From: Herbidospora sakaeratensis
GTDB taxonomy: Bacteria > Actinomycetota > Actinomycetes > Streptosporangiales > Streptosporangiaceae
DNA length: 64,000 nucleotides
Assembly: GCF_001570525.1 (NCBI RefSeq)
Contig: NZ_BBXC01000008.1
Location: 523,841-587,840, forward strand
Direction: 5' to 3'
Part shown: positions 1-64,000 of the stretch, one piece after another
Position numbering within the stretch: the first letter of the stretch is position 1
How the letters are laid out: each line of letters opens with the position of its first letter
Made by a program: the position numbers and the translations under genes
The notes under the pieces: generated by a model
What the model was told of the DNA's origin: nothing
Databases searched by the model: none
The model's input: only the letters and a program-made list of their open reading frames with translations

Positions 1-350
1 CCGACCGCGAACTGCTCGGCCGCACGCTGCCGCGGTTCTCACGGCTGGCCACCTGGGCGCTGCTCGTGGTCGCCGCGTCGGGCCTGTTCAGCGGGATCGT
101 GGAGCTGCTGCTCTCCCCCGCCGTGCCGTTCCCCGCCTCGCTGGTGACGACCGACTACGGCGTGCTGGTGCTCGTGAAGGGCCTGCTGGCCGGGGTGATC
201 GCCCTGCTGGGCGCCAACATCCGGTTCCGGCTGCTGCCCGGGGTGGTCGCCCGCCGCCCGACCGCGTTCGCGGCCTGGGCGGCGGTCGAGCTGACCGTGC
301 TGGGCCTCGCCTACGGCGTGGCCGTCGTCATCACGCGGACGGGCGGCTGA
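1..350 (+). CDS. CopD-domain membrane protein, C-terminal fragment
   Basis: The reading frame is open from base 3 and ends at TGA 348-350, so only the last ~115 residues are visible. Three hydrophobic segments can be read. Between the first two lies the stretch SLVTTDYGVLVLVKGLLAG, which matches the conserved 'T.YG..L..K' signature of the copper-resistance D (CopD/PcoD) integral-membrane domain. In actinobacteria this domain is often the C-terminal half of larger copper-transport or cytochrome-oxidase-assembly proteins. The 3' end overlaps the converging gene at 331-1479 by 20 bases. The family call rests on one motif and the helix pattern; the substrate (copper) is inferred from the family. 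Confidence 0.7.
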   Translation, partial: DRELLGRTLPRFSRLATWALLVVAASGLFSGIVELLLSPAVPFPASLVTTDYGVLVLVKGLLAGVIALLGANIRFRLLPGVVARRPTAFAAWAAVELTVLGLAYGVAVVITRTGG

Positions 351-1479
351 TCCGCCGGCCCACGAGCTCGACGACGAGCCACGCCACCGCGAGCCCGCCG
401 ATCGCGTAGGGCCACGCCCAGGGGGCGTACGGCGGCGCGACCAGGTAGGCGTCCTGGAGCCAGAGCCCGCCGAACACGCCCCCGGTGACGAGCAGCGCCC
501 CCACGGCCACCCGCGCGTAGAGCACGGGCACCAGGAACGCCAGGTCGACGCAGATCGCCCCGAGGAGCAGGAAGAACGGGATCGCCGAACCCGGGAAGCC
601 GACGCCGACGAGCAGCGGCCAGATCACCATCCGGAAGGCCAGGTATCCGGCCGCGATGAAGGTGGCGGTGAACCGGTGGCGGGTCGCCAGCCGCGCCGCC
701 ACCAGGATCGCCATCCCGACGATCACCGCCCAGAGCGAGTAGACCTGGTCGGGCACCGGCAGCGCGAAGTTCTGCACCGCGATCGTGTCGACCGGCCGCT
801 CGAGCTGGGCGGCGGCGAAGTTCAGCAGTTCCGTGTCGGCCTCGGGCTCACCGCGCAACCAGGCGGCGAGGCCCAGCACGCCGTACTCCTGGTGCTCGCT
901 CGGGAAGATCGCGTTCTCCAGGAAGAAGCCGAAGAACGCCGCCAGCACGACGGTCCGCCGCCGGCCCGGGGCCGCGCCGACGTACCAGCCCCGGATCACT
1001 CCGGCGATCATGAACGCGGTGCCGATGAACAACAACGCGTGCGACGGGCTCCACGCGGTGACGTCGAGGCCGTTGATCCGGTGGTTGATCAGGTCGAGCG
1101 GGACGGCCACCAGGAAGGTGCCGGTCCCCCACAGGATCAGCCGCTGGGCCGCCTTGTCGACGCCGTAGCCGGTGTACCAGTGCACGATCGTCAGGCCGAC
1201 CACGATCATCGTGCCGACCGTGTTGATCAGATGGGGCGGCGCGAGATCGTCGCGCAACCAGCGGAAATGCCACGACACGTCCCAGGACGCGCCGAGCACT
1301 TTGAGGCAGAACGCCACGATCCAGGCCGTGTAGAGCACCCGGAAGAGGTCGGGGGGCGTCGGGCGGCCGGGCAGGCCACGCGACCAGAGGGGCAGGCCCC
1401 AGGCCACGACCTGGCGGGGCACCCGCGTGAGCATCGTTCCAGTCACCACGCGCGAAATGATGCCGTTCCCTTTACTCAC
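331..1479 (-). CDS. Polytopic integral membrane protein, function unknown
   Basis: The 382-residue protein has about nine to ten hydrophobic helices spread over its whole length and few charged loops. I see no catalytic motif. It carries conserved-looking histidines and aromatics in membrane stretches (for example SWDVSWHFRW near residue 67 and DLINHRIN near 130), which could be metal or heme ligands. It overlaps the CopD fragment tail to tail by 20 bases. Actinobacterial proteins of this kind are often annotated only as 'integral membrane protein' near copper or oxidase genes, so a link to copper handling is possible but only contextual. The start is ATG at 1477-1479; no strong ribosome binding site is obvious. 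Confidence 0.6.
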   Translation of the reverse strand: MSKGNGIISRVVTGTMLTRVPRQVVAWGLPLWSRGLPGRPTPPDLFRVLYTAWIVAFCLKVLGASWDVSWHFRWLRDDLAPPHLINTVGTMIVVGLTIVHWYTGYGVDKAAQRLILWGTGTFLVAVPLDLINHRINGLDVTAWSPSHALLFIGTAFMIAGVIRGWYVGAAPGRRRTVVLAAFFGFFLENAIFPSEHQEYGVLGLAAWLRGEPEADTELLNFAAAQLERPVDTIAVQNFALPVPDQVYSLWAVIVGMAILVAARLATRHRFTATFIAAGYLAFRMVIWPLLVGVGFPGSAIPFFLLLGAICVDLAFLVPVLYARVAVGALLVTGGVFGGLWLQDAYLVAPPYAPWAWPYAIGGLAVAWLVVELVGRRISRPSA

Positions 1480-1506
1480 GGCGCAATCAAGAGATGAGGT
1501 AGCTCA

Positions 1507-3798
1507 ATGGACCTCGATCGCAAAGCCGCCCTTCTCGGCGGGCAGGACATGTGGACGCTCCCCGCCGCGCCCGAGATCGGCCTGCCGTCGCTGGTGACCT
1601 CGGACGGCCCGATCGGGGTGCGCGGCGCCCGCTGGATGGCCGGCGACCCGGCCGTCGCGCTGCCCTCGCCGACCGCCCTCGCCGCCACCTGGGACGTCTC
1701 GCTCGCCCGCCGCGTGGGCGAACTGCTGGCCGCCGAGTGCCGCCGCAAGGGCGTGCACGTGCTGCTCGCGCCGACGGTCAACCTGCACCGCACCCCCGTG
1801 GGCGGCCGCCACTTCGAGTGCTTCTCTGAGGACCCGCTGCTGACCGGGGAGATCGGGGCGGCGTACGTGGCCGGGGTGCAGTCGGGCGGGGTCGGCGTGA
1901 CGGTGAAGCACTTCGTGGCCAACGACTCGGAGACCGACCGGATGAGCGTGGACGTCCGGGTCGACGAGCGCACCCTCCGCGAGCTCTACCTGGCCCCCTT
2001 CGAGCACGTCGTGCGCACGGCGCGGCCGTGGGGGGTGATGGCGGCCTACAACCGCGTGAACGGGGTGCCGATGTGCGAGCACACCGAGCTGATCGAGGGC
2101 GTGCTGCGCGGCGAGTGGGGCTTCGACGGGGTCGTGATCTCCGACTGGACGGCCGCCCGCGACGCCGTCGGGTGCGCGCTGGGCGGGCTCGACCTGGCCA
2201 TGCCGGGACCGGCCAGCGTCTACGGGGAGCCGCTGGTCAGGGGGGTGCTGGAGGGGCTCGTACCGGAGGAGCTGCTCGACCGGAAGGTGGCCAGGCTCCG
2301 GGAGCTGCACGACCGCGTCGACCTGTCGGAGCGCGCGTCGCCCGACGGGGTGGCGCTCGCCCGCGAGGTCGCGGCGCGGTCGGCCACGCTGCTCGTCAAC
2401 GACGGGGTGCTGCCGCTCGCGCCCTCGGCGAAGGTCGCGCTGATCGGCGGCCTGGCCGCCGACCCCCGGATCCTGGGCGGCGGGAGCGCCCTGGTCTTCC
2501 CCGAGCACGCCGTCTCGCCGCTCGACGGCCTCACCGCCGCCGGGGTCGACGTCGCCTACAGCCGGGGCGCCGACGCGAGCGACCGCATCGCCCCCGCCGT
2601 GATGGCGGCCACCGCCACCGCGCGCGACGCCGCCGGGCGCGTGCTCGGCGAGTTCCCCCTCCGCGACGGCGCGCTCGTCTGGCTCGGCGACGTGCCCGTC
2701 CCCTACGAGGAGCTGCGCACCGTCGAGATCAGCGGCGTCCTGGACGCGGCCCCCGGCTGGAACACCCTGGCCGTCGAGGGCGCCGGCCGCTTCACCCTGG
2801 AGGCCGACGGCCAGACGTTGTTCGACGGCGTGGTCCGCCCGGACGGCGCCGACCCCATGAACGTCTTCTTCCTCCCGCCGCAGCACCAGGTGCTCGCCGA
2901 CCTGCCCGGACCGGTCGTCGTCAGCCTGGTCCACACCGTCACGCCCGCCCCGGCCCACCAGCCCTACGTCGGCTTCTCCCTCTGCCACCGCCCGCCGAGG
3001 CCCACCACCGGCCGGATGATCTCCGAGGCCGTCGCGGCGGCCCGCGAGGCCGACGTGGCCGTCGTCGTGGTCGGCACCTCCAAGGAGGTCGAGAGCGAGG
3101 GCTTCGACCGCACGTCGCTGCGGCTCCCCGGCCGCCAGGACGAACTCGTCGCCAGGGTCGCCGCCGCCAACCCGCGCACCGTCGTCGTGGTCAACGCCGG
3201 GTCGCCGGTCGAGATGCCGTGGCGGGAGGAGGTCGCCGCGATCCTGCTGACGTGGTTCCCCGGCCAGGAGGGCGGCCACGCCCTGGCCGACGTGCTGACC
3301 GGCGCCGCCGAACCGGGCGGCCGCCTGCCGACCACCTGGCCCGCCGCCCTCGCCGACTGCCCCGTGACCGACGTCACACCCGTCGGCGGAGTGCTCGCCT
3401 ACGACGAGGGCCGCTTCATCGGCTACCGCGCCTGGGACCGCCACGACACCGCCCCCGCCTTCCCGTTCGGCCACGGCCTGGGCTACACGACGTGGTCGTA
3501 CGACCAGATCGCCGTCGACGGCCTGACCGTGACCGTCACCCTCACCAACACCGGCGACCGGCCCGGACGCGAGGTCGTGCAGGTCTACCTGGCCCCCGAC
3601 GACCCGGGCGACCGCCCGGCCCGCTGGCTGGCCGCCTTCACGACGTGCGAGGCCGACGCGGGCCAGACGGTTTCGGTCACCGTCGAGATCCCGAGGCGCG
3701 CGGTCGAGAGCTGGACCGAAAAGGGCTGGCAGGCGGCGCCCGGCACGTACCGGGTCCTCAGCGGACTCTCAGCGAGCGCCGATAGTCTCGCGATATGA
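1507..3798 (+). CDS. Glycoside hydrolase family 3 (beta-glucosidase-like), cytoplasmic
   Basis: The 763-residue protein has the GH3 order: an N-terminal TIM barrel (~25-270) with KHFVAND (residues 134-140) and the nucleophile motif ISDW (Asp213), an alpha/beta sandwich interrupted by a PA14-like insertion (~370-490), and a C-terminal fibronectin-III-like domain. ESEGFDR (~535) is the usual acid/base region. There is no signal peptide, so it probably acts on imported oligosaccharides or glycosides. ATG 1507 follows GATGAGG. The stop overlaps the next start as ATGA (3795-3798), so it is translationally coupled to the hydrolase-ABC gene. It is a clear paralogue of the GH3 at 50723-53134, but no TGGAGAGC-type palindrome lies upstream. 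The sugar specificity cannot be read from sequence. Confidence 0.9.
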   Translation: MDLDRKAALLGGQDMWTLPAAPEIGLPSLVTSDGPIGVRGARWMAGDPAVALPSPTALAATWDVSLARRVGELLAAECRRKGVHVLLAPTVNLHRTPVGGRHFECFSEDPLLTGEIGAAYVAGVQSGGVGVTVKHFVANDSETDRMSVDVRVDERTLRELYLAPFEHVVRTARPWGVMAAYNRVNGVPMCEHTELIEGVLRGEWGFDGVVISDWTAARDAVGCALGGLDLAMPGPASVYGEPLVRGVLEGLVPEELLDRKVARLRELHDRVDLSERASPDGVALAREVAARSATLLVNDGVLPLAPSAKVALIGGLAADPRILGGGSALVFPEHAVSPLDGLTAAGVDVAYSRGADASDRIAPAVMAATATARDAAGRVLGEFPLRDGALVWLGDVPVPYEELRTVEISGVLDAAPGWNTLAVEGAGRFTLEADGQTLFDGVVRPDGADPMNVFFLPPQHQVLADLPGPVVVSLVHTVTPAPAHQPYVGFSLCHRPPRPTTGRMISEAVAAAREADVAVVVVGTSKEVESEGFDRTSLRLPGRQDELVARVAAANPRTVVVVNAGSPVEMPWREEVAAILLTWFPGQEGGHALADVLTGAAEPGGRLPTTWPAALADCPVTDVTPVGGVLAYDEGRFIGYRAWDRHDTAPAFPFGHGLGYTTWSYDQIAVDGLTVTVTLTNTGDRPGREVVQVYLAPDDPGDRPARWLAAFTTCEADAGQTVSVTVEIPRRAVESWTEKGWQAAPGTYRVLSGLSASADSLAI

Positions 3799-6365
3799 CG
3801 TTTCGCGGGGGCCGGCGCGGCCTCGCCGTGCTCGCCGCCGTGCTCGTGGCCATCGCCGGGATCATCTGGATCGCCTGGCCCTCCGACGGGCCGCCCCAGG
3901 GCCAGGACGTGGTCATCCCCGTCGTCGACGGCCCGGCCGACGACCAAAAGGTGCTGATCGACGCCGCCTACTTCCCGCCCGAGGGCGGGGGCAGGGCGCC
4001 GGCGGTGCTGCTCGGGCACGGGTTCGGCGGAAGCAAGGACAGTGTCCGCGACCAGGCCGGGCAGCTGGCCGAGCAGGGGTACGCGGTGCTCACCTGGTCG
4101 GCGCGCGGGTTCGGGCGCTCGACCGGCGAGATCGCGCTCAACTCGCCCGACTACGAGGTCAAGGACGTCCGGCAGCTCATCGACTGGCTGGCGAAGAAGC
4201 CCGAGGTGCTGCTCGACGCCGCCGGTGACCCGCGGGTCGGCATGGCGGGCGGTTCCTACGGCGGCGCGATCGCGCTGATGACCGCCGCCCACGATCCCCG
4301 CGTCGACGCCATCGCGCCCTCGATCACCTGGTACGACCTGGCCGACGCCCTGTTCCCCGAGTCATCGGGGGCCGGTCCGGCCGCGGGCGTGTTCAAGAAG
4401 ATGTGGGCCGGGATCTTCTTCAGCGCCGGCGGGTCGGGGCTCAACCCCGCCTCGCAGGCCGACGGGCTGGCCCGGCTGCTGACCGGCTCGGCCGGGCAGC
4501 CCGCCCCGGCCGAGGTCACCCCCGACCAGGCGCAGTGCGGGCGGTTCCTGCCCGCGATCTGCACCGTCTACCAGCAGATCGCGGCCACCGGGAAGGCCAC
4601 GCCCGAGGCGATCGACCTGCTGCGCAGGTCGAGCCCCGTCTCGGTCCAGGGCAGGATCAAGGTCCCGTCGCTGATCATCCAGGGGCAGCGCGACTCGTTG
4701 TTCCCGCTCGGCCACGCCGACCTCAACGCCAAGGCCATCGCCGCCACCGGCGCCCCGGTCGAGGTCGTCTGGATCGCCGGAGGCCACGACGGCGGCGACG
4801 CCGAGAACGACTTCGTCTTCGCCCAGACCCTCAACTGGTTCGACGCCCACCTGAAGAAGGACGGCGCGGCCACCGGCCAGGCGTTCACCGTCTCCCGCGA
4901 CGGCGGCCGCGACCCCGGAACCCGGCAGAACGTCCTGCTGCACGCCGAGGGCCCCGCCTACGCCGGGCTCGGCGGCACCGTGACGACCGCGCTCGACCTG
5001 CTCGGCCCCGACCAGGAGGTGGCCACCCCGCCCGGCGGCAGCCCGGCCGCGATCTCGTCGGTGCCCGGCCTGAGCGGCCTGCTCGGCGGCGGCGCGGGCG
5101 GCGGCGGCTCGGCGGGCGCCTCGCTCGACCTGCCCGGCCAGGTCGCCCTCTTCCAGACCCGCCCGCTCGACACCGCGCTCACCGTGACCGGTTCGCCGAC
5201 CGCCGAGATCAAGGTGTACGGCGAGGGCGAGGTCACCCTCTTCGCCAAGCTCTACGACGCCGCCTCCGGCCAGCTCGCGGTGCTGCCCGGCGGCCTGGCC
5301 GCGCCGCTGCGCGTCACCGCGACCCCGGCGGGCACGCCGGTCAAGATCGCCCTCCCGGCGATCGACCGCCGCGTCGAGGCCGGTCACGTGCTGCGCCTGG
5401 CGATCACCACGACCGACATGGCCTACGCGCTCCCGGCGCAGCCGAGCGTGCACAAGATCGGCCTGGGCTCCACCACGCTGACCATGCCGGTCGACGCCGG
5501 GCTGGCCGCCCCCGCGCAGGGGCCCGCCTGGTGGACGTGGGCGTTCCCGCTCGCGTCGGTGCTGGCGGCGGCGGTGATCCTGCTGACCGGACGCCGGCGC
5601 CGCGCGGAGATCGCGCCCGACCCGGCGCTGGCCGAGGTGCCGCTGGAGATCACCGGCCTGGCCAAGCGCTACGCGAACGGCCACAAGGCCGTCGACGACC
5701 TGTCGTTCCGCGTCGAGAAGGGCCAGGTCCTCGGCCTGCTCGGGCCCAACGGCGCGGGCAAGACGACCACGATGCGGATGATGATGGGCCTCATCCACCC
5801 CGACGGCGGCGAGATCCGCATCTTCGGCGAGAAGGTCGTGCCGGGCTCGCCGGTGTTGGCGCGGCTGGGCTCGTTCGTCGAGGGCGCGGGCTTCCTGCCG
5901 CACCTGTCGGGCCGCGACAACCTCACGCTCTACTGGCAGGCGACCGGCCGTCCCGCCGCCGACGCCCACTTCGAGGAGGCGCTGGAGATCGCCGGTCTGG
6001 GCGCCGCCGTCGAGCGCGCCGTCCGCACCTACTCCCAGGGCATGCGGCAGCGGCTGGCCATCGCGCAGGCCATGCTGGGCCTGCCCGACCTGCTCGTGCT
6101 CGACGAACCCACCAACGGGCTCGACCCGCCCCAGATCGCCGAGATGCGGCGGGTGCTGAAGGCGTACGCCACCGAGGGCCGGACCGTCATCGTGTCCAGC
6201 CACCTGCTCGGCGAGGTCGAGCAGACGTGCAGCCACGCCGTCGTCATGCACCGGGGCCGGCTGGTCTCGGCCGGTCCGGTCGCCGAGCTGCTGCGCCGCG
6301 GCGAACTCAACGGCTCCACCCGCCTGGAGGACGTGTTCCTCGACCTGATCGGAGAAAAGGCATGA
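3795..6365 (+). CDS. Fusion: membrane-anchored S15/CocE-type hydrolase + ABC transporter ATPase
   Basis: One 856-residue polypeptide joins two families. Residues 10-28 form an N-terminal membrane anchor. Residues ~40-560 form an alpha/beta hydrolase of the X-Pro dipeptidyl-peptidase/CocE type, with nucleophile elbow GGSYGG (Ser154), a later GGHDGGD segment for the His, and a jelly-roll C-terminal part. A Gly-rich linker occurs near 430-440. A second helix (~575-597) ends in RRRR. Residues ~615-856 are a complete ABC ATPase with Walker A GPNGAGKTTT, signature YSQGMRQRL and Walker B LLVLDEPTNGLD. The expected topology is hydrolase outside and ATPase inside. The ATGA overlaps with the upstream GH3 and the downstream permease (6362) indicate one operon. 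The substrate is unknown; peptide or ester processing coupled to export is a guess. Confidence 0.85.
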   Translation: MTFRGGRRGLAVLAAVLVAIAGIIWIAWPSDGPPQGQDVVIPVVDGPADDQKVLIDAAYFPPEGGGRAPAVLLGHGFGGSKDSVRDQAGQLAEQGYAVLTWSARGFGRSTGEIALNSPDYEVKDVRQLIDWLAKKPEVLLDAAGDPRVGMAGGSYGGAIALMTAAHDPRVDAIAPSITWYDLADALFPESSGAGPAAGVFKKMWAGIFFSAGGSGLNPASQADGLARLLTGSAGQPAPAEVTPDQAQCGRFLPAICTVYQQIAATGKATPEAIDLLRRSSPVSVQGRIKVPSLIIQGQRDSLFPLGHADLNAKAIAATGAPVEVVWIAGGHDGGDAENDFVFAQTLNWFDAHLKKDGAATGQAFTVSRDGGRDPGTRQNVLLHAEGPAYAGLGGTVTTALDLLGPDQEVATPPGGSPAAISSVPGLSGLLGGGAGGGGSAGASLDLPGQVALFQTRPLDTALTVTGSPTAEIKVYGEGEVTLFAKLYDAASGQLAVLPGGLAAPLRVTATPAGTPVKIALPAIDRRVEAGHVLRLAITTTDMAYALPAQPSVHKIGLGSTTLTMPVDAGLAAPAQGPAWWTWAFPLASVLAAAVILLTGRRRRAEIAPDPALAEVPLEITGLAKRYANGHKAVDDLSFRVEKGQVLGLLGPNGAGKTTTMRMMMGLIHPDGGEIRIFGEKVVPGSPVLARLGSFVEGAGFLPHLSGRDNLTLYWQATGRPAADAHFEEALEIAGLGAAVERAVRTYSQGMRQRLAIAQAMLGLPDLLVLDEPTNGLDPPQIAEMRRVLKAYATEGRTVIVSSHLLGEVEQTCSHAVVMHRGRLVSAGPVAELLRRGELNGSTRLEDVFLDLIGEKA

Positions 6366-7204
6366 CCGCGACCGGCTACGCGCCCGGGCGCACCCTCCCG
6401 CTGCGGGTCGAGTTCGTCCGCCAGTTCCGCCGCCGGCGCACGATGGTCATGTTCGGGCTGCTCGCGGCGCTGCCGTGGATCCTGGTGATCGCCTTCCAGT
6501 TCGGCCCGAACAACAACCGGGGCGGCAACGGCCTGCGGATCTCCGACCTCGCCATGGAGGGCGGCCTCAACTTCGCCGCGTTCGCGCTGTCGGTGTCGGC
6601 GAGCTTCCTGCTGATGGTCGCGGTGGCGCTGTTCTGCGGCGACACCGTGGCGAGCGAGGCCAACTGGTCGTCGCTGCGTTATCTGCTGGCCGCGCCGATC
6701 CCGCGCGACCGCCTGCTGCGGCAGAAGCTGATCGTCGCGCTCGCCTACTCGGCCGCCGCCGTCACGGTGGTGCCGGTGATGGCGGTGCTGGCGGGCACGC
6801 TGGCGTTCGGCTGGAACGACGTGCGGGTGCCCGGCACGGGTGAGGTCATCGCGGCCATGGACGTGCTGCCGAAATTCGGAATCGTCATCCTGTACGCCAT
6901 GGTGACCAACCTGGTCGTCGCATCACTGGCGTTCCTGCTCTCGGTGAGCACCGACTCGCCGCTGGGCGCGGTCGGCGGCGCGGTCGGCCTGGTCATCGTC
7001 AGCACGATCCTGCAGGCGGTGGAGGCCCTGGGCGGCCTGCGGGAGTTCCTGCCGACCTTCTGGAACACCGCCTGGCTCGACGCCCTGGCCCCGGTCCCCG
7101 ACTACAGTGGCATGATCAAGGGCGCCGCGATCGCGGTCACGTACGCGGCCGTCCTGCTGGCCTTCGCGTTCCGCCGGTTCCGCCGTAAGGACGTCGTTTC
7201 CTGA
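6362..7204 (+). CDS. ABC transporter permease (ABC-2 type)
   Basis: The 280-residue protein has six predicted membrane helices and a basic N-terminus (FVRQFRRRRT). This is the layout of ABC-2 type permeases that pair with a separate ATPase. The start ATG at 6362 overlaps the stop of the hydrolase-ATPase fusion (ATGA, 6362-6365), so the two are almost certainly co-translated and the ATPase half upstream is its partner. Motifs such as EANWSSLRYLLAAPIPRDRLL (shown here in part, residues ~98-117) resemble the cytoplasmic coupling loop of this family. Cargo cannot be told. Confidence 0.85.
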   Translation: MTATGYAPGRTLPLRVEFVRQFRRRRTMVMFGLLAALPWILVIAFQFGPNNNRGGNGLRISDLAMEGGLNFAAFALSVSASFLLMVAVALFCGDTVASEANWSSLRYLLAAPIPRDRLLRQKLIVALAYSAAAVTVVPVMAVLAGTLAFGWNDVRVPGTGEVIAAMDVLPKFGIVILYAMVTNLVVASLAFLLSVSTDSPLGAVGGAVGLVIVSTILQAVEALGGLREFLPTFWNTAWLDALAPVPDYSGMIKGAAIAVTYAAVLLAFAFRRFRRKDVVS

Positions 7205-7249
7205 CATTGACAGGTCTCCGATTTCGTGTAGGAATCGATGGGACAAAAG

Positions 7250-7281
7250 GCTCAATTAAGCTCGGACGCTTTAATTAAGCG
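7250..7281. promoter_or_regulatory. Two AT-rich near-palindromes upstream of the terpene synthase
   Basis: In an otherwise GC-rich region, GCTCAATTAAGC (7250-7261) and CGCTTTAATTAAGCG (7267-7281) are two similar near-palindromes centred about 18 bases apart, sharing AATTAAGC. They lie 111-142 bases upstream of the GTG start of the terpene synthase in the 187-base gap 7205-7391. They look like a tandem operator or upstream activator site. I did not recognise the regulator family. Confidence 0.4.
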
Positions 7282-7391
7282 CAATCACGCCCACACAACG
7301 CACCGGGCCGAAAACTCCTGCGCCCCTGGGACCGTGCCATTGCCGGTTCACTTTTGTCGCGCCCGGCCAGACGAATCGGAAGGACCTGCTC

Positions 7392-8501
7392 GTGACCAGT
7401 GTCGTTTCGTCGCCCCGGTTGGATGTCCCCTCCTTCTACTGCCCCTTCCCCTACGCCATCTCCCCTGAAGCCGACGCTGTGGACCGTGCCACAGTGCAGT
7501 GGATGGACGACTTCGGTCTCTTCCGCTCCCCGGAACAACGGCAGTACCTCGCCGCCCAGCGCATCGGGCACTGCGCCGCCCTCGCCCTGCCGCACGGACG
7601 CGGCGAAGGGCTGCGCCTCGCCGCCGACTACGTCTTCTGGTTGTTCACCTTCGACGACATGTACTGCGACGAACGTGTCCACGAGATGTCGCTCGACGCC
7701 TTCGTGCAGTTCGTCAGCAAGCTGACGCGGATCGTCGAGGCGCCGACCGCGAGGATCCTCACCGACGACCCGTGGGCCGAGGGGCTGCGCGACATCCGGT
7801 TACGGATGGAGCGGACCGCCACCCCGGTCCAGCTCGCGCGCTGGGTCGAGGAGCAGCGCAAGTACCTGTTCGGGCTGATCTGGGAGACGGCCAACCGGCT
7901 GGAGGGGCGGATCCCCCCGGTCGACGACTACGTGACCATGTGGCTCAACGCCAGCGCGTGCGGCGCCAGCGTGATGTTCGTGGACATCAGCGCGGGCTAC
8001 GAGGTCAGCGCCGATGACATGGCCGACTCGAGGGTACGGGCGCTCACCGAGATGGCCAACGCGATCATCGCCTGGGACAACGACCTGATCTCCTTCAACA
8101 AGGAGTCGTACCGGCAGCACCGCTACGGCTACCCGCAGATCCAGAACCTGGTGAGCGTGCTGACCTCGGGCGGCCGGTCGGTCGAGGCGGCCTCGGCCGA
8201 GGCCGTTCGCATGCGCGACCGGGTGATGACCCTGTTCCTGCGGGTCGCCGACGAGGTGCGCGCCGACGCCTCGCCCGAGCTCGACCGGTACGTCTACGGC
8301 CTGGGCGAGTGGATCAGGGGCTATCTGGCCTGGGCGATGAGCACCGGCCGCTACCTCGACCCGCGCAACCCGACCGACCGGATCGCGGCCGATCCGGTCA
8401 CGATGCCGGGCACGTGGAAGGAGCGGGCCAGCGACGACCGTCTCGACCCGCTGCCGCTGCCCGCCATCACGTGGTGGTGGGACCAGCTGGGCGCCCGGTG
8501 A
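7392..8501 (+). CDS. Class I terpene synthase
   Basis: The 369-residue protein has both metal-binding motifs of bacterial class I terpene cyclases: the aspartate-rich DDMYCDE at residues 88-94 and the NSE/DTE triad NDLISFNKE at 229-237. A C-terminal RY pair is at 319-320. Length and spacing fit a sesquiterpene- or diterpene-size single-domain enzyme that ionises a prenyl diphosphate with Mg2+ in the cytoplasm. GTG 7392 is preceded by GGAAGGA (7378-7384) at good spacing. No prenyltransferase, P450 or methyltransferase is next to it, so it is an orphan cyclase whose product cannot be predicted here; geosmin and 2-methylisoborneol synthase are not suggested by length or context. Confidence 0.93.
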   Translation: MTSVVSSPRLDVPSFYCPFPYAISPEADAVDRATVQWMDDFGLFRSPEQRQYLAAQRIGHCAALALPHGRGEGLRLAADYVFWLFTFDDMYCDERVHEMSLDAFVQFVSKLTRIVEAPTARILTDDPWAEGLRDIRLRMERTATPVQLARWVEEQRKYLFGLIWETANRLEGRIPPVDDYVTMWLNASACGASVMFVDISAGYEVSADDMADSRVRALTEMANAIIAWDNDLISFNKESYRQHRYGYPQIQNLVSVLTSGGRSVEAASAEAVRMRDRVMTLFLRVADEVRADASPELDRYVYGLGEWIRGYLAWAMSTGRYLDPRNPTDRIAADPVTMPGTWKERASDDRLDPLPLPAITWWWDQLGAR

Positions 8502-8514
8502 TCACCAGGGGTGA

Positions 8515-8679
8515 TCACCAGTGGGGCGGGCGGTCTTCGAGGAGGCGGGCGTCGTCGTCGGACTCCCGCCACTCGCCCCACCCGTGATCGGTGTCGTCGA
8601 TGGTCTGGTCGGGGAGCACCGGCAGGCCGTCGTCGGACAGGTCGACCGGGCGCAGTTCATCGGGCTGCGGCTCTGACAT
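8515..8679 (-). CDS. Small acidic actinobacterial protein (54 aa)
   Basis: From ATG 8679 the frame gives a 54-residue, strongly acidic protein with DDTDHGWGEW in the middle and a C-terminal DRPPHW. From memory, short actinobacterial hypothetical proteins share this pattern (a DTD.GWGE core and a terminal RPPHW), which is why I accept it. A longer start at 8742 would add a basic, unrelated leader and is unlikely. The stop lies 13 bases from the end of the converging terpene synthase. No function is known to me. Confidence 0.65.
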   Translation of the reverse strand: MSEPQPDELRPVDLSDDGLPVLPDQTIDDTDHGWGEWRESDDDARLLEDRPPHW

Positions 8680-8806
8680 GCCAGCAAGCCTAGCGAAGCG
8701 CGGGCGCGGGATGAGGTATCTCCACCACGCTCCCACCGGCAAATGACATCAAAGGTACGATGCCGGAGCAGGTGCAAGCCGGAACGCGACACCCCCGTGA
8801 GGCGGC

Positions 8807-10915
8807 ATGGCGACCCCAGCAGGTTGGCGGAGAGACGGCAATCTTCCCGCGGAGCTCACGAGCTTCGTCGGTCGGTCGCGGCTCCTGACCCAGATCAGAC
8901 AGCGCATCCAGCAGTCGCGCCTGGTCACCGTGACCGGGATCGGCGGCGTCGGGAAGACCCGCACCGCCCTGCGGGTCGCCCATCAGCTGCGCCCGCAGTT
9001 CGACGACGGCATCTGGTACGTCGACCTGGCCCGCCTCCAGGACCCGTCGATGCTCCACCACACCGTCCGCACCGCGCTGGGCCTGGCCGACCAGTCGAGC
9101 CGCACCAGCGGCGACTCCCTGGCCGACTGGCTGGGCGACCGCACCGTGCTGCTGATCCTCGACACGTGCGAGCACATGGTCGACGCGTGCGCCGAGCTGA
9201 TCGAAGACCTGCAGAGCCGCAACCCCAACCTGAAGGTGCTGGCCACCAGCCGGCGGTCGCTCAACGCGGCCGGCGAGTCGGTCATCCCGATCCCGCCGCT
9301 GCCGGTGCCGGGCGACGACCCGGCCGAGTCGCCCTACCACAACGACGCCGTCGAGCTGTTCCGGCAGCGGGCCACGGCCGTGGTGCCCGACTTCTCGATC
9401 GAGGAGAACAACGTCACGTCGGTCGCCGAGTTGTGCGTGCGGCTCGACGGCATCCCGCTGGCGATCGAGCTCGCGGCGGTCCGGCTGCGGGCCCTGTCGG
9501 TCGACCAGATCCTCGGGCTGCTGACCGACCGGTTCTCGCTGCTGGCGGGCGCCTCGCGCACCGCGTTACCCCGCCACCAGACCCTCCGCGCCGCGATCGG
9601 CTGGAGCCACGAGTTGTGCGAACCGGCCGAGCGCCTGCTGTGGGCGCGGTTGTCGGTCTTCGCGGGCGACTTCGAGCTCGACGCCGCGCGCTACGTCTGC
9701 GCCGGCGACACGCTGCCGCCCGACCGCATCATGGACGTCATCACCGGCCTGGTCGACAAGTCGGTGCTGCTCAGCTACAACACCGTGTCGGGCCAGCGCT
9801 ACCGGCTGATCGACACCCTGCGCCAGTACGGCGAAGAGTGGCTCGACAAGCTCGGCGAGACCGACAACCTGCGCCGCCGCCACCGCGACTACTACCTCCA
9901 GCTGGCCGAACGCGGCGAGCACGCCTGGTCGGGCCCGCGTCAGGTGCACTGGTTCGTCCGGATGCGCCAGGAGCACGACAACGTCCGCACGGCCGTCGAC
10001 TTCTGCCTGTCGCTGCCGGGCGAGCACCGGATCGGCCTCGAACTGCTGTCGTCGCTCTGGTTCATGTGGGTGGCCTGCGGCTTCATGCGCGAGGGCCGCC
10101 ACTATCTCGAACGCGCCCTGCGGGAGTCGCGGCAGGCCAGCAAGGAACGCTGCCGGGCGTTGTGGACGCTCGCCTACGTCTGCAACATGCAGGGCGACCA
10201 CGACGGCGCGACCGAGGCGGCCGAGAAGTGCTCCTCGGAGGCGCTGGAGGTCGGCGACTCGGGCGCGGTGATCTTCGCGACCAAGATGCTCGGCACCAGC
10301 GCGATGCTGAAGGGCGACTTCAAGCGGGCCACCGCGCTGCTCGGCGTGGCGATCGAGTTCCACAAGAGCGGCCGGGAGCTCAACCCGGGCCTGCTCCCGG
10401 CGGTCGCGGAGCTCGCCCTCGTGCTCACCTACCAGGGCGACTACATGGAGGCCGAGACCCTCGTCCAGGACTGCCTGAAGATCTGCAACGAGCGGGGCGA
10501 GTTGTGGATCCGCTCGTACGCGGTCTGGATCCAGGCCCTGCTGGAGATCGAGACCGGGCGGCACGACCAGGTCAAGACCAGCGCCCGGGAGGCGCTGCGC
10601 ATCAAGCGGCACTTCCACGACGTACCCGGCGTGCTGCTGTGCCTCGAGACGATGGCCCGCCACGCCGCCTCGTCGGGCGAGGTCGCCCACGCGGCCTACC
10701 TGCTGGGCGCCTCGGAGCAGAACTGGCGGGCCTCGGGCCTGGCCCAGCTGGGCTCGCCCTTCCTGAGCGACGACTTCAAGCGCACGATCAAGGAGTGCCG
10801 CGAGACCCTGGGCAACCACGAGTTCGACCGGCTGTTCCTGGCCGGGCAGGCCCTGTCGCTGGAGGACACCATCGCGGTGGCGCTGGGCGAGCTGGAGATC
10901 TCCGACTCGCTCTAG
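8807..10915 (+). CDS. STAND/AfsR-like NTPase with TPR-type C-terminus, no DNA-binding domain
   Basis: The 702-residue protein begins with a short linker and VGR, then the NB-ARC-like ATPase: Walker A TGIGGVGKTRT (residues 44-51 core), Walker B LLILDTCEH, and TSRRSL. A winged-helix region and a helical repeat (TPR-like) section run to the C-terminus. This is the ATPase-TPR part of actinobacterial LuxR/SARP regulators, but no LuxR, SARP or OmpR helix-turn-helix is present at either end. It may act as a signalling ATPase through a partner protein. ATG 8807 follows GTGAGGCGG. It ends with a 4-base overlap with the converging ankyrin gene. Confidence 0.8.
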   Translation: MATPAGWRRDGNLPAELTSFVGRSRLLTQIRQRIQQSRLVTVTGIGGVGKTRTALRVAHQLRPQFDDGIWYVDLARLQDPSMLHHTVRTALGLADQSSRTSGDSLADWLGDRTVLLILDTCEHMVDACAELIEDLQSRNPNLKVLATSRRSLNAAGESVIPIPPLPVPGDDPAESPYHNDAVELFRQRATAVVPDFSIEENNVTSVAELCVRLDGIPLAIELAAVRLRALSVDQILGLLTDRFSLLAGASRTALPRHQTLRAAIGWSHELCEPAERLLWARLSVFAGDFELDAARYVCAGDTLPPDRIMDVITGLVDKSVLLSYNTVSGQRYRLIDTLRQYGEEWLDKLGETDNLRRRHRDYYLQLAERGEHAWSGPRQVHWFVRMRQEHDNVRTAVDFCLSLPGEHRIGLELLSSLWFMWVACGFMREGRHYLERALRESRQASKERCRALWTLAYVCNMQGDHDGATEAAEKCSSEALEVGDSGAVIFATKMLGTSAMLKGDFKRATALLGVAIEFHKSGRELNPGLLPAVAELALVLTYQGDYMEAETLVQDCLKICNERGELWIRSYAVWIQALLEIETGRHDQVKTSAREALRIKRHFHDVPGVLLCLETMARHAASSGEVAHAAYLLGASEQNWRASGLAQLGSPFLSDDFKRTIKECRETLGNHEFDRLFLAGQALSLEDTIAVALGELEISDSL

Positions 10916-11298
10916 GCCTCGCCGAAGATCTCCAGGGCGGTCGTGTCGCCGAACATCCGCGCGGTGTCGGCGGCCGACGGCCGGCCGGCGTGGGGGTCGG
11001 CGCCCGCCTCGAACAGGGCCCTGACGACGTCGTGGTTTTTCTTGAACACGGCCCCGGCCATGGGCAGCTGCCCCTTGTCGTTGGGCCGGCCGGGGTCGGC
11101 GCCCCGGTCGAGCAGGGCCCGCACCGTGTCGGCGTGGCCGTGGTAGGCGGCCAGCATGAGCAGGGTGTCGCCGTTGTCGTTGTGCAGGTCGACCGGCACG
11201 CCCGCGTCGACGTAGGCGACCAGTTCGGCGGTCTGCCCGGCGCGGGCGTGGCCGAACAGTCGGGTGGCGAAGTCGACGAGTTCCGGATCCGGCTCCAT
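10912..11298 (-). CDS. Ankyrin-repeat protein
   Basis: The 128-residue protein is made of about three ankyrin repeats. NGDTLLMLAAYHGHADTVR and KGQLPMAGAVFKKNHDVVR are recognisable repeat cores, each followed by ALLDRGADP or ALFEAGADP turns. There is no signal peptide or membrane helix, so it is a small cytoplasmic protein-binding module. Its stop overlaps the end of the converging STAND ATPase gene by four bases. The binding partner is unknown. Confidence 0.85.
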   Translation of the reverse strand: MEPDPELVDFATRLFGHARAGQTAELVAYVDAGVPVDLHNDNGDTLLMLAAYHGHADTVRALLDRGADPGRPNDKGQLPMAGAVFKKNHDVVRALFEAGADPHAGRPSAADTARMFGDTTALEIFGEA

Positions 11299-11400
11299 GC
11301 GCCCTATTGTCCAACGGTAGGGTCCCCGAAACGGCGTGGAATCGATTCACCTCGCCGTAGGTTCTGTAGATGAGACAGACCGTGAGAAAGGCTGCCAGTC

Positions 11401-12300
11401 GTGTACGACCCGACGGATCTCTACCGGCTCGACGGTGACGTCCCCGAGCTGACCGATCCGGTGCTGCTCTACCACTTCGAAGGCTTCGTCGACGCGGGCG
11501 GGGCCGGACGGCTGGCCCTCGGGCACCTGATGGCGGAGCTGGACCACCGGGTCGTGGCCACCTTCGACGTCGACCGCCTCATCGACTACCGTTCGCGGCG
11601 CCCGATCATGGTCTTCGACACCGACCGCTGGGTCGAGGCCGACATGCCGGAGCTGACGCTCCACCTGGCCCACGACCTGACCGGCACCCCGTTCCTGCTG
11701 CTCACCGGGCCCGAGCCCGACCGCGAGTGGGAGCTGTTCACCGAGGCGATCGGCATGCTGGCGACCCGGCTGAACATCGGCAAGATGGTGACGATCCACG
11801 GCATCCCGATGGGCGTCCCGCACACCCGCCCGATCGGCCTGACCGCCCACGGCAGCCGCCCCGAGCTGATCAACGGGCAGGTGAGCCCGTTCGGCAAGGT
11901 GCAGGTGCCCGGCAGCGTGGCGGCCCTGCTCGAACTGCGCCTGGGCTCCAAGGGCCACGACGCGCTCGGCTACTCGATCCACGTGCCCCACTACCTGGCC
12001 CAGGCGGAGTACCCGCAGGCCGCGGTGACCGCCCTCGAGGCGATCACCCGGGGCACCGGCCTGGTCTTCCCGATGGACGCCCTGCGCGATGCCGCCGACA
12101 AGACCACCGCCGAGATCGAGGAGCAGATCCAGGCCAGCGCCGAGTTGTCGGGCGCGATCACGGGCCTGGAGCAGCAGTACGACGCCTTCACCGCCGGCAA
12201 GGACAACCTGCTGGCCGAGTCGACCCCGATGCCCACGGGCGACGAACTGGCCGCCCAGTTCGAGGCGTTCCTGGCGGAGCGCGACGACCGCGATGGCTGA
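11401..12300 (+). CDS. PAC2 family protein
   Basis: The 299-residue protein matches the actinobacterial PAC2 (proteasome-assembly-chaperone-2-like) family: LLYHFEGFVDAGGAGRLAL near the N-terminus, FDVDRLIDYRSRRPIMVF, and HGIPMGVPHTRP in the middle, followed by a helical C-terminal part. The fold resembles nucleoside phosphorylases. Actinobacteria carry proteasomes, so a role near protein turnover is often assumed, but bacterial function is not established. The start is GTG 11401. The stop lies inside the start region of the next gene (8-base overlap), so the two are coupled. Confidence 0.85.
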   Translation: MYDPTDLYRLDGDVPELTDPVLLYHFEGFVDAGGAGRLALGHLMAELDHRVVATFDVDRLIDYRSRRPIMVFDTDRWVEADMPELTLHLAHDLTGTPFLLLTGPEPDREWELFTEAIGMLATRLNIGKMVTIHGIPMGVPHTRPIGLTAHGSRPELINGQVSPFGKVQVPGSVAALLELRLGSKGHDALGYSIHVPHYLAQAEYPQAAVTALEAITRGTGLVFPMDALRDAADKTTAEIEEQIQASAELSGAITGLEQQYDAFTAGKDNLLAESTPMPTGDELAAQFEAFLAERDDRDG

Positions 12301-13303
12301 TGACCTGAGGGTCGGCCTGGTCGGCTACGGCCCGGCCGGCGAGTTCTTCCACGCCCCGCTGATCAGGGCCACCCCGGGCCTGCGGCTGGCCGCCGTGGTG
12401 ACGGGCGACCCCGAGAAGGCCGCCCGCATCGGCCCCGGCGTGGCCGTGGTCCGGCACGCCGCCGACCTCCATCCCCTGGTCGACCTGGTCGTGGTCGCCT
12501 CGCCCAACCGCACCCACGTGCCGATCGCCGGCGAGGCGCTGCGCGCCGGGCTGCCGGTCGTGGTCGACAAGCCCCTGGCCGCCACGGCCGAGGAGGCCCT
12601 GGAGCTGGCCGCGCTGGCCCGCGAGCGGGGCCTGATGCTGACGGTCTTCCAGAACCGCCGCTGGGACGGCGACTTCCTCACGATCGAGCGCCTGCGCCCC
12701 CGGCTGGGCGAGATCCGGCGGTTCGAGTCGCGCTTCGAACGCTGGCGGCCGGTCCCGAAGGGCGGCTGGCGCGAGCAGGGCGGCCCCGAAGACCTCGCCG
12801 GTCTCCTCTACGACCTGGGCAGCCACCTGGTCGACCAGGCCCTCCAGCTCCTGGGCCCGGTGACCTCCGTCTACGCCGAGGCCGACATCCGGCGCGCGGG
12901 GGTGCGGGCCGACGACGACAGCTTCATCGCCCTGACCCACGTGAACGGCGCCCGCTCCCACCTGTGGGTGAGCGCCGTCGCCGCCGACCTGGGCCCCCGG
13001 TTCCGGGTGCTGGGCTCCGAGGCGGCCTACGTGAAGTGGGGCATGGACCCCCAGGAAGACCGCCTGCGGGCGGGCCGCAGCCCCGCCGAACCGGGCTTCG
13101 GCAACGGCGAGCCGGGCTTCGTCGGCGACGAGCGGGTGCCCACCGAGCCGGGGAACTACCGCGCCTTCTACGAGGGCGTGGTCCGGGCGTTGTGGGGCGA
13201 GGGACCGCCGCCGGTGACGCCGGAGTCGGCGGCCGAGGCCCTGGTCGTCCTGCGCGCCGCCCGGGTGTCCGCCGACGAGGGCCGCGTGGTCGCTACCAGT
13301 TAG
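12293..13303 (+). CDS. Gfo/Idh/MocA family NAD(P)-dependent oxidoreductase
   Basis: The 336-residue protein has an N-terminal Rossmann fold with VGLVGYGPAGEFFH (GxGxxG-type loop, residues 6-17) and VVDKPLA (~85-91), the lysine-containing EKP-like motif of the family. A C-terminal alpha/beta substrate domain contains DLGSHLVDQ. These enzymes oxidise or reduce sugars, inositols or related polyols. ATG 12293 overlaps the PAC2 gene by 8 bases. The end overlaps the converging gene 13293-13745 by 11 bases. The substrate is not predictable. Confidence 0.9.
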   Translation: MADDLRVGLVGYGPAGEFFHAPLIRATPGLRLAAVVTGDPEKAARIGPGVAVVRHAADLHPLVDLVVVASPNRTHVPIAGEALRAGLPVVVDKPLAATAEEALELAALARERGLMLTVFQNRRWDGDFLTIERLRPRLGEIRRFESRFERWRPVPKGGWREQGGPEDLAGLLYDLGSHLVDQALQLLGPVTSVYAEADIRRAGVRADDDSFIALTHVNGARSHLWVSAVAADLGPRFRVLGSEAAYVKWGMDPQEDRLRAGRSPAEPGFGNGEPGFVGDERVPTEPGNYRAFYEGVVRALWGEGPPPVTPESAAEALVVLRAARVSADEGRVVATS

Positions 13304-13745
13304 GGAACAGCGGGCCGTTCGGATCGTGGGCCGGCGAATACGCGTTGGCCGGGCGATGGTGTTTTTCGGCCGCCGACCTGAGTTCTTCGGGGAGCACCTC
13401 GCGGATCTCGGCGTAGTAGAAGCCGAGCGAGTCGAGGATCATCTCCTCGACCAGTCCCCGTAGATACGTCCTGTCGGCGTCGGGGTTCTCGGCGGCGATC
13501 TCCAGAATGAGCCCGGAGAGCCGGGAGAGCGTCGCCGCATCCTTGTTCTCGATGGCCGGCCAGAGGCGGTCCCAGAGAATCTGCAGGAATTCGCGATGGG
13601 AGAGCGGGTAGTCGGGCTCGATGAAGTCGTGCTCGCGCTCCGCCTGCTCGATGTCGGGCTCGAATTCGGGCAGCCACTGGATCATCGCGCCCCGTAGGTA
13701 GGCGATCTCGGCCGCCATCGCCTCGACGACCTCGCGGGGCGGCAC
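13293..13745 (-). CDS. Conserved-looking acidic helical protein, unknown
   Basis: From GTG 13743-13745 the frame gives 150 residues, acidic and mostly helical, with FLQILWDRLWPAIENKDA and an aromatic C-terminus. No domain is recognised. The frame stays open upstream to the TGA of the phosphatase gene (13908-13910) and reads like protein (RRWFGLRPVHGSLIELAL), but I see no ATG, GTG or TTG start there, so translation may begin at the GTG or at a rare codon farther upstream. Its 3' end overlaps the oxidoreductase by 11 bases. Confidence 0.55.
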   Translation of the reverse strand: MPPREVVEAMAAEIAYLRGAMIQWLPEFEPDIEQAEREHDFIEPDYPLSHREFLQILWDRLWPAIENKDAATLSRLSGLILEIAAENPDADRTYLRGLVEEMILDSLGFYYAEIREVLPEELRSAAEKHHRPANAYSPAHDPNGPLFPNW

Positions 13746-13907
13746 GTAGTTCAGGGCCAGCTCGATCAGCGAGCCGTGGACCGGCCGCAGGCCGAACCAG
13801 CGGCGGACCCGGTTCCGGACTGCTCTGAGGTGCAGGGCGGGCTCCTCGGGTGGCCGCGCCTGGTCGGGTGGCCGGCCAGGCGGAGCCGTAACGGAGAAAA
13901 GAGCTTT

Positions 13908-14714
13908 TCAGTCGCGCAGGCGGGCGCGGAGGGCGGCGGTGTCGTCGGCGGTCCAGCCGTGTTCGGCGAGCCAGCCCATCGGGCCGCCGTAGCGGGTGTC
14001 GAGGATCTCCAGGAAGTGCTCGATGTACTCCGCGCGCGGGACGTGGCTGTCGGCGGGCTTGGAGTCGAGGTCGACGCGGTAGGTGTCGCTCGATCGGAGG
14101 CGCTCCAGGATCGCCGCGATGCGCTCGCCGGTGGCGACGTAGTCGGCCACGATGGCCTCCCTGGTCACTCCGGCGACCTCTTCGGCCAGGGCGCAGAGCA
14201 CGCCGGTGCGGTCCTTGCCGGCGGCGCAGTGGACCAGCGCGGCGCCGTCGCCGTGGGCCATCACGCGGAGGGCGGCCACCACCGAGTCGGGGCGGTCGCG
14301 CAGGTAGCCGTAGTAGTGGCCGGTGACGCGCAGTTCGGGGTCGAGGCGCTCGGCGTCGGCCCAGGGGAGGGCGCGTTCGTCGAGTTCCTCCTCTTCGGGG
14401 TCGTCGCTGGCCGCGTCGGTGAACAGGCCGCCCTCGGCGAAGAGCGTGTGGTGGTGGATCTCCACGACCGACTCGTCGGTGAGGGGGCCGGGGCCCTCCA
14501 GCCGGACCTCGGTGTTCGACCGCAGGTCGATGACGTGGCGCAGCTTCAGCTCCGCCACCAGCAGGTTCACGTCGGCCTGAGTCAGGCTCTGCAGGTTGTC
14601 GCCGCGCAGCACCCGGCCGGAACGGGTGACGCCGCCGTCAACGGTCGGCAGGCCCCCCAGGTCCCGGACGTTGACCGCGCCTTCGAGAACTATCCAACGC
14701 CCATTCTCATTCAT
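13908..14714 (-). CDS. Protein-tyrosine phosphatase (Y_phosphatase3 / IphP type)
   Basis: The 268-residue enzyme has the Cys-based P-loop HCAAGKDRTG, with the nucleophile Cys163 when counted from ATG 14714. It also has the N-terminal NVRDLGGLPT and IDLRSNTE motifs typical of the IphP-like tyrosine/lipid phosphatases of bacteria. There is no secretion signal. A longer start at 14750 would add 12 residues with no clear benefit; GTG at 14720 is another option. It is divergent from nothing close by; the next gene downstream follows in the same frame after its TGA. The substrate may be phosphotyrosine or phosphoinositide. Confidence 0.9.
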   Translation of the reverse strand: MNENGRWIVLEGAVNVRDLGGLPTVDGGVTRSGRVLRGDNLQSLTQADVNLLVAELKLRHVIDLRSNTEVRLEGPGPLTDESVVEIHHHTLFAEGGLFTDAASDDPEEEELDERALPWADAERLDPELRVTGHYYGYLRDRPDSVVAALRVMAHGDGAALVHCAAGKDRTGVLCALAEEVAGVTREAIVADYVATGERIAAILERLRSSDTYRVDLDSKPADSHVPRAEYIEHFLEILDTRYGGPMGWLAEHGWTADDTAALRARLRD

Positions 14715-14837
14715 CACGTATGAGCCTATCTGTCTGAGCGAGACGCGCACGGCCGGAGGCCGGGTGTGGCTCGCGCCTCGGAATCTGCCCGATCAACACG
14801 TCGGCGGCGTGGCCCCCGCATGAACTCCGTACCCGGA

Positions 14838-17435
14838 TCAGCGCGGGGGCCGGGCCTGGTCCAGGGCCTCCCTGGCGCGGCGGGCGCCGGACTCGTTGCC
14901 CAGGCGCAGGTAGATGTCCAGCGCCTGGCGGGCCGGGTGGTACGCCTCGGTCAGGCGGCCGGCCCGGATCAGCACCTCGGCCTCGGTGCGCAGCCCGCGC
15001 GCCTGCCACCACCGGTCGCCGAGGGCCTCGAAGTCCTGGACGGCCCCGCGCAGCATCAGCACCGCCTCGTCGACCCGGCCCAGGCGTTCCAGCACCCGTC
15101 CCTCGCTGACCTCCGACCGGGCCACGCCCCAGGAGTCGCCCAGTTTGGCCAGCATCTCCTTGGCGTCGCGCACGTTGGCGTGCTCGGTGAGCATGTTCGA
15201 CGGGTCGCCGATCTCCCCGGCGGCGCGCAGGCTGCGGGCCTGCTCCCACTCCTCGCCCCGGTCGCGGAACGAGCGCACGGCGAACCCCAGCGCGTTGCCG
15301 GCCAGCACGAAGGTGCGTTCGGCCGCGTGGGCGTCGCCCCGGTTCAGGTGCATCCGGGCCTCGGCGGCCAGCACCTCGCCCAGGGCCCGCTGGGTCTGCG
15401 CCTCGGAGTAGCGGTTGCCGGCGCGCTGGAAGGTGGTCAGCGCCTCCTCCAGCAGTTCGCGGGCCTCGGTGTAGCCGCGCTGGGCCAGGCGCAGCTCGGC
15501 CAGGTTGCGCTGGGTGCGGGCGGTCCACCAGCCGTCTCCCCCGGCCTTGAAGGCGGTGATCGCGCCGATGAGGTAGTCCTGGCCCCGGTCGAGGTGGCCG
15601 CTGGTGAACAGGGTCATGCCGACCGCGCGCATGGCGCGGGCCGCCCACCACGCCTCGTTCTGCTCGGTCAGCAGGTCGAGGGCGCGCTGGGCGTCCTTCA
15701 GCGCCTCCTCGCCGCGGCCCACTCCCCCGGCGACGGCCGAGCGTTCGAGCAGGGCGATGCCGAGGGCGCGGGGGTCCTCCATACGTTCGGCGGCGGCGCA
15801 GATGACGTCGGCGACGGCCTGCCAGTCGGACCAGTAGGCCCGCAGCGAGTGGCACAGGGAGCAGAAGGCGCGGCCGATGCCCCAGGCCAGGTCCCACATC
15901 TCCTCGGCCTGGGCGGTGTGCACGGCCGACAGCAGCGACAGGCGTTCGGCGGAGAACCAGGTGCCCGAGGTGACCTCGGGGCTCTTCAGCACCCGGATGG
16001 CCGAGCCGGTGGCCTCGATGCGGGGCCAGGTGATCTCCTCGGCCGGGCGGGTGGCGGGGTGCGAACCGGGGCGGGGGCTCCAGTCCTGGGGCCAGCGGAT
16101 GGCGGCGGCGGCCTCGGCGCGGCGGCGGTAGCCGTAGAGGACTCGTTCCAGGGCGGCGTGCCGGGCGGGGGCGTGGTCGGCGCGTTGTTCCTGGGCGAAC
16201 AGGCGGACCAGGTCGTGGAGGCGGTAGCGGGTCTGGCCGGTCAGGTCGCGGCCGGTCACCTCGGCGAGGTGGCTGGCCACCAGCGCCTCGATCTGGTCGG
16301 CCCCGTCGGTCTCGGAGACGTCGAGCAGGTCGCCGGCCACCCAGTCGGGCACGTCGGGGGCGGGGAAGCGGGCCAGCAGGCGTAACAGGCGGCGCTGGGT
16401 GCCGGTGCACTCGTCGTAGGACAGCTGCACCGAGGCCCGTACGCTCTTGTCGATCTCGCGGCCGACCTCCAGCTGGTCGAGGCGGCGGCGTTCGTCTTCG
16501 AGGCGGTCGTACAGGTCGGAGAGGGACCAGTGGGTGCGGGTGGCCAGGCGGCCGCCGCAGATGCTGATGGCCAGGGGCAGCCGGTCGCAGGCCCGGACGA
16601 TGCCGAGCGCGGCGTCGAGGTCGGCCGCCACCCGCTCGGAGCCGGCCAGCCGGGCCAGCAGCTCGACGCCCTGGGCCTCGGTGAACGCCTGCACCTGGGC
16701 GTCGTAGGTGTTGCGCAGCATCAGCGACTTGCGCGAGGTGACGATGACGGCGCAGCGCGGCTCGGTCGGGATCAGGTCCTTGATCTGGTCGCCGTCCTGG
16801 GCGTTGTCGAGGAAGATCAGCAGGCGCCGGCCGGTGGTCCACGTCCACCAGAGTTTCTGCAGTTCGCGCAGGCTGCCGACGTCGGTGGTGAGGCGGGCGC
16901 CCAGGGCCCGCAGGAAGGCCATCAGCACCTCCTCGGGCCGCACCGCCTCGTCGGCGCCGCGCAGGTCGAAGTAGAGCTGGCCGTCGGGGTAGCGGCCGAC
17001 CATCTCGTGGGCGAACCGGGAGGCCAGCGCCGACTTGCCGACGCCGCCCTGGCCGTAGAGGGAGGCGACCGTCGGGGAGTCGCCGTCGCGGCGGCCGAAC
17101 AGCTCGCGCAGCTCGGCGAGGAGGTCGGCCCGGCCGGTGAAGTGGGCGATGACCGGCGGGAGTTCGGCCGGGACGGGCGTGCCGCCCGGCTTGGCCTTGC
17201 GTTCGCGGCGGCCCGAGGGGTCGGCGGTGGCCCAGGCGAGCACCCCGGCGAGCGCGGCGGCCACCCCGGTGATGCCGATGCCCGCCGCGACGGGGAGGTC
17301 CCAGATGTTGGTGACGGCCGCCATGGCGCTGGCGACGGCGGCCACGATCCCGATGGCGGCCGGGGCGGCGGCGGACGAGCGGCGCTTCGACGGCAGACGA
17401 TCGTCGTTGTCGTCGTCGCGGGAGGCTTCCGACAT
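14838..17435 (-). CDS. Membrane-anchored STAND NTPase with TPR repeats
   Basis: The 865-residue protein starts with two hydrophobic helices (~25-45, 50-70) and a basic linker. The NB-ARC ATPase follows: Walker A YGQGGVGKSAL (128-135 core), Walker B LLIFLDNAQD and VTSRKSL, then LPLAISICGGRLA. A long helical-repeat region (~520-860) ends the protein. It resembles AfsR minus the SARP domain, with a membrane anchor in its place, so it is more likely a membrane-side signalling switch than a transcription factor. No operon partner is apparent: the phosphatase lies more than 100 bases downstream and the neighbour upstream is divergent. The ligand is unknown. Confidence 0.85.
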   Translation of the reverse strand: MSEASRDDDNDDRLPSKRRSSAAAPAAIGIVAAVASAMAAVTNIWDLPVAAGIGITGVAAALAGVLAWATADPSGRRERKAKPGGTPVPAELPPVIAHFTGRADLLAELRELFGRRDGDSPTVASLYGQGGVGKSALASRFAHEMVGRYPDGQLYFDLRGADEAVRPEEVLMAFLRALGARLTTDVGSLRELQKLWWTWTTGRRLLIFLDNAQDGDQIKDLIPTEPRCAVIVTSRKSLMLRNTYDAQVQAFTEAQGVELLARLAGSERVAADLDAALGIVRACDRLPLAISICGGRLATRTHWSLSDLYDRLEDERRRLDQLEVGREIDKSVRASVQLSYDECTGTQRRLLRLLARFPAPDVPDWVAGDLLDVSETDGADQIEALVASHLAEVTGRDLTGQTRYRLHDLVRLFAQEQRADHAPARHAALERVLYGYRRRAEAAAAIRWPQDWSPRPGSHPATRPAEEITWPRIEATGSAIRVLKSPEVTSGTWFSAERLSLLSAVHTAQAEEMWDLAWGIGRAFCSLCHSLRAYWSDWQAVADVICAAAERMEDPRALGIALLERSAVAGGVGRGEEALKDAQRALDLLTEQNEAWWAARAMRAVGMTLFTSGHLDRGQDYLIGAITAFKAGGDGWWTARTQRNLAELRLAQRGYTEARELLEEALTTFQRAGNRYSEAQTQRALGEVLAAEARMHLNRGDAHAAERTFVLAGNALGFAVRSFRDRGEEWEQARSLRAAGEIGDPSNMLTEHANVRDAKEMLAKLGDSWGVARSEVSEGRVLERLGRVDEAVLMLRGAVQDFEALGDRWWQARGLRTEAEVLIRAGRLTEAYHPARQALDIYLRLGNESGARRAREALDQARPPR

Positions 17436-17571
17436 CCTGGGGGTCCCCTCACGAAAGTGATCTAGTCAGGATTCAAGCACGCCTGTCACCATTCATCCGC
17501 AACTAACGGTCTCCTGGGCTAAATGGCCGTAATGTATGGCGTCTCAGCGATCAAACGTTCAGGGGAGATGA

Positions 17572-18747
17572 ATGTCGCGGCCGGTCGTCCGGGTGATCGT
17601 TCTGGTATCGGTGCTGGTCGCGGGGTTACTCGCGCCCGGGCAGGCCGTCGCCGCGCCGAGGACCCACCTGGTGGGCACCTGGTCGGCCGCGACCGACCGG
17701 CTGCCGACCGCGATCGGCGGGCAGACCGTGCGCATGATCGTCCGGCTCTCCGCGGGCGGCTCGGGGCTGCGGCTGCGGTTGTCGAACCTGTACGGTCCGG
17801 CTCCGATCGTGCTGCGGTCGGTGCACGTCGGCCGCCAGGCCTACGGGGCGGAGATCGAGACCGGCACCAACACGCCGGTGTTGTTCGGCCGCCGGAACTA
17901 CGTCCGGATCCCGGCGGGCAAGGCGGTGTGGAGCGATCCGCTGCCCAAGAGGTTCGCCGCCGGGAGCGACCTGGTCGTCAGCGTGTTCGTGCCCGGCAAC
18001 CACGCGCGGGTGACGGGGCACGAGAGGGCGTACGCGACGACCTTCCTGTCCGACCCGGGCGACCACGCGGCCAAGGACGACGGGTTCCAGTTCAGCTACA
18101 CCAGCACGCAGTGGTACTTCCTCGACCGCGTCGCCGTCACCGCCCCCGCGACGGTGCCCGCCGTGGTGGCCATCGGCGACTCGCTGACCGACGGCGCGGG
18201 CCAGCCGACCGACTCCAACCGCCGCTGGACCGACTTCCTCAGCCAGCGGCTGCGGGGCCGGGCCTCGGTGCTGAACGTCGGCATCTCGGGCAACCGGCTG
18301 CTCCGGCCCGTCACGGGCGCCAGCGTGCTGCAGCGGTTCAGCCGCGACGCGCTCGGCCAGCCGGGCGTGAAGACGGTCGTGGTGTTCTCCGGCATCAACG
18401 ACATCTGCAAGGGCGACTACACCTCGGCGGGGCCGCTGATCGCGGCGTACAAGAGGCTGATCAAGCTGGCGCACCGGCAGAAGGTGCGCGTCGTCGGCGC
18501 CACGCTGACGCCCTTCTACGGCTACCCCGCGTGGAGCGAGGAGCGGGAGGCGGTGCGGCAGCAGGTCAACCGGTGGATCCGCACCAGCGGGGCGTTCGAC
18601 GCGGTCGCCGACTTCGACGCGGCGCTGCGCGACCCCACCTATCCCGACCAGTTGCGGGTCTCCTATGATTCGGGCGACCACATCCACCTGAGCGACGCGG
18701 GCCGGCGGAAACTGGCCTATTCACTCCGGCTGTCCCAGATCGTCTGA
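17572..18747 (+). CDS. Secreted SGNH/GDSL hydrolase
   Basis: The 391-residue protein has a Sec signal peptide (residues 1-28, ending AVAAP). All four SGNH blocks are present: GDSLTDG with Ser204, the Gly of VGISGN, Asn in GIND, and the Asp-His pair in DHIHLSD (Asp369, His372). The ~170-residue region before block I is a beta-rich ancillary domain, as in actinobacterial two-domain esterases. It should hydrolyse ester bonds (carbohydrate acetyl or lipid esters) outside the cell. ATG 17572 follows AGGGGAG (17561-17567). It is divergent from the STAND ATPase gene. Confidence 0.92.
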   Translation: MSRPVVRVIVLVSVLVAGLLAPGQAVAAPRTHLVGTWSAATDRLPTAIGGQTVRMIVRLSAGGSGLRLRLSNLYGPAPIVLRSVHVGRQAYGAEIETGTNTPVLFGRRNYVRIPAGKAVWSDPLPKRFAAGSDLVVSVFVPGNHARVTGHERAYATTFLSDPGDHAAKDDGFQFSYTSTQWYFLDRVAVTAPATVPAVVAIGDSLTDGAGQPTDSNRRWTDFLSQRLRGRASVLNVGISGNRLLRPVTGASVLQRFSRDALGQPGVKTVVVFSGINDICKGDYTSAGPLIAAYKRLIKLAHRQKVRVVGATLTPFYGYPAWSEEREAVRQQVNRWIRTSGAFDAVADFDAALRDPTYPDQLRVSYDSGDHIHLSDAGRRKLAYSLRLSQIV

Positions 18748-18816
18748 GACGTCCGGTTAACGCGTGGGCCACCGCGCCGTCAGCGCCGGTTCACGCTGCT
18801 TCGCCACGCTTCGCGC

Positions 18817-20349
18817 ATGCACAACAGGACCCTCCTCCTCACCGGCGCGCTCGTCGCCGGGCTGCTCGTCGCCACGCCCGCGGCCGCGACCCCCGGCAAG
18901 GGCATCACGCTGCAGTTCCTCGGCCGGTACACCACCGGCGCCTTCGACGCCGGCGCGTCGGAGATCACCGCGTACGACGCGAAGACCCGCCGCGTCTTCG
19001 TCGTCAACGCCCAGGACGGCACCGTCGACGTGCTCGACATCCGCGACCCGAGGGCCCCCAAGAAGGTCGGCACCCTGCAGACCCCCGGCGCCAACAGCGT
19101 CGCGGTCAAGAACGGCCTCATCGCCGTCGCCCAGCAGGCCGACGACAAGACCAAGCCGGGCACGGTCGGCTTCTTCTCGGCCACCACCCTGAAGAAGCTG
19201 CGCTCGGTGACCGTCGGCGCGCTCCCCGACATGCTGACCTTCACCCCCGACGGCTCCAAGGTGCTCGTCGCCAACGAGGGCGAGCCGGCCGGCTACTGCG
19301 AGGGCGACGTCGACCCCGAGGGCTCGATCAGCATCGTGGACGTCCGCCGCGGGTCGGTGAAGACCGCCGACTTCAAGAAGTACATCGGCAGGGAGGACCG
19401 GCTCCGCGCCCAGGGGATCAGGATCTACGGCCCCAGGGCCAACGCCGCCCAGGACTTCGAGCCCGAGTACATCACCACCGACAAGCACGGCCGCACCGCC
19501 TGGGTCTCGCTCCAGGAGAACAACGCGTTCGCGATCGTCGACCTGCGCTCGGGCCGGGTCGAGGACGTCGTGCCGCTGGGCCTGAAGGACCACAACCGCC
19601 CCGGCGCCGGCCTGGACGCCTCCGACAAGGACGGCAAGATCAACATCGTGTCGCGTCCGGTCAAGGGCATGTACCAGCCCGACGCGCTGGCCTCCTACCA
19701 GTCGCACGGCCGCACCTACGTCGTGGCCGCCAACGAGGGCGACGCCCGCGACTGGGAGTGCTTCGCCGAGGAGGTCCGCGTCAAGGACCTCACGACCACG
19801 CTCCCCGACGCGCTGAAGGCCGACGCCGAGCTCGGCCGGCTGACCGTCAGCTCGACCTCGCCGAAGAACGCCCAGGGCGTCACCACCGAGCTGCACGCCA
19901 TGGGCGCCCGCTCGATCTCGATCCGCGATGAGGACGGCCGCCTGGTGTGGGACTCGGGCGACCAGATCGAGAAGCTCGTCGCCACGGAGCTCCCGGCCGA
20001 GTTCAACGCCGACCAGGAGAACAAGAGCTTCGACTCGCGCAGCGACAACAAGGGCCCCGAGCCCGAGGGCGTGACCGTCGGCGACGTCAGGGGCCGCACC
20101 TACGCCTTCGCCGGCCTGGAGCGCGTCGGCGGCGTCGTCGCCTTCGACGTGACCGACCCCCGCCACCCGAGGATCGCCGACTACGTCAACAGCCGGAACT
20201 TCGCCGGTGACGTCGAGGCCGGCACCGGCGGCGACTCCGGCCCCGAGGGCGTGCTGTTCGTGCCCGCCTCCGACAGCCCGACCCGCAAGCCGCTGCTCGT
20301 GGTGGGTCACGAGATTTCCGGTACGACGGCGATCTACGAGATCCGGTAA
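18817..20349 (+). CDS. Secreted choice-of-anchor I family beta-propeller protein
   Basis: The 510-residue protein has a signal peptide (1-24, TPAAA). Repeated beta-propeller blades follow, such as RRVFVVNAQDGTVDVLDIRD and SKVLVANEGEPAGY, and later FEPEYI and GPEPEGVTVGDV. These match the choice-of-anchor I family, related to esterase-like and alkaline-phosphatase-type propellers often encoded with secreted hydrolases. No C-terminal sorting signal is seen, so it is probably released. The enzymatic activity is not established. The gene follows the SGNH gene by 69 bases in the same direction and may share its transcript. Confidence 0.85.
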   Translation: MHNRTLLLTGALVAGLLVATPAAATPGKGITLQFLGRYTTGAFDAGASEITAYDAKTRRVFVVNAQDGTVDVLDIRDPRAPKKVGTLQTPGANSVAVKNGLIAVAQQADDKTKPGTVGFFSATTLKKLRSVTVGALPDMLTFTPDGSKVLVANEGEPAGYCEGDVDPEGSISIVDVRRGSVKTADFKKYIGREDRLRAQGIRIYGPRANAAQDFEPEYITTDKHGRTAWVSLQENNAFAIVDLRSGRVEDVVPLGLKDHNRPGAGLDASDKDGKINIVSRPVKGMYQPDALASYQSHGRTYVVAANEGDARDWECFAEEVRVKDLTTTLPDALKADAELGRLTVSSTSPKNAQGVTTELHAMGARSISIRDEDGRLVWDSGDQIEKLVATELPAEFNADQENKSFDSRSDNKGPEPEGVTVGDVRGRTYAFAGLERVGGVVAFDVTDPRHPRIADYVNSRNFAGDVEAGTGGDSGPEGVLFVPASDSPTRKPLLVVGHEISGTTAIYEIR

Positions 20350-20367
20350 AGGTCTACCGTTTGGGGC

Positions 20368-21948
20368 ATGGTGACCCCGCTCGACCCCGACGACCCGCGC
20401 TCCCTGGGCGAATACCGGCTGACCGGACGCCTCGGGGAGGGCGGGCAGGGGGTCGTCTACCTGGGCGTCGCGCCGTCGGGCGGCCACGTGGCGGTCAAAC
20501 TGCTGCGCGGGGCCGACGACGGCGTCCGCCACCAGTTGGGCCGGGAACTGGCCGCCCTGCGGAACGTGGCCCCGTTCTGCACGGCGCGGGTGCTGGCGGC
20601 CGACGTGGCCGGGCGGCGGCCCTACGTGGTCTCGGAGTACGTCGACGGCCCCTCGCTCCAGGAGCGGGTCTCCTCGGCGGGCCCCCTGACGGGCGGGGAG
20701 CTCGACCGGCTCGCCGTCGGGACGGCGACGGCCCTGGCGGCCATCCACGCGGCCGGGGTGGTGCACCGGGACTTCAAGCCCGGCAACGTGCTGCTGGGCC
20801 CCGACGGGCCCCGCGTGGTCGACTTCGGCATCGCCCGGCCGAGCGAGAGCGAGACCATCACCGGCGGCCCGATCGGCACGCCCGCCTACATGGCCCCCGA
20901 GCAGATCGCCGGCCAGCGGGCCTCGGCGGCCTCCGACGTGTTCGCGTGGGGCGCGACCATCATCTACGCCGCGACCGGGCGGGCGGCCTTCGGCGCCGAC
21001 TCGGTCGCGTCGGTGCTGCACCGCATCATGACCGTGGACCCCGACGTGTCGGGCGTGCCCGCCCCGCTGCGCGGCCTGGTGGCCCGGTGCGTGGCGAAGG
21101 ACCCTGCGGCCCGGCCGTCGGCCCGTGACCTGCTGCTGACGCTGGTGGGCGCGGCCCCCGACCCGTTACGGGCGGGCGAGGCGGCGGCCCACGGGATGCC
21201 TCCGCGACCAGACGACCCGGCAGCCCGCCACGGCTCCGGATTCGACAGGCCCGCCGCTTTCGGTAACCCCGTCGCTTTCGGCACCGGGCCGAGTGATCCT
21301 CGGGCTTCGAGTGATCCGGCGCCCGGCCTTTGGGCCGACGACCCCGACCGGCGGCGGTTCACCGAGCCGCCCGCGTGGGCGGGGCACTCGACGCAGGGTC
21401 CCGGCGCCGCGCCGCCGGCGACGCCCCCCGCCAACCGGAAGGCGCTGGCGTTCGCGTTCGCCGCGCTGGGAGCGGCGCTGTTCGCGGCCGCCGCCGTCTT
21501 CGTGCCGCAACTGCTCTCCCCCGACCGGGAGCCCACGGTCGTGAGGACGACGTCGACGCCCACGGAGGTCAGGACCTCCGCGCCGCCGCCCCGGGAGATC
21601 GACCCCACGGCCTCCCCGTCCACCGACGCGGGCTCGGGCATCCCGGAGGCGTTCGACGGCAGGTGGGAGGGGCACATCGTGCCGTCCAACCCCGTCATGA
21701 GCGAGCACGACGTCTCCGTCGACCTCGACGCGGGCGAGACCACCGGCAGGTGGTCGGAGGACCCGTGCGAGGGCACCCTCACGCTCACCTCGGCGTCGGC
21801 CCAATCGGCCGAGTTCCGGCTCGACGGGCTCGGCGGGCAGTGCGTGCCGGGCACCGTGGTGCTGACCCTGAAGGACGGCAAGGCCGAGTACGTCTGGAAC
21901 GACGACCTCGGCCTGCTCTCCTACACCGGCACGCTGACCCGCCGCTAG
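20368..21948 (+). CDS. Transmembrane serine/threonine protein kinase
   Basis: The 526-residue protein carries a Hanks-type kinase domain: GEGGQGVVY (23-31), Lys44 in AVK, HRDFKPGN (133-140), DFG (152-154) and APE (176-178). A Pro/Ala-rich juxtamembrane segment (~270-355) and one membrane helix (~358-382) follow. An extracellular C-terminal domain of ~145 residues contains two spaced cysteines (CEGTL and GGQC). The outside domain has no PASTA repeats, so the sensed signal is unknown. The start lies 18 bases after the previous gene. Its stop abuts the stop of the converging HAD gene. Confidence 0.93.
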   Translation: MVTPLDPDDPRSLGEYRLTGRLGEGGQGVVYLGVAPSGGHVAVKLLRGADDGVRHQLGRELAALRNVAPFCTARVLAADVAGRRPYVVSEYVDGPSLQERVSSAGPLTGGELDRLAVGTATALAAIHAAGVVHRDFKPGNVLLGPDGPRVVDFGIARPSESETITGGPIGTPAYMAPEQIAGQRASAASDVFAWGATIIYAATGRAAFGADSVASVLHRIMTVDPDVSGVPAPLRGLVARCVAKDPAARPSARDLLLTLVGAAPDPLRAGEAAAHGMPPRPDDPAARHGSGFDRPAAFGNPVAFGTGPSDPRASSDPAPGLWADDPDRRRFTEPPAWAGHSTQGPGAAPPATPPANRKALAFAFAALGAALFAAAAVFVPQLLSPDREPTVVRTTSTPTEVRTSAPPPREIDPTASPSTDAGSGIPEAFDGRWEGHIVPSNPVMSEHDVSVDLDAGETTGRWSEDPCEGTLTLTSASAQSAEFRLDGLGGQCVPGTVVLTLKDGKAEYVWNDDLGLLSYTGTLTRR

Positions 21949-22593
21949 CTAACGGAGCCGTTCGGCCAGCTCGGTCAGGCTGTCGACGATCATGTCGGCC
22001 TTGGCGGCGTCGTCGCGGCGGGCGTGCAGAAAACCCCACGGGCCACGGCGCAGCAGCGCGGTCTTCATCCCGGCCGCCAGCGCGGGCAGCACGTCGTTGT
22101 CCACCCGGTCGCCCACGTAGAGGATCTCGTCGGGCGCGCGGCCGGTCACGGCCACGACCTTGGCGAAGAACGCGGGGTCGGGCTTGGAGACGCCCCAGCC
22201 GGCGCTGGTGTAGATGCCGTCGTGGGGCAGGTCCATGACGACCAGCTGGTCGTACGCCTGGATGGGCTGGTTCCCGGCGATGACGACCTGGTAGCCGCCG
22301 TCGCGCATCGCGGCCAGCGACGACCGCACGTCGGGGTAGAGGTCGTCGGCGTCGAAGTTCTCGCGCAGGCCGTCGGGGTCGTCCTTCTCCCAGGCGGCGA
22401 GTTCGGCGGAGAGGTCGATGCCGGGGCGGACCAACTCGAAGGCGGCGCGGTAGGAGCCGTTGGTGGCGGCCATGGCTCCCAGCGCGCCCATCAGGGTCAT
22501 CGGGGTGACGCCGAGGCGGACCGCCCAGCGCGTCCAGATGCGCGTCTCGTCGATCAACGTCTCCCCGACGTCGAGCACCACAGACCTGATCAT
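21949..22593 (-). CDS. HAD superfamily hydrolase (subfamily IA)
   Basis: The 214-residue protein begins MIRSVVLDVGETLIDE, with motif I DVGET (the second Asp is replaced by Gly, as in many subfamily IA members). It has IAGNQP as motif II, KPDPAFF with the motif III Lys, and YVGDRVDND as motif IV. A helical cap lies between motifs I and II. It is a soluble phosphatase-like enzyme of unknown substrate. ATG 22593 is preceded by GGAGGGGG, so the longer start at 22617 was rejected. The stop is adjacent to the stop of the kinase gene on the other strand. Confidence 0.9.
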   Translation of the reverse strand: MIRSVVLDVGETLIDETRIWTRWAVRLGVTPMTLMGALGAMAATNGSYRAAFELVRPGIDLSAELAAWEKDDPDGLRENFDADDLYPDVRSSLAAMRDGGYQVVIAGNQPIQAYDQLVVMDLPHDGIYTSAGWGVSKPDPAFFAKVVAVTGRAPDEILYVGDRVDNDVLPALAAGMKTALLRRGPWGFLHARRDDAAKADMIVDSLTELAERLR

Positions 22594-22849
22594 TTTTCCC
22601 CCTCCACGAACGACCACCCACCCTATATGGCCGACATCGGCAGATCATGACGACAGGTCGGCCGACGACGTGATTTACCACGATTAACCAAGAGACTTTT
22701 CCCATTTCCTCCTTTACCGACATTGGAGGCGAAGCACAAAAAAATTTCCAACGCTTCCCTTCTCGCGATAGCTTGCGATATAAATCACACAGACCGAGGG
22801 CCACACGAGCCACGAAAAGCCACTCCAAGAACAGGCGACCACTCAGCTC
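22594..22849. other. AT-rich intergenic segment before the MFS gene
   Basis: This 256-base gap is far less GC-rich than its surroundings: the line 22681-22740 has 27 G+C in 60 by hand count. It holds no convincing gene. It must carry the promoters of the HAD gene (minus strand) and the MFS gene (plus strand). A partial repeat GCGATA-N5-GCGATA occurs near 22770-22785. The composition suggests the left edge of an imported piece. Confidence 0.5.
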
Positions 22850-24142
22850 ATGCATTTCAATATCGGCCGGTTGGCAATGTGGTGTGGCGGGCTGACCCAG
22901 ACGTCTTTCTGCCTGCTTGAGCTGAGTGTTCCTCTGGTCGCATTGATGAACGGCCACTCGCCGCTCACGATGGGGTTACTGCTCTCCGTCTCCATGATCA
23001 GCAGGCTCGTCGCCACTTTCCCGGCCGGCCTGTACATTGAGAAGTTAAGCCCTTTCAGCGTGCTCAACTGGAGCAACGGCATCCAGGCGATCGTGATCGT
23101 CCTGCTGATGTGGGCCGGCGACGCCGGAAATCTGAACATGACGAGTCTCATCGTCTATTCCGTTTCCAGCGGGTTCATCGGAGCCTTCACATCAACCGCC
23201 GGCACCAGAATGTTGTCCAGCATAAGAAGCCGCCGGTCAGAGGGAAGCGGCGCCGATCGCTACGAAATGATCATCCAGGGAGCCAACGTGGCAGGGCGCC
23301 TCGTCGGCGTCTGCCTGATGGTCCTCGACCCGGCCGCCGGATTGGCCGCCGGCACGATCATGTCTGTGGCGGCGCTGCTGATCGGGGCGGAGGCCGCGAA
23401 GTACCAATCGCCCGTCTACTCCCCCGCACGCAGGAGTCTCCCCGACGCCGTCGACGGACTGCGCCACATAGGCGCCGACTCCTTCCTGACCACGGCGCTG
23501 TGGGTTGTCCTGATGACGACGATGACGGCGCAGGCACTCACCATCGATCTCCTCTCGACGCTCGCCGGCGATCCGATGGTGACCGGTCTCATCGTCGCCA
23601 TGGCGCCGTTCGGAGGGCTCGTCGGGGCCCGCCTGGCCCGCTATCGCAAGAGGTTCGGGTGGCGTCTCGAACGTCTCACCAGTCGTGGACGATGGCCGCG
23701 GCAACGGCAGGTCCAGTGGGCGCTGGCTTCCGGGTTCGCCCTGGTGGGCCCCAATCGCTCGATCCTTATCGTGCAAGCCTGGGTCTGGGTGGTCGTCCTG
23801 CTGCTCCCCGTGGAGAACACGTGGCGACTTGGCTTCGGATTGTTCACGATGGGATTCATCGGCACGATCGCCAATGTGTCGATTATGACGGTGATCGAAC
23901 ACCGCGTGGAGGAAGGCAAACGCGGACCGGTTCATGCTGCGATACGCCTCGCGGCAGTGGCCGGTCTCATTCTGGGTCCCACCATAGGCGGCTTTCTGGC
24001 TGCTCAAACGGGAGAGACGGGCACTTCGTCTTCTCTCGCGGTAGCCATGCTCGCGGCCACGGTAACAGGTACCGTGGCCCATCTATGGCGGGGCAGAAAA
24101 CGTCACGTATGCGTGCCTACAGCTGGGCCATCGCCTTTCTGA
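22850..24142 (+). CDS. MFS-type efflux transporter, probably horizontally acquired
   Basis: The 430-residue protein has about ten to twelve hydrophobic helices and the layout of major-facilitator drug/peptide exporters (MFS_3-like), with basic RYRKRF near the middle. Lines 22861 and 22921 have about 36 and 35 G+C in 60, against about 46 in the adjacent helicase gene, and third positions are mixed; this codon use differs sharply from the neighbours. No clear ribosome binding site precedes ATG 22850, so the start is uncertain. The 3' end overlaps the converging hrpA gene by 26 bases. The substrate is unknown. Confidence 0.8.
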   Translation: MHFNIGRLAMWCGGLTQTSFCLLELSVPLVALMNGHSPLTMGLLLSVSMISRLVATFPAGLYIEKLSPFSVLNWSNGIQAIVIVLLMWAGDAGNLNMTSLIVYSVSSGFIGAFTSTAGTRMLSSIRSRRSEGSGADRYEMIIQGANVAGRLVGVCLMVLDPAAGLAAGTIMSVAALLIGAEAAKYQSPVYSPARRSLPDAVDGLRHIGADSFLTTALWVVLMTTMTAQALTIDLLSTLAGDPMVTGLIVAMAPFGGLVGARLARYRKRFGWRLERLTSRGRWPRQRQVQWALASGFALVGPNRSILIVQAWVWVVVLLLPVENTWRLGFGLFTMGFIGTIANVSIMTVIEHRVEEGKRGPVHAAIRLAAVAGLILGPTIGGFLAAQTGETGTSSSLAVAMLAATVTGTVAHLWRGRKRHVCVPTAGPSPF

Positions 24143-27100
24143 TGCGTTTCTCCGACACGGGGGTCGGGGTGCCCAACTGCTGGGCGAAGAAGCTGACCCG
24201 GAGTTCCTCCAGCATCCACCGGATCTCGCCGACCGCCGGGGCGTCGCGGCGGGCCGGGGGCAACCCCGCGACCAGGTCGCGGTAGTCGTCTTCGAGGTCG
24301 TGGAGCTGGTGCATCAGGGTGCGGTCGCGGTGGACGTCGTCGGCCAGCTTCTCCAGCCGCCGTTCGACGGCCCGCAGGTAGCGGTGCAGGTCGGGCAGGC
24401 GCGAATAGCCGGTCTCCAGGACGAAGCCGGGGTAGACGAGCGACGAGAGCTGGTCGTTGACGTCGGCGACGATGTCGGGCGGGCCCTGGAGCCGGTTCTG
24501 GACGGCGTGCCAGACGCCCAGCACCTTCTCGACCCGCGTCACCGTCTCCCAGGTCACGGCGTAGAGGTCGGCGCGGACCTGGTCGAGGAGGGTGGTGAAG
24601 GCCGGTTCGTCCCACGCCGGGCCCTTGGCGTCGGTGATGAGCTTGTCGGCGGCGCAGGCGACGCAGTCGTCGAACAGGGCGGGGGCGCCGCCGTGGGGGC
24701 TTCGGGAGAGCGACAACTTCTCGGCCGTCGACAGGCCGCGCAGGATCTGCTTCGCCGGGTTCACCACGTTGAGCAGCACCAGCCTGCGGGTGCCGGCCCA
24801 CATGGCGCGCTCCTGTTCGGCGACGGTCTCGTACATGCGGACCGAGACGCTGGTCGTCTGGTCGGTCAGGGCCGGATAGGCCTTGAGGCGGCCCTGTTCG
24901 AAGACCTTCGGGAGGGCGCCGACGGTCCACGACGTGAGGCCGGTGCGCTCCAGGTTGTCGGCCGCCTCCGACAGGGTCTCGCGGATCTTCGGGGCGAGGC
25001 GGCGCTTGAGGCCCTGGAGGTCCTTGTCCTCGCCGACCATGCGCCGTTTGTCGTCGACGACCCGGTAGGTGACCCGCAGGTGGTCGGGCAGGGCCTCGAC
25101 GTTCCACGCGTCGCGGGGCACGGCGACGCCGGTCTGCCGCAGCAGCTCGCGTTCGAGGGCGTCGAGCAGCGGCTCGCTGCCGGGCCTCACCTGGGCGAGC
25201 ACGGCCTTGGCGTAGTTGGGGGCCGGCACGAAGTTGCGGCGCAGGTGCTTGGGCAGCGACCGGATCAGGGCCGTGACGAGCTCTTCGCGCAGGCCGGGGA
25301 TCTGCCAGTCGAGGCCCGCGTCGGTCACCTGGTTGAGCACCGACAGCGGCACGTGGACGGTCACGCCGTCGGCCTCGGTGCCGGGTTCGAACTGGTAGGT
25401 CAGCCGCATGCGGTGGCCGCCCTGGCGGACGGCGTCGGGGTAGTCCTGCGCGGAGACGCCGGAGTTCTCGTTGACCAGCATCTCGGGCGTGAAGGTCAGC
25501 GACGACTTGTCGGGCTGCTTCTTCCACCACGCGTCGAAGTGGGCGCCGGAGACGACGTCGGAGGGGATGCGCTGGTCGTAGAAGTCGAACAGGGTCTCGT
25601 CGTCGACGACGATGTCGCGCCGCCGGGCCTTCTCCTCCAGCTCGGCGGCCTCGGCGAGCAGCTTGCGGTTCTCGTGGAAGAACTTGTGGTGGGTGCGCCA
25701 GTCGCCCTCGACCAGGGCGTTGCGGACGAACAGCTCGCGGGCCAGCTCGGGGTCGATGCGGCCGTAGTTGACCTTGCGCTCGGTGACGATCGGGACCCCG
25801 TACAGGGTGACCTTCTCGTAGGCCATCACGGCGGCCTGGTCCTTCTCCCAGTGGGGTTCGCTGTAGGTGCGTTTGACCAGGTGCTGGGCGAGCGGCTCGA
25901 TCCACGACGGCTCGATCTTGGCGTTCACCCGGGCCCACAGGCGCGAGGTCTCGACCAGCTCGGCCGACATGACCCACTGGGGCTGCTGCCGGGCCAGTGC
26001 CGAGCCGGGGAAGATGGCGAACCGGGCGTTGCGGGCGCCGATGTACTCGGTCATCGGGCGGCGGCCGCCCGGCTGGTCCTTCTTGGCGACGTCCTTCACG
26101 CCGATGTGCGACAGCAGACCGGCCAGCAGCGACAGGTGCACCCGCTGCGGGTCGGCGTCGGCGGTGTTGACGACCACGCCGAGGCTGCGGGCGACCGAGC
26201 GGAGCTGGGCGTCGATGTCCTGCCACTCGCGCACGCGCAGGTAGTTGAGGTATTCGGCCTTGCACAACCGCCGGAACGCGCTCGACGACAGTTCCTTCTG
26301 CTGTTCGCGCAGGTAGCGCCACAGGTTCAGGTAGGTCAGGAAGTCGGATTCCTTGTCGGCGAAGCGCCGGTGCTTCTCGTCGGCGGCCTGCTGCTTGTCG
26401 GCGGGCCGCTCGCGCGGGTCCTGGATCGACAACGCCGCCGTGATGATCATCACTTCGCGGGCGCAGCCGTTGGTCTGGGCCTCCAGCACCATGCGGGCCA
26501 GGCGGGGGTCGACCGGGAGCTGGGCGAGCTTGCGGCCCATCGGGGTCAGGCCCGTGTTGTCGAGGGCGCCGAGCTCCTGGAGCAGGTTGACGCCGTCTTT
26601 GACCTGGCGCTGGTCGGGCGGCTCGACGAACGGGAACGCCGAGATGTCGCCCAGGCCCAGGCTGGTCATCTGGAGGATGACGCTGGCCAGGTTGGTGCGC
26701 AGGATCTCGGGGTCGGTGAACTCGGGGCGGCCGGTGAAGTCCTCCTCGTCGTAGAGGCGGATGCAGATGCCGTCGCTGGTACGCCCGCAGCGGCCCTTCC
26801 GCTGGTTCGCCGACGCCTGCGAGATGGGCTCGATGGGGAGGCGCTGCACCTTCAGCCGGTGGCTGTAGCGCGAGATGCGGGCGGTGCCGGGGTCGATGAC
26901 GTACTTGATGCCGGGCACGGTCAGCGAGGTCTCGGCGACGTTGGTCGCCAGCACGATCCGGCGGCGCGACCCCCGCTGGAACACCTTGTGCTGCTCGCCG
27001 GCCGACAGGCGGGCGTAGAGCGGCAGCACCTCCTCGCGGCGGTTCTTCAGCGCCTCGGCGGTGTCGCGGATCTCGCGTTCGCCGCTGAGGAAGACCAGGA

Positions 27101-27950
27101 TGTCGCCCGGCCCCTCGGCGACCAGTTCGTCGACGGCCTCGACGATGGCCTGGGTCTGGTCGTCGGTCTCGTCCTCGATCGGGCGGTAGCGGACCTCGAC
27201 CGGGTAGGTGCGGCCGCTGACCTCGATGATCGGGGCGTCGTCGAAGTGGCGCGAGAACCGTTCGGGGTCGATGGTCGCCGAGGTGATGACGACCTTCAGG
27301 TCGGGGCGCTTGGGCAGCAGCTGCTTCAGGTAGCCGAGGATGAAGTCGATGTTGAGGCTGCGCTCGTGGGCCTCGTCGATGATGAGGGTGTCGTACTGGC
27401 TGAGGAAGCGGTCGGTCTGCATCTCGGCCAGCAGGATGCCGTCGGTCATCAGCTTGACCAGCGTGTTGTCGCTCGAATGGTCGGTGAACCTGACCTTGTA
27501 GCCGACCGCCTCGCCCAGCTCGATGTCGAGCTCTTCGGCGATGCGCTCGGCGACCGTGCGGGCGGCGAGCCGGCGTGGCTGGGTGTGCCCGATCTGGCCC
27601 TGTACGCCCCTCCCGAGCTCCAGGCAGATCTTGGGCAGCTGGGTGGTCTTCCCGGACCCCGTCTCCCCCGCGACGATCACGACCTGGTGGTCGCGGATGG
27701 CGGCGAGCAGGTCGTCTCTGCGCTGGCTGACGGGCAGCTGCGCAGGGTAACCGATCGCCGGCCTCGCCTCGCGGCGGGCGGCGACCCTCGCCTCGGCGGT
27801 CTCGACCTCGCCCGACAACTCGGTGAGGATCTTCTGGCGGGCCTTGGGGTCGCGTACCTTGCGCACGCCGTCGACGCGGCGGCGCAACCGCCGCTGGTCG
27901 CGCAGCATCAGGCCGGACAGGCGGGTCTGGAGATCGGAGAGCGTGTTCAT
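24117..27950 (-). CDS. hrpA: ATP-dependent RNA helicase HrpA
   Basis: The 1277-residue protein is close to the length of Escherichia coli HrpA (~1300). Visible motifs are Walker A GETGSGKT (95-102), DEAH (192-195), SATI, GRCGRTSDG-type motif VI, the HA2/OB-fold region, and the long DUF3418-type C-terminal extension that separates HrpA from HrpB. It unwinds RNA using NTP and is linked in other bacteria to mRNA processing and stalled ribosomes. ATG 27950 has GGATGGG just upstream; a start at 27992 would add a non-conserved leader. The stop region overlaps the MFS gene. Confidence 0.95.
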   Translation of the reverse strand: MNTLSDLQTRLSGLMLRDQRRLRRRVDGVRKVRDPKARQKILTELSGEVETAEARVAARREARPAIGYPAQLPVSQRRDDLLAAIRDHQVVIVAGETGSGKTTQLPKICLELGRGVQGQIGHTQPRRLAARTVAERIAEELDIELGEAVGYKVRFTDHSSDNTLVKLMTDGILLAEMQTDRFLSQYDTLIIDEAHERSLNIDFILGYLKQLLPKRPDLKVVITSATIDPERFSRHFDDAPIIEVSGRTYPVEVRYRPIEDETDDQTQAIVEAVDELVAEGPGDILVFLSGEREIRDTAEALKNRREEVLPLYARLSAGEQHKVFQRGSRRRIVLATNVAETSLTVPGIKYVIDPGTARISRYSHRLKVQRLPIEPISQASANQRKGRCGRTSDGICIRLYDEEDFTGRPEFTDPEILRTNLASVILQMTSLGLGDISAFPFVEPPDQRQVKDGVNLLQELGALDNTGLTPMGRKLAQLPVDPRLARMVLEAQTNGCAREVMIITAALSIQDPRERPADKQQAADEKHRRFADKESDFLTYLNLWRYLREQQKELSSSAFRRLCKAEYLNYLRVREWQDIDAQLRSVARSLGVVVNTADADPQRVHLSLLAGLLSHIGVKDVAKKDQPGGRRPMTEYIGARNARFAIFPGSALARQQPQWVMSAELVETSRLWARVNAKIEPSWIEPLAQHLVKRTYSEPHWEKDQAAVMAYEKVTLYGVPIVTERKVNYGRIDPELARELFVRNALVEGDWRTHHKFFHENRKLLAEAAELEEKARRRDIVVDDETLFDFYDQRIPSDVVSGAHFDAWWKKQPDKSSLTFTPEMLVNENSGVSAQDYPDAVRQGGHRMRLTYQFEPGTEADGVTVHVPLSVLNQVTDAGLDWQIPGLREELVTALIRSLPKHLRRNFVPAPNYAKAVLAQVRPGSEPLLDALERELLRQTGVAVPRDAWNVEALPDHLRVTYRVVDDKRRMVGEDKDLQGLKRRLAPKIRETLSEAADNLERTGLTSWTVGALPKVFEQGRLKAYPALTDQTTSVSVRMYETVAEQERAMWAGTRRLVLLNVVNPAKQILRGLSTAEKLSLSRSPHGGAPALFDDCVACAADKLITDAKGPAWDEPAFTTLLDQVRADLYAVTWETVTRVEKVLGVWHAVQNRLQGPPDIVADVNDQLSSLVYPGFVLETGYSRLPDLHRYLRAVERRLEKLADDVHRDRTLMHQLHDLEDDYRDLVAGLPPARRDAPAVGEIRWMLEELRVSFFAQQLGTPTPVSEKRIRKAMAQL

Positions 27951-27998
27951 CCCATCCTCAAGGATAGGCAGCCTGCCCGGCCCTCCAGCCAATGGTTT

Positions 27999-28442
27999 TT
28001 ACCCGGCGTACTTGTAACCCACGTTACGCACCGTGACGATCCGGGCCGCGTGCCGGCCCAGCTTGCGGCGCAGTCGCAGGATGTGGACGTCGACCGTGCG
28101 GGCGCCGGCGTCGTCGTAGCGGTCCCAGACGGCGGCGAGGAGCTGGCGGCGGTTGTAGACGCGGCCCGGCGCGGCGGCCAGGTAGTCGAGCAGCTCGAAC
28201 TCGCGGTAGGTCAGGTCGATCTCGGCGCCGTCGGCGGTGACGGTGCGGCTGTCGCGGTCGATCTCGATCTCGCGCCGGGGGCGCGGGGCCGCCGAGGTGT
28301 CGCCGACCAGGTAGCCGACGACGACCAGGGAGGCGCCGGTCTCGGGCACGGGGATGACGCCCAGCACGGCGCCTTCGCCGGGGTCGGCTCCGGCGGTGTC
28401 GCGCTGGCGAGCCATGAGATCGATGACTGTCGCATGGGTCAT
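27999..28442 (-). CDS. OmpR/PhoB-type winged-helix protein lacking a receiver domain
   Basis: The 147-residue protein has a C-terminal PhoB-type DNA-binding winged helix (~58-147: EIDLTYREFELLDYL, TVDVHILRLRRKLG, VRNVGYKYAG). The N-terminus is only ~55 residues, with GVIPVPETGASLVVVGYLVGD, and carries no phospho-acceptor receiver fold. It therefore probably binds DNA without a cognate kinase. ATG 28442 follows AGGAAAGGGGA. It is divergent from the lipid kinase at 28519; the shared 76-base gap contains an AT-rich stretch with CCTATACAAGTAGG that could be a promoter or operator. Confidence 0.88.
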   Translation of the reverse strand: MTHATVIDLMARQRDTAGADPGEGAVLGVIPVPETGASLVVVGYLVGDTSAAPRPRREIEIDRDSRTVTADGAEIDLTYREFELLDYLAAAPGRVYNRRQLLAAVWDRYDDAGARTVDVHILRLRRKLGRHAARIVTVRNVGYKYAG

Positions 28443-28518
28443 GGTCGTCCCCTTTCCTCGTCGTTGCCGAGAACAATACCACCTATACAAGTAGGAATTA
28501 AGGGTTGGGGGCTGTGGC

Positions 28519-29451
28519 ATGTGCGGCACTTTGGCGGGTAGCAAGGCGCGCGTGAAGACGATCGCTGTTGTCGCGCATCAGAAGAAGACGCTCGGCGGGG
28601 GTCTCGACCGCCTCCGGTCGCTGCTGGCCGAGCATCACGACGGTGAGCTGCTCTGGTACGAGGTCCCGAAGAGCAAGAAGGCCCCGAAGGCCGCCAAGGC
28701 CGCCCTCAAGAAGGGCGCGGAACTGGTCTTCGTGTGGGGCGGCGACGGGACCGTGCAGCGTTGTGTCGACGTGCTGGCCGGCTCGAAGGCCGCGGTGGCC
28801 ATCCTGCCCGCCGGCACCGCCAACCTCCTGGCCCGCAACCTGGGCGTGCCGACCGACCTCGAAGAGGCGGTCCGGATCGGGTTCCACGGCCGCCGCGAAC
28901 GGCTCGACCTGGGCCGGCTCAACGGCGAGCACTTCGCCGTGATGGCCGGGGCCGGGTTCGACGCCGAGATGATCGCCGACGCCGACCGGGGCCTGAAGGA
29001 GCGGATGGGCAAGCTCGCCTACTGGTGGACGGGCCTGCGGCACGCCGGGTCGAGCGTGGTGGCCACCAGCATCGACCTCGACGGCGAACGCTGGTTCGAG
29101 GGCGACGCCTCCTGCGTGTTGTTCGGCAACGTCGGCACGGTCGGCGGCGGCATCGAGGCGTTCGACGACGCCAAGCCCGACGACGGGTGGCTGGAGGTCG
29201 GCGTGTCCACGGCCAAGGGGCCGATCGAGTGGGCGCGCACCCTCGGCCAGATGTCGTCGGGGCGGTCGGACGAGTCGCCGTTCCTGCGCATCACCCGGGC
29301 GCGGAAGGTGACGGTCCGGTTCGCGGCGCCGACGACGTACGAGATGGACGGCGGCGCCCGCGGACGGGCGACCAAGCTGAAGGTCAAGATCGTCCCGAAG
29401 GCGATCACCTTCTGCGTGCCGGACGCGGCGCCCTTCGCGAAGAGCGCCTGA
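28519..29451 (+). CDS. Diacylglycerol kinase-family lipid kinase
   Basis: The 310-residue protein has the DAGK catalytic GGDGT (74-78), followed by PAGTANLLARNLGVP, and the C-terminal beta-sandwich half ending with YEMDGGARG. This is the DgkB/YegS/sphingosine-kinase fold that phosphorylates diacylglycerol or related lipids at the membrane. ATG 28519 is used here; GTG 28552 (VKTIAVVAH) is an equally plausible start because the first 11 residues are not conserved-looking. The gene ends just before a strong terminator hairpin. Confidence 0.9.
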   Translation: MCGTLAGSKARVKTIAVVAHQKKTLGGGLDRLRSLLAEHHDGELLWYEVPKSKKAPKAAKAALKKGAELVFVWGGDGTVQRCVDVLAGSKAAVAILPAGTANLLARNLGVPTDLEEAVRIGFHGRRERLDLGRLNGEHFAVMAGAGFDAEMIADADRGLKERMGKLAYWWTGLRHAGSSVVATSIDLDGERWFEGDASCVLFGNVGTVGGGIEAFDDAKPDDGWLEVGVSTAKGPIEWARTLGQMSSGRSDESPFLRITRARKVTVRFAAPTTYEMDGGARGRATKLKVKIVPKAITFCVPDAAPFAKSA

Positions 29452-29460
29452 ACAGCCTTC

Positions 29461-29492
29461 GGGGTGCCGCCTGGTCTCCAGGTCGGCACCCC
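29461..29492. terminator. Long hairpin terminator after the lipid kinase
   Basis: GGGGTGCCG pairs with CGGCACCCC around an inner CCTGG/CCAGG stem with a TCT loop and one bulged base. The hairpin starts 9 bases after the TGA at 29451. There is no T-run, as is usual in high-GC actinobacteria. It can serve both converging genes. Confidence 0.75.
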
Positions 29493-29522
29493 GGTGCCGT
29501 CACCTCACGGACGTAATAAGGG

Positions 29523-29546
29523 CCCGGCCGGCTCCATCTGGCCGGG
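29523..29546 (-). terminator. Hairpin after the polyphosphate glucokinase gene
   Basis: CCCGGCC (29523-29529) and GGCCGGG (29540-29546) form a 7-bp stem with a 10-base loop, starting 9 bases beyond the minus-strand stop at 29555. It probably terminates the two-component and glucokinase transcript. Confidence 0.6.
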
Positions 29547-29554
29547 ACCCCGGA

Positions 29555-31030
29555 TCAGCCCCTCATCCGGCGCGACCCGTTGGAGCGCTTCGGCGTCGCC
29601 GACCGGCGGGTGGTGCCCCCGGCCGAGCGGGTGGTGCGGCGCGCGGTGGCCGACGGGGTGCCGTTCGACCGGCTCGTCGAGCGGGCCGGTGACGTCCGCG
29701 TCGAGCGGCTCGTGGTGGAGCGGCCCGACTTCGGGGTCCCGTTCGAGCCGCTCTTCGCGGTGAACCGGCCCGACGTGGAACGGCTCGGCGTCGAACGGCT
29801 GGTCGTGCCGGTCTTCTGGGCCGTGGTCGAACGGCCGGTGGTCGAACGGCCGGTGGTCGAACGGCCGGTGGTCGAACGGCTCGGCGTGGCGCGGCTGGTC
29901 GTGCCCGTCTTCCGGGCCGTGGTGGAGCGGCTCGTGGTGGAGCGCCCGGTGGTCGAACGGCTCGGCGTGGCGCGGCTGGTCGTCGAACGGCTGGTCGTCG
30001 AACGGCTGGTCGTGCCGGTCTTGCGCGCCGGGGTCGAACGGGTGGTTGAGCGGCCGGTGGCCGAGCGGCCCGTGGTGCTTCTCGACGTACCGGAAGCGGC
30101 TCGGCGGGCCGTCGTGGTCCCGGACCTGGTCCCGGACCTGGACGAGGTGCCGCGGTTCGGGGTGGTCGCGGCGGACCTGCGGGCGGCACTGCGGGTCGCG
30201 CCCGTGGTGGCGCGGGCGCCGCGGGGCCGCGAGGTGGTCGAGGTGGTGCGCCGTGCGGTGGTGCGGCGCGAGGTCGCCGGGCGCGACGGCTTCAGGGCCA
30301 TGGTCTCCTCGGCGGCCAGGGCCGCGCCGATGATGCCGGCCTCGTTCAGGAGCTTGGCCGGGACGACCGGGGTCCGCAGGTCGACCATGGGCAGGTACTT
30401 GTCGCTCTTCTTGCTGATGCCGCCGCCGAGGATCATCATGGCGGGGCTGAAGAGCATTTCCATGTGGCGCAGGTACTGGCCGATGCGCTTGGCGTATTTT
30501 CCCCATGACATGTTGCGTTTGTCGCGGGCGGCGTCGGACGCCCTGGACTCGGCTTCCTTACCCTTGAGTTCGAGATGGCCGAACTCCGTGTTGGGCACCA
30601 GCTTGCCGCCCATGAAGAGGGCGCTGCCGATGCCGGTGCCGATGGTCATGACCAGGACGACGCCCTGGTTGTTCTTGCCCGCGCCGAAGGCCATCTCCGC
30701 CATGCCGGCGGCGTCGGCGTCGTTGAGGACCATGACGCTGTCGAGTTTCTTGCCGAAGAGCTTGTTGGCGTTGACGCCGATCCACGACTTGTCGACGTTC
30801 GCGGCGGTGCGGATCACTCCGTCGACCACCACCCCCGGGAACGTGATGCCGACCGGACCGGTCCATTGGAAATGGTCGACGAGTTTGGCCACGACCTCCG
30901 CGACCGCCTTCGGGGTGGCCGGCTGCGGGGTCGGAATCCGGTGGCGGGCCCCGACGAGTTCGCCCGTTTTCGTGTCAACGGGCGCGCCCTTGATTCCGGA
31001 GCCGCCGATGTCGATACCGAGAACGTTCAT
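29555..31030 (-). CDS. ppgK: Polyphosphate glucokinase with long basic repeat tail
   Basis: Residues 1-245 are a complete ROK-family polyphosphate glucokinase: [22 protein letters not shown] (103-109), TIGTGIGSA (129-137), FGHLELKG (150-157), [11 protein letters not shown]. The enzyme phosphorylates glucose using polyphosphate or ATP. Known family members end near residue 250-270. Here the frame continues for about 245 residues made almost only of Thr, Ser, Arg, Gly, Ala, Pro and Lys, in repeats such as [18 protein letters not shown] and ARKTGTTSR. The tail is strongly cationic and probably disordered. ATG 31030 is the family start; ATG 31063 would overlap the upstream response-regulator stop as ATGA and is an alternative. 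It lies downstream of the two-component pair. Confidence 0.9.
29823..29882. repeat. 15-bp tandem repeat in the ppgK tail
   Basis: GTGGTCGAACGGCCG occurs three times exactly (29823, 29838, 29853), followed by one copy with a changed end (29868-29882). Looser copies continue to about 30050. On the coding strand one unit encodes five residues (R-S-T-T-G), so copy-number change keeps the frame. It is the core of the larger repeat field coding for the C-terminal tail. Confidence 0.9.
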
Positions 31031-31059
31031 ACTCGGAGCGTTACCCGGAGGAATCACCC

Positions 31060-31692
31060 TCATTCCCCCATACCGGCGTCTCTAGCTCGGGCAACGGCCG
31101 CCGCGCGGTCGGTCACGCCGAGTTTCGTGAAGATGTTGGAGACGTGATTTCGCACGGTTTTCTCGCTGAGGACGAGCTTTCTGGCGATGGCGTGGTTCGT
31201 CAGCCCACGCGCGAGGAGGGCGAGCACCTCCGATTCGCGTCCGGTCAATTCCGGGAACGGGCTTGACCTTTTCGATGGGTTCGAAAGCGCGGCCAGAACG
31301 CGTGTCCCGGCCCCGTGGCCGAACACGACCTGCCCGGCGGCGACCGCGGCGACCGACCGGGCTATCTCCTCCGGGGTGGCCTCCTTCAGCAGGTAGCCGC
31401 GCGCGCCGGCCCGGACCATGTCGTGGATGGTGGCGTCGTCGCCGAGCATCGTCAGCGCGAGCACCGCGACGCCGGGCTGCTCCGCCACGATGACGCGGGT
31501 CGCCTCGACCCCGCTCATCCCGGGCAGGTGCAGGTCCATCAGCACGACGTCGGGCCGGGTCTCCCGGGCTAACTCGACCGCGCGCTCGCCCGTCGCGGCG
31601 TGCCCGGCGACCTCCACGCCGTCGAGGTCGCCCAGCAGGGCGACCAGGCCGTCGGCGAACATCGGGTGGTCTTCGACGACGAGCACCTTCAT
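31060..31692 (-). CDS. NarL/LuxR-type response regulator
   Basis: The 210-residue protein has a receiver domain (VVEDHPMF, phospho-acceptor Asp53 in [10 protein letters not shown], Lys in YLLKEA) and a C-terminal LuxR helix-turn-helix (~147-205: [25 protein letters not shown] is the start of it). It is the partner of the histidine kinase that starts upstream: the kinase stop and this ATG (31692) are 2 bases apart. The target genes are unknown; ppgK lies immediately downstream in the same direction. Confidence 0.95.
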
Positions 31693-31694
31693 GG

Positions 31695-33656
31695 CTACTC
31701 CAGGGGCAGGACGACGCGGACGGACAGGCCGCCGCCGGGCTGGTCGACCAGGTCGAACGTGCCGCCGAGGTCGACGGCGCGGCGGCGCATCGACGACAGT
31801 CCGACGCCGGGCCGCACCGGCTCGGGCAGCCCGGAGCCGTCGTCGTCGATCCGGAGTCGCAAGCCACCTTCGCAGACGTCCAGGTCGATGGCGCAACATG
31901 ACGCGCCCGAATGGCGGGCGGCGTTGTTCAGCGCCTCGGCGGCGATCCGGTAGGCGGCCAGTTCGACCGCGGCGGGCAACACGGGCAGCGCGCCCCCGGT
32001 CCGCACGTCCACCGCCAGGCCGCCGGCGAAGTTCCCGGCCAGTTCCGCCAGCGCGCCGGTCAGGCCCAGGTCGTCGAGGGGCGGCGGGCGCAGGTCGTTG
32101 ACGATCGCCCGGACGTTCACCACGGTCGCCCTGATCTGGGTCGCCAGCCCGGCCAGCAGCTCGGCCGCCTCCGGGGCCTGACGGCGGGCCCGGTCGGCCT
32201 GGAACGCCAGCGCGGCCAGGGTGGGGCCGACGCCGTCGTGCAGCTCGTGCATGAGGCGGGCGCGCTCCTCCTCGCGGGCCGCCAGCAGCCGCCGGTGCGA
32301 CCGTTCGAGGTCGGCGGCCAGGCGGTGGGCCCGCACGGTCACCGCGATGTGCGGCGCGAGCTCGGTCAGCACGGTCCGGTCGCGGCGGCGCAGCGGCCCG
32401 CCGACGACGAGGGTGCCGGTCTCCGCGCCCCGGTGCCGCAGCGGGACCCGTTCGAGCGGCCCGCCGGGCTCGCCCCAGGCCGCGACGACCACACCGCCCT
32501 CCTCGACGGCGACGTGCCGCACCCGCAGCGCCCGTCCCAGCGACTCGGTGACCTGTTCCAGCAGCTCGGAGGGGTGCCCGGCGCCGGCGAGCCGGTCGCC
32601 CAAGCGGCGCAGGGCGGCCACCGGGTCGTCGCGGTCGCCGAAGACCACCTGGTTGGCCCGCCGGTGGATGCGCGTGTACGCCGGATGCGCCAGCACCGCC
32701 GCCGCGGCCAGGGCCAGCGGGGAGAGGTTGCCGAGGAGGAGGGCGCCGGCGGCGTACACGACCACGAGGGTCACCACCAGGGCGGCGACGGTGAGGGTGC
32801 GGGCCAGCAGCAGGTCGACGTCCCACAACCGGTGCCGCAGGACCGCGACGGCGAGCGCCACCGGCAGCGGGACCGGCGCCAGGATGATCAGCTCGGCGCT
32901 GTCCAGCACCGGCGGCGCGGCCGCCGCGACCACCGCGAGCGTGAGCAGCCCGCCCGCCAGCACCCACTGCACCTGCCGCCGGACCTCCCCCGACGCCCGG
33001 CGGTAACGCCAGACGAGCGACCCGATCGCGGCCACGGCGGCGGTCAGCCCGAGGACCTGCCCCGCCGTCTGGAACGGAGCCGCGAGCCACGGGAACGGCG
33101 GCTCCATTCCGGTGTAGCCGGGCGGGAACAGGTCCGGCACGTCGACGTCCTGGGCCGGCATCAGCGCCCACCCGGCCGCGCCGGCCGCCATCGCGGCCAC
33201 CGCCAGCGCCGCCACCGGCCACCAGCGCCGCGAGGGCAGCCGCCCGTCGGGCAGGAACAGCGGGAACAGCGTCGGCACGGCCAGGTAGGGCGGTGCCCAC
33301 AACCAGTTCGACACCCACATCAGCTCGTCGTCGAACGGCAGCGGCCGGTCGTTGATCCCGACGAGCCCGTAGGCCCCCGCCGCCAGCGAGAACCCCTGCG
33401 CGAACCCGACCGCCAGCAGCAGCCACCCGACCCGCAACTCCGGCCGCCGGGTGACCACGAACGCCCCCGGCACCCCGAACGCAATGGCCGCGACGGCCCG
33501 GAACGCGTCGAACCGCTCGACGAACCCGGCGACGTGGCGCTCCCGGAGCACCGGCTCGACGGCGAGCGCGCCCGCCACGAACAGCAGGATCAACCCGGCG
33601 ACCGCGAATCCGGAATCGCCGAGAATCCGTCTCTTCCTGCCGTTCATCCGGCACAT
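31695..33656 (-). CDS. Membrane sensor histidine kinase (NarL-partner, HisKA_3)
   Basis: The 653-residue protein has a membrane region of about ten helices in the first ~340 residues, a GAF-like linker, then HisKA_3 with [17 protein letters not shown] (His473, counted from 33656) and an HATPase domain ([29 protein letters not shown]). The large multi-helix sensor suggests an intramembrane or lipid-associated signal. ATG 33647 (MNGRK) is an alternative start. It is divergent from the small membrane protein at 33760 and is co-transcribed with the response regulator. Confidence 0.92.
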
Positions 33657-33759
33657 CGTCGCATTCGGGACGTCCCGCCGTCATGGGACGAGAAGTCCCG
33701 GGCGGGGACGTGACCCGTGGCTCATGCGGCCGTCCCGCGCGGGCTTCCAGGCTGGCCGC

Positions 33760-34323
33760 ATGAACGCACGCCCGTCGTCGGCCGAGACGCCGACCCCGTT
33801 CGCGGTGGCCGGGGCGGTGAGCGCGCTGGGGTGGTTCGGCCTGGGGATCGAGTCGATCGTGCGACCGGATCCGGCGGACTTCCGCGACGCGCTGGTCCTG
33901 GTGCCGTGGACCCTGCTGTCGGTGACCCTGCTGGGGGTGCACCTGGCGCAGCGCGCCCGTTCGGGGCGGGCCGGGCTCGCCGGGCTGGTCCTGATCGTGG
34001 CGGGGGCGGCGATCGCGATCACCGGGAACGTGGGGCTGGTGCTCGGCACCGAGGCGCTGGTGTTCCTGTCGTTCCCGGTCGGGCCGCTGGTGTTCGGCGC
34101 CGGTCTGCTCGTGTTCGGGGTGGCGACGTGGCGGGCGGGGGTGTTCCCGAGGTGGGTGGCGGCGCTGATCGGGACGAGCCAGGTCATGACGACCGGGCTG
34201 GGGGTGGCGTTGTCGGCCTGGGTCCCGGTCAGCGACCACGGGAGCTACACGGGCGGGTTGTGGCACGGGGTGACCATGCTGGTGGTGGCCGCGCGGCTGC
34301 GCGATGACGAAGATCTGGGATAG
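33760..34323 (+). CDS. Small membrane protein with about six helices
   Basis: The 187-residue protein has an N-terminal MNARPSS, then about six hydrophobic helices with short loops. No enzymatic motif is seen. It stands head to head with the histidine kinase (103-base gap), so it could be a target or accessory of that system, but this is positional inference only. ATG 33724 would add 12 residues and is less likely. No family name is recognised. Confidence 0.65.
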
Positions 34324-34355
34324 AACCGGGGCAGACACCCACCCCGGGAGCGATC

Positions 34356-36928
34356 GTGGATCAGGCGTCGATGGAAGCGCTACTCCCCTATGGCGGCGGA
34401 CTGCTGGCCCTGTTCGTGTTGTTGTGGGCGGCCGACAAGTTCACCGGCGGCATCGTCGAGGAACTCGGGAAACAGCTTCTCGGGCGGTTCCAGACCAACC
34501 GTCCCCAGGACGTCCTGAAGCCCAAGGCGCTGAGGGCCTACACCGCGGCCGTGCACCAGAATCACGGCCGCCACACGATGGGATTCCGTCGCGACGACGA
34601 CCCGATCATGGTGGAGAAGGTCTACGTGCCGGTCCGCTACCAAGCCAGCGGAGAGCGGCTGGCCATCGAGGAACGATTACGCGACGCCGATCGCGCGGTG
34701 ATCGTCGGAGAGCCCGGCGCCGGCAAGTCGATCCGGCCTCGACGAGATCCTGCAGGCCCACTACGACGCGGCGCTCGCCGACATCAAGAACCTGGCCAGG
34801 CAGCACCACAACTGCCCGATCGTCGTCACCTGCAGAGACGAGGTGTACGACGGCGAGCTGGCGGCCGAGTTCGGGCCTCCCATCGCCGTGGTCGACCTCG
34901 ACGACGAGGCGCTGCGGCTGCTCCTGCGGCATCTGCTGGAGAACGACCTCCAGGTCGAGGCGCTCTTCAGGTCCCTGCAGGAGAACCGGCCCGTCCTGGC
35001 GCTCGCCCGCAGCCCGATGCTGCTGACCATGATCGCCTACCTCTTCGTCGAAGGGGTGTTCGGCGGGCGCGGGGAACTCATGCCGCGCTCTCGCTGGGAG
35101 TTCTACGAACAGGCGATCGGCTATCTGCTCCGCCGCGACGAGGCCAGAGGGCTCGGCGGGATCACCCGGCACGGCCCCGCGATCAAGCTCGCGATCCTGC
35201 GCAAGGTCGCCCTGCTGCTGATGGACCGGCACGCCTCCGACGACGCGAACGACCGCCGGGTGATCACCCATCTGGAGCTGCTCCGGGTGATCAGGAGCCA
35301 GGGCGACGACTTCAACCTCGACGCCGGCCAGGCCGACGACCTGATCCGCGAGATCGTCGAGCGCAGCCCGGATCGACAGCACGTTCGCCGCCGAGGTGAT
35401 CGGCCACTATGTCGGCCGGCTCGACTCGCACACCAGGCTCCCCGACGCAGCCGTCCGCGCGCTCGGCGCCCTGGGCGGCACCAGTGGGCCGCGCGGCGAC
35501 CGTCTGATGAGACACCTGCTGTCGATGGCGTCGAGAGATCCGTCCACGGTCCGGAGGAATTCCCTGTCAAGGCGACAGACGTTCCGGGTGCTCGCCACCA
35601 CCGGCCGGGCCGACGCGGTCGACGCCCTGATCGCGCTGACCCCGGCGGAGTCGGCCGCCCGGTCGGAGCTGCGGTCGATGGGGGATCTGGCGATTCCGGC
35701 CCTGGCCAGGGTCGCCCGCGACGGCAACCTGTGGGCGATCGACGACCTCGGCCGGATCGGCACCCCGGCCGCGGCCGAGGCCCTGGTCCCGCTGCTCACG
35801 CCGGAGACCACCCGGGTGCCCGCCGCCTGGTGGCTGGCGGTGTTGCTGAACAGCGACGACGTCCTGGCCACGCTGAACAGGGACCAGGAGGACAAGGACG
35901 TGGTCACCGGCGAGCGAATCGGCTGGATCGCGGAGCCCTTTCACGGCGAATGGTCGCCCCGCCTGAGATCGATCGTCGGCCGGACCGCCTGGCTCGTCGG
36001 AGAGAACCTCGGCGAAGGCGTGCCGAAGGACCTGCCGCCCGTGAGCCCTCTGATCGCCCTTCCCCTGCACGTGGAGCTGCGGCCGAAGGTCACCCAGCGG
36101 CTGTTCACCGTCGATGCCGAGATGAAGGAGCTGGCCCGGAGGATCACGGCCGAGAATCCGGCCTTGCCGTCCCTGTCCCCCATCGGCGCCTCCGCTTCGG
36201 AGGTCTACCGGCTGATCGACACCATCGGCCTGGCCGCCCAAGCCGGGTCGGTCGAGAGCGGCACGTCTCGGCTGGCTGACAGACTCGCCGGAGAAGTGCT
36301 CCGGAGGGCGTTCGGCGAATCGCCCGATCAGCCGGTCGATCTGTATGACCTGCTGCTGAGAAGGCTGGACTCGCCGGTCAAGCTGGGGCTCGTGGCCAGC
36401 CTCGGGATCAGGGATTGCCGCCGTGAGGACTGGGAGCAACTCGCGAAGCCCACGCCCAGACCGCGTCTTCTCGGCACGCTGACCACCGGCGTCTGGATCT
36501 GCGTCGGACTGGTCCTGTCGATCTCCGGCGTGTTCCAGTTGATCAATACGATCAGGGGCGTGCACGGCTGGGGGCCGTCCTGGCTGGCGAGCGCGGGGGC
36601 CGTGGCCGTCGCGGCGGCCGTCATATCCCTGGGCGTGGCCCTGGCGATGGAGCCCGAATCCATCCAGAGCGACACGTCTTATGGCATTTTCGCCGTCTCC
36701 GTGATCCCCGGCGCGCTGGCCTTGATCAGCAATGGGTTCGCGGCCACCCAGGCCTTCCTGCGCGGGTATGTCGGCTCATGGAACTGGTGGCTCATCGTCG
36801 TCGTTCTCGTCGCCGCCCTCTGGTTGTTCGGCGTCTACTCGGCACGGGTGGAGCGGTTCGAGAACCCCCTCCGGAACCTGTTGCAGAAATACGCGCCGCA
36901 TCTGCTGCCGGCCCGGAACGCCGGTTGA
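34356..36928 (+). pseudogene. Decayed NACHT-family NTPase (two frame-breaking deletions)
   Basis: Three consecutive frames carry pieces of one NACHT protein. Frame one (34356-~34730) has an N-terminal helix, a linker and Walker A VGEPGAGKS. Frame two resumes at GLDEIL, the end of Walker B, and runs through the NACHT helical domain (TCRDEVYDGEL, RSPMLLTMIAYLF) to EIVERS (~35367). Frame three resumes at STFAAEVIGHYVG and continues through a HEAT-like region and four C-terminal helices to TGA 36928. About 70 residues between Walker A and B are missing, so the ATPase cannot work. Both breaks sit on the same 10-mer in opposite orientation (GTCGATCCGG 34727-34736, CCGGATCGAC 35368-35377). GTG 34356 would have been the start. 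NACHT proteins often act in signalling or phage defence. Confidence 0.8.
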
Positions 36929-36935
36929 CCACCGC

Positions 36936-36967
36936 GGGTTCGCCCGGCCCCGGAACCGGGCGAACCC
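36936..36967. terminator. 12-bp-stem bidirectional terminator
   Basis: GGGTTCGCCCGG (36936-36947) and CCGGGCGAACCC (36956-36967) form a perfect 12-bp stem with an 8-base loop. The hairpin lies between the NACHT remnant and the stop of the minus-strand glucanase gene, and can end transcription from both sides. Confidence 0.8.
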
Positions 36968-36980
36968 ACCGCGTGGAGAG

Positions 36981-39900
36981 CTACACGTAGACGCCGAACT
37001 CCCACAGCGAGTAGCCCCACGGAGTGCCGCGCTGGGTCATCTCGACCCGCACGTACCGGGCCGTCGCCGTCAGGTTCAGGCTGTCGAAGCCGCCGTCACC
37101 GGTCGTCGTCGCGTAGGACTCGGTCCACGTCGTTCCGTTGGTGCTGGTCAGGACCTTGTACGACTTCCCGTAGGCCCCCTCCCAGGCCAGCTGCACGTGC
37201 TTCACCGCCTGGTTGGAGCCCAGGTCGACCTGGATCCACTGCGGGTCGGCCCACTCGCTGGCCCAGCGGGAGGTGTAGCTGCCGTCGGTGGCCCGCGCGG
37301 CGTTGAAGGGGCCGCCGTCGCCGGTCGCCTGGAAGGTCGAGGCCGTCGTCGTCTTGCCTGCGGCCACGTTGACGCCCGGCGCCACGGGCGGCACGACGCG
37401 GAACGACTTGGTCTCGATTCCGACGTTGCCGTGGCCGTCGTAGGCGTACACGTACACCTTCCAGACGCCCATGGCCTGCGGGGCCGTCACCGAGAACCGG
37501 CCGGGGGCGGTCTCGGTGAAGCGCACGTGGTCGAAGCCGCGGTTCCCGTTGACGTGCTTGTTGGAGAACATCAGGTTGTAGCGGATCAGGTCGCCGTTCG
37601 GGTCGGTGGCGCCGGTCTCCACGACGAACTGCGAGCCCGCCGGGACCGCCGTCTGGTTCTGGACGGTCATCGAGTTGATCTCCGGCGGGGTGTTGGCCGA
37701 GGCCGTGCCGGTGTAGGCGCGCTTCAGCGAGTGGTAGCCGTGCCGCCGCCAGCCGCCCGTGAGGGTGTTGAGCCACACGCCGCCGAAGTCGTTCTCCAGG
37801 CCGTAGTGGAACTGGGTCGCGCCCAGCGCCACGCCGGTGTGGTTGTGGATGGCGTTGTAGCTGGCCGTGTACATGTCGCGTTTCTGCAGGTCGGTCGGCT
37901 CTGTCGGCACCCCGTTGACGTCGTTGGGCACCTCCCACTCGCCGTCGGGGCCGGCCTCGGTGACGATGTAGGGCTTGGTGTAGCCGCCGTTGATCCAGTC
38001 GGTGCGGACGGTGTGGATCGCGCCGTAGGAGTTGACCGCCAGCAGGTCGAGGGCCGGCGAGTGGGCCCGGTAGTAGGTCCAGGCGAAGGTGTAGGCGTCG
38101 GTCGAGGTCACCGGGTGGTTCGGGTCGGCCGCCTTGATCGCGACCGCGACCTCGTTGACGAACTGGGCGTAGGCGACCCGCCGGGCCTCGACGGTGGCGG
38201 CGGGCAGGCCGTGGTCCTGCATCGTCAGGATGACCTCGTTGCCGACGTCCCACATGAGCACGCCCTGGCGGCCCTTGAGCGTGTTCACCCGGGCCACGAT
38301 CTCGGCCTTCACGGCGGTCTTGTACGCCGTGTCGTTGACGTAGTCGGCCCCCTGGTTCAGCCAGTGGCCGACGATCACCTTGATGCCGTGCTGGGCGGCC
38401 TTGTCGAGCAGCGCCGGGGTCGCGTCGTCGACGCCCCAGATGCGGATCGTGTTGACGCCCATGTTCTTCAGGTCGCGCATGTAGCCGTCGCCGGCGCCCT
38501 GCGGCGGGCCGTACGTGATGCCCTTGACCTCCCACGGCTGGCCGTTCACCTGGAGCTGCCAGTTGCCCTGGGTGCCCGTCACCCGCACGACCGACGGCCC
38601 GGCCGGGGTGGCGGGGTCGGTCATCGCGGCCGGGGTCGTGCCGGTCTGGCGGGCGACCTGCACCCAGTCGACGCTCAGCACGCCCCCCGGCGTGGTCGCG
38701 GCCGTCGGGGTGGTCTGACCGGCCAGCGCGTTCGGCAACGAGCCGCCGATGGCCAGGTCGAGACGCAGGTAGAAGCCATGGTGGATGGCCGCCTGCCAGG
38801 CCGCCACGCCGACCTGGGACTCCCTGACGACCCAGGTCTGCCGGCCGTCGAGGTAGAAGCGGATCTCCTCGTCGGTCTTGGTGCGGTCGATGATCTGCGT
38901 GTACTCGTGGTAGCCGGTCTGGCAGCCCGTGCACGACGCGAAACCGCTGGTCCGGCCGTCGTACTCGTTGCAGACGCCGGCGGGGGCGGTGCCGCAGTGG
39001 AGGGTCTGGGCGAGCTGGTTGCGGCCGTTGACGTTGGTCATGATGTCGGTCTCGCCGACGCCGGGCCAGTTGGTGTAGTTGCCCCGGTAGGCGGCCCCCG
39101 TGGCGCGGAAGCCGGGCCAGTAGCCCAGGGCGTTGGCGACGTCGGGCTGCTTGAGGCGGGCGCTGAACCGGAGCATTTGACCGGGCTGCGGGGCGAAGTC
39201 GGTGCGCTGGGTCTCGACGCGGCCGGAGGTCCAGTTGCCGGCGCCGTCGCGCAGCGCCTTGATCTCCAGGAAGCCCTGGCCGTTCAGCGCCACGTTGGCG
39301 GTGGAGGCGCTCATGGTCTCGACCTCGCCGGTGCCCCAGTTGGCCGCGCCGCCGGGGTAGGAGGTGCCGGTGCGCAGCAGCCAGTTCGCGGCGCTCGGCG
39401 AGGTGCCGGATCCGCCGGTGAAGTCGTCACGCCAGACCTCGGTCCAGGTGCCCGGGTCGGGATCGAGGTCCGGGTCGGGGTCGGTCCCGCCGCCGCTGTG
39501 GACGGCCATCTCCCACAGGCTGTAGCCCCAGCCGGAGTTGCGGGCGGTGCCGTGCATGCGGATGTAGCGGCCGGTCCCGCTGACGTTGATCGTCTGGGTG
39601 CCGCCGGTGCCGGTCGTGGTGCTGTGGAGGTCGGTCCAGGTCGTGCCGTTGGTGCTCGACTGGATCTTGTACGCCGTCGCGTACGCCCCCTCCCAGGTCA
39701 GCACGACCTTGCAGACCGGCAGCGAGGAGCCGAGGTCCACCTGGAGCCACTGCGGGTCGCTGTAGGCGCTCGACCAGCGGGTGGTGGCGGAGCCGTCGAA
39801 CGCGGCGCTCGCCGGGGTGCCGGCGTTCTCGACGCTGGACGCCGTGGCGGTCTTCCCCTGGGCGACGTTGGCGGTGCCGCACGTGCCTCCGGGGTCGCCG

Positions 39901-40376
39901 GTCCCGCCGCCCGGACCGAAGATCTGGAACTCCCAGAGCGAGTAGCCGTAGCCGGTGCCGCGCTGGGTGCCGTGGAGGCGGACGTACCGCCCCGAGCCGG
40001 TGACGTTCAGGGTCTGGACGCCGCCCGCGCCGGTCGTGGTGGTGTAGACGTCGGTCCAGGTCGTGCCGTTGGTGCTGGTCTGGATGGCGAAGGAGCGGCC
40101 GAAGGCGGCCTCCCAGTGGAGCACGACCTGGCTGATCTGCTGGGTGGAGCCGAGGTCGGCCTGGATCCACTGCGGGTCGCTGAAGTTGGAGGCCCAGCGG
40201 GTGGTGAGGTCGCCGTCGAAGGCGGCCCCCGGCAGGAAGGCCCCTTCGGAGGAGGAGGCGGTCGCGGGTTTGCCCTGCGAGATCGGCGGGTCGGCGGCCG
40301 CCGCCGGGGAGGTGACGGCCAGCCCGGACGCGACGAGCGCGACCAGGGTGGCGATGAACAGGCCTAAGCGGGACAC
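36981..40376 (-). CDS. Secreted multi-domain glycosidase: 2x discoidin, GH16-like, clan GH-A barrel, discoidin
   Basis: The 1131-residue protein has a signal peptide (1-27, SPAAAA), then F5/8-type C (CBM32-like) domains at ~32-155 and ~168-300. A GH16-like beta-jelly roll lies at ~320-595, a GH-A TIM-barrel domain at ~610-960, and a third F5/8-type C domain at ~1000-1131. In the GH16 part the catalytic motif reads GETDIMT: Glu442 and Asp444 are kept, but the expected acid/base Glu is Thr447. The barrel has WDVGNEV (Glu714) and VTEAGPDG (Glu807), matching an acid/base and nucleophile pair; YGPP...NMGVNTIRIWGVDD resembles beta-glucanosyltransferase/GH2-like barrels. It should bind and cut extracellular beta-glucans or similar. 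A LacI-type operator sits 33 bases upstream of the ATG. Confidence 0.88.
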   Translation of the reverse strand: MSRLGLFIATLVALVASGLAVTSPAAAADPPISQGKPATASSSEGAFLPGAAFDGDLTTRWASNFSDPQWIQADLGSTQQISQVVLHWEAAFGRSFAIQTSTNGTTWTDVYTTTTGAGGVQTLNVTGSGRYVRLHGTQRGTGYGYSLWEFQIFGPGGGTGDPGGTCGTANVAQGKTATASSVENAGTPASAAFDGSATTRWSSAYSDPQWLQVDLGSSLPVCKVVLTWEGAYATAYKIQSSTNGTTWTDLHSTTTGTGGTQTINVSGTGRYIRMHGTARNSGWGYSLWEMAVHSGGGTDPDPDLDPDPGTWTEVWRDDFTGGSGTSPSAANWLLRTGTSYPGGAANWGTGEVETMSASTANVALNGQGFLEIKALRDGAGNWTSGRVETQRTDFAPQPGQMLRFSARLKQPDVANALGYWPGFRATGAAYRGNYTNWPGVGETDIMTNVNGRNQLAQTLHCGTAPAGVCNEYDGRTSGFASCTGCQTGYHEYTQIIDRTKTDEEIRFYLDGRQTWVVRESQVGVAAWQAAIHHGFYLRLDLAIGGSLPNALAGQTTPTAATTPGGVLSVDWVQVARQTGTTPAAMTDPATPAGPSVVRVTGTQGNWQLQVNGQPWEVKGITYGPPQGAGDGYMRDLKNMGVNTIRIWGVDDATPALLDKAAQHGIKVIVGHWLNQGADYVNDTAYKTAVKAEIVARVNTLKGRQGVLMWDVGNEVILTMQDHGLPAATVEARRVAYAQFVNEVAVAIKAADPNHPVTSTDAYTFAWTYYRAHSPALDLLAVNSYGAIHTVRTDWINGGYTKPYIVTEAGPDGEWEVPNDVNGVPTEPTDLQKRDMYTASYNAIHNHTGVALGATQFHYGLENDFGGVWLNTLTGGWRRHGYHSLKRAYTGTASANTPPEINSMTVQNQTAVPAGSQFVVETGATDPNGDLIRYNLMFSNKHVNGNRGFDHVRFTETAPGRFSVTAPQAMGVWKVYVYAYDGHGNVGIETKSFRVVPPVAPGVNVAAGKTTTASTFQATGDGGPFNAARATDGSYTSRWASEWADPQWIQVDLGSNQAVKHVQLAWEGAYGKSYKVLTSTNGTTWTESYATTTGDGGFDSLNLTATARYVRVEMTQRGTPWGYSLWEFGVYV

Positions 40377-40408
40377 GGCCGCTCCTTGGGGGGTGAAGGG
40401 CTTCGCGG

Positions 40409-40426
40409 TTGGAGAGCGCTCTCCAA
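40409..40426. promoter_or_regulatory. LacI-family operator of the glucanase gene
   Basis: TTGGAGAGCGCTCTCCAA is a perfect 18-bp palindrome with the central CG typical of LacI-family sites. It lies 33-50 bases upstream of ATG 40376. It begins about 36 bases after the start of a perfect TTGACA on the minus strand, so it should cover the transcription start and act as a repressor site. The repressor gene is not in the window. Confidence 0.8.
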
Positions 40427-40531
40427 ATCAAGAGACTCGCGCGGGCGGCTGACAGGTGTCAAGGCCCCAATCCCCGGCGGGGAAACACCCGCGAAACACC
40501 CGGGAGGGCCGGAAGGGGGCGTCGACGCAGG

Positions 40532-40547
40532 TGGAGAGCGCTCTCCA
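40532..40547. promoter_or_regulatory. Second 16-bp LacI-family operator
   Basis: TGGAGAGCGCTCTCCA repeats the operator core exactly, 122 bases from the glucanase operator (centre to centre) and 224 bases from the NRPS operator. No -35-like TTGAC lies at the right distance on either strand, so it may be an auxiliary site for looping or serve an unrecognised promoter. Confidence 0.7.
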
Positions 40548-40684
40548 TGGAATTGGACCGCCGACCGAAACACCCGCTTTGACCTGCAGTAAGACGCCGC
40601 CTGACGTAGATCGTCTCGGCGCCGGGCTGTCAAGAGGCGGCCCTGAATTCGCGATGAAACTGCAGGCCGTTACCGCGATGTCAT

Positions 40685-40710
40685 GAAACGTAATGAAATT
40701 TCATCGTTTC
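40685..40710. promoter_or_regulatory. 26-base palindrome just upstream of the NRPS promoter
   Basis: ATGAAATTTCAT (40693-40704) is a perfect 12-bp palindrome flanked by GAAACG (40685-40690) and CGTTTC (40705-40710), which also pair, with two extra bases (TA) on the left. It is very AT-rich for this genome and ends 1 base before the -35 element. That is the usual place of an activator site. The binding factor is unknown. Confidence 0.5.
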
Positions 40711-40711
40711 C

Positions 40712-40741
40712 TTGACCCTGCCGAAAGCGCGTCCCTAGCCT
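40712..40741 (+). promoter_or_regulatory. Candidate promoter of the NRPS operon
   Basis: TTGACC (40712-40717) and TAGCCT (40736-40741) are separated by 18 bases, a fair sigma70/HrdB-type promoter. The predicted start near 40748 lies just before the CebR-type operator at 40757. Confidence 0.55.
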
Positions 40742-40756
40742 CGCTGAAGGGCGTAG

Positions 40757-40770
40757 TGGGAGCGCTCCCA
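40757..40770. promoter_or_regulatory. CebR/CelR-type operator of the NRPS operon
   Basis: TGGGAGCGCTCCCA is the exact 14-bp palindrome known as the binding site of the cello-oligosaccharide repressors CebR (Streptomyces) and CelR (Thermobifida). It lies 123-136 bases before the NRPS start codon and just downstream of the predicted transcription start, so a bound repressor would block the operon. It differs from the 16-bp sites nearby by one base pair fewer in each arm. Confidence 0.8.
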
Positions 40771-40892
40771 AATCAATCGGCGGGGGCGCGGATTCGTGCT
40801 GTCCGCGAAGCGGGACGCGGCCGGCCCCGGGCCGATCGCAGCTCGCGCCGCGCATCTGCCCCAGACGGGCCTCGACGAATCCGGAGCATCTG

Positions 40893-43800
40893 TTGACCAG
40901 TCTCTCCCCGGCCAAACAGGCACTTCTCGCTCGCCGGCTCCAGCGCCGGACCGTCTCGGAGACCATCGCGCCACGCTCACCCGAGGTCGTCCCGCCGTTG
41001 TCGCACGCGCAGGAGCGCCTGTGGTTCCTGGAGCACTACCGGGCGGGCACGACGGCGTACACGGTCCCCTTCACGGCCCGCCTCACCGGCGACCTCGACG
41101 CGGCGGTCTTCGCGGCGGCGGTGACGGAGGTGTCACGGCGGCACGAGAGCCTCCGCATGCGTTTCCTCGCCTCCGACGACGGCCTGCCCGAGGTGGTCGT
41201 CGACGCCGAGCCCACCACCGAGTTCTCGCTCGTCGAGGCCGGATCGGAGGAGGCCGCCCGGGAGCTGATGGCCGCCCAGCTGGCCCGCACGTTCGACCTG
41301 TCGGCCGGGGGGCTGCTGCGTGTCCTGCTGATCCGGCTGGCCCCCGGCGACCACGTCCTGCTGATGGCCGCCCACCACGCGGTGACCGACGGCTGGTCGG
41401 GTGAGATCCTGCTGCGCGAGCTGCTCACCCTGCACGCGGGCGGCGCCCTCGACCCGCTGCCGATCCAGTACGGCGACTACGCCCTGTGGGAACGCACCCG
41501 CGACCACACCCGCGACCTCGCCTACTGGCGCGAGCGGCTGACCGGGGTGCCGCCGCTGGAACTGCCGCTCGACTTCCCCCGCCCGGCCGAGCAGACCACC
41601 GCCGGCCGGAGCCGGCGTTTCCGCGTCGATCCCCGGCTCCTGGCCCGCTTCGCCGACCAGGGCGTGACGCCCTACATGGTCATGCTGGCCGCGCTGCAGC
41701 TCACCCTCGGCAGGTGGTCGGGGCAGTCCGACTTCGCGGTCGGCTCGCCGGTGAGCGGACGGCCGCTGCCCGAGCTCGAACCCCTCGCCGGCATGTTCGT
41801 CAACACGCTCGCGATGCGGGCCGACCTGTCGGGCGACCCGACCTTCGGGGAGTTCCTGCTGCGGGTCCGCGACTCGTGCCTGGACGCCTACGCGCACCAG
41901 GAGATGCCGTTCGACAAGCTGGTCGGCGAGCTGAAGGTGGAGCGCGACGTCAGCCGGTCGGCGGTGTTCCAGGTGCTGCTGGCGCTGCAGAACTATCGGG
42001 CGCCCGAGGACAACGGGCTGGCCGTCTCGCCGTTCCACCCCGAGGCCACGGTGAGCCGCTTCGACCTGGCCTTCTACCTCTGGGACGACGACCTCCTGGT
42101 CATCTACAACCCCGACCTGTTCCGGCCCGAGACCGTCGCCCGCCTGACCGACTCGTTGACGACGGTGCTGGGCGCCGCGCCCGAGACCCCGTTGTCGCAG
42201 GTGGCGTGGGTGCCCGACGCCGGCGAGGTGCTGGCCCTCGGCGTCGCGGCCCCGGCCCGGCCGCTGTCCGCGCGGCTGCTGCACGAGCTGCCGTCCGGCG
42301 GCGACGCCCCGGCCGTGGTGTTCGGGGACGACGTGCTGACGTACCGGGAGCTGGACCTGCGCGCCAACCATCTGGCCCACCGGTTGTGCTCCCTGGGGAT
42401 CCGGCCCGGCGACCGGGTGGCCGTCTGCCTGGAGCAGTCGGCCGGGCTGGCCGTCGCGCTGCTGGGCGTGCTCAAGGCGGGCGCGGCCTACGTCCCGCTC
42501 GACCCCGAGCAGCCGGACGACCGGCTCGCCTACCTGATCGGCGATTCGGGCGCGCGGGTGTCGGTCACCGGACGCCCGCTGCCCGGCGGGACCGTCGAAG
42601 TCGGCCTGGAGCCGGGCGAGGCCGACGCGCCGCCCGGCACCGGGGTGACCCCCGACGACCTGGCCTACGTGATCTACACCTCCGGCACCACCGGCCGGCC
42701 CAAGGGCGTGGCGGTGCAGCACCGCGAGGTGCTGACCTACCTCTCCGGGGTGCGGGAGCGCTTCGGCGTCGAGGACGGCAAGGTGTTCGCCCTCCCGCAG
42801 TCGCTCGCCTTCGACTTCGGGGTGACGATCTTCTACCTGTCGCTGATGACCGGCGGCACCCTGCACCTGATCCCGCCGAAGTCGACCGACCCGTGGCCGG
42901 TCCGCCCCGACTACCTGAAGATGACCCCCTCCCATCTGGCGGCCCTCGACGTCGACCCGCCGAAGGAACTGCTCATCCTCGGCGGCGAGGCGTCGACCGT
43001 CGGCTGGGCCTCCGACCTGGCCGCGCACTGCCGGGTGGTGAACCACTACGGCCCCACCGAGGCCACCGTCGGCGTGACCACCTTCGAGGTCGAGCCCGGT
43101 CAGACCGGCCAGGCCACGCTGCCCATCGGCCGGCCGCTGCCGGGGGCGCGGGTCTACGTCCTGGACGAGCACCTGCGGCCCGTCGCGGCCGGGGTCACCG
43201 GCGAGATCTACCTGGGCGGCGACCGGCTCGCCCGCGGCTACCTCGGCAAGCCCGCCCTCACCGCCGAGAAGTTCCTCCCCGACCCCTACGGCCCGCCCGG
43301 CTCCCGCGTCTACCGGACCGGCGACCTGGGCCGGTGGACCCACGACGGGGTGCTGCAGTTCCTCGGCCGCCGCGACCTCCAGGTGAAGATCCGGGGCTAC
43401 CGGGTCGAGCTGAGCGAGGTCGAGACGGTGCTCGCCGAGCATCCCGCCGTCGCGCAGGCGGTGGTGGAGCTGCGCGACCAGCGGCTGGTCGCCTACCTGG
43501 TCGGCGACGAGATCCCGGCCACCGAGGTGCGCGCCTGGGCGAAGGACCGGCTGCCCGACTACATGGTCCCGGCCCGCTGGACGTGGCTCGACGTGCTGCC
43601 GCTCAAGTCGCACGGCAAGGTCGACCGCGCGGCCCTGCCGTCGCCCGACGAGCCGGTCATGACCGGCCTGGTCGCGCCCGAGACGGAGGCCGAGGAGACG
43701 ATCGCCGCGATCTGGGCGGCGGTGCTGGGGCTGGAGCGGGTCGGGGTGACCGACGACTTCTTCGACCTGGGCGGTCACTCGCTGCTGGCCATGCAGGTGG

Positions 43801-46082
43801 TGGCCCGCATGCGCAAGGCCGGGCACGAGGTCACGCTGATGCGATTGTTCTCCCACCCGACCGTGCGCGAGCTGGCCCGCGCGGACGCCGGCTCCGGCGG
43901 CCTGCTGCACCGGCTCACCCCCGCGCGTCCCGTCACGGCCTCGCTCGTCTGCGCGCCCTACGGCGGCGGCAGCGCCGTCGTCTTCAAGCCGCTGGCCGAC
44001 GCGATGCCCGCCGACTGGGCGCTGCACTCGATCGCGGTGCCCGGCAACGAACTGGGCGAGGAGCCACGCCCGACCGACGAGGTCGCCGACCAGGTGACCG
44101 CCGAGATCCTGGCGGGCGTCGAGGGCCGCGTCGTCCTCTACGGCCACTGCGGCGCGGGCACCACCCTGATCGCGGCCATCGCCCGCCGCCTCGAAGCGGC
44201 CGGCCGCCCGGCCGAGGCCGTCTACCTGGGCGGCGTGTTCCCCTTCACCCGGCCCCGGGGCCTGTTCACCCGGTTCGGCGAGTGGCTGGAGGACCACGGC
44301 AGCGACCAGTCGCGCATCAACGCCCTGGTGGCCTCGGGCCTCGACGTGGCCGAGTTCGACCAGGACGAGCTGGAGCTCATCGTCCGCAACCGGCGGCGCG
44401 GCACCCGGGAGGCCGAGCAGTACTTCGCCCGGCTCTTCGAGGAGGGCGGCGAGCCGCTGTCGGCCCCGGTGATCGCGGTGGCCGGGGAACGCGACCCGGT
44501 CATGGAGTTCTACCAGGAGCGCTACCGGGAGTGGCACTGCCTGTCCCGGGTGACGGCCTGCGTGGTGCTCGACGAGGCGGCGCACTACTTCGTGAAGTAC
44601 CGGGCGCGGGAGCTGGCCACCATCGTGACCACCGTCCACGCCGACCTCGACACGGCCGAGGGCCCGGGGTCGTGGTGGGTCGAGGGCGTCTCGCGGACCA
44701 CGCCGGAGAGCCCTCCCGGTCTGCCCCAGTCGGCCGGGCCCGCGCCGAGCCTGCGGCGTTTCCTGGTGCTCGCGGCGGGTCAGCTCGTCTCGATGACGGG
44801 ATCGGCGCTGACCGAGTTCGCCGTCCCGCTCTGGATCTACCTGGAGACGGGCTCGCTGGCGAACTTCGCGCTGTTCTCGGTGCTGGGCCTGCTGCCGGGG
44901 CTGCTCGCCGCCCCGCTCGCGGGGGCGGTGGTCGACCGGTTCAACCGGCGGGCGGTGCTGATGTGCGCCGACATCGCGGCCGGGGGGACCCAGCTCGCGC
45001 TGGGCATCCTGGTCTGGACCGGAACGATACAGATCTGGCATGTCTACCCGTTGCTCGTGACGTTGTCGGTCGCGCTCACCTTCCAGCGGGTCGCGTACGC
45101 CTCGGCGATCCCGCAGCTCGTGCCGAAGCGGTTCCTCGGGCACGCCAACGGGGTGGTCGGCATGGCCAACGGGGTCGCGCAGCTCGTGGTCCCGCTGGTC
45201 GCGGCGGGGCTGCTCGCGGTGATCGGGCTGGGCGGCATCCTGGTCATCGACGTGGTCAGCTACGTGGTCGCGATCGTCGTGCTGGCCGTGATCAGGTTCC
45301 CGCGCACCCTGCCGTGGAAGCGGCGCGAGACCGTGCTGAAGGAGATGGCCGAGGGCTTCCGCTACACCTGGGGCCACCTGGGCATCCGGCGGATGTTGTT
45401 GTTCTTCGCGGTCGTGAACCTGTTCATGTCGCCGCTGTTCCTGCTGGTCTCGCCGCTGGTGCTGAGCTTCGCCGACACCGCCGACGTCGGGCGGGTGGCG
45501 TTCTTCGGCGGGCTCGGGGTGTTCCTGGGCGGCCTGGCCATGACCTTCTGGGGCGGCCCGCGCCGGCTGCGGCTGCGCGGCCAGTTGTTCGCCACGCTCT
45601 CGCTGGCGGCGTTCGCGCTGGTGGTCGGCGTGCGGGAGGACCTGGTCGTGATCGCGGTCGGCGTGTTCGGCATGTTCGCGTCGCTGACCGTGCTGAACGG
45701 CGTCTACAACACGATCATCCAGGTGAAGGTGCCCCAGCGGTTCCACGGCCGGGTCTTCGCGCTCAACCAGCTTGTGGCCTTTTCGACACTCCCGATCGGC
45801 TATGGGCTGATCGCCCCCTACGGAACGGCGCTGTTCGAGCCGTTGATGGCCGCGGACGGCCCGCTGACCAGCACGGTCGGCCTGATCATCGGCACCGGGG
45901 AGGGCCGTGGGATCGCTCTCATGTACGTCCTGTTCGCCCTGGTCATGGCGGCCGCGGTCGCCGTTGGGACGCGGATGCGGCGGTTGTGGAATTTCGATCT
46001 GGAGGTTCCGGACGCCATCCCCGACGATGTCATCGGGTTCGCCGAAATCGGCGCGAAAAGGCAAAGCACGGAGGAAAAGTGA
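40893..46082 (+). CDS. NRPS fused to an exporter: C-A-T-TE-MFS
   Basis: One 1729-residue protein holds a condensation domain (1-~440, HHAVTDG near 161), an adenylation domain (~455-940; YTSGTTGRPKG near 594), a carrier domain (LGGHSL near 960), an alpha/beta-hydrolase thioesterase (~1025-1275) and a complete MFS transporter (~1286-1700). The ten A-domain pocket residues read by hand against GrsA are D-F-T-K-I-G-H-V-G-K, closest to the aspartate code. The TE elbow is GHCGAG, so the nucleophile is Cys1086 instead of Ser. The start is TTG 40893 with GGAG at 40882-40885. It shares a GTGA overlap with the carrier-protein gene. It acts at the membrane if the fusion is not cleaved. Confidence 0.93.
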   Translation: MTSLSPAKQALLARRLQRRTVSETIAPRSPEVVPPLSHAQERLWFLEHYRAGTTAYTVPFTARLTGDLDAAVFAAAVTEVSRRHESLRMRFLASDDGLPEVVVDAEPTTEFSLVEAGSEEAARELMAAQLARTFDLSAGGLLRVLLIRLAPGDHVLLMAAHHAVTDGWSGEILLRELLTLHAGGALDPLPIQYGDYALWERTRDHTRDLAYWRERLTGVPPLELPLDFPRPAEQTTAGRSRRFRVDPRLLARFADQGVTPYMVMLAALQLTLGRWSGQSDFAVGSPVSGRPLPELEPLAGMFVNTLAMRADLSGDPTFGEFLLRVRDSCLDAYAHQEMPFDKLVGELKVERDVSRSAVFQVLLALQNYRAPEDNGLAVSPFHPEATVSRFDLAFYLWDDDLLVIYNPDLFRPETVARLTDSLTTVLGAAPETPLSQVAWVPDAGEVLALGVAAPARPLSARLLHELPSGGDAPAVVFGDDVLTYRELDLRANHLAHRLCSLGIRPGDRVAVCLEQSAGLAVALLGVLKAGAAYVPLDPEQPDDRLAYLIGDSGARVSVTGRPLPGGTVEVGLEPGEADAPPGTGVTPDDLAYVIYTSGTTGRPKGVAVQHREVLTYLSGVRERFGVEDGKVFALPQSLAFDFGVTIFYLSLMTGGTLHLIPPKSTDPWPVRPDYLKMTPSHLAALDVDPPKELLILGGEASTVGWASDLAAHCRVVNHYGPTEATVGVTTFEVEPGQTGQATLPIGRPLPGARVYVLDEHLRPVAAGVTGEIYLGGDRLARGYLGKPALTAEKFLPDPYGPPGSRVYRTGDLGRWTHDGVLQFLGRRDLQVKIRGYRVELSEVETVLAEHPAVAQAVVELRDQRLVAYLVGDEIPATEVRAWAKDRLPDYMVPARWTWLDVLPLKSHGKVDRAALPSPDEPVMTGLVAPETEAEETIAAIWAAVLGLERVGVTDDFFDLGGHSLLAMQVVARMRKAGHEVTLMRLFSHPTVRELARADAGSGGLLHRLTPARPVTASLVCAPYGGGSAVVFKPLADAMPADWALHSIAVPGNELGEEPRPTDEVADQVTAEILAGVEGRVVLYGHCGAGTTLIAAIARRLEAAGRPAEAVYLGGVFPFTRPRGLFTRFGEWLEDHGSDQSRINALVASGLDVAEFDQDELELIVRNRRRGTREAEQYFARLFEEGGEPLSAPVIAVAGERDPVMEFYQERYREWHCLSRVTACVVLDEAAHYFVKYRARELATIVTTVHADLDTAEGPGSWWVEGVSRTTPESPPGLPQSAGPAPSLRRFLVLAAGQLVSMTGSALTEFAVPLWIYLETGSLANFALFSVLGLLPGLLAAPLAGAVVDRFNRRAVLMCADIAAGGTQLALGILVWTGTIQIWHVYPLLVTLSVALTFQRVAYASAIPQLVPKRFLGHANGVVGMANGVAQLVVPLVAAGLLAVIGLGGILVIDVVSYVVAIVVLAVIRFPRTLPWKRRETVLKEMAEGFRYTWGHLGIRRMLLFFAVVNLFMSPLFLLVSPLVLSFADTADVGRVAFFGGLGVFLGGLAMTFWGGPRRLRLRGQLFATLSLAAFALVVGVREDLVVIAVGVFGMFASLTVLNGVYNTIIQVKVPQRFHGRVFALNQLVAFSTLPIGYGLIAPYGTALFEPLMAADGPLTSTVGLIIGTGEGRGIALMYVLFALVMAAAVAVGTRMRRLWNFDLEVPDAIPDDVIGFAEIGAKRQSTEEK

Positions 46083-46399
46083 ACGTAGAGCGGGTCATGC
46101 GGCTCTGGAGCGAAATCCTCGGCGTTCCGGTGACGTCACCGGACGACGACTTCTTCGATCTCGGCGGTCAGTCGCTCTCGATGGTGCAGTTCCTGGCCCG
46201 GGTGGAGGGCGAGTTCGGCGTGGAGTTGCCGATCGAGGTGCTGTTCGCGGGCGACCTGACCGCGTCCGGGGCGGCACGGGCCATCCAGGACGTGCTCGAC
46301 GAGGAGGGCGACGACGTCGACGCGCTGCTCGCCGAGGTCGACGCCCTGCCGGCGGGCGAGATCAAGGCGCTCCTGGGAGACCGCACGTGGCACGAGTGA
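46079..46399 (+). CDS. Free-standing peptidyl carrier protein
   Basis: The 106-residue protein is a discrete carrier domain: DDDFFDLGGQSLSMVQF contains the Ser that takes the phosphopantetheine arm. An acidic tail follows (VLDEEGDDVDALLAEVD). GTG 46079 overlaps the stop of the NRPS-MFS gene (GTGA), so the two are translated together. It may hold an amino acid in trans during tailoring, glycosylation or hand-over between the two modules. No separate A domain for it is present, so its loading enzyme is one of the two NRPS A domains or a distant one. Confidence 0.9.
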   Translation: MNVERVMRLWSEILGVPVTSPDDDFFDLGGQSLSMVQFLARVEGEFGVELPIEVLFAGDLTASGAARAIQDVLDEEGDDVDALLAEVDALPAGEIKALLGDRTWHE

Positions 46400-47625
46400 T
46401 CATGTCCACGCACGGCAGCCATGGTGACGTGCTGCCGTTCGTGGCCCTGGGCCGGGCGCTGCGCGAGCGTGGTCACGAGGTCGAGCTGCTCACCCACGGC
46501 CCCTTCCGGGACCTGGCCGAGCGGGCCGGCCTGGAGTTCACCGCGATCGACACGAAGGAGGCGTACGAGGCGAACCTGGCGGACACTCCCCCGCTGCTGG
46601 GCGCCGGCCTCCGGCGGTGGCGCGACTACTACGACGCCAACGGCCTGTTCGAGCAGATCGCCTTCGAGACCCGGCACACGATGGAACGATACGTTCCCGG
46701 CGAGACGATCCTGGTGGGGCGGCACACCACGGCCATCTCCACGCTGTTCGCGGCCGAGGCGCTCGACGCCCCGGCGGCCTGGGTGGCGGTGACGCCGATC
46801 CAGTACATGTCCGAGCGCGGCGTCGCGCACACCTACGCCCGGACCATGGCCGACCGCCTCGACGCCGTCCGGGAGGTCCACGGGCTGCCGCCCGTCCGCG
46901 ACTGGGCGGCGTGGTTCGCCTCGGCCACCCTCGACGTCGCGCTGTGGCCCGCGTGGTTCGACCAGGCGGGCACCCCCGCCCCCAGCCGGGTGCGGCTGAC
47001 CGGCGCGCCGCTCGGCGACGCGGGCGGCGACCACGAACTCCCGCCGGAGGCCGAGGAACTGCTCGACCAGGACGCCGTCCTGGTCACCGGCGGGACCGGC
47101 CGGATGTTGCACCAGCGGTTCTACGAGGTCGCCGTCGAGGCCTGCCGGGCCGTCGGGCGGCCGGCGCTGCTGGCCGTACGGCACCGCGATCTGGTGCCCG
47201 GGACGCTGCCCGACGGCATGCGCTGGTTCCCCGGCCTGCCGTTCGACCGGGTCGTCCCGCGGGTGGGGGCGATCCTGCACCACGGCGGCATCGGCACCCT
47301 GATCAGGGCGGCCGCGTCGGGCACCCCGCAGGTCGTGCTCGCCCACGGGTTCGACCGGGCGGAGAACGGCGCCCGCGTCGCGGCGGCCGGGCTCGGGTCG
47401 TGGCTGCCCGAGCAGCGGTGGTCGCCCGAGGAGGCGGCGGCGCTGCTGAAGACCGCGCTGACCGGGCCGCGTGTCCGGGTGCCCGCCGACGGCGGGCTCG
47501 GCGCGGCGGCCGAGGCGATCGAAGGGCTGGCCGGACGCCCGGCCCCCTACTCGGCCAGACATCTACTCACCCGGGAGGAGCGTCTGACGCTCGCCCGCCG
47601 ACTGCGTTCAGGAGAGACGGCATGA
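46387..47625 (+). CDS. GT1-family (MGT-type) glycosyltransferase
   Basis: The 412-residue protein begins MARVIMSTHGSHGDVLPFVALGRAL, the standard N-terminus of macrolide/antibiotic GT1 enzymes. The C-terminal nucleotide-sugar site reads HHGGIGTLIRAAASGTPQVV, then FDRAENGARV. It should move a sugar from UDP- or dTDP-sugar to a small acceptor in the cytoplasm. GTG 46387 follows GGGAGA and overlaps the carrier gene by 13 bases; the stop overlaps the next start as ATGA. Its place inside the NRPS operon says that the peptide, or a pathway intermediate, is glycosylated, perhaps for self-protection. Confidence 0.92.
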   Translation: MARVIMSTHGSHGDVLPFVALGRALRERGHEVELLTHGPFRDLAERAGLEFTAIDTKEAYEANLADTPPLLGAGLRRWRDYYDANGLFEQIAFETRHTMERYVPGETILVGRHTTAISTLFAAEALDAPAAWVAVTPIQYMSERGVAHTYARTMADRLDAVREVHGLPPVRDWAAWFASATLDVALWPAWFDQAGTPAPSRVRLTGAPLGDAGGDHELPPEAEELLDQDAVLVTGGTGRMLHQRFYEVAVEACRAVGRPALLAVRHRDLVPGTLPDGMRWFPGLPFDRVVPRVGAILHHGGIGTLIRAAASGTPQVVLAHGFDRAENGARVAAAGLGSWLPEQRWSPEEAAALLKTALTGPRVRVPADGGLGAAAEAIEGLAGRPAPYSARHLLTREERLTLARRLRSGETA

Positions 47626-50600
47626 CCCCGGCTCAGTTACGCGCCTGGTTCCTCCAGCAGTTCGACCCCGAGGACGCCGCCTTCAACCTGCACCGGGTCA
47701 GGCTGCTGACCGGGCCGCTCGACCCGGCCGCGCTCGAGAAGGCGGTGACGGCGCTGGCCCGGCGGCACGAGACGCTCCGGACCCGGTTCCCCGCCGTCGA
47801 CGGGCGGCCGGTGCTGGTCGTCGAACCGGCCGAGCCGGTCGAGGTCGAGTGGTTGCGGGCGTCGTCGGCCGAGGAGGCGGAGGCGCTCGTCGCCGCACGC
47901 ACCAACCGGCCCTTCGACCTGGTCGGCGACCTGCCGTTCCGGGTGTCGGTGGTCGGGCTCGGCCCCGAGAGCCACGTGCTGGTCGTGGTGGTCCACCACA
48001 TCATCTGCGACGGCTGGTCGCTGGACGTCCTCATGGACGACCTGGCGGTCTTCTACGGCGGCGGCGAGCCCGAGCCGCTGCAGATCACCGCCCGGGAACA
48101 CGCCGAGCAGACGCCGGAGATCGACCCGAAGGAGCTGGCGTACTGGCGCGAGCGCCTGGCCGACCCGCCGACCCTGGAGCTGCCGGCCGACCGGCCCCGC
48201 CCGGCCGAACGGGTCGGGCGCGGCGACGAGACGGCCTTCCGCATCCCGGCGTCGCTGGTCTCGCGGCTCTCCGAGGTCGCCCGCGGCTCGCGCTGCACGC
48301 TGTTCGCGCTGCTGCTGGCGGCCTACCAGGTGCTGCTGTCGCGGCACTCCGGCCAGGACGACGTGACCGTCGGCGTGCCCGACGGCGGGCGCGACACCGA
48401 GGAGACGCACGCCCTGGTGGCGGGCCTGTCGGGGATGCTGGTGCTGCGCGGCGACCTGTCGGGCGACCCGCCGTTCCAGAAGTTCCTGCGCGGCACGATG
48501 GCCTCCCTGCTGGGGGCGCTGTCGCGGCGGCGGGTGCCGTTCGAGCGGCTCGTCGAGGAGCTCGACATCGGCCGCGACCTCAGCGTCACGCCGTTCTACC
48601 AGACCACGCTCACCCTGCACCCGGGCGAGCTGGAGCGCGAGCAGCACTTCTCCGGGCTGACGGCGACCCCCTTCCCGCACGGCTGGAAGTGGGTGCGCTG
48701 CGACGTCGCGGTCGACGTCTTCTGGGCCGGGGACGACAGCGGCGACCTGGTGACCGTGGTCCGCTACGACACCGACCTGTTCGACGAGCCGACCGTCACG
48801 GCCCTGTTCGAACGGTTCCGGGTGCTGCTGCGCGGCATCGCCGACGACCCTGCGCTGCCGATCTCGCGGCTGCCCCTCATGACCGACGACGAGCGCGACC
48901 GGCTCGTCACCACCTGGAACGCCACCGGCCGGCCGGTCCCCGCGCCGCTGCCCCGGCTGTTCGCCGAGCAGGCGGCCCGCACCCCCGACGCCATCGCCTT
49001 CTCCGACGGCGAGCACGTGCTGACCTACGCCGAACTCGATCAGGCCGCCGGCCGGATCGCGGGGCGGCTCGGCGACCGGCGGGGCTCGGTCGTGGCGGTG
49101 TGCGTCGACCGGTCGGTGCGGGTGCTGCCCGCGCTGCTGGGCGTGATGCGGTCGGGGGCGGCGTACCTGCCGATCGATCCCGACAACCCCCCGGCCCGCA
49201 TCCAGTACATGCTGGAGGACTCCGGCGCGGCGCTGGTGCTGGCCGACGAGGGGCCCGCGGAGCGCCTCCCGGCCGACGTCAAGGTCGTCACGGTCTCCGA
49301 GGCCCTGGCGGCCGACCCGTCCGACCGGTTCCCGCCGGGGCCCGGCGACCACGCGTACACCCTCTACACCTCGGGCTCCACCGGGCGGCCCAAGGGGGTG
49401 GTGATCCGGCACTCGGCGCTGGCGAACTTCCTGGCCGGGATGGCCGACCTGCTCGGGTCGGACCCCGGGCAGGTCTGGCTGGTGCTCTCGTCGGTGTCGT
49501 TCGACATCTCGGCGCTGGAGCTCTACCTGCCGCTGGTCGGCGGGGGCCGGGCCGTCATCGCCGGGCGCGACGTCGCGGTCGACGGCGCGGCGCAGATCAA
49601 GCTGATCGAGGACGCCGGGGTCACCCACATCCAGTCGACGCCGTCGGGCTGGCGGGTATTGATCGAGGCCGGGTTCGCCGATCCGGAGATCACCGGCCTG
49701 GTCGGCGGCGAGGCGCTGCCCGAGGAGCTGTCGCGCGAGCTGCGGCCGAGGCTCGGCCGCCTGGTCAACGTGTACGGCCCCACCGAGACCACCATCTGGT
49801 CGACGACCTGGGAGGTGCCGCCCGGCGGCGGGGAGCCCCGGATCGGGCGGCCGATCGCCAACACCACCTGCTACGTCGCCGACCGCGCGGGCGGCGTCGC
49901 GCCGACGTTCGTCGCGGGCGAGCTGCTGATCGGCGGGGCCGGGCTGGCCGACGGCTACCACGGCCGCCCGGAGCTGACCGCCGAGCGGTTCGTCGAGTTC
50001 GCGGGCGAGCGGGTCTACCGGACCGGCGACCGGGCCCGGTGGGGCTTCGACGGGAACCTGGAGTTCCTCGGCCGGATGGACAACCAGGTCAAGGTCCGCG
50101 GGTTCCGGGTGGAGCCGGGCGAGGTCGAGGCGGCGATCCTCACCTGCCCGGGGGTCGACCAGGCGGCGGTGACGGCGCGGGGCGACATCCTCGTCGGCTA
50201 CATCGTCGGCGACGCCGACCTCGGCGACCTGCGCGACCACCTGGAGAAGATCCTTCCGGCGTACATGATGCCGGCGCTCTGGACCCGCCTGGGGTCGATG
50301 CCGATGACCATCAGCGGCAAGGTCGACCGCAAGGCGCTGCCCGATCCGGTGGCCGAGAGCGGCGCGGAGTTCGTCGAGCCGCGCACCGACGCCGAACGCC
50401 TGGTGGCCGACATCTGGCAGGAGGTCCTCGGCCTCGACCGGATCGGCGCGCTCGACGACTTCTTCGCCGTCGGCGGCCACTCCCTGATCGCGGTACGGGT
50501 GGCGGCCCGCATCCGCGCGATCATCGACCTCGACGTGCCGATCAGGTATCTGTTCCTCCGCCGGACGGTCGAGGAGCTGGCCAGGACCATCGAGGACCTG

Positions 50601-50657
50601 CTGGCCGAGGAGTTCGACGAGCTGACCGACGAGGAGGCGGCGCGGCTGGTGGATTGA
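47622..50657 (+). CDS. NRPS module C-A-T
   Basis: The 1011-residue protein has a condensation domain (1-~430, HHIICDG at ~125-131), an adenylation domain (~445-915, YTSGSTGRPKG near 582) and a carrier domain (VGGHSL near 953). It has no thioesterase. The A-domain pocket residues read by hand are D-I-L-Q-L-G-V-I-W-K, one change from the published glycine code. ATG 47622 overlaps the glycosyltransferase stop (ATGA). Because the other module ends in a TE, this one probably acts first, with its C domain accepting an acyl or aminoacyl donor. The C-terminus ends in an acidic helix that may dock to the partner. The stop TGA lies within the TTGACA of the next promoter. Confidence 0.93.
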   Translation: MTPAQLRAWFLQQFDPEDAAFNLHRVRLLTGPLDPAALEKAVTALARRHETLRTRFPAVDGRPVLVVEPAEPVEVEWLRASSAEEAEALVAARTNRPFDLVGDLPFRVSVVGLGPESHVLVVVVHHIICDGWSLDVLMDDLAVFYGGGEPEPLQITAREHAEQTPEIDPKELAYWRERLADPPTLELPADRPRPAERVGRGDETAFRIPASLVSRLSEVARGSRCTLFALLLAAYQVLLSRHSGQDDVTVGVPDGGRDTEETHALVAGLSGMLVLRGDLSGDPPFQKFLRGTMASLLGALSRRRVPFERLVEELDIGRDLSVTPFYQTTLTLHPGELEREQHFSGLTATPFPHGWKWVRCDVAVDVFWAGDDSGDLVTVVRYDTDLFDEPTVTALFERFRVLLRGIADDPALPISRLPLMTDDERDRLVTTWNATGRPVPAPLPRLFAEQAARTPDAIAFSDGEHVLTYAELDQAAGRIAGRLGDRRGSVVAVCVDRSVRVLPALLGVMRSGAAYLPIDPDNPPARIQYMLEDSGAALVLADEGPAERLPADVKVVTVSEALAADPSDRFPPGPGDHAYTLYTSGSTGRPKGVVIRHSALANFLAGMADLLGSDPGQVWLVLSSVSFDISALELYLPLVGGGRAVIAGRDVAVDGAAQIKLIEDAGVTHIQSTPSGWRVLIEAGFADPEITGLVGGEALPEELSRELRPRLGRLVNVYGPTETTIWSTTWEVPPGGGEPRIGRPIANTTCYVADRAGGVAPTFVAGELLIGGAGLADGYHGRPELTAERFVEFAGERVYRTGDRARWGFDGNLEFLGRMDNQVKVRGFRVEPGEVEAAILTCPGVDQAAVTARGDILVGYIVGDADLGDLRDHLEKILPAYMMPALWTRLGSMPMTISGKVDRKALPDPVAESGAEFVEPRTDAERLVADIWQEVLGLDRIGALDDFFAVGGHSLIAVRVAARIRAIIDLDVPIRYLFLRRTVEELARTIEDLLAEEFDELTDEEAARLVD

Positions 50658-50698
50658 CAGGGCCCGTCCCGGATCCCTTCAATGGAGAGCGCTCTCCA
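50654..50698 (+). promoter_or_regulatory. Promoter and LacI-family operator of the second GH3 gene
   Basis: TTGACA (50654-50659) overlaps the NRPS stop codon; TTCAAT (50678-50683) follows after 18 bases. The operator TGGAGAGCGCTCTCCA starts on the last base of the -10 (50683-50698), so repressor binding would exclude RNA polymerase. The gene can therefore be transcribed both from the NRPS operon and by itself. Confidence 0.7.
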
Positions 50699-50722
50699 AC
50701 CCACTCAGACGCGGGGGGATCT

Positions 50723-53134
50723 GTGGACTACGTCCGGCTGTTGTCCGGGTCGTCGGTATGGCGCACCGCTTCGGAGCCTCTCCTGGGGCTGCCCGAACTC
50801 GTCATGTCCGACGGCCCGGTCGGGGTGCGCGGCCCCGGCTGGGACGAGCGGCGCACCTCGCTCGTCCTGCCCTCCCCCACCGCGCTGGCGGCGACCTGGG
50901 ACGTCGGCCTCGTGCGCGACCTCGGGGCCCTGCTGGGCGCCGAGGCCCGCCGCAAGGGGGTCGACGTCCTGCTGGCCCCCAACCTCAACCTGCACCGCTC
51001 CCCGCTCGGGGGCCGCCACTTCGAGTGCTTCTCCGAGGACCCGCTGCTGACCGGGCTGGCCGGGGCCGCCTACATCGCCGGCGTGCAGTCGCGCGGGGTC
51101 GCGGCGACGGCCAAGCACTACGTGGGCAACGAGGCCGAGACCGAGCGCATGACCTACGACTCGCTCATCGCCGCCCGCGTGCTGCGGGAGGTCTACCTCG
51201 CGCCGTTCGAGGCGGCGGTGGCGGCCGGGGTGTGGGTGGTGATGTCGGCGTACAACCAGGTCAACGGCGCTCCCATGGCGGAGAGCCCGCTGCTGCGCGA
51301 CCCGCTGAAGGCCGAGTGGGGCTTCGACGGGGTGGTGGTCTCCGACTGGGGCGGCGTCCGGTCGACGGTCGCCTCGGCCCTGTCGGGCCAGGACCTGGCG
51401 ATGCCGGGGCCGAACGACTTCTGGGGCGACCCGCTGCGCGCGGCCGTCGACGAGGGAACGGTTCCCGAGGAGGTCGTGCACGACAAGGTCGCCCGCCTGC
51501 GGCGGCTGGCCACGCGGGTCCGCGTCTTGCCCGAGGCGGCGACCGGGCCGGGATCAGACGCCGGACGCGACGCGCCCTTCCCGGCGGCCCTGCCCGCGAT
51601 GACGCTGGCCGAGCGGGTGCAGCTCGCCCGGAACGGTCGGCCGGCGCCGGAGATATCCGGATCGGAGCGGGCCGCCGACGGGCCTGCGGGCGATCCCGCC
51701 GAACTCGCGCTGCTCCGGCGGGCGGTGGCCGACTCCTGTGTGCTGCTGAAGAACGACGACGGGGTGCTGCCGCTGGGCACACCCCGCATCGCGGTCATCG
51801 GCGCGCACGCGGCGCGAACCCGGATCCAGGGCGGCGGGAGCGGCGGCGTCTACCCCTCGGAAGTGGTGTCGATCCTCGACGGGCTGCGCGAGGTCACGCC
51901 CGGCCTGACCTATGCGCCCGGGGTCGACCTCCAGGCCGGGCCGACGCCCGTCGACCGCGTGTGGGTGCGCATGCTCGGCGACGACGGCGAGGAGTTGTTC
52001 GCCGAGGACCGGCGGACCGGCTGGTTGCCCGAGCCGTCGGTGGTCGAGGGCACCAGGACCGTCGAGGTCAGCTCCTTCCTGCGTCCGGAAATTTCAGGAC
52101 ACTGGCGGTTGTCGATGGCCGGGTGGGGGCGGCTCACCCTGAGCGTCGACGGGCGGCCGGTCCTCGACACGCACGTCCCGTGCGACAGCGACGACCCCGC
52201 CACCGTCCACCTGAAACCGCCGTTCCGGCAGGCCGTCGTCTGGCTGGAGGAGGGCGTCGAGGTGCTCGTCACCGGCACCCGGGCGATCGAGCCGCACACC
52301 GGCCGGGCGTGCGTGCTGGCCGCCGACCCGCCGCGCCCCGACGACGACGCGGCGATCCAGGCCGCGGTCGACGCGGCGCGGACCGCCGACGTCGCGATCG
52401 TCGTCGTCGGCACCACCGAGGAGATCGAGAGCGAGGCGCACGACCGGACCGGCCTCGGCCTCCCCGGCCGCCAGGACGACCTCGTCAAGGCCGTCGCCGC
52501 CGCCGCGACGACCGTCGTCGTGGTCAACTCGGGCGGGCCGGTCGCGATGCCGTGGCGCGACGAGGTCGACGCCCTGCTGCTGTGCTGGTTCCCGGGGCAG
52601 CAGGGCGGGCACGGCGTCGCCGACGTCCTGTCGGGACGCCGCGAACCGGGCGGGCGGCTGCCGACGACCTGGAGCGACGTCCCGCTGGTGGAGGCCGCGC
52701 CGGCGCACGGGCAGGTGATCTACGCCGAGGGGCTGAACGTCGGCCATCGCGGCTGGCTGACCGCCGACCGGTCGCCCGCCTACTGGTTCGGCCACGGGCT
52801 CGGCTACACGACGTGGTCCTACGAGGACCTCACGCCGACCGGCGACGGGGTCCGGGTCAGGGTGCGGAACACCGGCGAGCGGCCCGGCCGGGAGGTCGTG
52901 CAGGTCTACCTGTCGAAACCGGGGTCGGGCCGGCCGCCGCGCTGGCTGGCCGGGTTCGCCGTCGTGCGGGCCGATCCGGGCGAGGCCGTCGAGGTGGCCG
53001 TGGCGCTGCCCAGGAGGGCCTTCCAGCACTGGGAGGCGGGCGGGTGGCGTACCGAGGACGGGGAGTTCGTCGTGCACGCCGGGCGTTCGGTGGTCGACCT
53101 GCGGCTCAAATGCGTTGCGTCGCCATCGCCGTGA
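50723..53134 (+). CDS. Glycoside hydrolase family 3, cytoplasmic
   Basis: The 803-residue protein has the same layout as the GH3 at 1507-3798: barrel with KHYVGNEAETER and VVSDWGG (nucleophile Asp208), sandwich domain with a PA14-like insertion, the acid/base region ESEAHDR, and a C-terminal fibronectin-III-like domain. There is no signal peptide. GTG 50723 is preceded by GGGGGG; no earlier start fits. It has its own LacI-operated promoter, so it probably hydrolyses imported oligosaccharides, and could also remove sugars from the NRPS product. An extra Ala/Gly-rich stretch (~275-325) is absent from the paralogue. Confidence 0.9.
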   Translation: MDYVRLLSGSSVWRTASEPLLGLPELVMSDGPVGVRGPGWDERRTSLVLPSPTALAATWDVGLVRDLGALLGAEARRKGVDVLLAPNLNLHRSPLGGRHFECFSEDPLLTGLAGAAYIAGVQSRGVAATAKHYVGNEAETERMTYDSLIAARVLREVYLAPFEAAVAAGVWVVMSAYNQVNGAPMAESPLLRDPLKAEWGFDGVVVSDWGGVRSTVASALSGQDLAMPGPNDFWGDPLRAAVDEGTVPEEVVHDKVARLRRLATRVRVLPEAATGPGSDAGRDAPFPAALPAMTLAERVQLARNGRPAPEISGSERAADGPAGDPAELALLRRAVADSCVLLKNDDGVLPLGTPRIAVIGAHAARTRIQGGGSGGVYPSEVVSILDGLREVTPGLTYAPGVDLQAGPTPVDRVWVRMLGDDGEELFAEDRRTGWLPEPSVVEGTRTVEVSSFLRPEISGHWRLSMAGWGRLTLSVDGRPVLDTHVPCDSDDPATVHLKPPFRQAVVWLEEGVEVLVTGTRAIEPHTGRACVLAADPPRPDDDAAIQAAVDAARTADVAIVVVGTTEEIESEAHDRTGLGLPGRQDDLVKAVAAAATTVVVVNSGGPVAMPWRDEVDALLLCWFPGQQGGHGVADVLSGRREPGGRLPTTWSDVPLVEAAPAHGQVIYAEGLNVGHRGWLTADRSPAYWFGHGLGYTTWSYEDLTPTGDGVRVRVRNTGERPGREVVQVYLSKPGSGRPPRWLAGFAVVRADPGEAVEVAVALPRRAFQHWEAGGWRTEDGEFVVHAGRSVVDLRLKCVASPSP

Positions 53135-53160
53135 CCGCTATCAATGGGGGCCGGACGAAA

Positions 53161-53202
53161 GGAGGAATCGCTATGTATGGCAGCGTCACGCCCGATTCCT
53201 CC
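53161..53202 (+). promoter_or_regulatory. RNA hairpin that masks a strong ribosome binding site
   Basis: GGAGGAATCG (53161-53170) and CGATTCCTCC (53193-53202) are a perfect 10-bp inverted repeat with a 22-base loop. The left arm contains the Shine-Dalgarno sequence of the mini-ORF at 53173, so folding would block its translation. It may equally be a terminator of the GH3 gene. Confidence 0.55.
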
Positions 53203-53220
53203 CGACAGGGCGAGGAGTGA
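53173..53220 (+). CDS. Possible 15-residue leader peptide
   Basis: ATG 53173 follows AAAGGAGGAA, the best Shine-Dalgarno sequence I found in the window, and opens a frame of 15 codons (MYGSVTPDSSRQGEE) ending 27 bases before the acetyltransferase start. The combination of strong SD, short frame and overlapping hairpin suggests a leader that controls the next gene. There is no Trp/His-type codon run to indicate a classical amino acid attenuator. It could be chance. Confidence 0.4.
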   Translation: MYGSVTPDSSRQGEE

Positions 53221-53247
53221 TCGGGCGACCTCTCACAAAGGAAGCCC

Positions 53248-54135
53248 ATGTTGGAACTCCGGCCCCTGAAGGGCCGTCACGAACTCGACCTCTTCCGCTG
53301 TTTCCCCTCGTCGCTCAACGGCGAACTGGAAGCCGACCTGGAGGCGGGCCGCCGCCGCCTCGGCTGGTTGTGGGTGGCGCTCCGCGACGGCGAGCCCGTC
53401 GCCCGCGCCGCCTGGTGGGGGCGCGACGCCGCCGAAGCCCCGCTGCTCATGGACGTCTTCGACCTCGCCACCCCGGAAGACGGCCGGGCCCTGCTCGACG
53501 CCGCCCTGCGCCACGTGGTCACCGGGACCCCGCCGCAGTTCCTGCGGTTCGTCCCGCCCGACTGGCGCGACCACGACACGACCTGGCTCGACGTCCTGCG
53601 GGAGGCGGGCGCGAAACCGCTCGTGGAGCGCCTGCGCCTGGAGTGGCGTCCGGGCACGCCCATCGCCGTCACGAACGTCGAGTTCCGCGAGCCCGCAGGC
53701 CGCGCGGAACTGGTCGGCCTGATGACCCGGGTGACCGAGGGCAGCCTCGACGTCCACACCCGAGCCGAGCTGGCCCGGATGACCCCCCGGGAACAGGCCG
53801 AGAGCCAGTACGAGCAGGAGCTGGCCCTCTACCGGTCGCCCCGTGAGTGGTGGCGGGTCGCGGTCGTCGGCGGCGAGCCCGCCGGTTTCGTCATCCCGGC
53901 CAGGAACGCCTACAACCCGATCATCGCCTACATCGGCGTCGTCCCGGCCCACCGGGGGAAGGGGCTCGTCGGCGAACTGCTCGCCGAGGGCACCCGGATC
54001 CTGGCGGGAAACGGCGTTCCCAGGATCCGCGCCAGCACCGACGTCACCAACGTGCCGATGGCCCGTGCCTTCGCCCGCGCGGGCTACGTCACCATCGAGC
54101 ACCAGGTCGACCTGGTCTGGGAGCAGCCTGTGTGA
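53248..54135 (+). CDS. GNAT-family N-acetyltransferase
   Basis: The 295-residue protein has a C-terminal GNAT domain with acetyl-CoA motif A, YIGVVPAHRGKGLVGELL (~230-247), followed by STDVTNVPMARAFARAGY. The first ~140 residues look like a degenerate second GNAT half, as in mycothiol-synthase-like double GNATs. ATG 53248 follows AAAGGAAG. The acceptor is unknown; it could be a small amine or an antibiotic. It lies between two operator-controlled genes but has no palindrome of its own. Confidence 0.88.
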   Translation: MLELRPLKGRHELDLFRCFPSSLNGELEADLEAGRRRLGWLWVALRDGEPVARAAWWGRDAAEAPLLMDVFDLATPEDGRALLDAALRHVVTGTPPQFLRFVPPDWRDHDTTWLDVLREAGAKPLVERLRLEWRPGTPIAVTNVEFREPAGRAELVGLMTRVTEGSLDVHTRAELARMTPREQAESQYEQELALYRSPREWWRVAVVGGEPAGFVIPARNAYNPIIAYIGVVPAHRGKGLVGELLAEGTRILAGNGVPRIRASTDVTNVPMARAFARAGYVTIEHQVDLVWEQPV

Positions 54136-54157
54136 ACTGCGTGTTTCCAACACGGTA

Positions 54158-54207
54158 TTGACAAGGTGAGATGACACGGCCCACTCTCCTTTGGAGAGCG
54201 CTCTCCA
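54158..54207 (+). promoter_or_regulatory. Promoter and LacI-family operator of the DUF1996 gene
   Basis: TTGACA (54158-54163) with a weak -10 CACTCT (54182-54187) is followed by TGGAGAGCGCTCTCCA at 54192-54207. The operator ends 28 bases before the GTG start. The -35 to operator distance (34 bases) matches that of the glucanase site. Confidence 0.65.
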
Positions 54208-54235
54208 TCACCCCCCTTCTTGCCGAGGAGACGCC

Positions 54236-55573
54236 GTGCATCCACGAATACGCCTAAGCCTGATCGTCGCCACCATCGTGGCGACGATCACGGCCGGGCT
54301 GGCCGTCATCGCGCCCGCGATGGCCGCCGACGCCCTCATCTCCCAGAACCGGCCGGCCACCGCCTCGTCGAACGAGGGCGACGGCTACGCCGCCGGCGCC
54401 GCGTTCGACGGCAACACCGGCACCCGCTGGGCCAGCGCCTTCAGCGACCCCCAGTGGATCCAGGTCGACCTGGGCGGCAACGCCACGATCTCCCAGGTGG
54501 TCCTCCAGTGGGAGGGCGCCTACGGGAAGTCGTTCAAGATCCAGACCTCCGCCAACGCGGGCGGGCCGTACACGGACGTCTACACCACCACGACCGGCGC
54601 GGGCGGCACGCAGACGCTGAACGTCACCGGCTCGGGGCGCTACGTCCGCCTCTACGGCACCCAGCGCGGCACCGGCTATGGCTACTCGATCTGGGAGTTC
54701 AAGATCTACGGCACGGGCGGCTCCGGCCAGCAGCCGGTCCCGAGCCCGACGTTCACCGACCCGGTGACCCACCGCGAGTTCCAGGCCAACTGCTCGCTCA
54801 CCCAGCACCGCCCGGACGACCCCATCGTCTACCCGAACCTGCCGGGCGCGTCTCACATGCACACGTTCGTCGGCAACACCACGACGAACGCGTCCAGCAC
54901 CTCGGCGTCGCTGCTCAACGGCTCGACGTCGTGCACCAACCCGCATGACAAGTCGGCCTACTGGTTCCCCAGCTTCTACAAGGGCGACCAGCTGATCGCC
55001 CCGACCGGCCACCAGGTCATCTACTACAAGTCCGGCATCCACGAGTACTGGCGCGTGGTGCCCTTCCCGCAGGGCCTGCGCTTCGTCGTCGGCAGCCCGA
55101 CCGCCACGCTCGCCGAGTTCCGCGACTCCCCCGGCCGGGTCGAGGGCTTCGAGTGCGGCAACCTGTCCTTCCAGTGGGACATCCCGGCCAACTGCCCGGC
55201 GGGCAGCCAGGTCAACGTGCGTTACCAGGCCCCGAGCTGCTGGGACGGGGTGAACCTCGACAGCGCCAACCACAAGAGCCACATGGCCTACCCGGTCGGC
55301 GGCTACTGCCCGTCGTCCCACCCGGTGGCGGTGCCGATGCTCGAATTCAAGATCGCTTTCCCGGCGAGCGGAGACCTGTCGAACGCCAGGTTGTCGAGTG
55401 GCCGCGGCTACTCGTGGCACTACGACTTCTTCAACGCCTGGGACAACCCGGCGATCCTGGCCGCGCTGGTCCGCCACTGCATCAACGGCGGCCTCCAGTG
55501 CAACCCGCGCGGCTACGACCTCTACAAACCCCACCGAGGGGCGGCGCTGACGGAGAACTTCGAACTTCCGTGA
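54236..55573 (+). CDS. Secreted discoidin-DUF1996 protein
   Basis: The 445-residue protein has a signal peptide (~1-32, APAMAA), an F5/8-type C (CBM32-like) domain (~36-160) almost identical in wording to those of the glucanase at 36981-40376 (for example YGKSFKIQTS, RYVRLYGTQRGTGYGYS), and a C-terminal DUF1996 domain (~175-430) with ASHMHTFVGN, HKSHMAYP and YSWHYDFFNAW. DUF1996 also occurs in fungal secreted WSC proteins, and its biochemical activity is not known; the conserved His residues suggest metal or glycan binding. GTG 54236 follows GAGGAG. The shared operator places it in the glucan-utilisation regulon. Confidence 0.88.
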   Translation: MHPRIRLSLIVATIVATITAGLAVIAPAMAADALISQNRPATASSNEGDGYAAGAAFDGNTGTRWASAFSDPQWIQVDLGGNATISQVVLQWEGAYGKSFKIQTSANAGGPYTDVYTTTTGAGGTQTLNVTGSGRYVRLYGTQRGTGYGYSIWEFKIYGTGGSGQQPVPSPTFTDPVTHREFQANCSLTQHRPDDPIVYPNLPGASHMHTFVGNTTTNASSTSASLLNGSTSCTNPHDKSAYWFPSFYKGDQLIAPTGHQVIYYKSGIHEYWRVVPFPQGLRFVVGSPTATLAEFRDSPGRVEGFECGNLSFQWDIPANCPAGSQVNVRYQAPSCWDGVNLDSANHKSHMAYPVGGYCPSSHPVAVPMLEFKIAFPASGDLSNARLSSGRGYSWHYDFFNAWDNPAILAALVRHCINGGLQCNPRGYDLYKPHRGAALTENFELP

Positions 55574-55587
55574 CGCGCCGCTGAAGA

Positions 55588-55613
55588 GCTCCCGGCTCGG
55601 CGCGGCCGGGAGC
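55588..55613 (+). terminator. Hairpin terminator after the DUF1996 gene
   Basis: GCTCCCGGC (55588-55596) and GCCGGGAGC (55605-55613) form a 9-bp stem with an 8-base loop, 15 bases after the TGA. It marks the right border of the operator-controlled locus. Confidence 0.75.
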
Positions 55614-55703
55614 CCGTGAAAGATTCAAAAGCCAAAAGCAGCTTTCTTTACGGCTACCGCCCACACTTGGGCGAAGTCGGCGCGAGCGCGTTGAATAGCC
55701 GGA

Positions 55704-58142
55704 ATGCAGGAGGTTTTCGTCGGCCGCGAGGCCGAGCTGACCTGGCTGGCCACCACCCGCGCGCACGTGGTGGGGATCGACGGCGAACCGGGCATCGGCA
55801 AGACGGCGCTGGCCCGCCGCTTCACCGCGAGCCAGGACCGGCCGGTCTTCTGGGCCGCCGCCGACGAACACGAGCCGGAACTGGCCTGGGAGGGCCCCGA
55901 ACCGGTGTTCCGCGACTGCGTCGTGGTGCTCGACGACGCCCACTGGGCCGACCGCGACCAGCTCGGCGCGCTGCGCCTGGCGATCCGGCGGCGTCCCGAC
56001 GTGCTGGTGCTGGTCGTCGGCGACCTGGAAGCCCTGGGCGACGGCTGGCGCCGCCTGATGACCGAACGTGTCACGCTGTCCGGCCTGACCGCCGGCGACC
56101 TGATCCGGCTGGCCGCCCTGTGCGGGCACCCGGAACTGTCGGCGGCCGGGGCGGCCCGCCTGCACGAGCACACCGGCGGCCATCCCCTGCACGCCCGCCA
56201 CCTGCTCGACGAGCTCGACCCGCACACCCTCGCCTACGGCGCCGGCCCGCTGCCCGCGCCCCGCTCGGTCGTGACGGCCGTCCGCGACCGCCTGCGCAGA
56301 TGCACGCCGGAGGTCAGAGCCCTGCTGGAGGCCGGTTCGGTGGAGGGGCGGCGCTGGCCCGCCGACTCCGACGCGGCGGTGGCGACCGGCCTGGTCAGGC
56401 GGACCGGCAAGGGGCTGGAGTTCACCAGCGCGCTGGTCCGCAGCGTGCTCTACCACGACATCCCCGAGCCCCGCCGCCGCACCCTGCACGCCCGGCACGA
56501 CTCGCTGCGGCACCGCATCGCCGCCGCCGGCGGCACGCCCGACGAGACGCTGGCCGCCGACATCGCCCGCGAGGCGACCCGGCTGCAGCGCGACTCCCGC
56601 ACCCAGGAGGCGGCGGTCCTGCTGGCCCAGTCGCTCCCGCTGACCGGCGACCGGGAACTCCGGCTGGCCGCGCTCGAGGCCATGCTGGTGGCCGGCGACC
56701 TGGCCCGCACCCTGCCGTTCCGCGGCTGGCTGGCCGCCGACCGCAGCAGGCGGGGCCGCTACGTGCACGGCTACCAGACGCTCCTCATGGGCCAGGTCGC
56801 CGAGGCCCGGTCGCTGCTGCTGCGGGCGCTGGACCTGCCGGCCGAGCGGGGCCCGGCCGACCTCGACGCCCGGATCGCCAGCCAGCTCGCCGTCATCGGC
56901 GTCGTCACCGTCTCCGACCACGACATGATCACCTTCGGCGCGCGGGCGGTGGCAGGCGCGCGGGAACCCTGGGTGGCCGCCTTCGCCTGGTTCGCCCGCG
57001 CTCTGGGCCTGGCCGTCGCCGGGCGCGGCGCGGAGGCGCTGGAGCTGCTGACCTCGGCCGACACCCCCGGCGCGCCCGCCGGGCTCGACGGCCTGGTGGC
57101 CCGCGGCATGATCCGCCTGTGGCGGGGCGACCTCGACGGCTCCTGCGCCGACCTGCGGCTGGCCGTCCACCGCGCGGCCGAGGGCGAACCGCTGCGGGTC
57201 GGGCAGGCGCTCGGATTCCTCGGCGAGGCGCTCTACCGGCGCGGCGAACTGGCCGAGGCGGTGCTGCACACCGAGCTCGCGGTGGCCGACGCCCAGGACA
57301 ACGAGCGGGTCTGGGACTACGCCATGCTGCACGCCCAGGCCGCCTACCCGCTGGCCGCGATGGGCGAGTGGGCCCGCGCGGGCGCGCACGCCGAGGAGTC
57401 GGCCCGCTGGGCCCGCGCCACCGGCATCCCCGCCGCCCGCGTCTACGCCGCCGCCGCGGCCATCGCCATCGCGCGGGCCCGCGACGACCCGTCGTGGGCG
57501 CTGGCCGCGTCGACCGACCTGGCCGGGGTCTATCCGGCCGGTGAACCGGGCACCCACCTGCTCGGCGCGGTCCGGGAGGAGGCCCTCGCCCAGCTGGGCC
57601 GGGCGGACGATCTCGGGGACGTCCCGGACTTCCCCGACGGTCTGGGCGCCTCCCGGGCCCGCGGGCTGATCGCGATGGCGCGCGGCGACCACGAACGGGC
57701 GCTGGCCTGCTTCGCCGAGGCCCGCGCGCACGCCGCGCCGTTCCCGCTGGAGCGCGCGTTCGTCGACCTCCTCACGGGCCGCTGTCACCTGCTCCGGGGC
57801 CGGGCGAAGGCGGGCGAGCGGGCGCTGCGGACGGCGTACCGGGAGTTCGAGCGCATCGGCGCCCGCGCCTACCAGGACCTGACGCGCGCCGCCGCCCGCG
57901 ACGCGGGCCTGGTGGTCGACGGGCCCGCGCGCCCGTTCGACGACCTCACCCCCGCCGAACGCGCCGTCGCCGGGCTGGCCTGCGACGGCCTGACCAACCG
58001 GGAGATCGCCGACCGGCTCGTGGTCAGCGTCAAGACGGTCGAGTTCCATCTCGGGCACGTGTTCCGGCGGCTCGACATCTCCTCGCGGCGGGAGCTGCGC
58101 GAGCTGGGGTCGGCGGCCGGAATTCCCGGGGTCGCACCCTGA
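55704..58142 (+). CDS. LAL-type LuxR-family transcriptional regulator
   Basis: The 812-residue protein has an N-terminal AAA-like ATPase (FVGREAEL, Walker A GEPGIGKT at 27-34, Walker B VVVLDDAHWAD), a long helical TPR-like middle, and a C-terminal LuxR helix-turn-helix (LTPAERAVAGLACDGLTNRE begins it, ~747-812). Large ATP-binding LuxR regulators of this kind often control secondary metabolism or sugar use. The N-terminal ATPase is shorter than usual between Walker A and B. It sits between the NRPS/glucanase locus and the lasso cluster and could serve either, or neither. ATG 55704 matches the family start. Confidence 0.92.
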   Translation: MQEVFVGREAELTWLATTRAHVVGIDGEPGIGKTALARRFTASQDRPVFWAAADEHEPELAWEGPEPVFRDCVVVLDDAHWADRDQLGALRLAIRRRPDVLVLVVGDLEALGDGWRRLMTERVTLSGLTAGDLIRLAALCGHPELSAAGAARLHEHTGGHPLHARHLLDELDPHTLAYGAGPLPAPRSVVTAVRDRLRRCTPEVRALLEAGSVEGRRWPADSDAAVATGLVRRTGKGLEFTSALVRSVLYHDIPEPRRRTLHARHDSLRHRIAAAGGTPDETLAADIAREATRLQRDSRTQEAAVLLAQSLPLTGDRELRLAALEAMLVAGDLARTLPFRGWLAADRSRRGRYVHGYQTLLMGQVAEARSLLLRALDLPAERGPADLDARIASQLAVIGVVTVSDHDMITFGARAVAGAREPWVAAFAWFARALGLAVAGRGAEALELLTSADTPGAPAGLDGLVARGMIRLWRGDLDGSCADLRLAVHRAAEGEPLRVGQALGFLGEALYRRGELAEAVLHTELAVADAQDNERVWDYAMLHAQAAYPLAAMGEWARAGAHAEESARWARATGIPAARVYAAAAAIAIARARDDPSWALAASTDLAGVYPAGEPGTHLLGAVREEALAQLGRADDLGDVPDFPDGLGASRARGLIAMARGDHERALACFAEARAHAAPFPLERAFVDLLTGRCHLLRGRAKAGERALRTAYREFERIGARAYQDLTRAAARDAGLVVDGPARPFDDLTPAERAVAGLACDGLTNREIADRLVVSVKTVEFHLGHVFRRLDISSRRELRELGSAAGIPGVAP

Positions 58143-58177
58143 AGCCCCCGGGCGGCGAGCGCGCCTACCCTCGCGCC

Positions 58178-59200
58178 ATGCCGCTGCGCAAAGCGCTCAT
58201 CCTGACACTGACGACGGCGCTGGTCCTGACACCGGCGACGGCCGACGCCCACCCCAAGCCGGTCAACGGCTTCGCGAAGTGGGGCCCGTGGAACCAGAAG
58301 CTGCCCCGCAACGTGCCGCTGGCCCCGAACTCGCAGGCCATCGTGGACAACATCAAGCTCGACAAGGAGCAGAACTACGGCAGCTGGGCGATCAACACCG
58401 ACGAGTACTCGGCGCCCATCTACACCGTCGGACGGCACACCCCCCGCAAGCAGTGGCGTTTCTCCGACTGCCTGGGCCTCCCCCACCTGGCCCCGGTCAT
58501 CGCCGACTCGCTGCGCTCGGTGCCCACCCCCGCCGACCTGATCGTCTCGAAGGGCACCGACGCCTCCGTGGCGATCTACCAGCCCTCCACCGACACCTAC
58601 TGGGACTTCTGGCGCGCCGAGAAGGACGCCCTGGGCAACTGGTCGGCCTGCTGGGGCGGCAAGATCGAGAACTACTCGCGGAACCCGGGCATCTTCGACA
58701 ACCCGCTCGGCGCGACCGCGACCGGCCTGCCGTTCGGCGCGTTCACGATCCGCATCGAGGAACTGCGCCGGGGCCGCATCGACCACGCCCTCAACATCGT
58801 GACGGTCCGGACCAGGGCGAACTGCAACAGCTGGCCCGCCACCCGCAACGACGGCTTCGTGGAGGGGGCCGACATCCCGTGCGAGGGCCAGCGTTTCCGC
58901 CTCGACCCGGCCTTCGACGTCTCGACCCTGACCTCCCCCGCCGCCCGGACCATCGCGCGGGCCATGCAGGAATACGGCCTGATCATGACCGACAAGGGCG
59001 GCGCCCTGGTGACGTACGCCGAGGACCCCCGGCCGCACATGGCCCGCAACGGCGGCGTGGACCCGTACTTCGAGCTCTTCGACCCCGACCACCTCGTGGA
59101 GCCCGACGGGCCGGAGAAGTACTTCGTGTTGTCGGAGATCCCGGTGGAACGCCTCCAGGCGCTGCCGATGGACTACGGCAAGGGCCGCAGCCGGTGGTAG
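58178..59200 (+). CDS. Secreted protein of unknown function
   Basis: The 340-residue protein has a signal peptide (1-24, ATADA) followed by a soluble domain with four Cys (FSDCLG, SACWGG, RANCNSW, IPCEGQ), probably two disulfides. Aromatic-rich YWDFWRAEKD and a GATATGLPFGAFTIR segment suggest a beta-sandwich, carbohydrate-active-like fold, and I have seen this pattern in actinobacterial hypothetical secreted proteins, but I do not recognise a named family. It ends inside the 3' end of the converging lasso B gene (28-base overlap). Confidence 0.75.
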   Translation: MPLRKALILTLTTALVLTPATADAHPKPVNGFAKWGPWNQKLPRNVPLAPNSQAIVDNIKLDKEQNYGSWAINTDEYSAPIYTVGRHTPRKQWRFSDCLGLPHLAPVIADSLRSVPTPADLIVSKGTDASVAIYQPSTDTYWDFWRAEKDALGNWSACWGGKIENYSRNPGIFDNPLGATATGLPFGAFTIRIEELRRGRIDHALNIVTVRTRANCNSWPATRNDGFVEGADIPCEGQRFRLDPAFDVSTLTSPAARTIARAMQEYGLIMTDKGGALVTYAEDPRPHMARNGGVDPYFELFDPDHLVEPDGPEKYFVLSEIPVERLQALPMDYGKGRSRW

Positions 59201-59856
59201 GACGGCTCGTCGCCGGTGGTGATCCGCTCGCCGCCGGCCTCGATCCAGGCGTGGAAGGTGTACGGGTCGGGCAGCACCCCGAAGCACCAGTCGGCGCGGC
59301 GGCCCCGGGAGCCCGCCCACAACACCGTCGCGAGCGAGATCTGCAGGCAGGCCGCCCGGCCGGGGAACCACCCGGCGGCGCGGGAGACGTCGGCGGCCAT
59401 CCGGCGGGCGGTCGCCGGATCGAGGGCCGGCCGGTTCCGGCCCGCGCGCAGGGCGAGCCGGTGGGCGACCTTGAACGGGAACACCACGAGCACCGCCGCC
59501 GCCACCGCCAGGAAGAGGGCCGCCCGGACACCCGGGCGGCCCGGCGGCCCGGCCGCCATCGGCACGTCGACCGGCTGGGCCCGGCCCGCTCGGGGCGGCG
59601 CGCCGCCGGGCGCGGCCACCGGCACCAGGCCGACCTGGTGGAGGTCGTCGAGCAGGGCGTCGACGTCGGCGCGCAGCCGCTCGCCCGGGACGGCCGGATA
59701 GCGGGAGGCCAGCGCGCTGACCGCGTCGTCGCGGGTGCCGCCCGAGCTCAGCACGCTCCAGGTCACCATGCCGGGCGGGTTCAGCACGTGGCACTCGCCC
59801 GTGCGGACGTCGACCAGGACGAGACCCCGCTCGTCGTCGGCCAGTTGGTAGATCAT
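59173..59856 (-). CDS. Lasso peptide B protein: RRE fused to leader peptidase
   Basis: The 227-residue protein joins a PqqD-like RiPP recognition element (1-~80: YQLADDERGLVLVDVRTGE, later LLDDLHQVGL) to a transglutaminase-like Cys protease (~105-227: AACLQISLATVLWAG with the Cys, then CFGVLPDPYTFHAWIEAGG with the His). A hydrophobic stretch (~112-137) lies before the protease, as in many B2 proteins. It binds the precursor leader and cleaves it so the cyclase can close the ring. ATG 59854-59856 overlaps the cyclase stop as ATGA, with GGAGGT upstream; GTG 59868 is less likely. Confidence 0.92.
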   Translation of the reverse strand: MIYQLADDERGLVLVDVRTGECHVLNPPGMVTWSVLSSGGTRDDAVSALASRYPAVPGERLRADVDALLDDLHQVGLVPVAAPGGAPPRAGRAQPVDVPMAAGPPGRPGVRAALFLAVAAAVLVVFPFKVAHRLALRAGRNRPALDPATARRMAADVSRAAGWFPGRAACLQISLATVLWAGSRGRRADWCFGVLPDPYTFHAWIEAGGERITTGDEPSYHRLRPLP

Positions 59857-61661
59857 CCGCGCAGCCACACCTCCAGGGCGACCAGCCGCCCGAGCGCGCT
59901 CAGGGGGACCGGCGCCCCGGCGTTCAACCGGGTCAGCGTGGTTCTGACGGCGGCCGGGTCGACCACCCCGAGGTCGGCCAGCCGGGAGTCGGCCAGCAGA
60001 CCGGTGATGCGCCGCCGGGCGGCGCGCGCGCCCGCGTACTCCTCGGCCTGGTAGGCGCCCTTGGTCCGGCGGGCCAGCACCACCTCGGGCACCAGGCCTC
60101 TCAGGGCGTCGGCCAACTGCGGCTTGGCCCTCGACGGATCGGGAATCGGTTCCGGACCGTCGAGAGCCGCCCTGACGACCGCGTCGTCGAGATAGGGGGC
60201 GTGCACCGGCACCCCGAGGCGGTCGCCGAGCGTGCGGAGGAACCGCTGCGCGTCGGCCGCCGAGCGGAGCGCGGCGAGGGTCGCGTGCCGGGCCGGGGTC
60301 ACCCCCTCCGGAAGCCTCCGCGCGGTGGCCGGGTCACCCGCGAGGTCGGCGAGGTCCTGTCTGATCCGGGGCGTCAACCATCCGGCGGCCTCACCCGCCA
60401 CACTCCACCAGCCGATGGCGTCGGCCGGTCCCGAGGCGTCGGCGATCGAGGGCCCGGTCAGCGAGCGGGCCAGCGAGCGGAGCGCCCGGCCGTGAGAGGT
60501 GGCGGCCAGGCGGGCCGCCCGCACCGCCAGGTCGAGCGCCGACGCCTGCCGCAACCGGCTCAGCCGGGCACTGTGGCTCGCCCATCTCCCCAGCTCACCC
60601 CGCCTGACGAGGGTGGCGAGATAGGAGGGCGGCGGCTGGAACAGCGCGTCCGCGCCTTCCCCGGTGAGATGAACAGCCCTCGCGGGAGCCCTCCGGCGGA
60701 CCCACTCGAGTCGCAGCGCCGCCCGCCGATGAGCCAGCATGCCGGGCGCCGGCCAGTCGAAGCCCGCCGGCGCCCTCCCACCGGCGGGACCGCCTGGGAC
60801 GAGCCAATCGCCTCCCATCGCCGCCCTCCCGTCAGGGCCGCCCGGCGCAGGCCAGTCGACTGCCGTCGTCGCCCTTCCATCACCCGGGCCGACCATGGCC
60901 GCCCTTCCGTGGGCCCCGGTGTCCGGCGCGTCGAGGATTCCCTGGTAGGGAAGCGTCTCCTCGTCTCCTCTCACCACGCTCAGCCTGATCCGGTCGCTCA
61001 GCGCCGCCGCTCGCCGAGCCGCGTCGAGGTCCGCCGCGGGGACCTGGTCGTGGTGGTAGACGACCGCGTCGACCGGCCCCTCGGCGGCGGCGAGGAACGC
61101 CAGGGAGGTCGAGTCGATGCCGCCGCTGAAGTCGGCGCTCACCCCCGGCCCCCGCCGGCGCACGGCTTCCACCAGCGCCTCGCGGAGCGGACCCACGGGG
61201 CCGTGGTGCGCATTCTCGTATCGGCCGACATCGGTGAAGAAGGAACGGCCCATTGTCAGCGCAAGCACATTCGGGGAGGCGATCTGAATCGCTGCCGAGA
61301 GCGGGTCGGGGGTGCGGGAATGGAGCGCGGCCAGGAGGGTCGCGTGATGGGCGATCAGGGTCTCGTGGCCGCGTACCGAGATATGGAAAGGGAATTGACC
61401 CGCGCGGTCGGTGTGGAGCTCGACTCCGTCGGCGGTGACCACGACACAGGAATAGGCCCCCGGCAGTTCCCGGACGGGGCCGGTCCGCAGTTCCCGGTCG
61501 CTCGCCAGCACGTGGCCGACGAAGACAACCCGCCCCCCGTCGCGGTCGACGGCTCTGAGCAGGCCCGATGGGGGAGATCCGTAGACCCTCACCGCCTCGG
61601 CCCCGGGCCGGACCGCTTCCCCGGGGAGCCCTGCGCCACCTTCCAGCCGCCCCCCGACCAT
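59853..61661 (-). CDS. Lasso peptide macrolactam synthetase (asparagine-synthetase-like)
   Basis: From ATG 61661 the protein has ~602 residues: an N-terminal glutamine-amidotransferase-like region without the nucleophilic Cys, then the ATP-binding SGGIDSTSLAFLAA of the Asn-synthetase domain, HLTGEGADALF, and APYLDDAVVRA near the end. This is the lasso C protein that adenylates the Asp/Glu side chain of the core and couples it to the N-terminal amine. The gene starts 19 bases after the precursor stop. It carries an internal, in-frame repeat (~250-310) not expected in the family. The exact start is uncertain because no strong ribosome binding site is seen. Confidence 0.9.
   Translation of the reverse strand: MVGGRLEGGAGLPGEAVRPGAEAVRVYGSPPSGLLRAVDRDGGRVVFVGHVLASDRELRTGPVRELPGAYSCVVVTADGVELHTDRAGQFPFHISVRGHETLIAHHATLLAALHSRTPDPLSAAIQIASPNVLALTMGRSFFTDVGRYENAHHGPVGPLREALVEAVRRRGPGVSADFSGGIDSTSLAFLAAAEGPVDAVVYHHDQVPAADLDAARRAAALSDRIRLSVVRGDEETLPYQGILDAPDTGAHGRAAMVGPGDGRATTAVDWPAPGGPDGRAAMGGDWLVPGGPAGGRAPAGFDWPAPGMLAHRRAALRLEWVRRRAPARAVHLTGEGADALFQPPPSYLATLVRRGELGRWASHSARLSRLRQASALDLAVRAARLAATSHGRALRSLARSLTGPSIADASGPADAIGWWSVAGEAAGWLTPRIRQDLADLAGDPATARRLPEGVTPARHATLAALRSAADAQRFLRTLGDRLGVPVHAPYLDDAVVRAALDGPEPIPDPSRAKPQLADALRGLVPEVVLARRTKGAYQAEEYAGARAARRRITGLLADSRLADLGVVDPAAVRTTLTRLNAGAPVPLSALGRLVALEVWLRG
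60739..60940. repeat. Imperfect tandem repeat inside the lasso cyclase gene
   Basis: The protein shows three imperfect 16-17-residue units with cores DWPAPGGP, DWLVPGGP and DWPAPGM, separated by GRAAMGG- or GGRAPAGF-like spacers. At DNA level the segment GGCCAGTCGA recurs 99 bases apart (60751, 60850). It lies between the ATP site and the HLTGEGADALF motif, so it probably makes an extended surface loop. Confidence 0.75.
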
Positions 61662-61680
61662 CCGGATCAGGATTCCGAAA

Positions 61681-61824
61681 TCACCAGTAATAGTCGGAAT
61701 TCGCGTCGGCGTTTCCGCTGCTGGAGTTCCCGCCGAATAGATCGGTGACCCGGCCGAGGCGGATGAGGGTGGGCGGTTCATAGTCGGGCTCCGGCGAAGG
61801 CAGTTCGGGCCCCTCTGCTGACAT
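61681..61824 (-). CDS. Lasso peptide precursor (47 aa)
   Basis: ATG 61824, with AGGTGG at the right distance upstream, opens a 47-residue frame that is easily missed. The leader contains YEPPTLIRLG (15-24), the classical Y-x-x-P-x-L-x-x-x-G recognition motif of actinobacterial lasso leaders. If the core starts at the second Gly after DLF, it is GNSSSGNADANSDYYW: Gly1 to Asp9 would close a nine-residue ring, leaving the tail ANSDYYW. The usual Thr at leader position -2 is Phe here. The gene is followed by the cyclase (19-base gap) and then the fused B protein. The product identity is predicted, not shown. Confidence 0.93.
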   Translation of the reverse strand: MSAEGPELPSPEPDYEPPTLIRLGRVTDLFGGNSSSGNADANSDYYW

Positions 61825-61885
61825 GAATGACCACCTGTGCCTGTGAAGTGGGATACGGAAGAGACCAGAGTGACTCTACCGAGAG

Positions 61886-63043
61886 TCAGCGGAGATGGCC
61901 GATGAGCCCGAGAATCAGCGCCCCGTGGGCGGCGGCGTCCGGCTGGGCGAACCGCAGTTCCAGGTGGCGGGTCCACGCGGAGCGGCGGAGTTCCTGTTCG
62001 CACTCCGCCGCGACCAGCCGCAGGCCGGGGGCGAGCGGGCCGCCCAGCACGACCGCCTGGGTCTCCAGGGTGGCGGCGCTCTCGCGCAGGGCGCGGGCCA
62101 GCCTCTTCGCGGCGGCGGTGAGGGCCCACCGGCAGTCGGGGTCGCCGTCGCGGGCCCGGTCGATCAGGGCGCCGACGGAGGCGGGCGGCTCCTCCCCTCG
62201 GGCCCGGAGGCTCACGTACACCCCCTCGAGCACCGCCGGAACACTGATGTAACGTTCCAAACACCCCCTCTTTCCACACCAGCAGTCGAGCCCGCCGGGC
62301 TCGACCACCTGGTGCCCCACGCTGCCCGCCCGGCCGAGCGCGCCCCGCACCATGCGCGGCCCGACGACCAGCCCGCCGAGCACGTGCTCGGCGATCTCGA
62401 CGTAGAGCAGGGTCTCGTACGGATGGTGGTAGGTCTGCTCGTTCAGCGCGCCCAGCCGGGCGTCGGCGTCGACGACCACCTTGACCTCCCCGAAGACCTC
62501 GCCGAAGACCTCGCCGAACCGCGCCGAGAGCCGCCGGTGCAGGTCGGGCGCGGCGAACCAGGGCGACGGAGGCGAGGGCGACAGGTCGCGCGGGTCGACC
62601 GGCCACGGCACGGCCAGCCCGACCGTCGCCAGGTCGGCGGGTCCCCGCCCGATCGAACCGGCGAGCCCGGCCACCGCGTCGGCGGCGGCGTCGATCCAGG
62701 CGGCTCCGTCGCGCAGCCCCTGCCCGAGCGACACGAGCCGCACCTGCTCACGCGGCCAGTGGGGCAACCGGGCGGCCACGGTGACGTGGCGCGCGCCGAC
62801 CTGAATCCCGACGGCGACCCCGGTCACCGGCCGCAGGGCGACGGCCTCCTTCTTGCCGCCGTGGGCGATGCCGTCGTCGAGCAGCCGCTGCACCGCCGTG
62901 CTGACCGACGCGATCGACAGGCCGGTGCGCCTGGCGAGCTCGGTGCGCAGGCCGGAACGGCACATCAGCGCCCTGATGACCTGGAGGACGCTGTCGCTCC
63001 TGGCCTCCGGGTCGAGTAGGTCACGTGTCTCGTGCACGGGCAC
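61886..63043 (-). CDS. ROK-family transcriptional regulator
   Basis: The 385-residue protein has an N-terminal winged helix (~18-65: RTELARRTGLSIASVSTAVQ) and a ROK domain with the zinc-binding CWCGKRGCLE (~257-266). The ATPase/sugar motifs are degenerate, as in regulators rather than kinases. A 12-base repeat gives FGEVFGEVFGEV near residue 178. ROK regulators usually respond to sugars. It lies 61 bases upstream of the lasso precursor in the same direction, so it may control or be co-transcribed with it. The start is GTG 63043 without a clear ribosome binding site. Confidence 0.88.
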   Translation of the reverse strand: MPVHETRDLLDPEARSDSVLQVIRALMCRSGLRTELARRTGLSIASVSTAVQRLLDDGIAHGGKKEAVALRPVTGVAVGIQVGARHVTVAARLPHWPREQVRLVSLGQGLRDGAAWIDAAADAVAGLAGSIGRGPADLATVGLAVPWPVDPRDLSPSPPSPWFAAPDLHRRLSARFGEVFGEVFGEVKVVVDADARLGALNEQTYHHPYETLLYVEIAEHVLGGLVVGPRMVRGALGRAGSVGHQVVEPGGLDCWCGKRGCLERYISVPAVLEGVYVSLRARGEEPPASVGALIDRARDGDPDCRWALTAAAKRLARALRESAATLETQAVVLGGPLAPGLRLVAAECEQELRRSAWTRHLELRFAQPDAAAHGALILGLIGHLR

Positions 63044-63276
63044 CCCGCCGCCGAATTCGAATTACGAGTCGTGCCGCCTCGATCGTGACACAGCGAATTC
63101 ACCTCGAAAAGCGATCACACGGTGACATGTCGCCACATCACGGCCTACCTGGGGAGAGGTGGGGCGGTCGCTGGAGGTGACCACTGAAACTTGAAATTCC
63201 GTGATATCCATGGCCGAGCCGCCGCGACTCACAGTAGGTTCCCGGTTACGATTCGAGGTCAACCGGGGGAAATGTC
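63044..63276. promoter_or_regulatory. Divergent gap with a 14-bp near-palindrome
   Basis: This 233-base gap separates the ROK gene from the rightmost gene. GGTGACATGTCGCC (63121-63134) is a palindrome with one mismatched pair and could be an operator, for example for ROK autoregulation. A short frame on the minus strand (63062-63262) has no supporting features. Confidence 0.35.
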
Positions 63277-64000
63277 ATGCAGAATCCTTTTTTGCCGCGT
63301 GGCGTCCATCATCTGGCGATGCAGCTCGACGCGGTCATCGCCACCCGGCCGCGCCGGTCCGCCCTGCCCGCCCTGCTGCTCGGCGGACCGGCCGCCGGCG
63401 CGATCGTCGCCGGTTACCGCGACCGGCTGGTCGACCCCCGGTTCGCCCGCCGGAACGTCAGCCTCGTCCCCCACGCCTTCCTGACCGACGACGTGGCCGG
63501 CGCGCCGGAGCCGCACGTCCGGATCGTGCTCGACCTGGCCGGCCGCCTCGACCAGACGATGCCCCAGGGCAGCGGCGCCCTGCGGCTGCCGCTGCTGCGG
63601 ACCTGCGAGGCCGTGCTGGGCGCGGCGGCGACCGGCGGCGACCCGTCGGCCCGGCGCAGGGCCCTGCGTGACCGGCTCTACGAGGAGCTGACGCTCCGGC
63701 GTCCGTGGCTCGGCCACGCGCAGCGGGCCGCCGCGCACACCGGACAGGGCGTCTCCCTCGCCGCCGTCGCGCAGGCGATCCTGCAGGTGGTCGTGGTGGT
63801 GTTCCCCCGCTGGGTGTACGGCCTCTGGTTGTCACGACGGGCGCTGCACTGGGCCGGGGAACTGCTGGAGGCGCCCGACCGCAGGTTCCCGCACGCCGCG
63901 CTGGAGCTCACCGAGGGCGGCGGGCTGCGCGGCAACGCGGCGCTGGTCCAGGAGTTGCTGGTGACGGCGCTGCTCCGGGATCTCGACCGGGCCGCGCGGC
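63277..64000 (+). CDS. Unknown protein, N-terminal part, runs off the window
   Basis: ATG 63277 follows GGGGGAA (63266-63272), and the frame is open to the window edge (241 codons). The visible part begins MQNPFLPRGVHHLAMQLDAV and includes LPALLLGGPAAGAIVAGYRDRL and a hydrophobic stretch (~165-190, QAILQVVVVVFPRWVYGLW) that is probably a membrane helix or buried strand-helix. There is no true Walker A. I do not recognise the family. It is divergent from the ROK regulator. Confidence 0.6.
   Translation, partial: MQNPFLPRGVHHLAMQLDAVIATRPRRSALPALLLGGPAAGAIVAGYRDRLVDPRFARRNVSLVPHAFLTDDVAGAPEPHVRIVLDLAGRLDQTMPQGSGALRLPLLRTCEAVLGAAATGGDPSARRRALRDRLYEELTLRRPWLGHAQRAAAHTGQGVSLAAVAQAILQVVVVVFPRWVYGLWLSRRALHWAGELLEAPDRRFPHAALELTEGGGLRGNAALVQELLVTALLRDLDRAAR

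Follow-up and report, generated by a model that had tools for sequence, protein, structure and literature searches.

In Streptomyces scabiei, the nonribosomal peptide synthetase (NRPS) cluster for thaxtomin is tied to a LacI repressor of cellulose utilisation and to its operator TGGGAGCGCTCCCA, and the boxes of that cluster are imperfect and lie at -899 (txtA), -786 (txtR) and +1507 (txtB) (PMC5332605). Thermobifida fusca and other actinobacteria have a CelR cellulase regulon with a like operator and like classes of target, in which the CelR-like gene is accompanied by an ABC transporter and a beta-glucosidase (PMC3377646). The same report of 2012 mentions a CelR site within a polyketide synthase coding region in Actinosynnema mirum, which might connect the regulon to secondary metabolism; its main text never uses the word 'nonribosomal', and, supplementary tables aside, no NRPS promoter was found in it. 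It also predicts, for Streptosporangium roseum, a group (Sros_3721-3725) under another palindrome, GGAGAGCGCTCTCC, in which a LacI regulator is joined by a pair of CBM32 proteins and a GH3 enzyme. For the rotihibin NRPS proteins of S. scabies, a response to cellobiose is seen in the absence of cebR (PMC8552735), which indicates that a response to sugar need not pass through CebR. Many NRPS clusters of rare actinomycetes lack a known product, as has been noted for Herbidospora (PMC4599437).

How does an NRPS locus of Herbidospora sakaeratensis compare with these systems? We analysed a window, by which we mean the whole stretch of 64,000 nucleotides (C8:523841-587840), together with the genome to which it belongs (8,595,700 bases in 35 contigs). 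By its protein lengths, gene order and the two genes in between, the cluster in the window is nrps-5 of H. sakaeratensis NBRC 102641, which was listed as a 1729-aa C/A(asp)/T-TE protein and a 1011-aa C/A(gly)/T protein (Komaki 2015, PMC4599437 Table 2). The main text of that paper contains no words beginning with regulat, cellobiose, promoter or sugar. The features of the locus are collected in Table 1. The four genes from NRPS1 to NRPS2 (40893-50657) overlap at their ends and form one operon. Upstream, on the opposite strand, the glucanase protein matched PDB 3dgt (5e-83 over residues 307-575, the GH16-like endo-1,3-beta-glucanase domain) and the GH158 structure 9oro (2e-28 over residues 594-910); its N-terminus resembles a signal peptide, as judged by eye. 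The nearest PDB entry to the GH3 protein is 7pjj, a beta-glucosidase, and no signal peptide was evident by eye in this protein. Two ROK proteins are also encoded in the window (61886-63043 and 29555-31030), and a regular-expression search near 59-63 kb found no lasso-peptide precursor.

Table 1. Operators, genes and a possible promoter at the Herbidospora NRPS locus (window coordinates).
Feature	Position	Strand	Basis or remark
CBM32-type x3 + GH16-like endo-1,3-beta-glucanase + GH158-like protein, 1131 aa	36981..40376	-	Pfam F5_F8_type_C, PDB matches
Box B1, TGGAGAGCGCTCTCCA, putative operator at glucanase gene (minus strand)	40410..40425	no strand	exact match
Box B2, TGGAGAGCGCTCTCCA, second putative B operator, glucanase/NRPS intergenic region	40532..40547		exact match
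Possible NRPS promoter, TTGACC - 18 nt - TAGCCT	40712..40741	+	weak consensus match
Box A, TGGGAGCGCTCCCA, putative CebR/CelR-type operator of NRPS operon	40757..40770	no strand	exact match
NRPS1, C-A(Asp-like)-T-TE(Cys)-MFS, 1729 aa	40893..46082	+	domain search; A code by eye
Free-standing carrier-protein-like gene, 106 aa	46079..46399	+	gene call; name given by eye
GT28/EryCIII-like glycosyltransferase, 409 aa	46396..47625	+	domain search
NRPS2, C-A(Gly-like)-T, 1011 aa	47622..50657	+	domain search; A code by eye
Box B3, TGGAGAGCGCTCTCCA, putative operator of GH3 gene	50683..50698		exact match
GH3 beta-glucosidase-like enzyme	50723..53134	+	domain search, PDB match
GNAT acetyltransferase-like protein	53248..54135	+	Pfam
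Box B4, TGGAGAGCGCTCTCCA, putative operator of DUF1996 gene	54192..54207		exact match
CBM32-DUF1996 protein, apparently secreted	54278..55573	+	Pfam, gene call; start uncertain, upstream start possible
Large LuxR-type ATPase regulator	55704-58142		downstream of NRPS operon

A preliminary description of this DNA had reported five palindromes with a common core at 40.4-54.2 kb, and the window indeed contains exactly five GAGCGCTC cores, which fall between 40414 and 54203 and lie in front of the genes that it had named. As a bare 8-mer, GAGCGCTC is expected 4.67 times by chance in the 64-kb window, against the 5 observed; because this count is at the chance level, we rejected the core alone as evidence, and the extended palindromes are the evidence. 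The five palindromes are real, but they represent two distinct operators, box A and box B, whose half-sites differ by two bases each. Box A (TGGGAGCGCTCCCA) is present as a single copy in the 40.4-54.2 kb region, directly ahead of the NRPS operon, where it occupies the stretch from 136 to 123 bp upstream of the NRPS1 start codon. Box B, the exact 16-mer TGGAGAGCGCTCTCCA, has four copies, two at the glucanase gene and one each at the GH3 and DUF1996 genes; these four, which span 13.8 kb, are every exact copy in the genome. When up to two mismatches were allowed, 11 genomic copies of TGGAGAGCGCTCTCCA were found versus 2 of its reversed control, and at one mismatch 19 copies of TGGGAGCGCTCCCA were found versus 3 of the control. 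The promoters of the TTGAC(A/C) type that had been assigned to four genes fared less well: such hexamers do occur close to the sites of each gene (glucanase, NRPS, GH3 and DUF1996), but a strict sigma-70 scan returned 0 promoters in the three regions scanned, the NRPS region included, and the promoter claim is therefore weak. The possible NRPS promoter ends 15 bp before box A; 23 of its 30 columns are invariant in seven Herbidospora genomes, in one of which the first hexamer carries a deletion.

Box A has the sequence published for the CebR/CelR operator, and its distribution in the genome is that of a cellulase regulon. The genome-wide palindrome scan and LacI search that had been proposed yielded 16 exact copies of box A, the window copy included, four of box B and 42 LacI matches (150 of 179 candidates scored). 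The hundreds of copies in coding DNA that had been named as the contrary outcome were not seen, and all 16 exact A copies lie outside called genes. Their neighbouring genes were called by a codon-usage script, and part of them was scanned with Pfam, which identified a GH48+CBM2 protein, two GH9 and three GH6 proteins (each GH6 gene extends to the end of its contig), a CBM2 protein, a sugar-binding protein, an SBP_bac_5 protein, an aldose epimerase and a nitroreductase. LacI genes, an MscL-like gene (named by eye) and one protein without a Pfam match also adjoin A boxes, and two of the three sites with one mismatch lie at GH5 genes. Thus, the box that stands, in exact form, at the NRPS operon of the window is the same box that stands at cellulase and sugar-uptake genes, which supports the membership of this operon, as predicted from sequence, in a genome-wide CebR/CelR cellulase regulon. 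Besides the window operon, the A-box neighbours include a second, paralogous NRPS operon at C7:606-612 kb (39.5% identity), which also has the C-A-T-TE-MFS layout and an exact A box, and this box is kept in all seven Herbidospora genomes. The carrier-protein-like protein and the glycosyltransferase are 52% and 49% identical, respectively, to their C7 counterparts. Three more NRPS operons of the genome, likewise paralogous, lack box A even if one mismatch is allowed (one has a two-mismatch copy within a neighbouring NRPS gene) and provide a useful internal control.

Which repressor might bind box A? None of the 42 genomic LacI matches (150 of 179 candidates scored) is located in the window, and a LacI gene inside the window was rejected as the source of the regulator. 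The best candidate is the LacI protein encoded at C7:616721, which matched PDB 5ysz at 1e-124, the next best match reaching 1e-46, and which has AGVGRGTVSRVINGS in its DNA-binding domain in common with that structure. The PDB listing names 5ysz 'Transcriptional regulator, LacI family', and we take it to be the CelR of T. fusca. The gene closes a series of a sugar-binding protein (by Pfam), two permease-like genes and a GH1-like gene (both kinds named by eye), and the C7 NRPS operon lies about 4 kb away. Both the box and this operon layout agree with the CelR/CebR literature (PMC3377646, PMC5332605, PMC4898821). Other LacI genes adjoin A boxes at C19:165706, C9:318933 and C8:513526, so that there are several candidates for the NRPS box, among which the C7:616721 product is most likely. 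A linked CelR-like gene is present in only 1 of 52 NRPS loci drawn from the best 80 of 243 matches (L108, 91% identical); proximity is therefore not the rule, and we rejected a linked regulator gene as a general feature of these loci. For box A, we thus observed the box itself, its conservation and a CelR-like regulator in the genome, along with a regulon membership that is read from the sequence.

Box A is invariant in all 14 columns among the seven Herbidospora genomes compared, whereas beyond the three boxes of this intergenic region 284 of 470 columns are; in boxes B1 and B2, 16 of 16 and 15 of 16 columns, respectively, are invariant. To learn how far the arrangement extends, we considered the NRPS1 relatives found by a search of genome contigs, the best 80 of 243 matches of which represent 76 distinct loci: 52 that match NRPS1 beyond its TE (L074-L125, the NRPS1 family) and 24 more distant ones (L126-L149). 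The nearest relatives among the matches listed are those of Herbidospora. With box A called at one mismatch or fewer and at most 650 bp ahead of the operon start, it was found ahead of 24 of the 52 NRPS1-family operons from these best 80 of 243 matches, or 26 of 54 when both copies of the genome under study are added. Among these best 80 of 243, the 24 A-linked loci belong to Herbidospora (6), Acrocarpospora (1), Microbispora (8), Microtetraspora (1), Nonomuraea (3), Planobispora (2), Streptosporangium (1), another member of the Streptosporangiaceae (1) and Actinacidiphila, of the Streptomycetaceae (1). The 52 loci (1.29 Mb) contain 34 exact A copies, whereas none of 40 palindromes with a shuffled half-site occurs there; the 24 more distant loci of the same best 80 of 243 matches contain no exact A copy. 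Box A is absent upstream of the operon in the other 28 of the 52 loci (best 80 of 243 matches), three of which (L107, L112 and L122) cannot be judged because the operon reaches the edge of the available DNA. Given these 28 loci and the three paralogues without the box, a link to CebR is not a feature of the entire NRPS family. In a quick tree of 53 NRPS1 rows (L118 left out), 22 of the rows with box A fall into two clades of 14 and 8 rows. The labels refer to the NRPS1 start, by which L103 and L124 lack the box although they have it by the operon start; L108 was placed with the wrong NRPS gene, its A label being confirmed from the operon start, and because L108 and own_C7 form long branches, we do not rely on their positions.

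These comparisons also bear on whether box A serves the NRPS at all. The box might act on the divergent gene or be a relic, with the NRPS controlled in some other way, for example by the LuxR-type ATPase regulator, which is present downstream in six Herbidospora loci. However, the divergent neighbour is not the same everywhere: Herbidospora has a glucanase there, L084 an E1 dehydrogenase subunit and the C7 cluster a glycosyltransferase, and the constant partner of box A is NRPS1 or its operon. This constancy, and the invariance of the box in all 14 columns, make such an explanation very unlikely in our view.

Box B marks a LacI regulon that, from its sequence and its gene neighbourhoods, is separate from CebR/CelR. 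The exact TGGAGAGCGCTCTCCA was found in 10 of 60 genomes searched, the present one included (reversed control, 0 of 60). Six of the seven Herbidospora genomes have four copies and one has three, on one contig within about 14 kb; three genomes of other genera among the 60 have one copy each. In genomes of three other genera, B boxes lie at GH3 genes and at CBM32 or DUF1996 proteins. Beyond the window, the 14-base B core GGAGAGCGCTCTCC has two further copies in the genome, one preceding genes for GH16 and DUF1996 paralogues (C7:149186) and the other ahead of a LacI gene (C7:1016788), 56 bp before its helix-turn-helix. Orthologues of this LacI protein (E <= 1e-90) were sought in 120 genomes drawn from the family, of which 24 were positive, with 27 loci. 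The exact core is present in the available flank of 26 of the 27 and lies no more than about 120 bp upstream of the helix-turn-helix in 22; a GH3 gene, 54-59% identical to that of the window over the part compared, adjoins the orthologue in 10. What was directly observed for box B is this distribution and co-occurrence. The repressor of box B is most likely the product of C7:1016788, which would be autoregulated and is unlinked to the window, and its ligand, to judge from the enzymes, is most likely beta-1,3-gluco-oligosaccharides. As in the S. roseum group, the palindrome lies at GH3 and CBM32 genes; unlike in that group, the LacI gene of Herbidospora is not adjacent to its targets but elsewhere in the genome, and the GH3 and CBM32 genes surround an NRPS operon. 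Because the palindrome was already described (PMC3377646), box B is not new, and the unlinked repressor in Herbidospora is the addition.

Could all five palindromes nevertheless belong to one regulon, as had been supposed for the four promoters, so that a single LacI repressor switches the NRPS and the hydrolases together? The core GAGCGCTC is common to all five sites, and the NRPS, too, has B1 and B2 on its upstream side, starting at -483 and -361 relative to the NRPS1 start codon. However, the half-sites differ, and so do the helix-turn-helix sequences (GRGTVSRV in the CelR-like protein and SRATVSRV in the B-linked LacI), and on these two differences we rejected a single regulon: the glucanase, GH3 and DUF1996 genes carry box B and go with a different, unlinked LacI gene. 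The separation is consistent, with box A at the NRPS promoter and two B boxes on the glucanase side in 7 of 7 Herbidospora, and no B core (two mismatches or fewer) was found upstream of NRPS1 in Acrocarpospora (L104) or in the other non-Herbidospora A-linked loci. A common repressor therefore appears highly improbable. The position of B1 and B2, which all seven Herbidospora compared have some 210-350 bp ahead of box A, also suggests a dual input, in which box A would be the main switch and B1/B2 a second lock, so that cellulose and beta-1,3-glucan would both be needed in an AND-type response. B1 and B2 are, however, better placed for the divergent glucanase, and the Acrocarpospora NRPS, the next nearest on the NRPS1 tree, has no B box upstream; we consider dual input unlikely.

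We therefore favour, with considerable confidence, the reading that two carbohydrate regulons overlap at this locus, CebR/CelR over the NRPS and a second LacI regulon over the hydrolases. The carbohydrate (CebR) wiring proposed earlier thus stands for the NRPS, whose box is that of the cellulase regulon, and does not extend to the hydrolase genes, which appear to be under another regulator. In the overlap of two regulons, a CelR-type LacI protein, most likely the C7:616721 product, would sit on TGGGAGCGCTCCCA just before NRPS1 and would be released upon uptake of cello-oligosaccharides, cellobiose being the presumed inducer. The NRPS operon would then be on during cellulose breakdown, yielding a small, possibly glycosylated peptide of the Gly/Asp type that may be exported while the cellulose is being degraded. 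The glucanase, GH3 and DUF1996 genes would respond separately, through binding of the second LacI repressor to box B. As the NRPS cluster shares its switch with cellulose-digesting enzymes, the peptide is probably made mainly during the breakdown of plant-type walls.

As for the product, the A-domain codes, read by eye, look Asp-like in NRPS1 and Gly-like in NRPS2, and the same predictions are given for both proteins in PMC4599437. In the TE domain, Cys replaces Ser (GHC) in 53 of 54 NRPS1-family members (set drawn from the best 80 of 243 matches), the one member without a reading being L108, for which the wrong gene was picked. The beta-lactone of obafluorin is made by a TE with a catalytic Cys (PMC6668435), but none of the present results points to a beta-lactone for the Herbidospora NRPS. 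We may also speculate, with considerable doubt, that a Streptosporangiaceae family of Cys-TE, exporter-fused NRPSs belongs in part to the cellulase regulon and that its Herbidospora member is nested in a beta-1,3-glucan regulon as well, so that the peptide would be released where both glucans meet, for example in the walls of oomycetes or in plant tissue rich in callose, and would act as a sugar-gated weapon or signal.

Control of an NRPS by CebR is already known from thaxtomin; what is new here is that part of an uncharacterised family of NRPSs conserves a perfect, promoter-proximal box. Among the matches listed (subscription literature excluded), we found no earlier report of a CebR box at this family. 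Unlike the thaxtomin boxes, the Herbidospora box is perfect and is found 136-123 bp ahead of the NRPS1 start codon. In thaxtomin control, CebR acts with an activator, TxtR, which is of the AraC type; no AraC-type Pfam match was found among the proteins scanned at 28.5-63 kb, a scan that leaves some small ORFs aside. The predicted substrates differ, being Asp- and Gly-like in Herbidospora and Trp and Phe in thaxtomin, and in the Herbidospora-type family, unlike in thaxtomin, the link between box and NRPS recurs across several genera. Such a conserved, perfect operator tells when the product should be sought, namely during growth on cello-oligosaccharides or in a strain without the CelR-like repressor. 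If the proposed control is correct, the thaxtomin arrangement would be an example of a recurring coupling of polysaccharide breakdown to peptide production, rather than a peculiarity of one plant-associated lineage of Streptomyces.

The NRPS1 family, which includes the first NRPS gene of the window operon and its homologues (L074-L125), has the layout of a C-A-T-TE-MFS fusion, and in 53 of the 54 members (53 were read) the TE domain carries Cys in place of Ser (GHC). Among the homologous operons, five that lack box A, the CebR/CelR-type operator, have in common the perfect palindrome TCTTTCCGGAAAGA, located 231-250 bp upstream of the called operon start (L089, L092, L113, L114 and L118), and this suggests that they may be under the control of a different regulator. 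In Microbispora corallina (L108), the NRPS cluster and A boxes share a single 27-kb locus with a CelR-like gene whose identity to its counterpart in the window genome is 91%.

The CelR-like gene of the window genome lies approximately 4 kb from that genome's second NRPS operon, which has its own exact box A and adjoins genes encoding GH1, aldose epimerase and E1/E2-dehydrogenase-like proteins, the last named by eye. On the glycosyltransferase side of the intergenic region of this operon (L244), we also observed an invariant, imperfect palindrome resembling box B, AGAGAGCGCTTTCTC. The palindromes of a third related group surround genes for a LacI-family protein, GH16-CBM6, transporter-like proteins and a GH1-like protein (the GH1 likeness judged by eye).

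Between boxes B1 and B2, predicted operators of another LacI regulon at the glucanase gene, a stretch of 22 bases is invariant among seven Herbidospora, and it contains a candidate -35 hexamer of the glucanase gene on the minus strand.

Features and their coordinates
Feature	Location	Strand
NRPS1	window 40893-46082	
GGGCGGCTGACAGGTGTCAAGG, 22 bases, between B1 and B2	window 40443-40464	
PqqD+transglutaminase-like gene adjoining asparagine-synthase-like gene	window 59173-61511	minus
Second NRPS operon (L057)	C7:606107-611539	
Third palindrome group (L071), core GAGAGCGCTCTC, five copies	C9:228-233 kb	

Elsewhere in the window, a quick regex search found no lasso-peptide precursor near the PqqD+transglutaminase-like and asparagine-synthase-like gene pair, an arrangement known from lasso peptide clusters.
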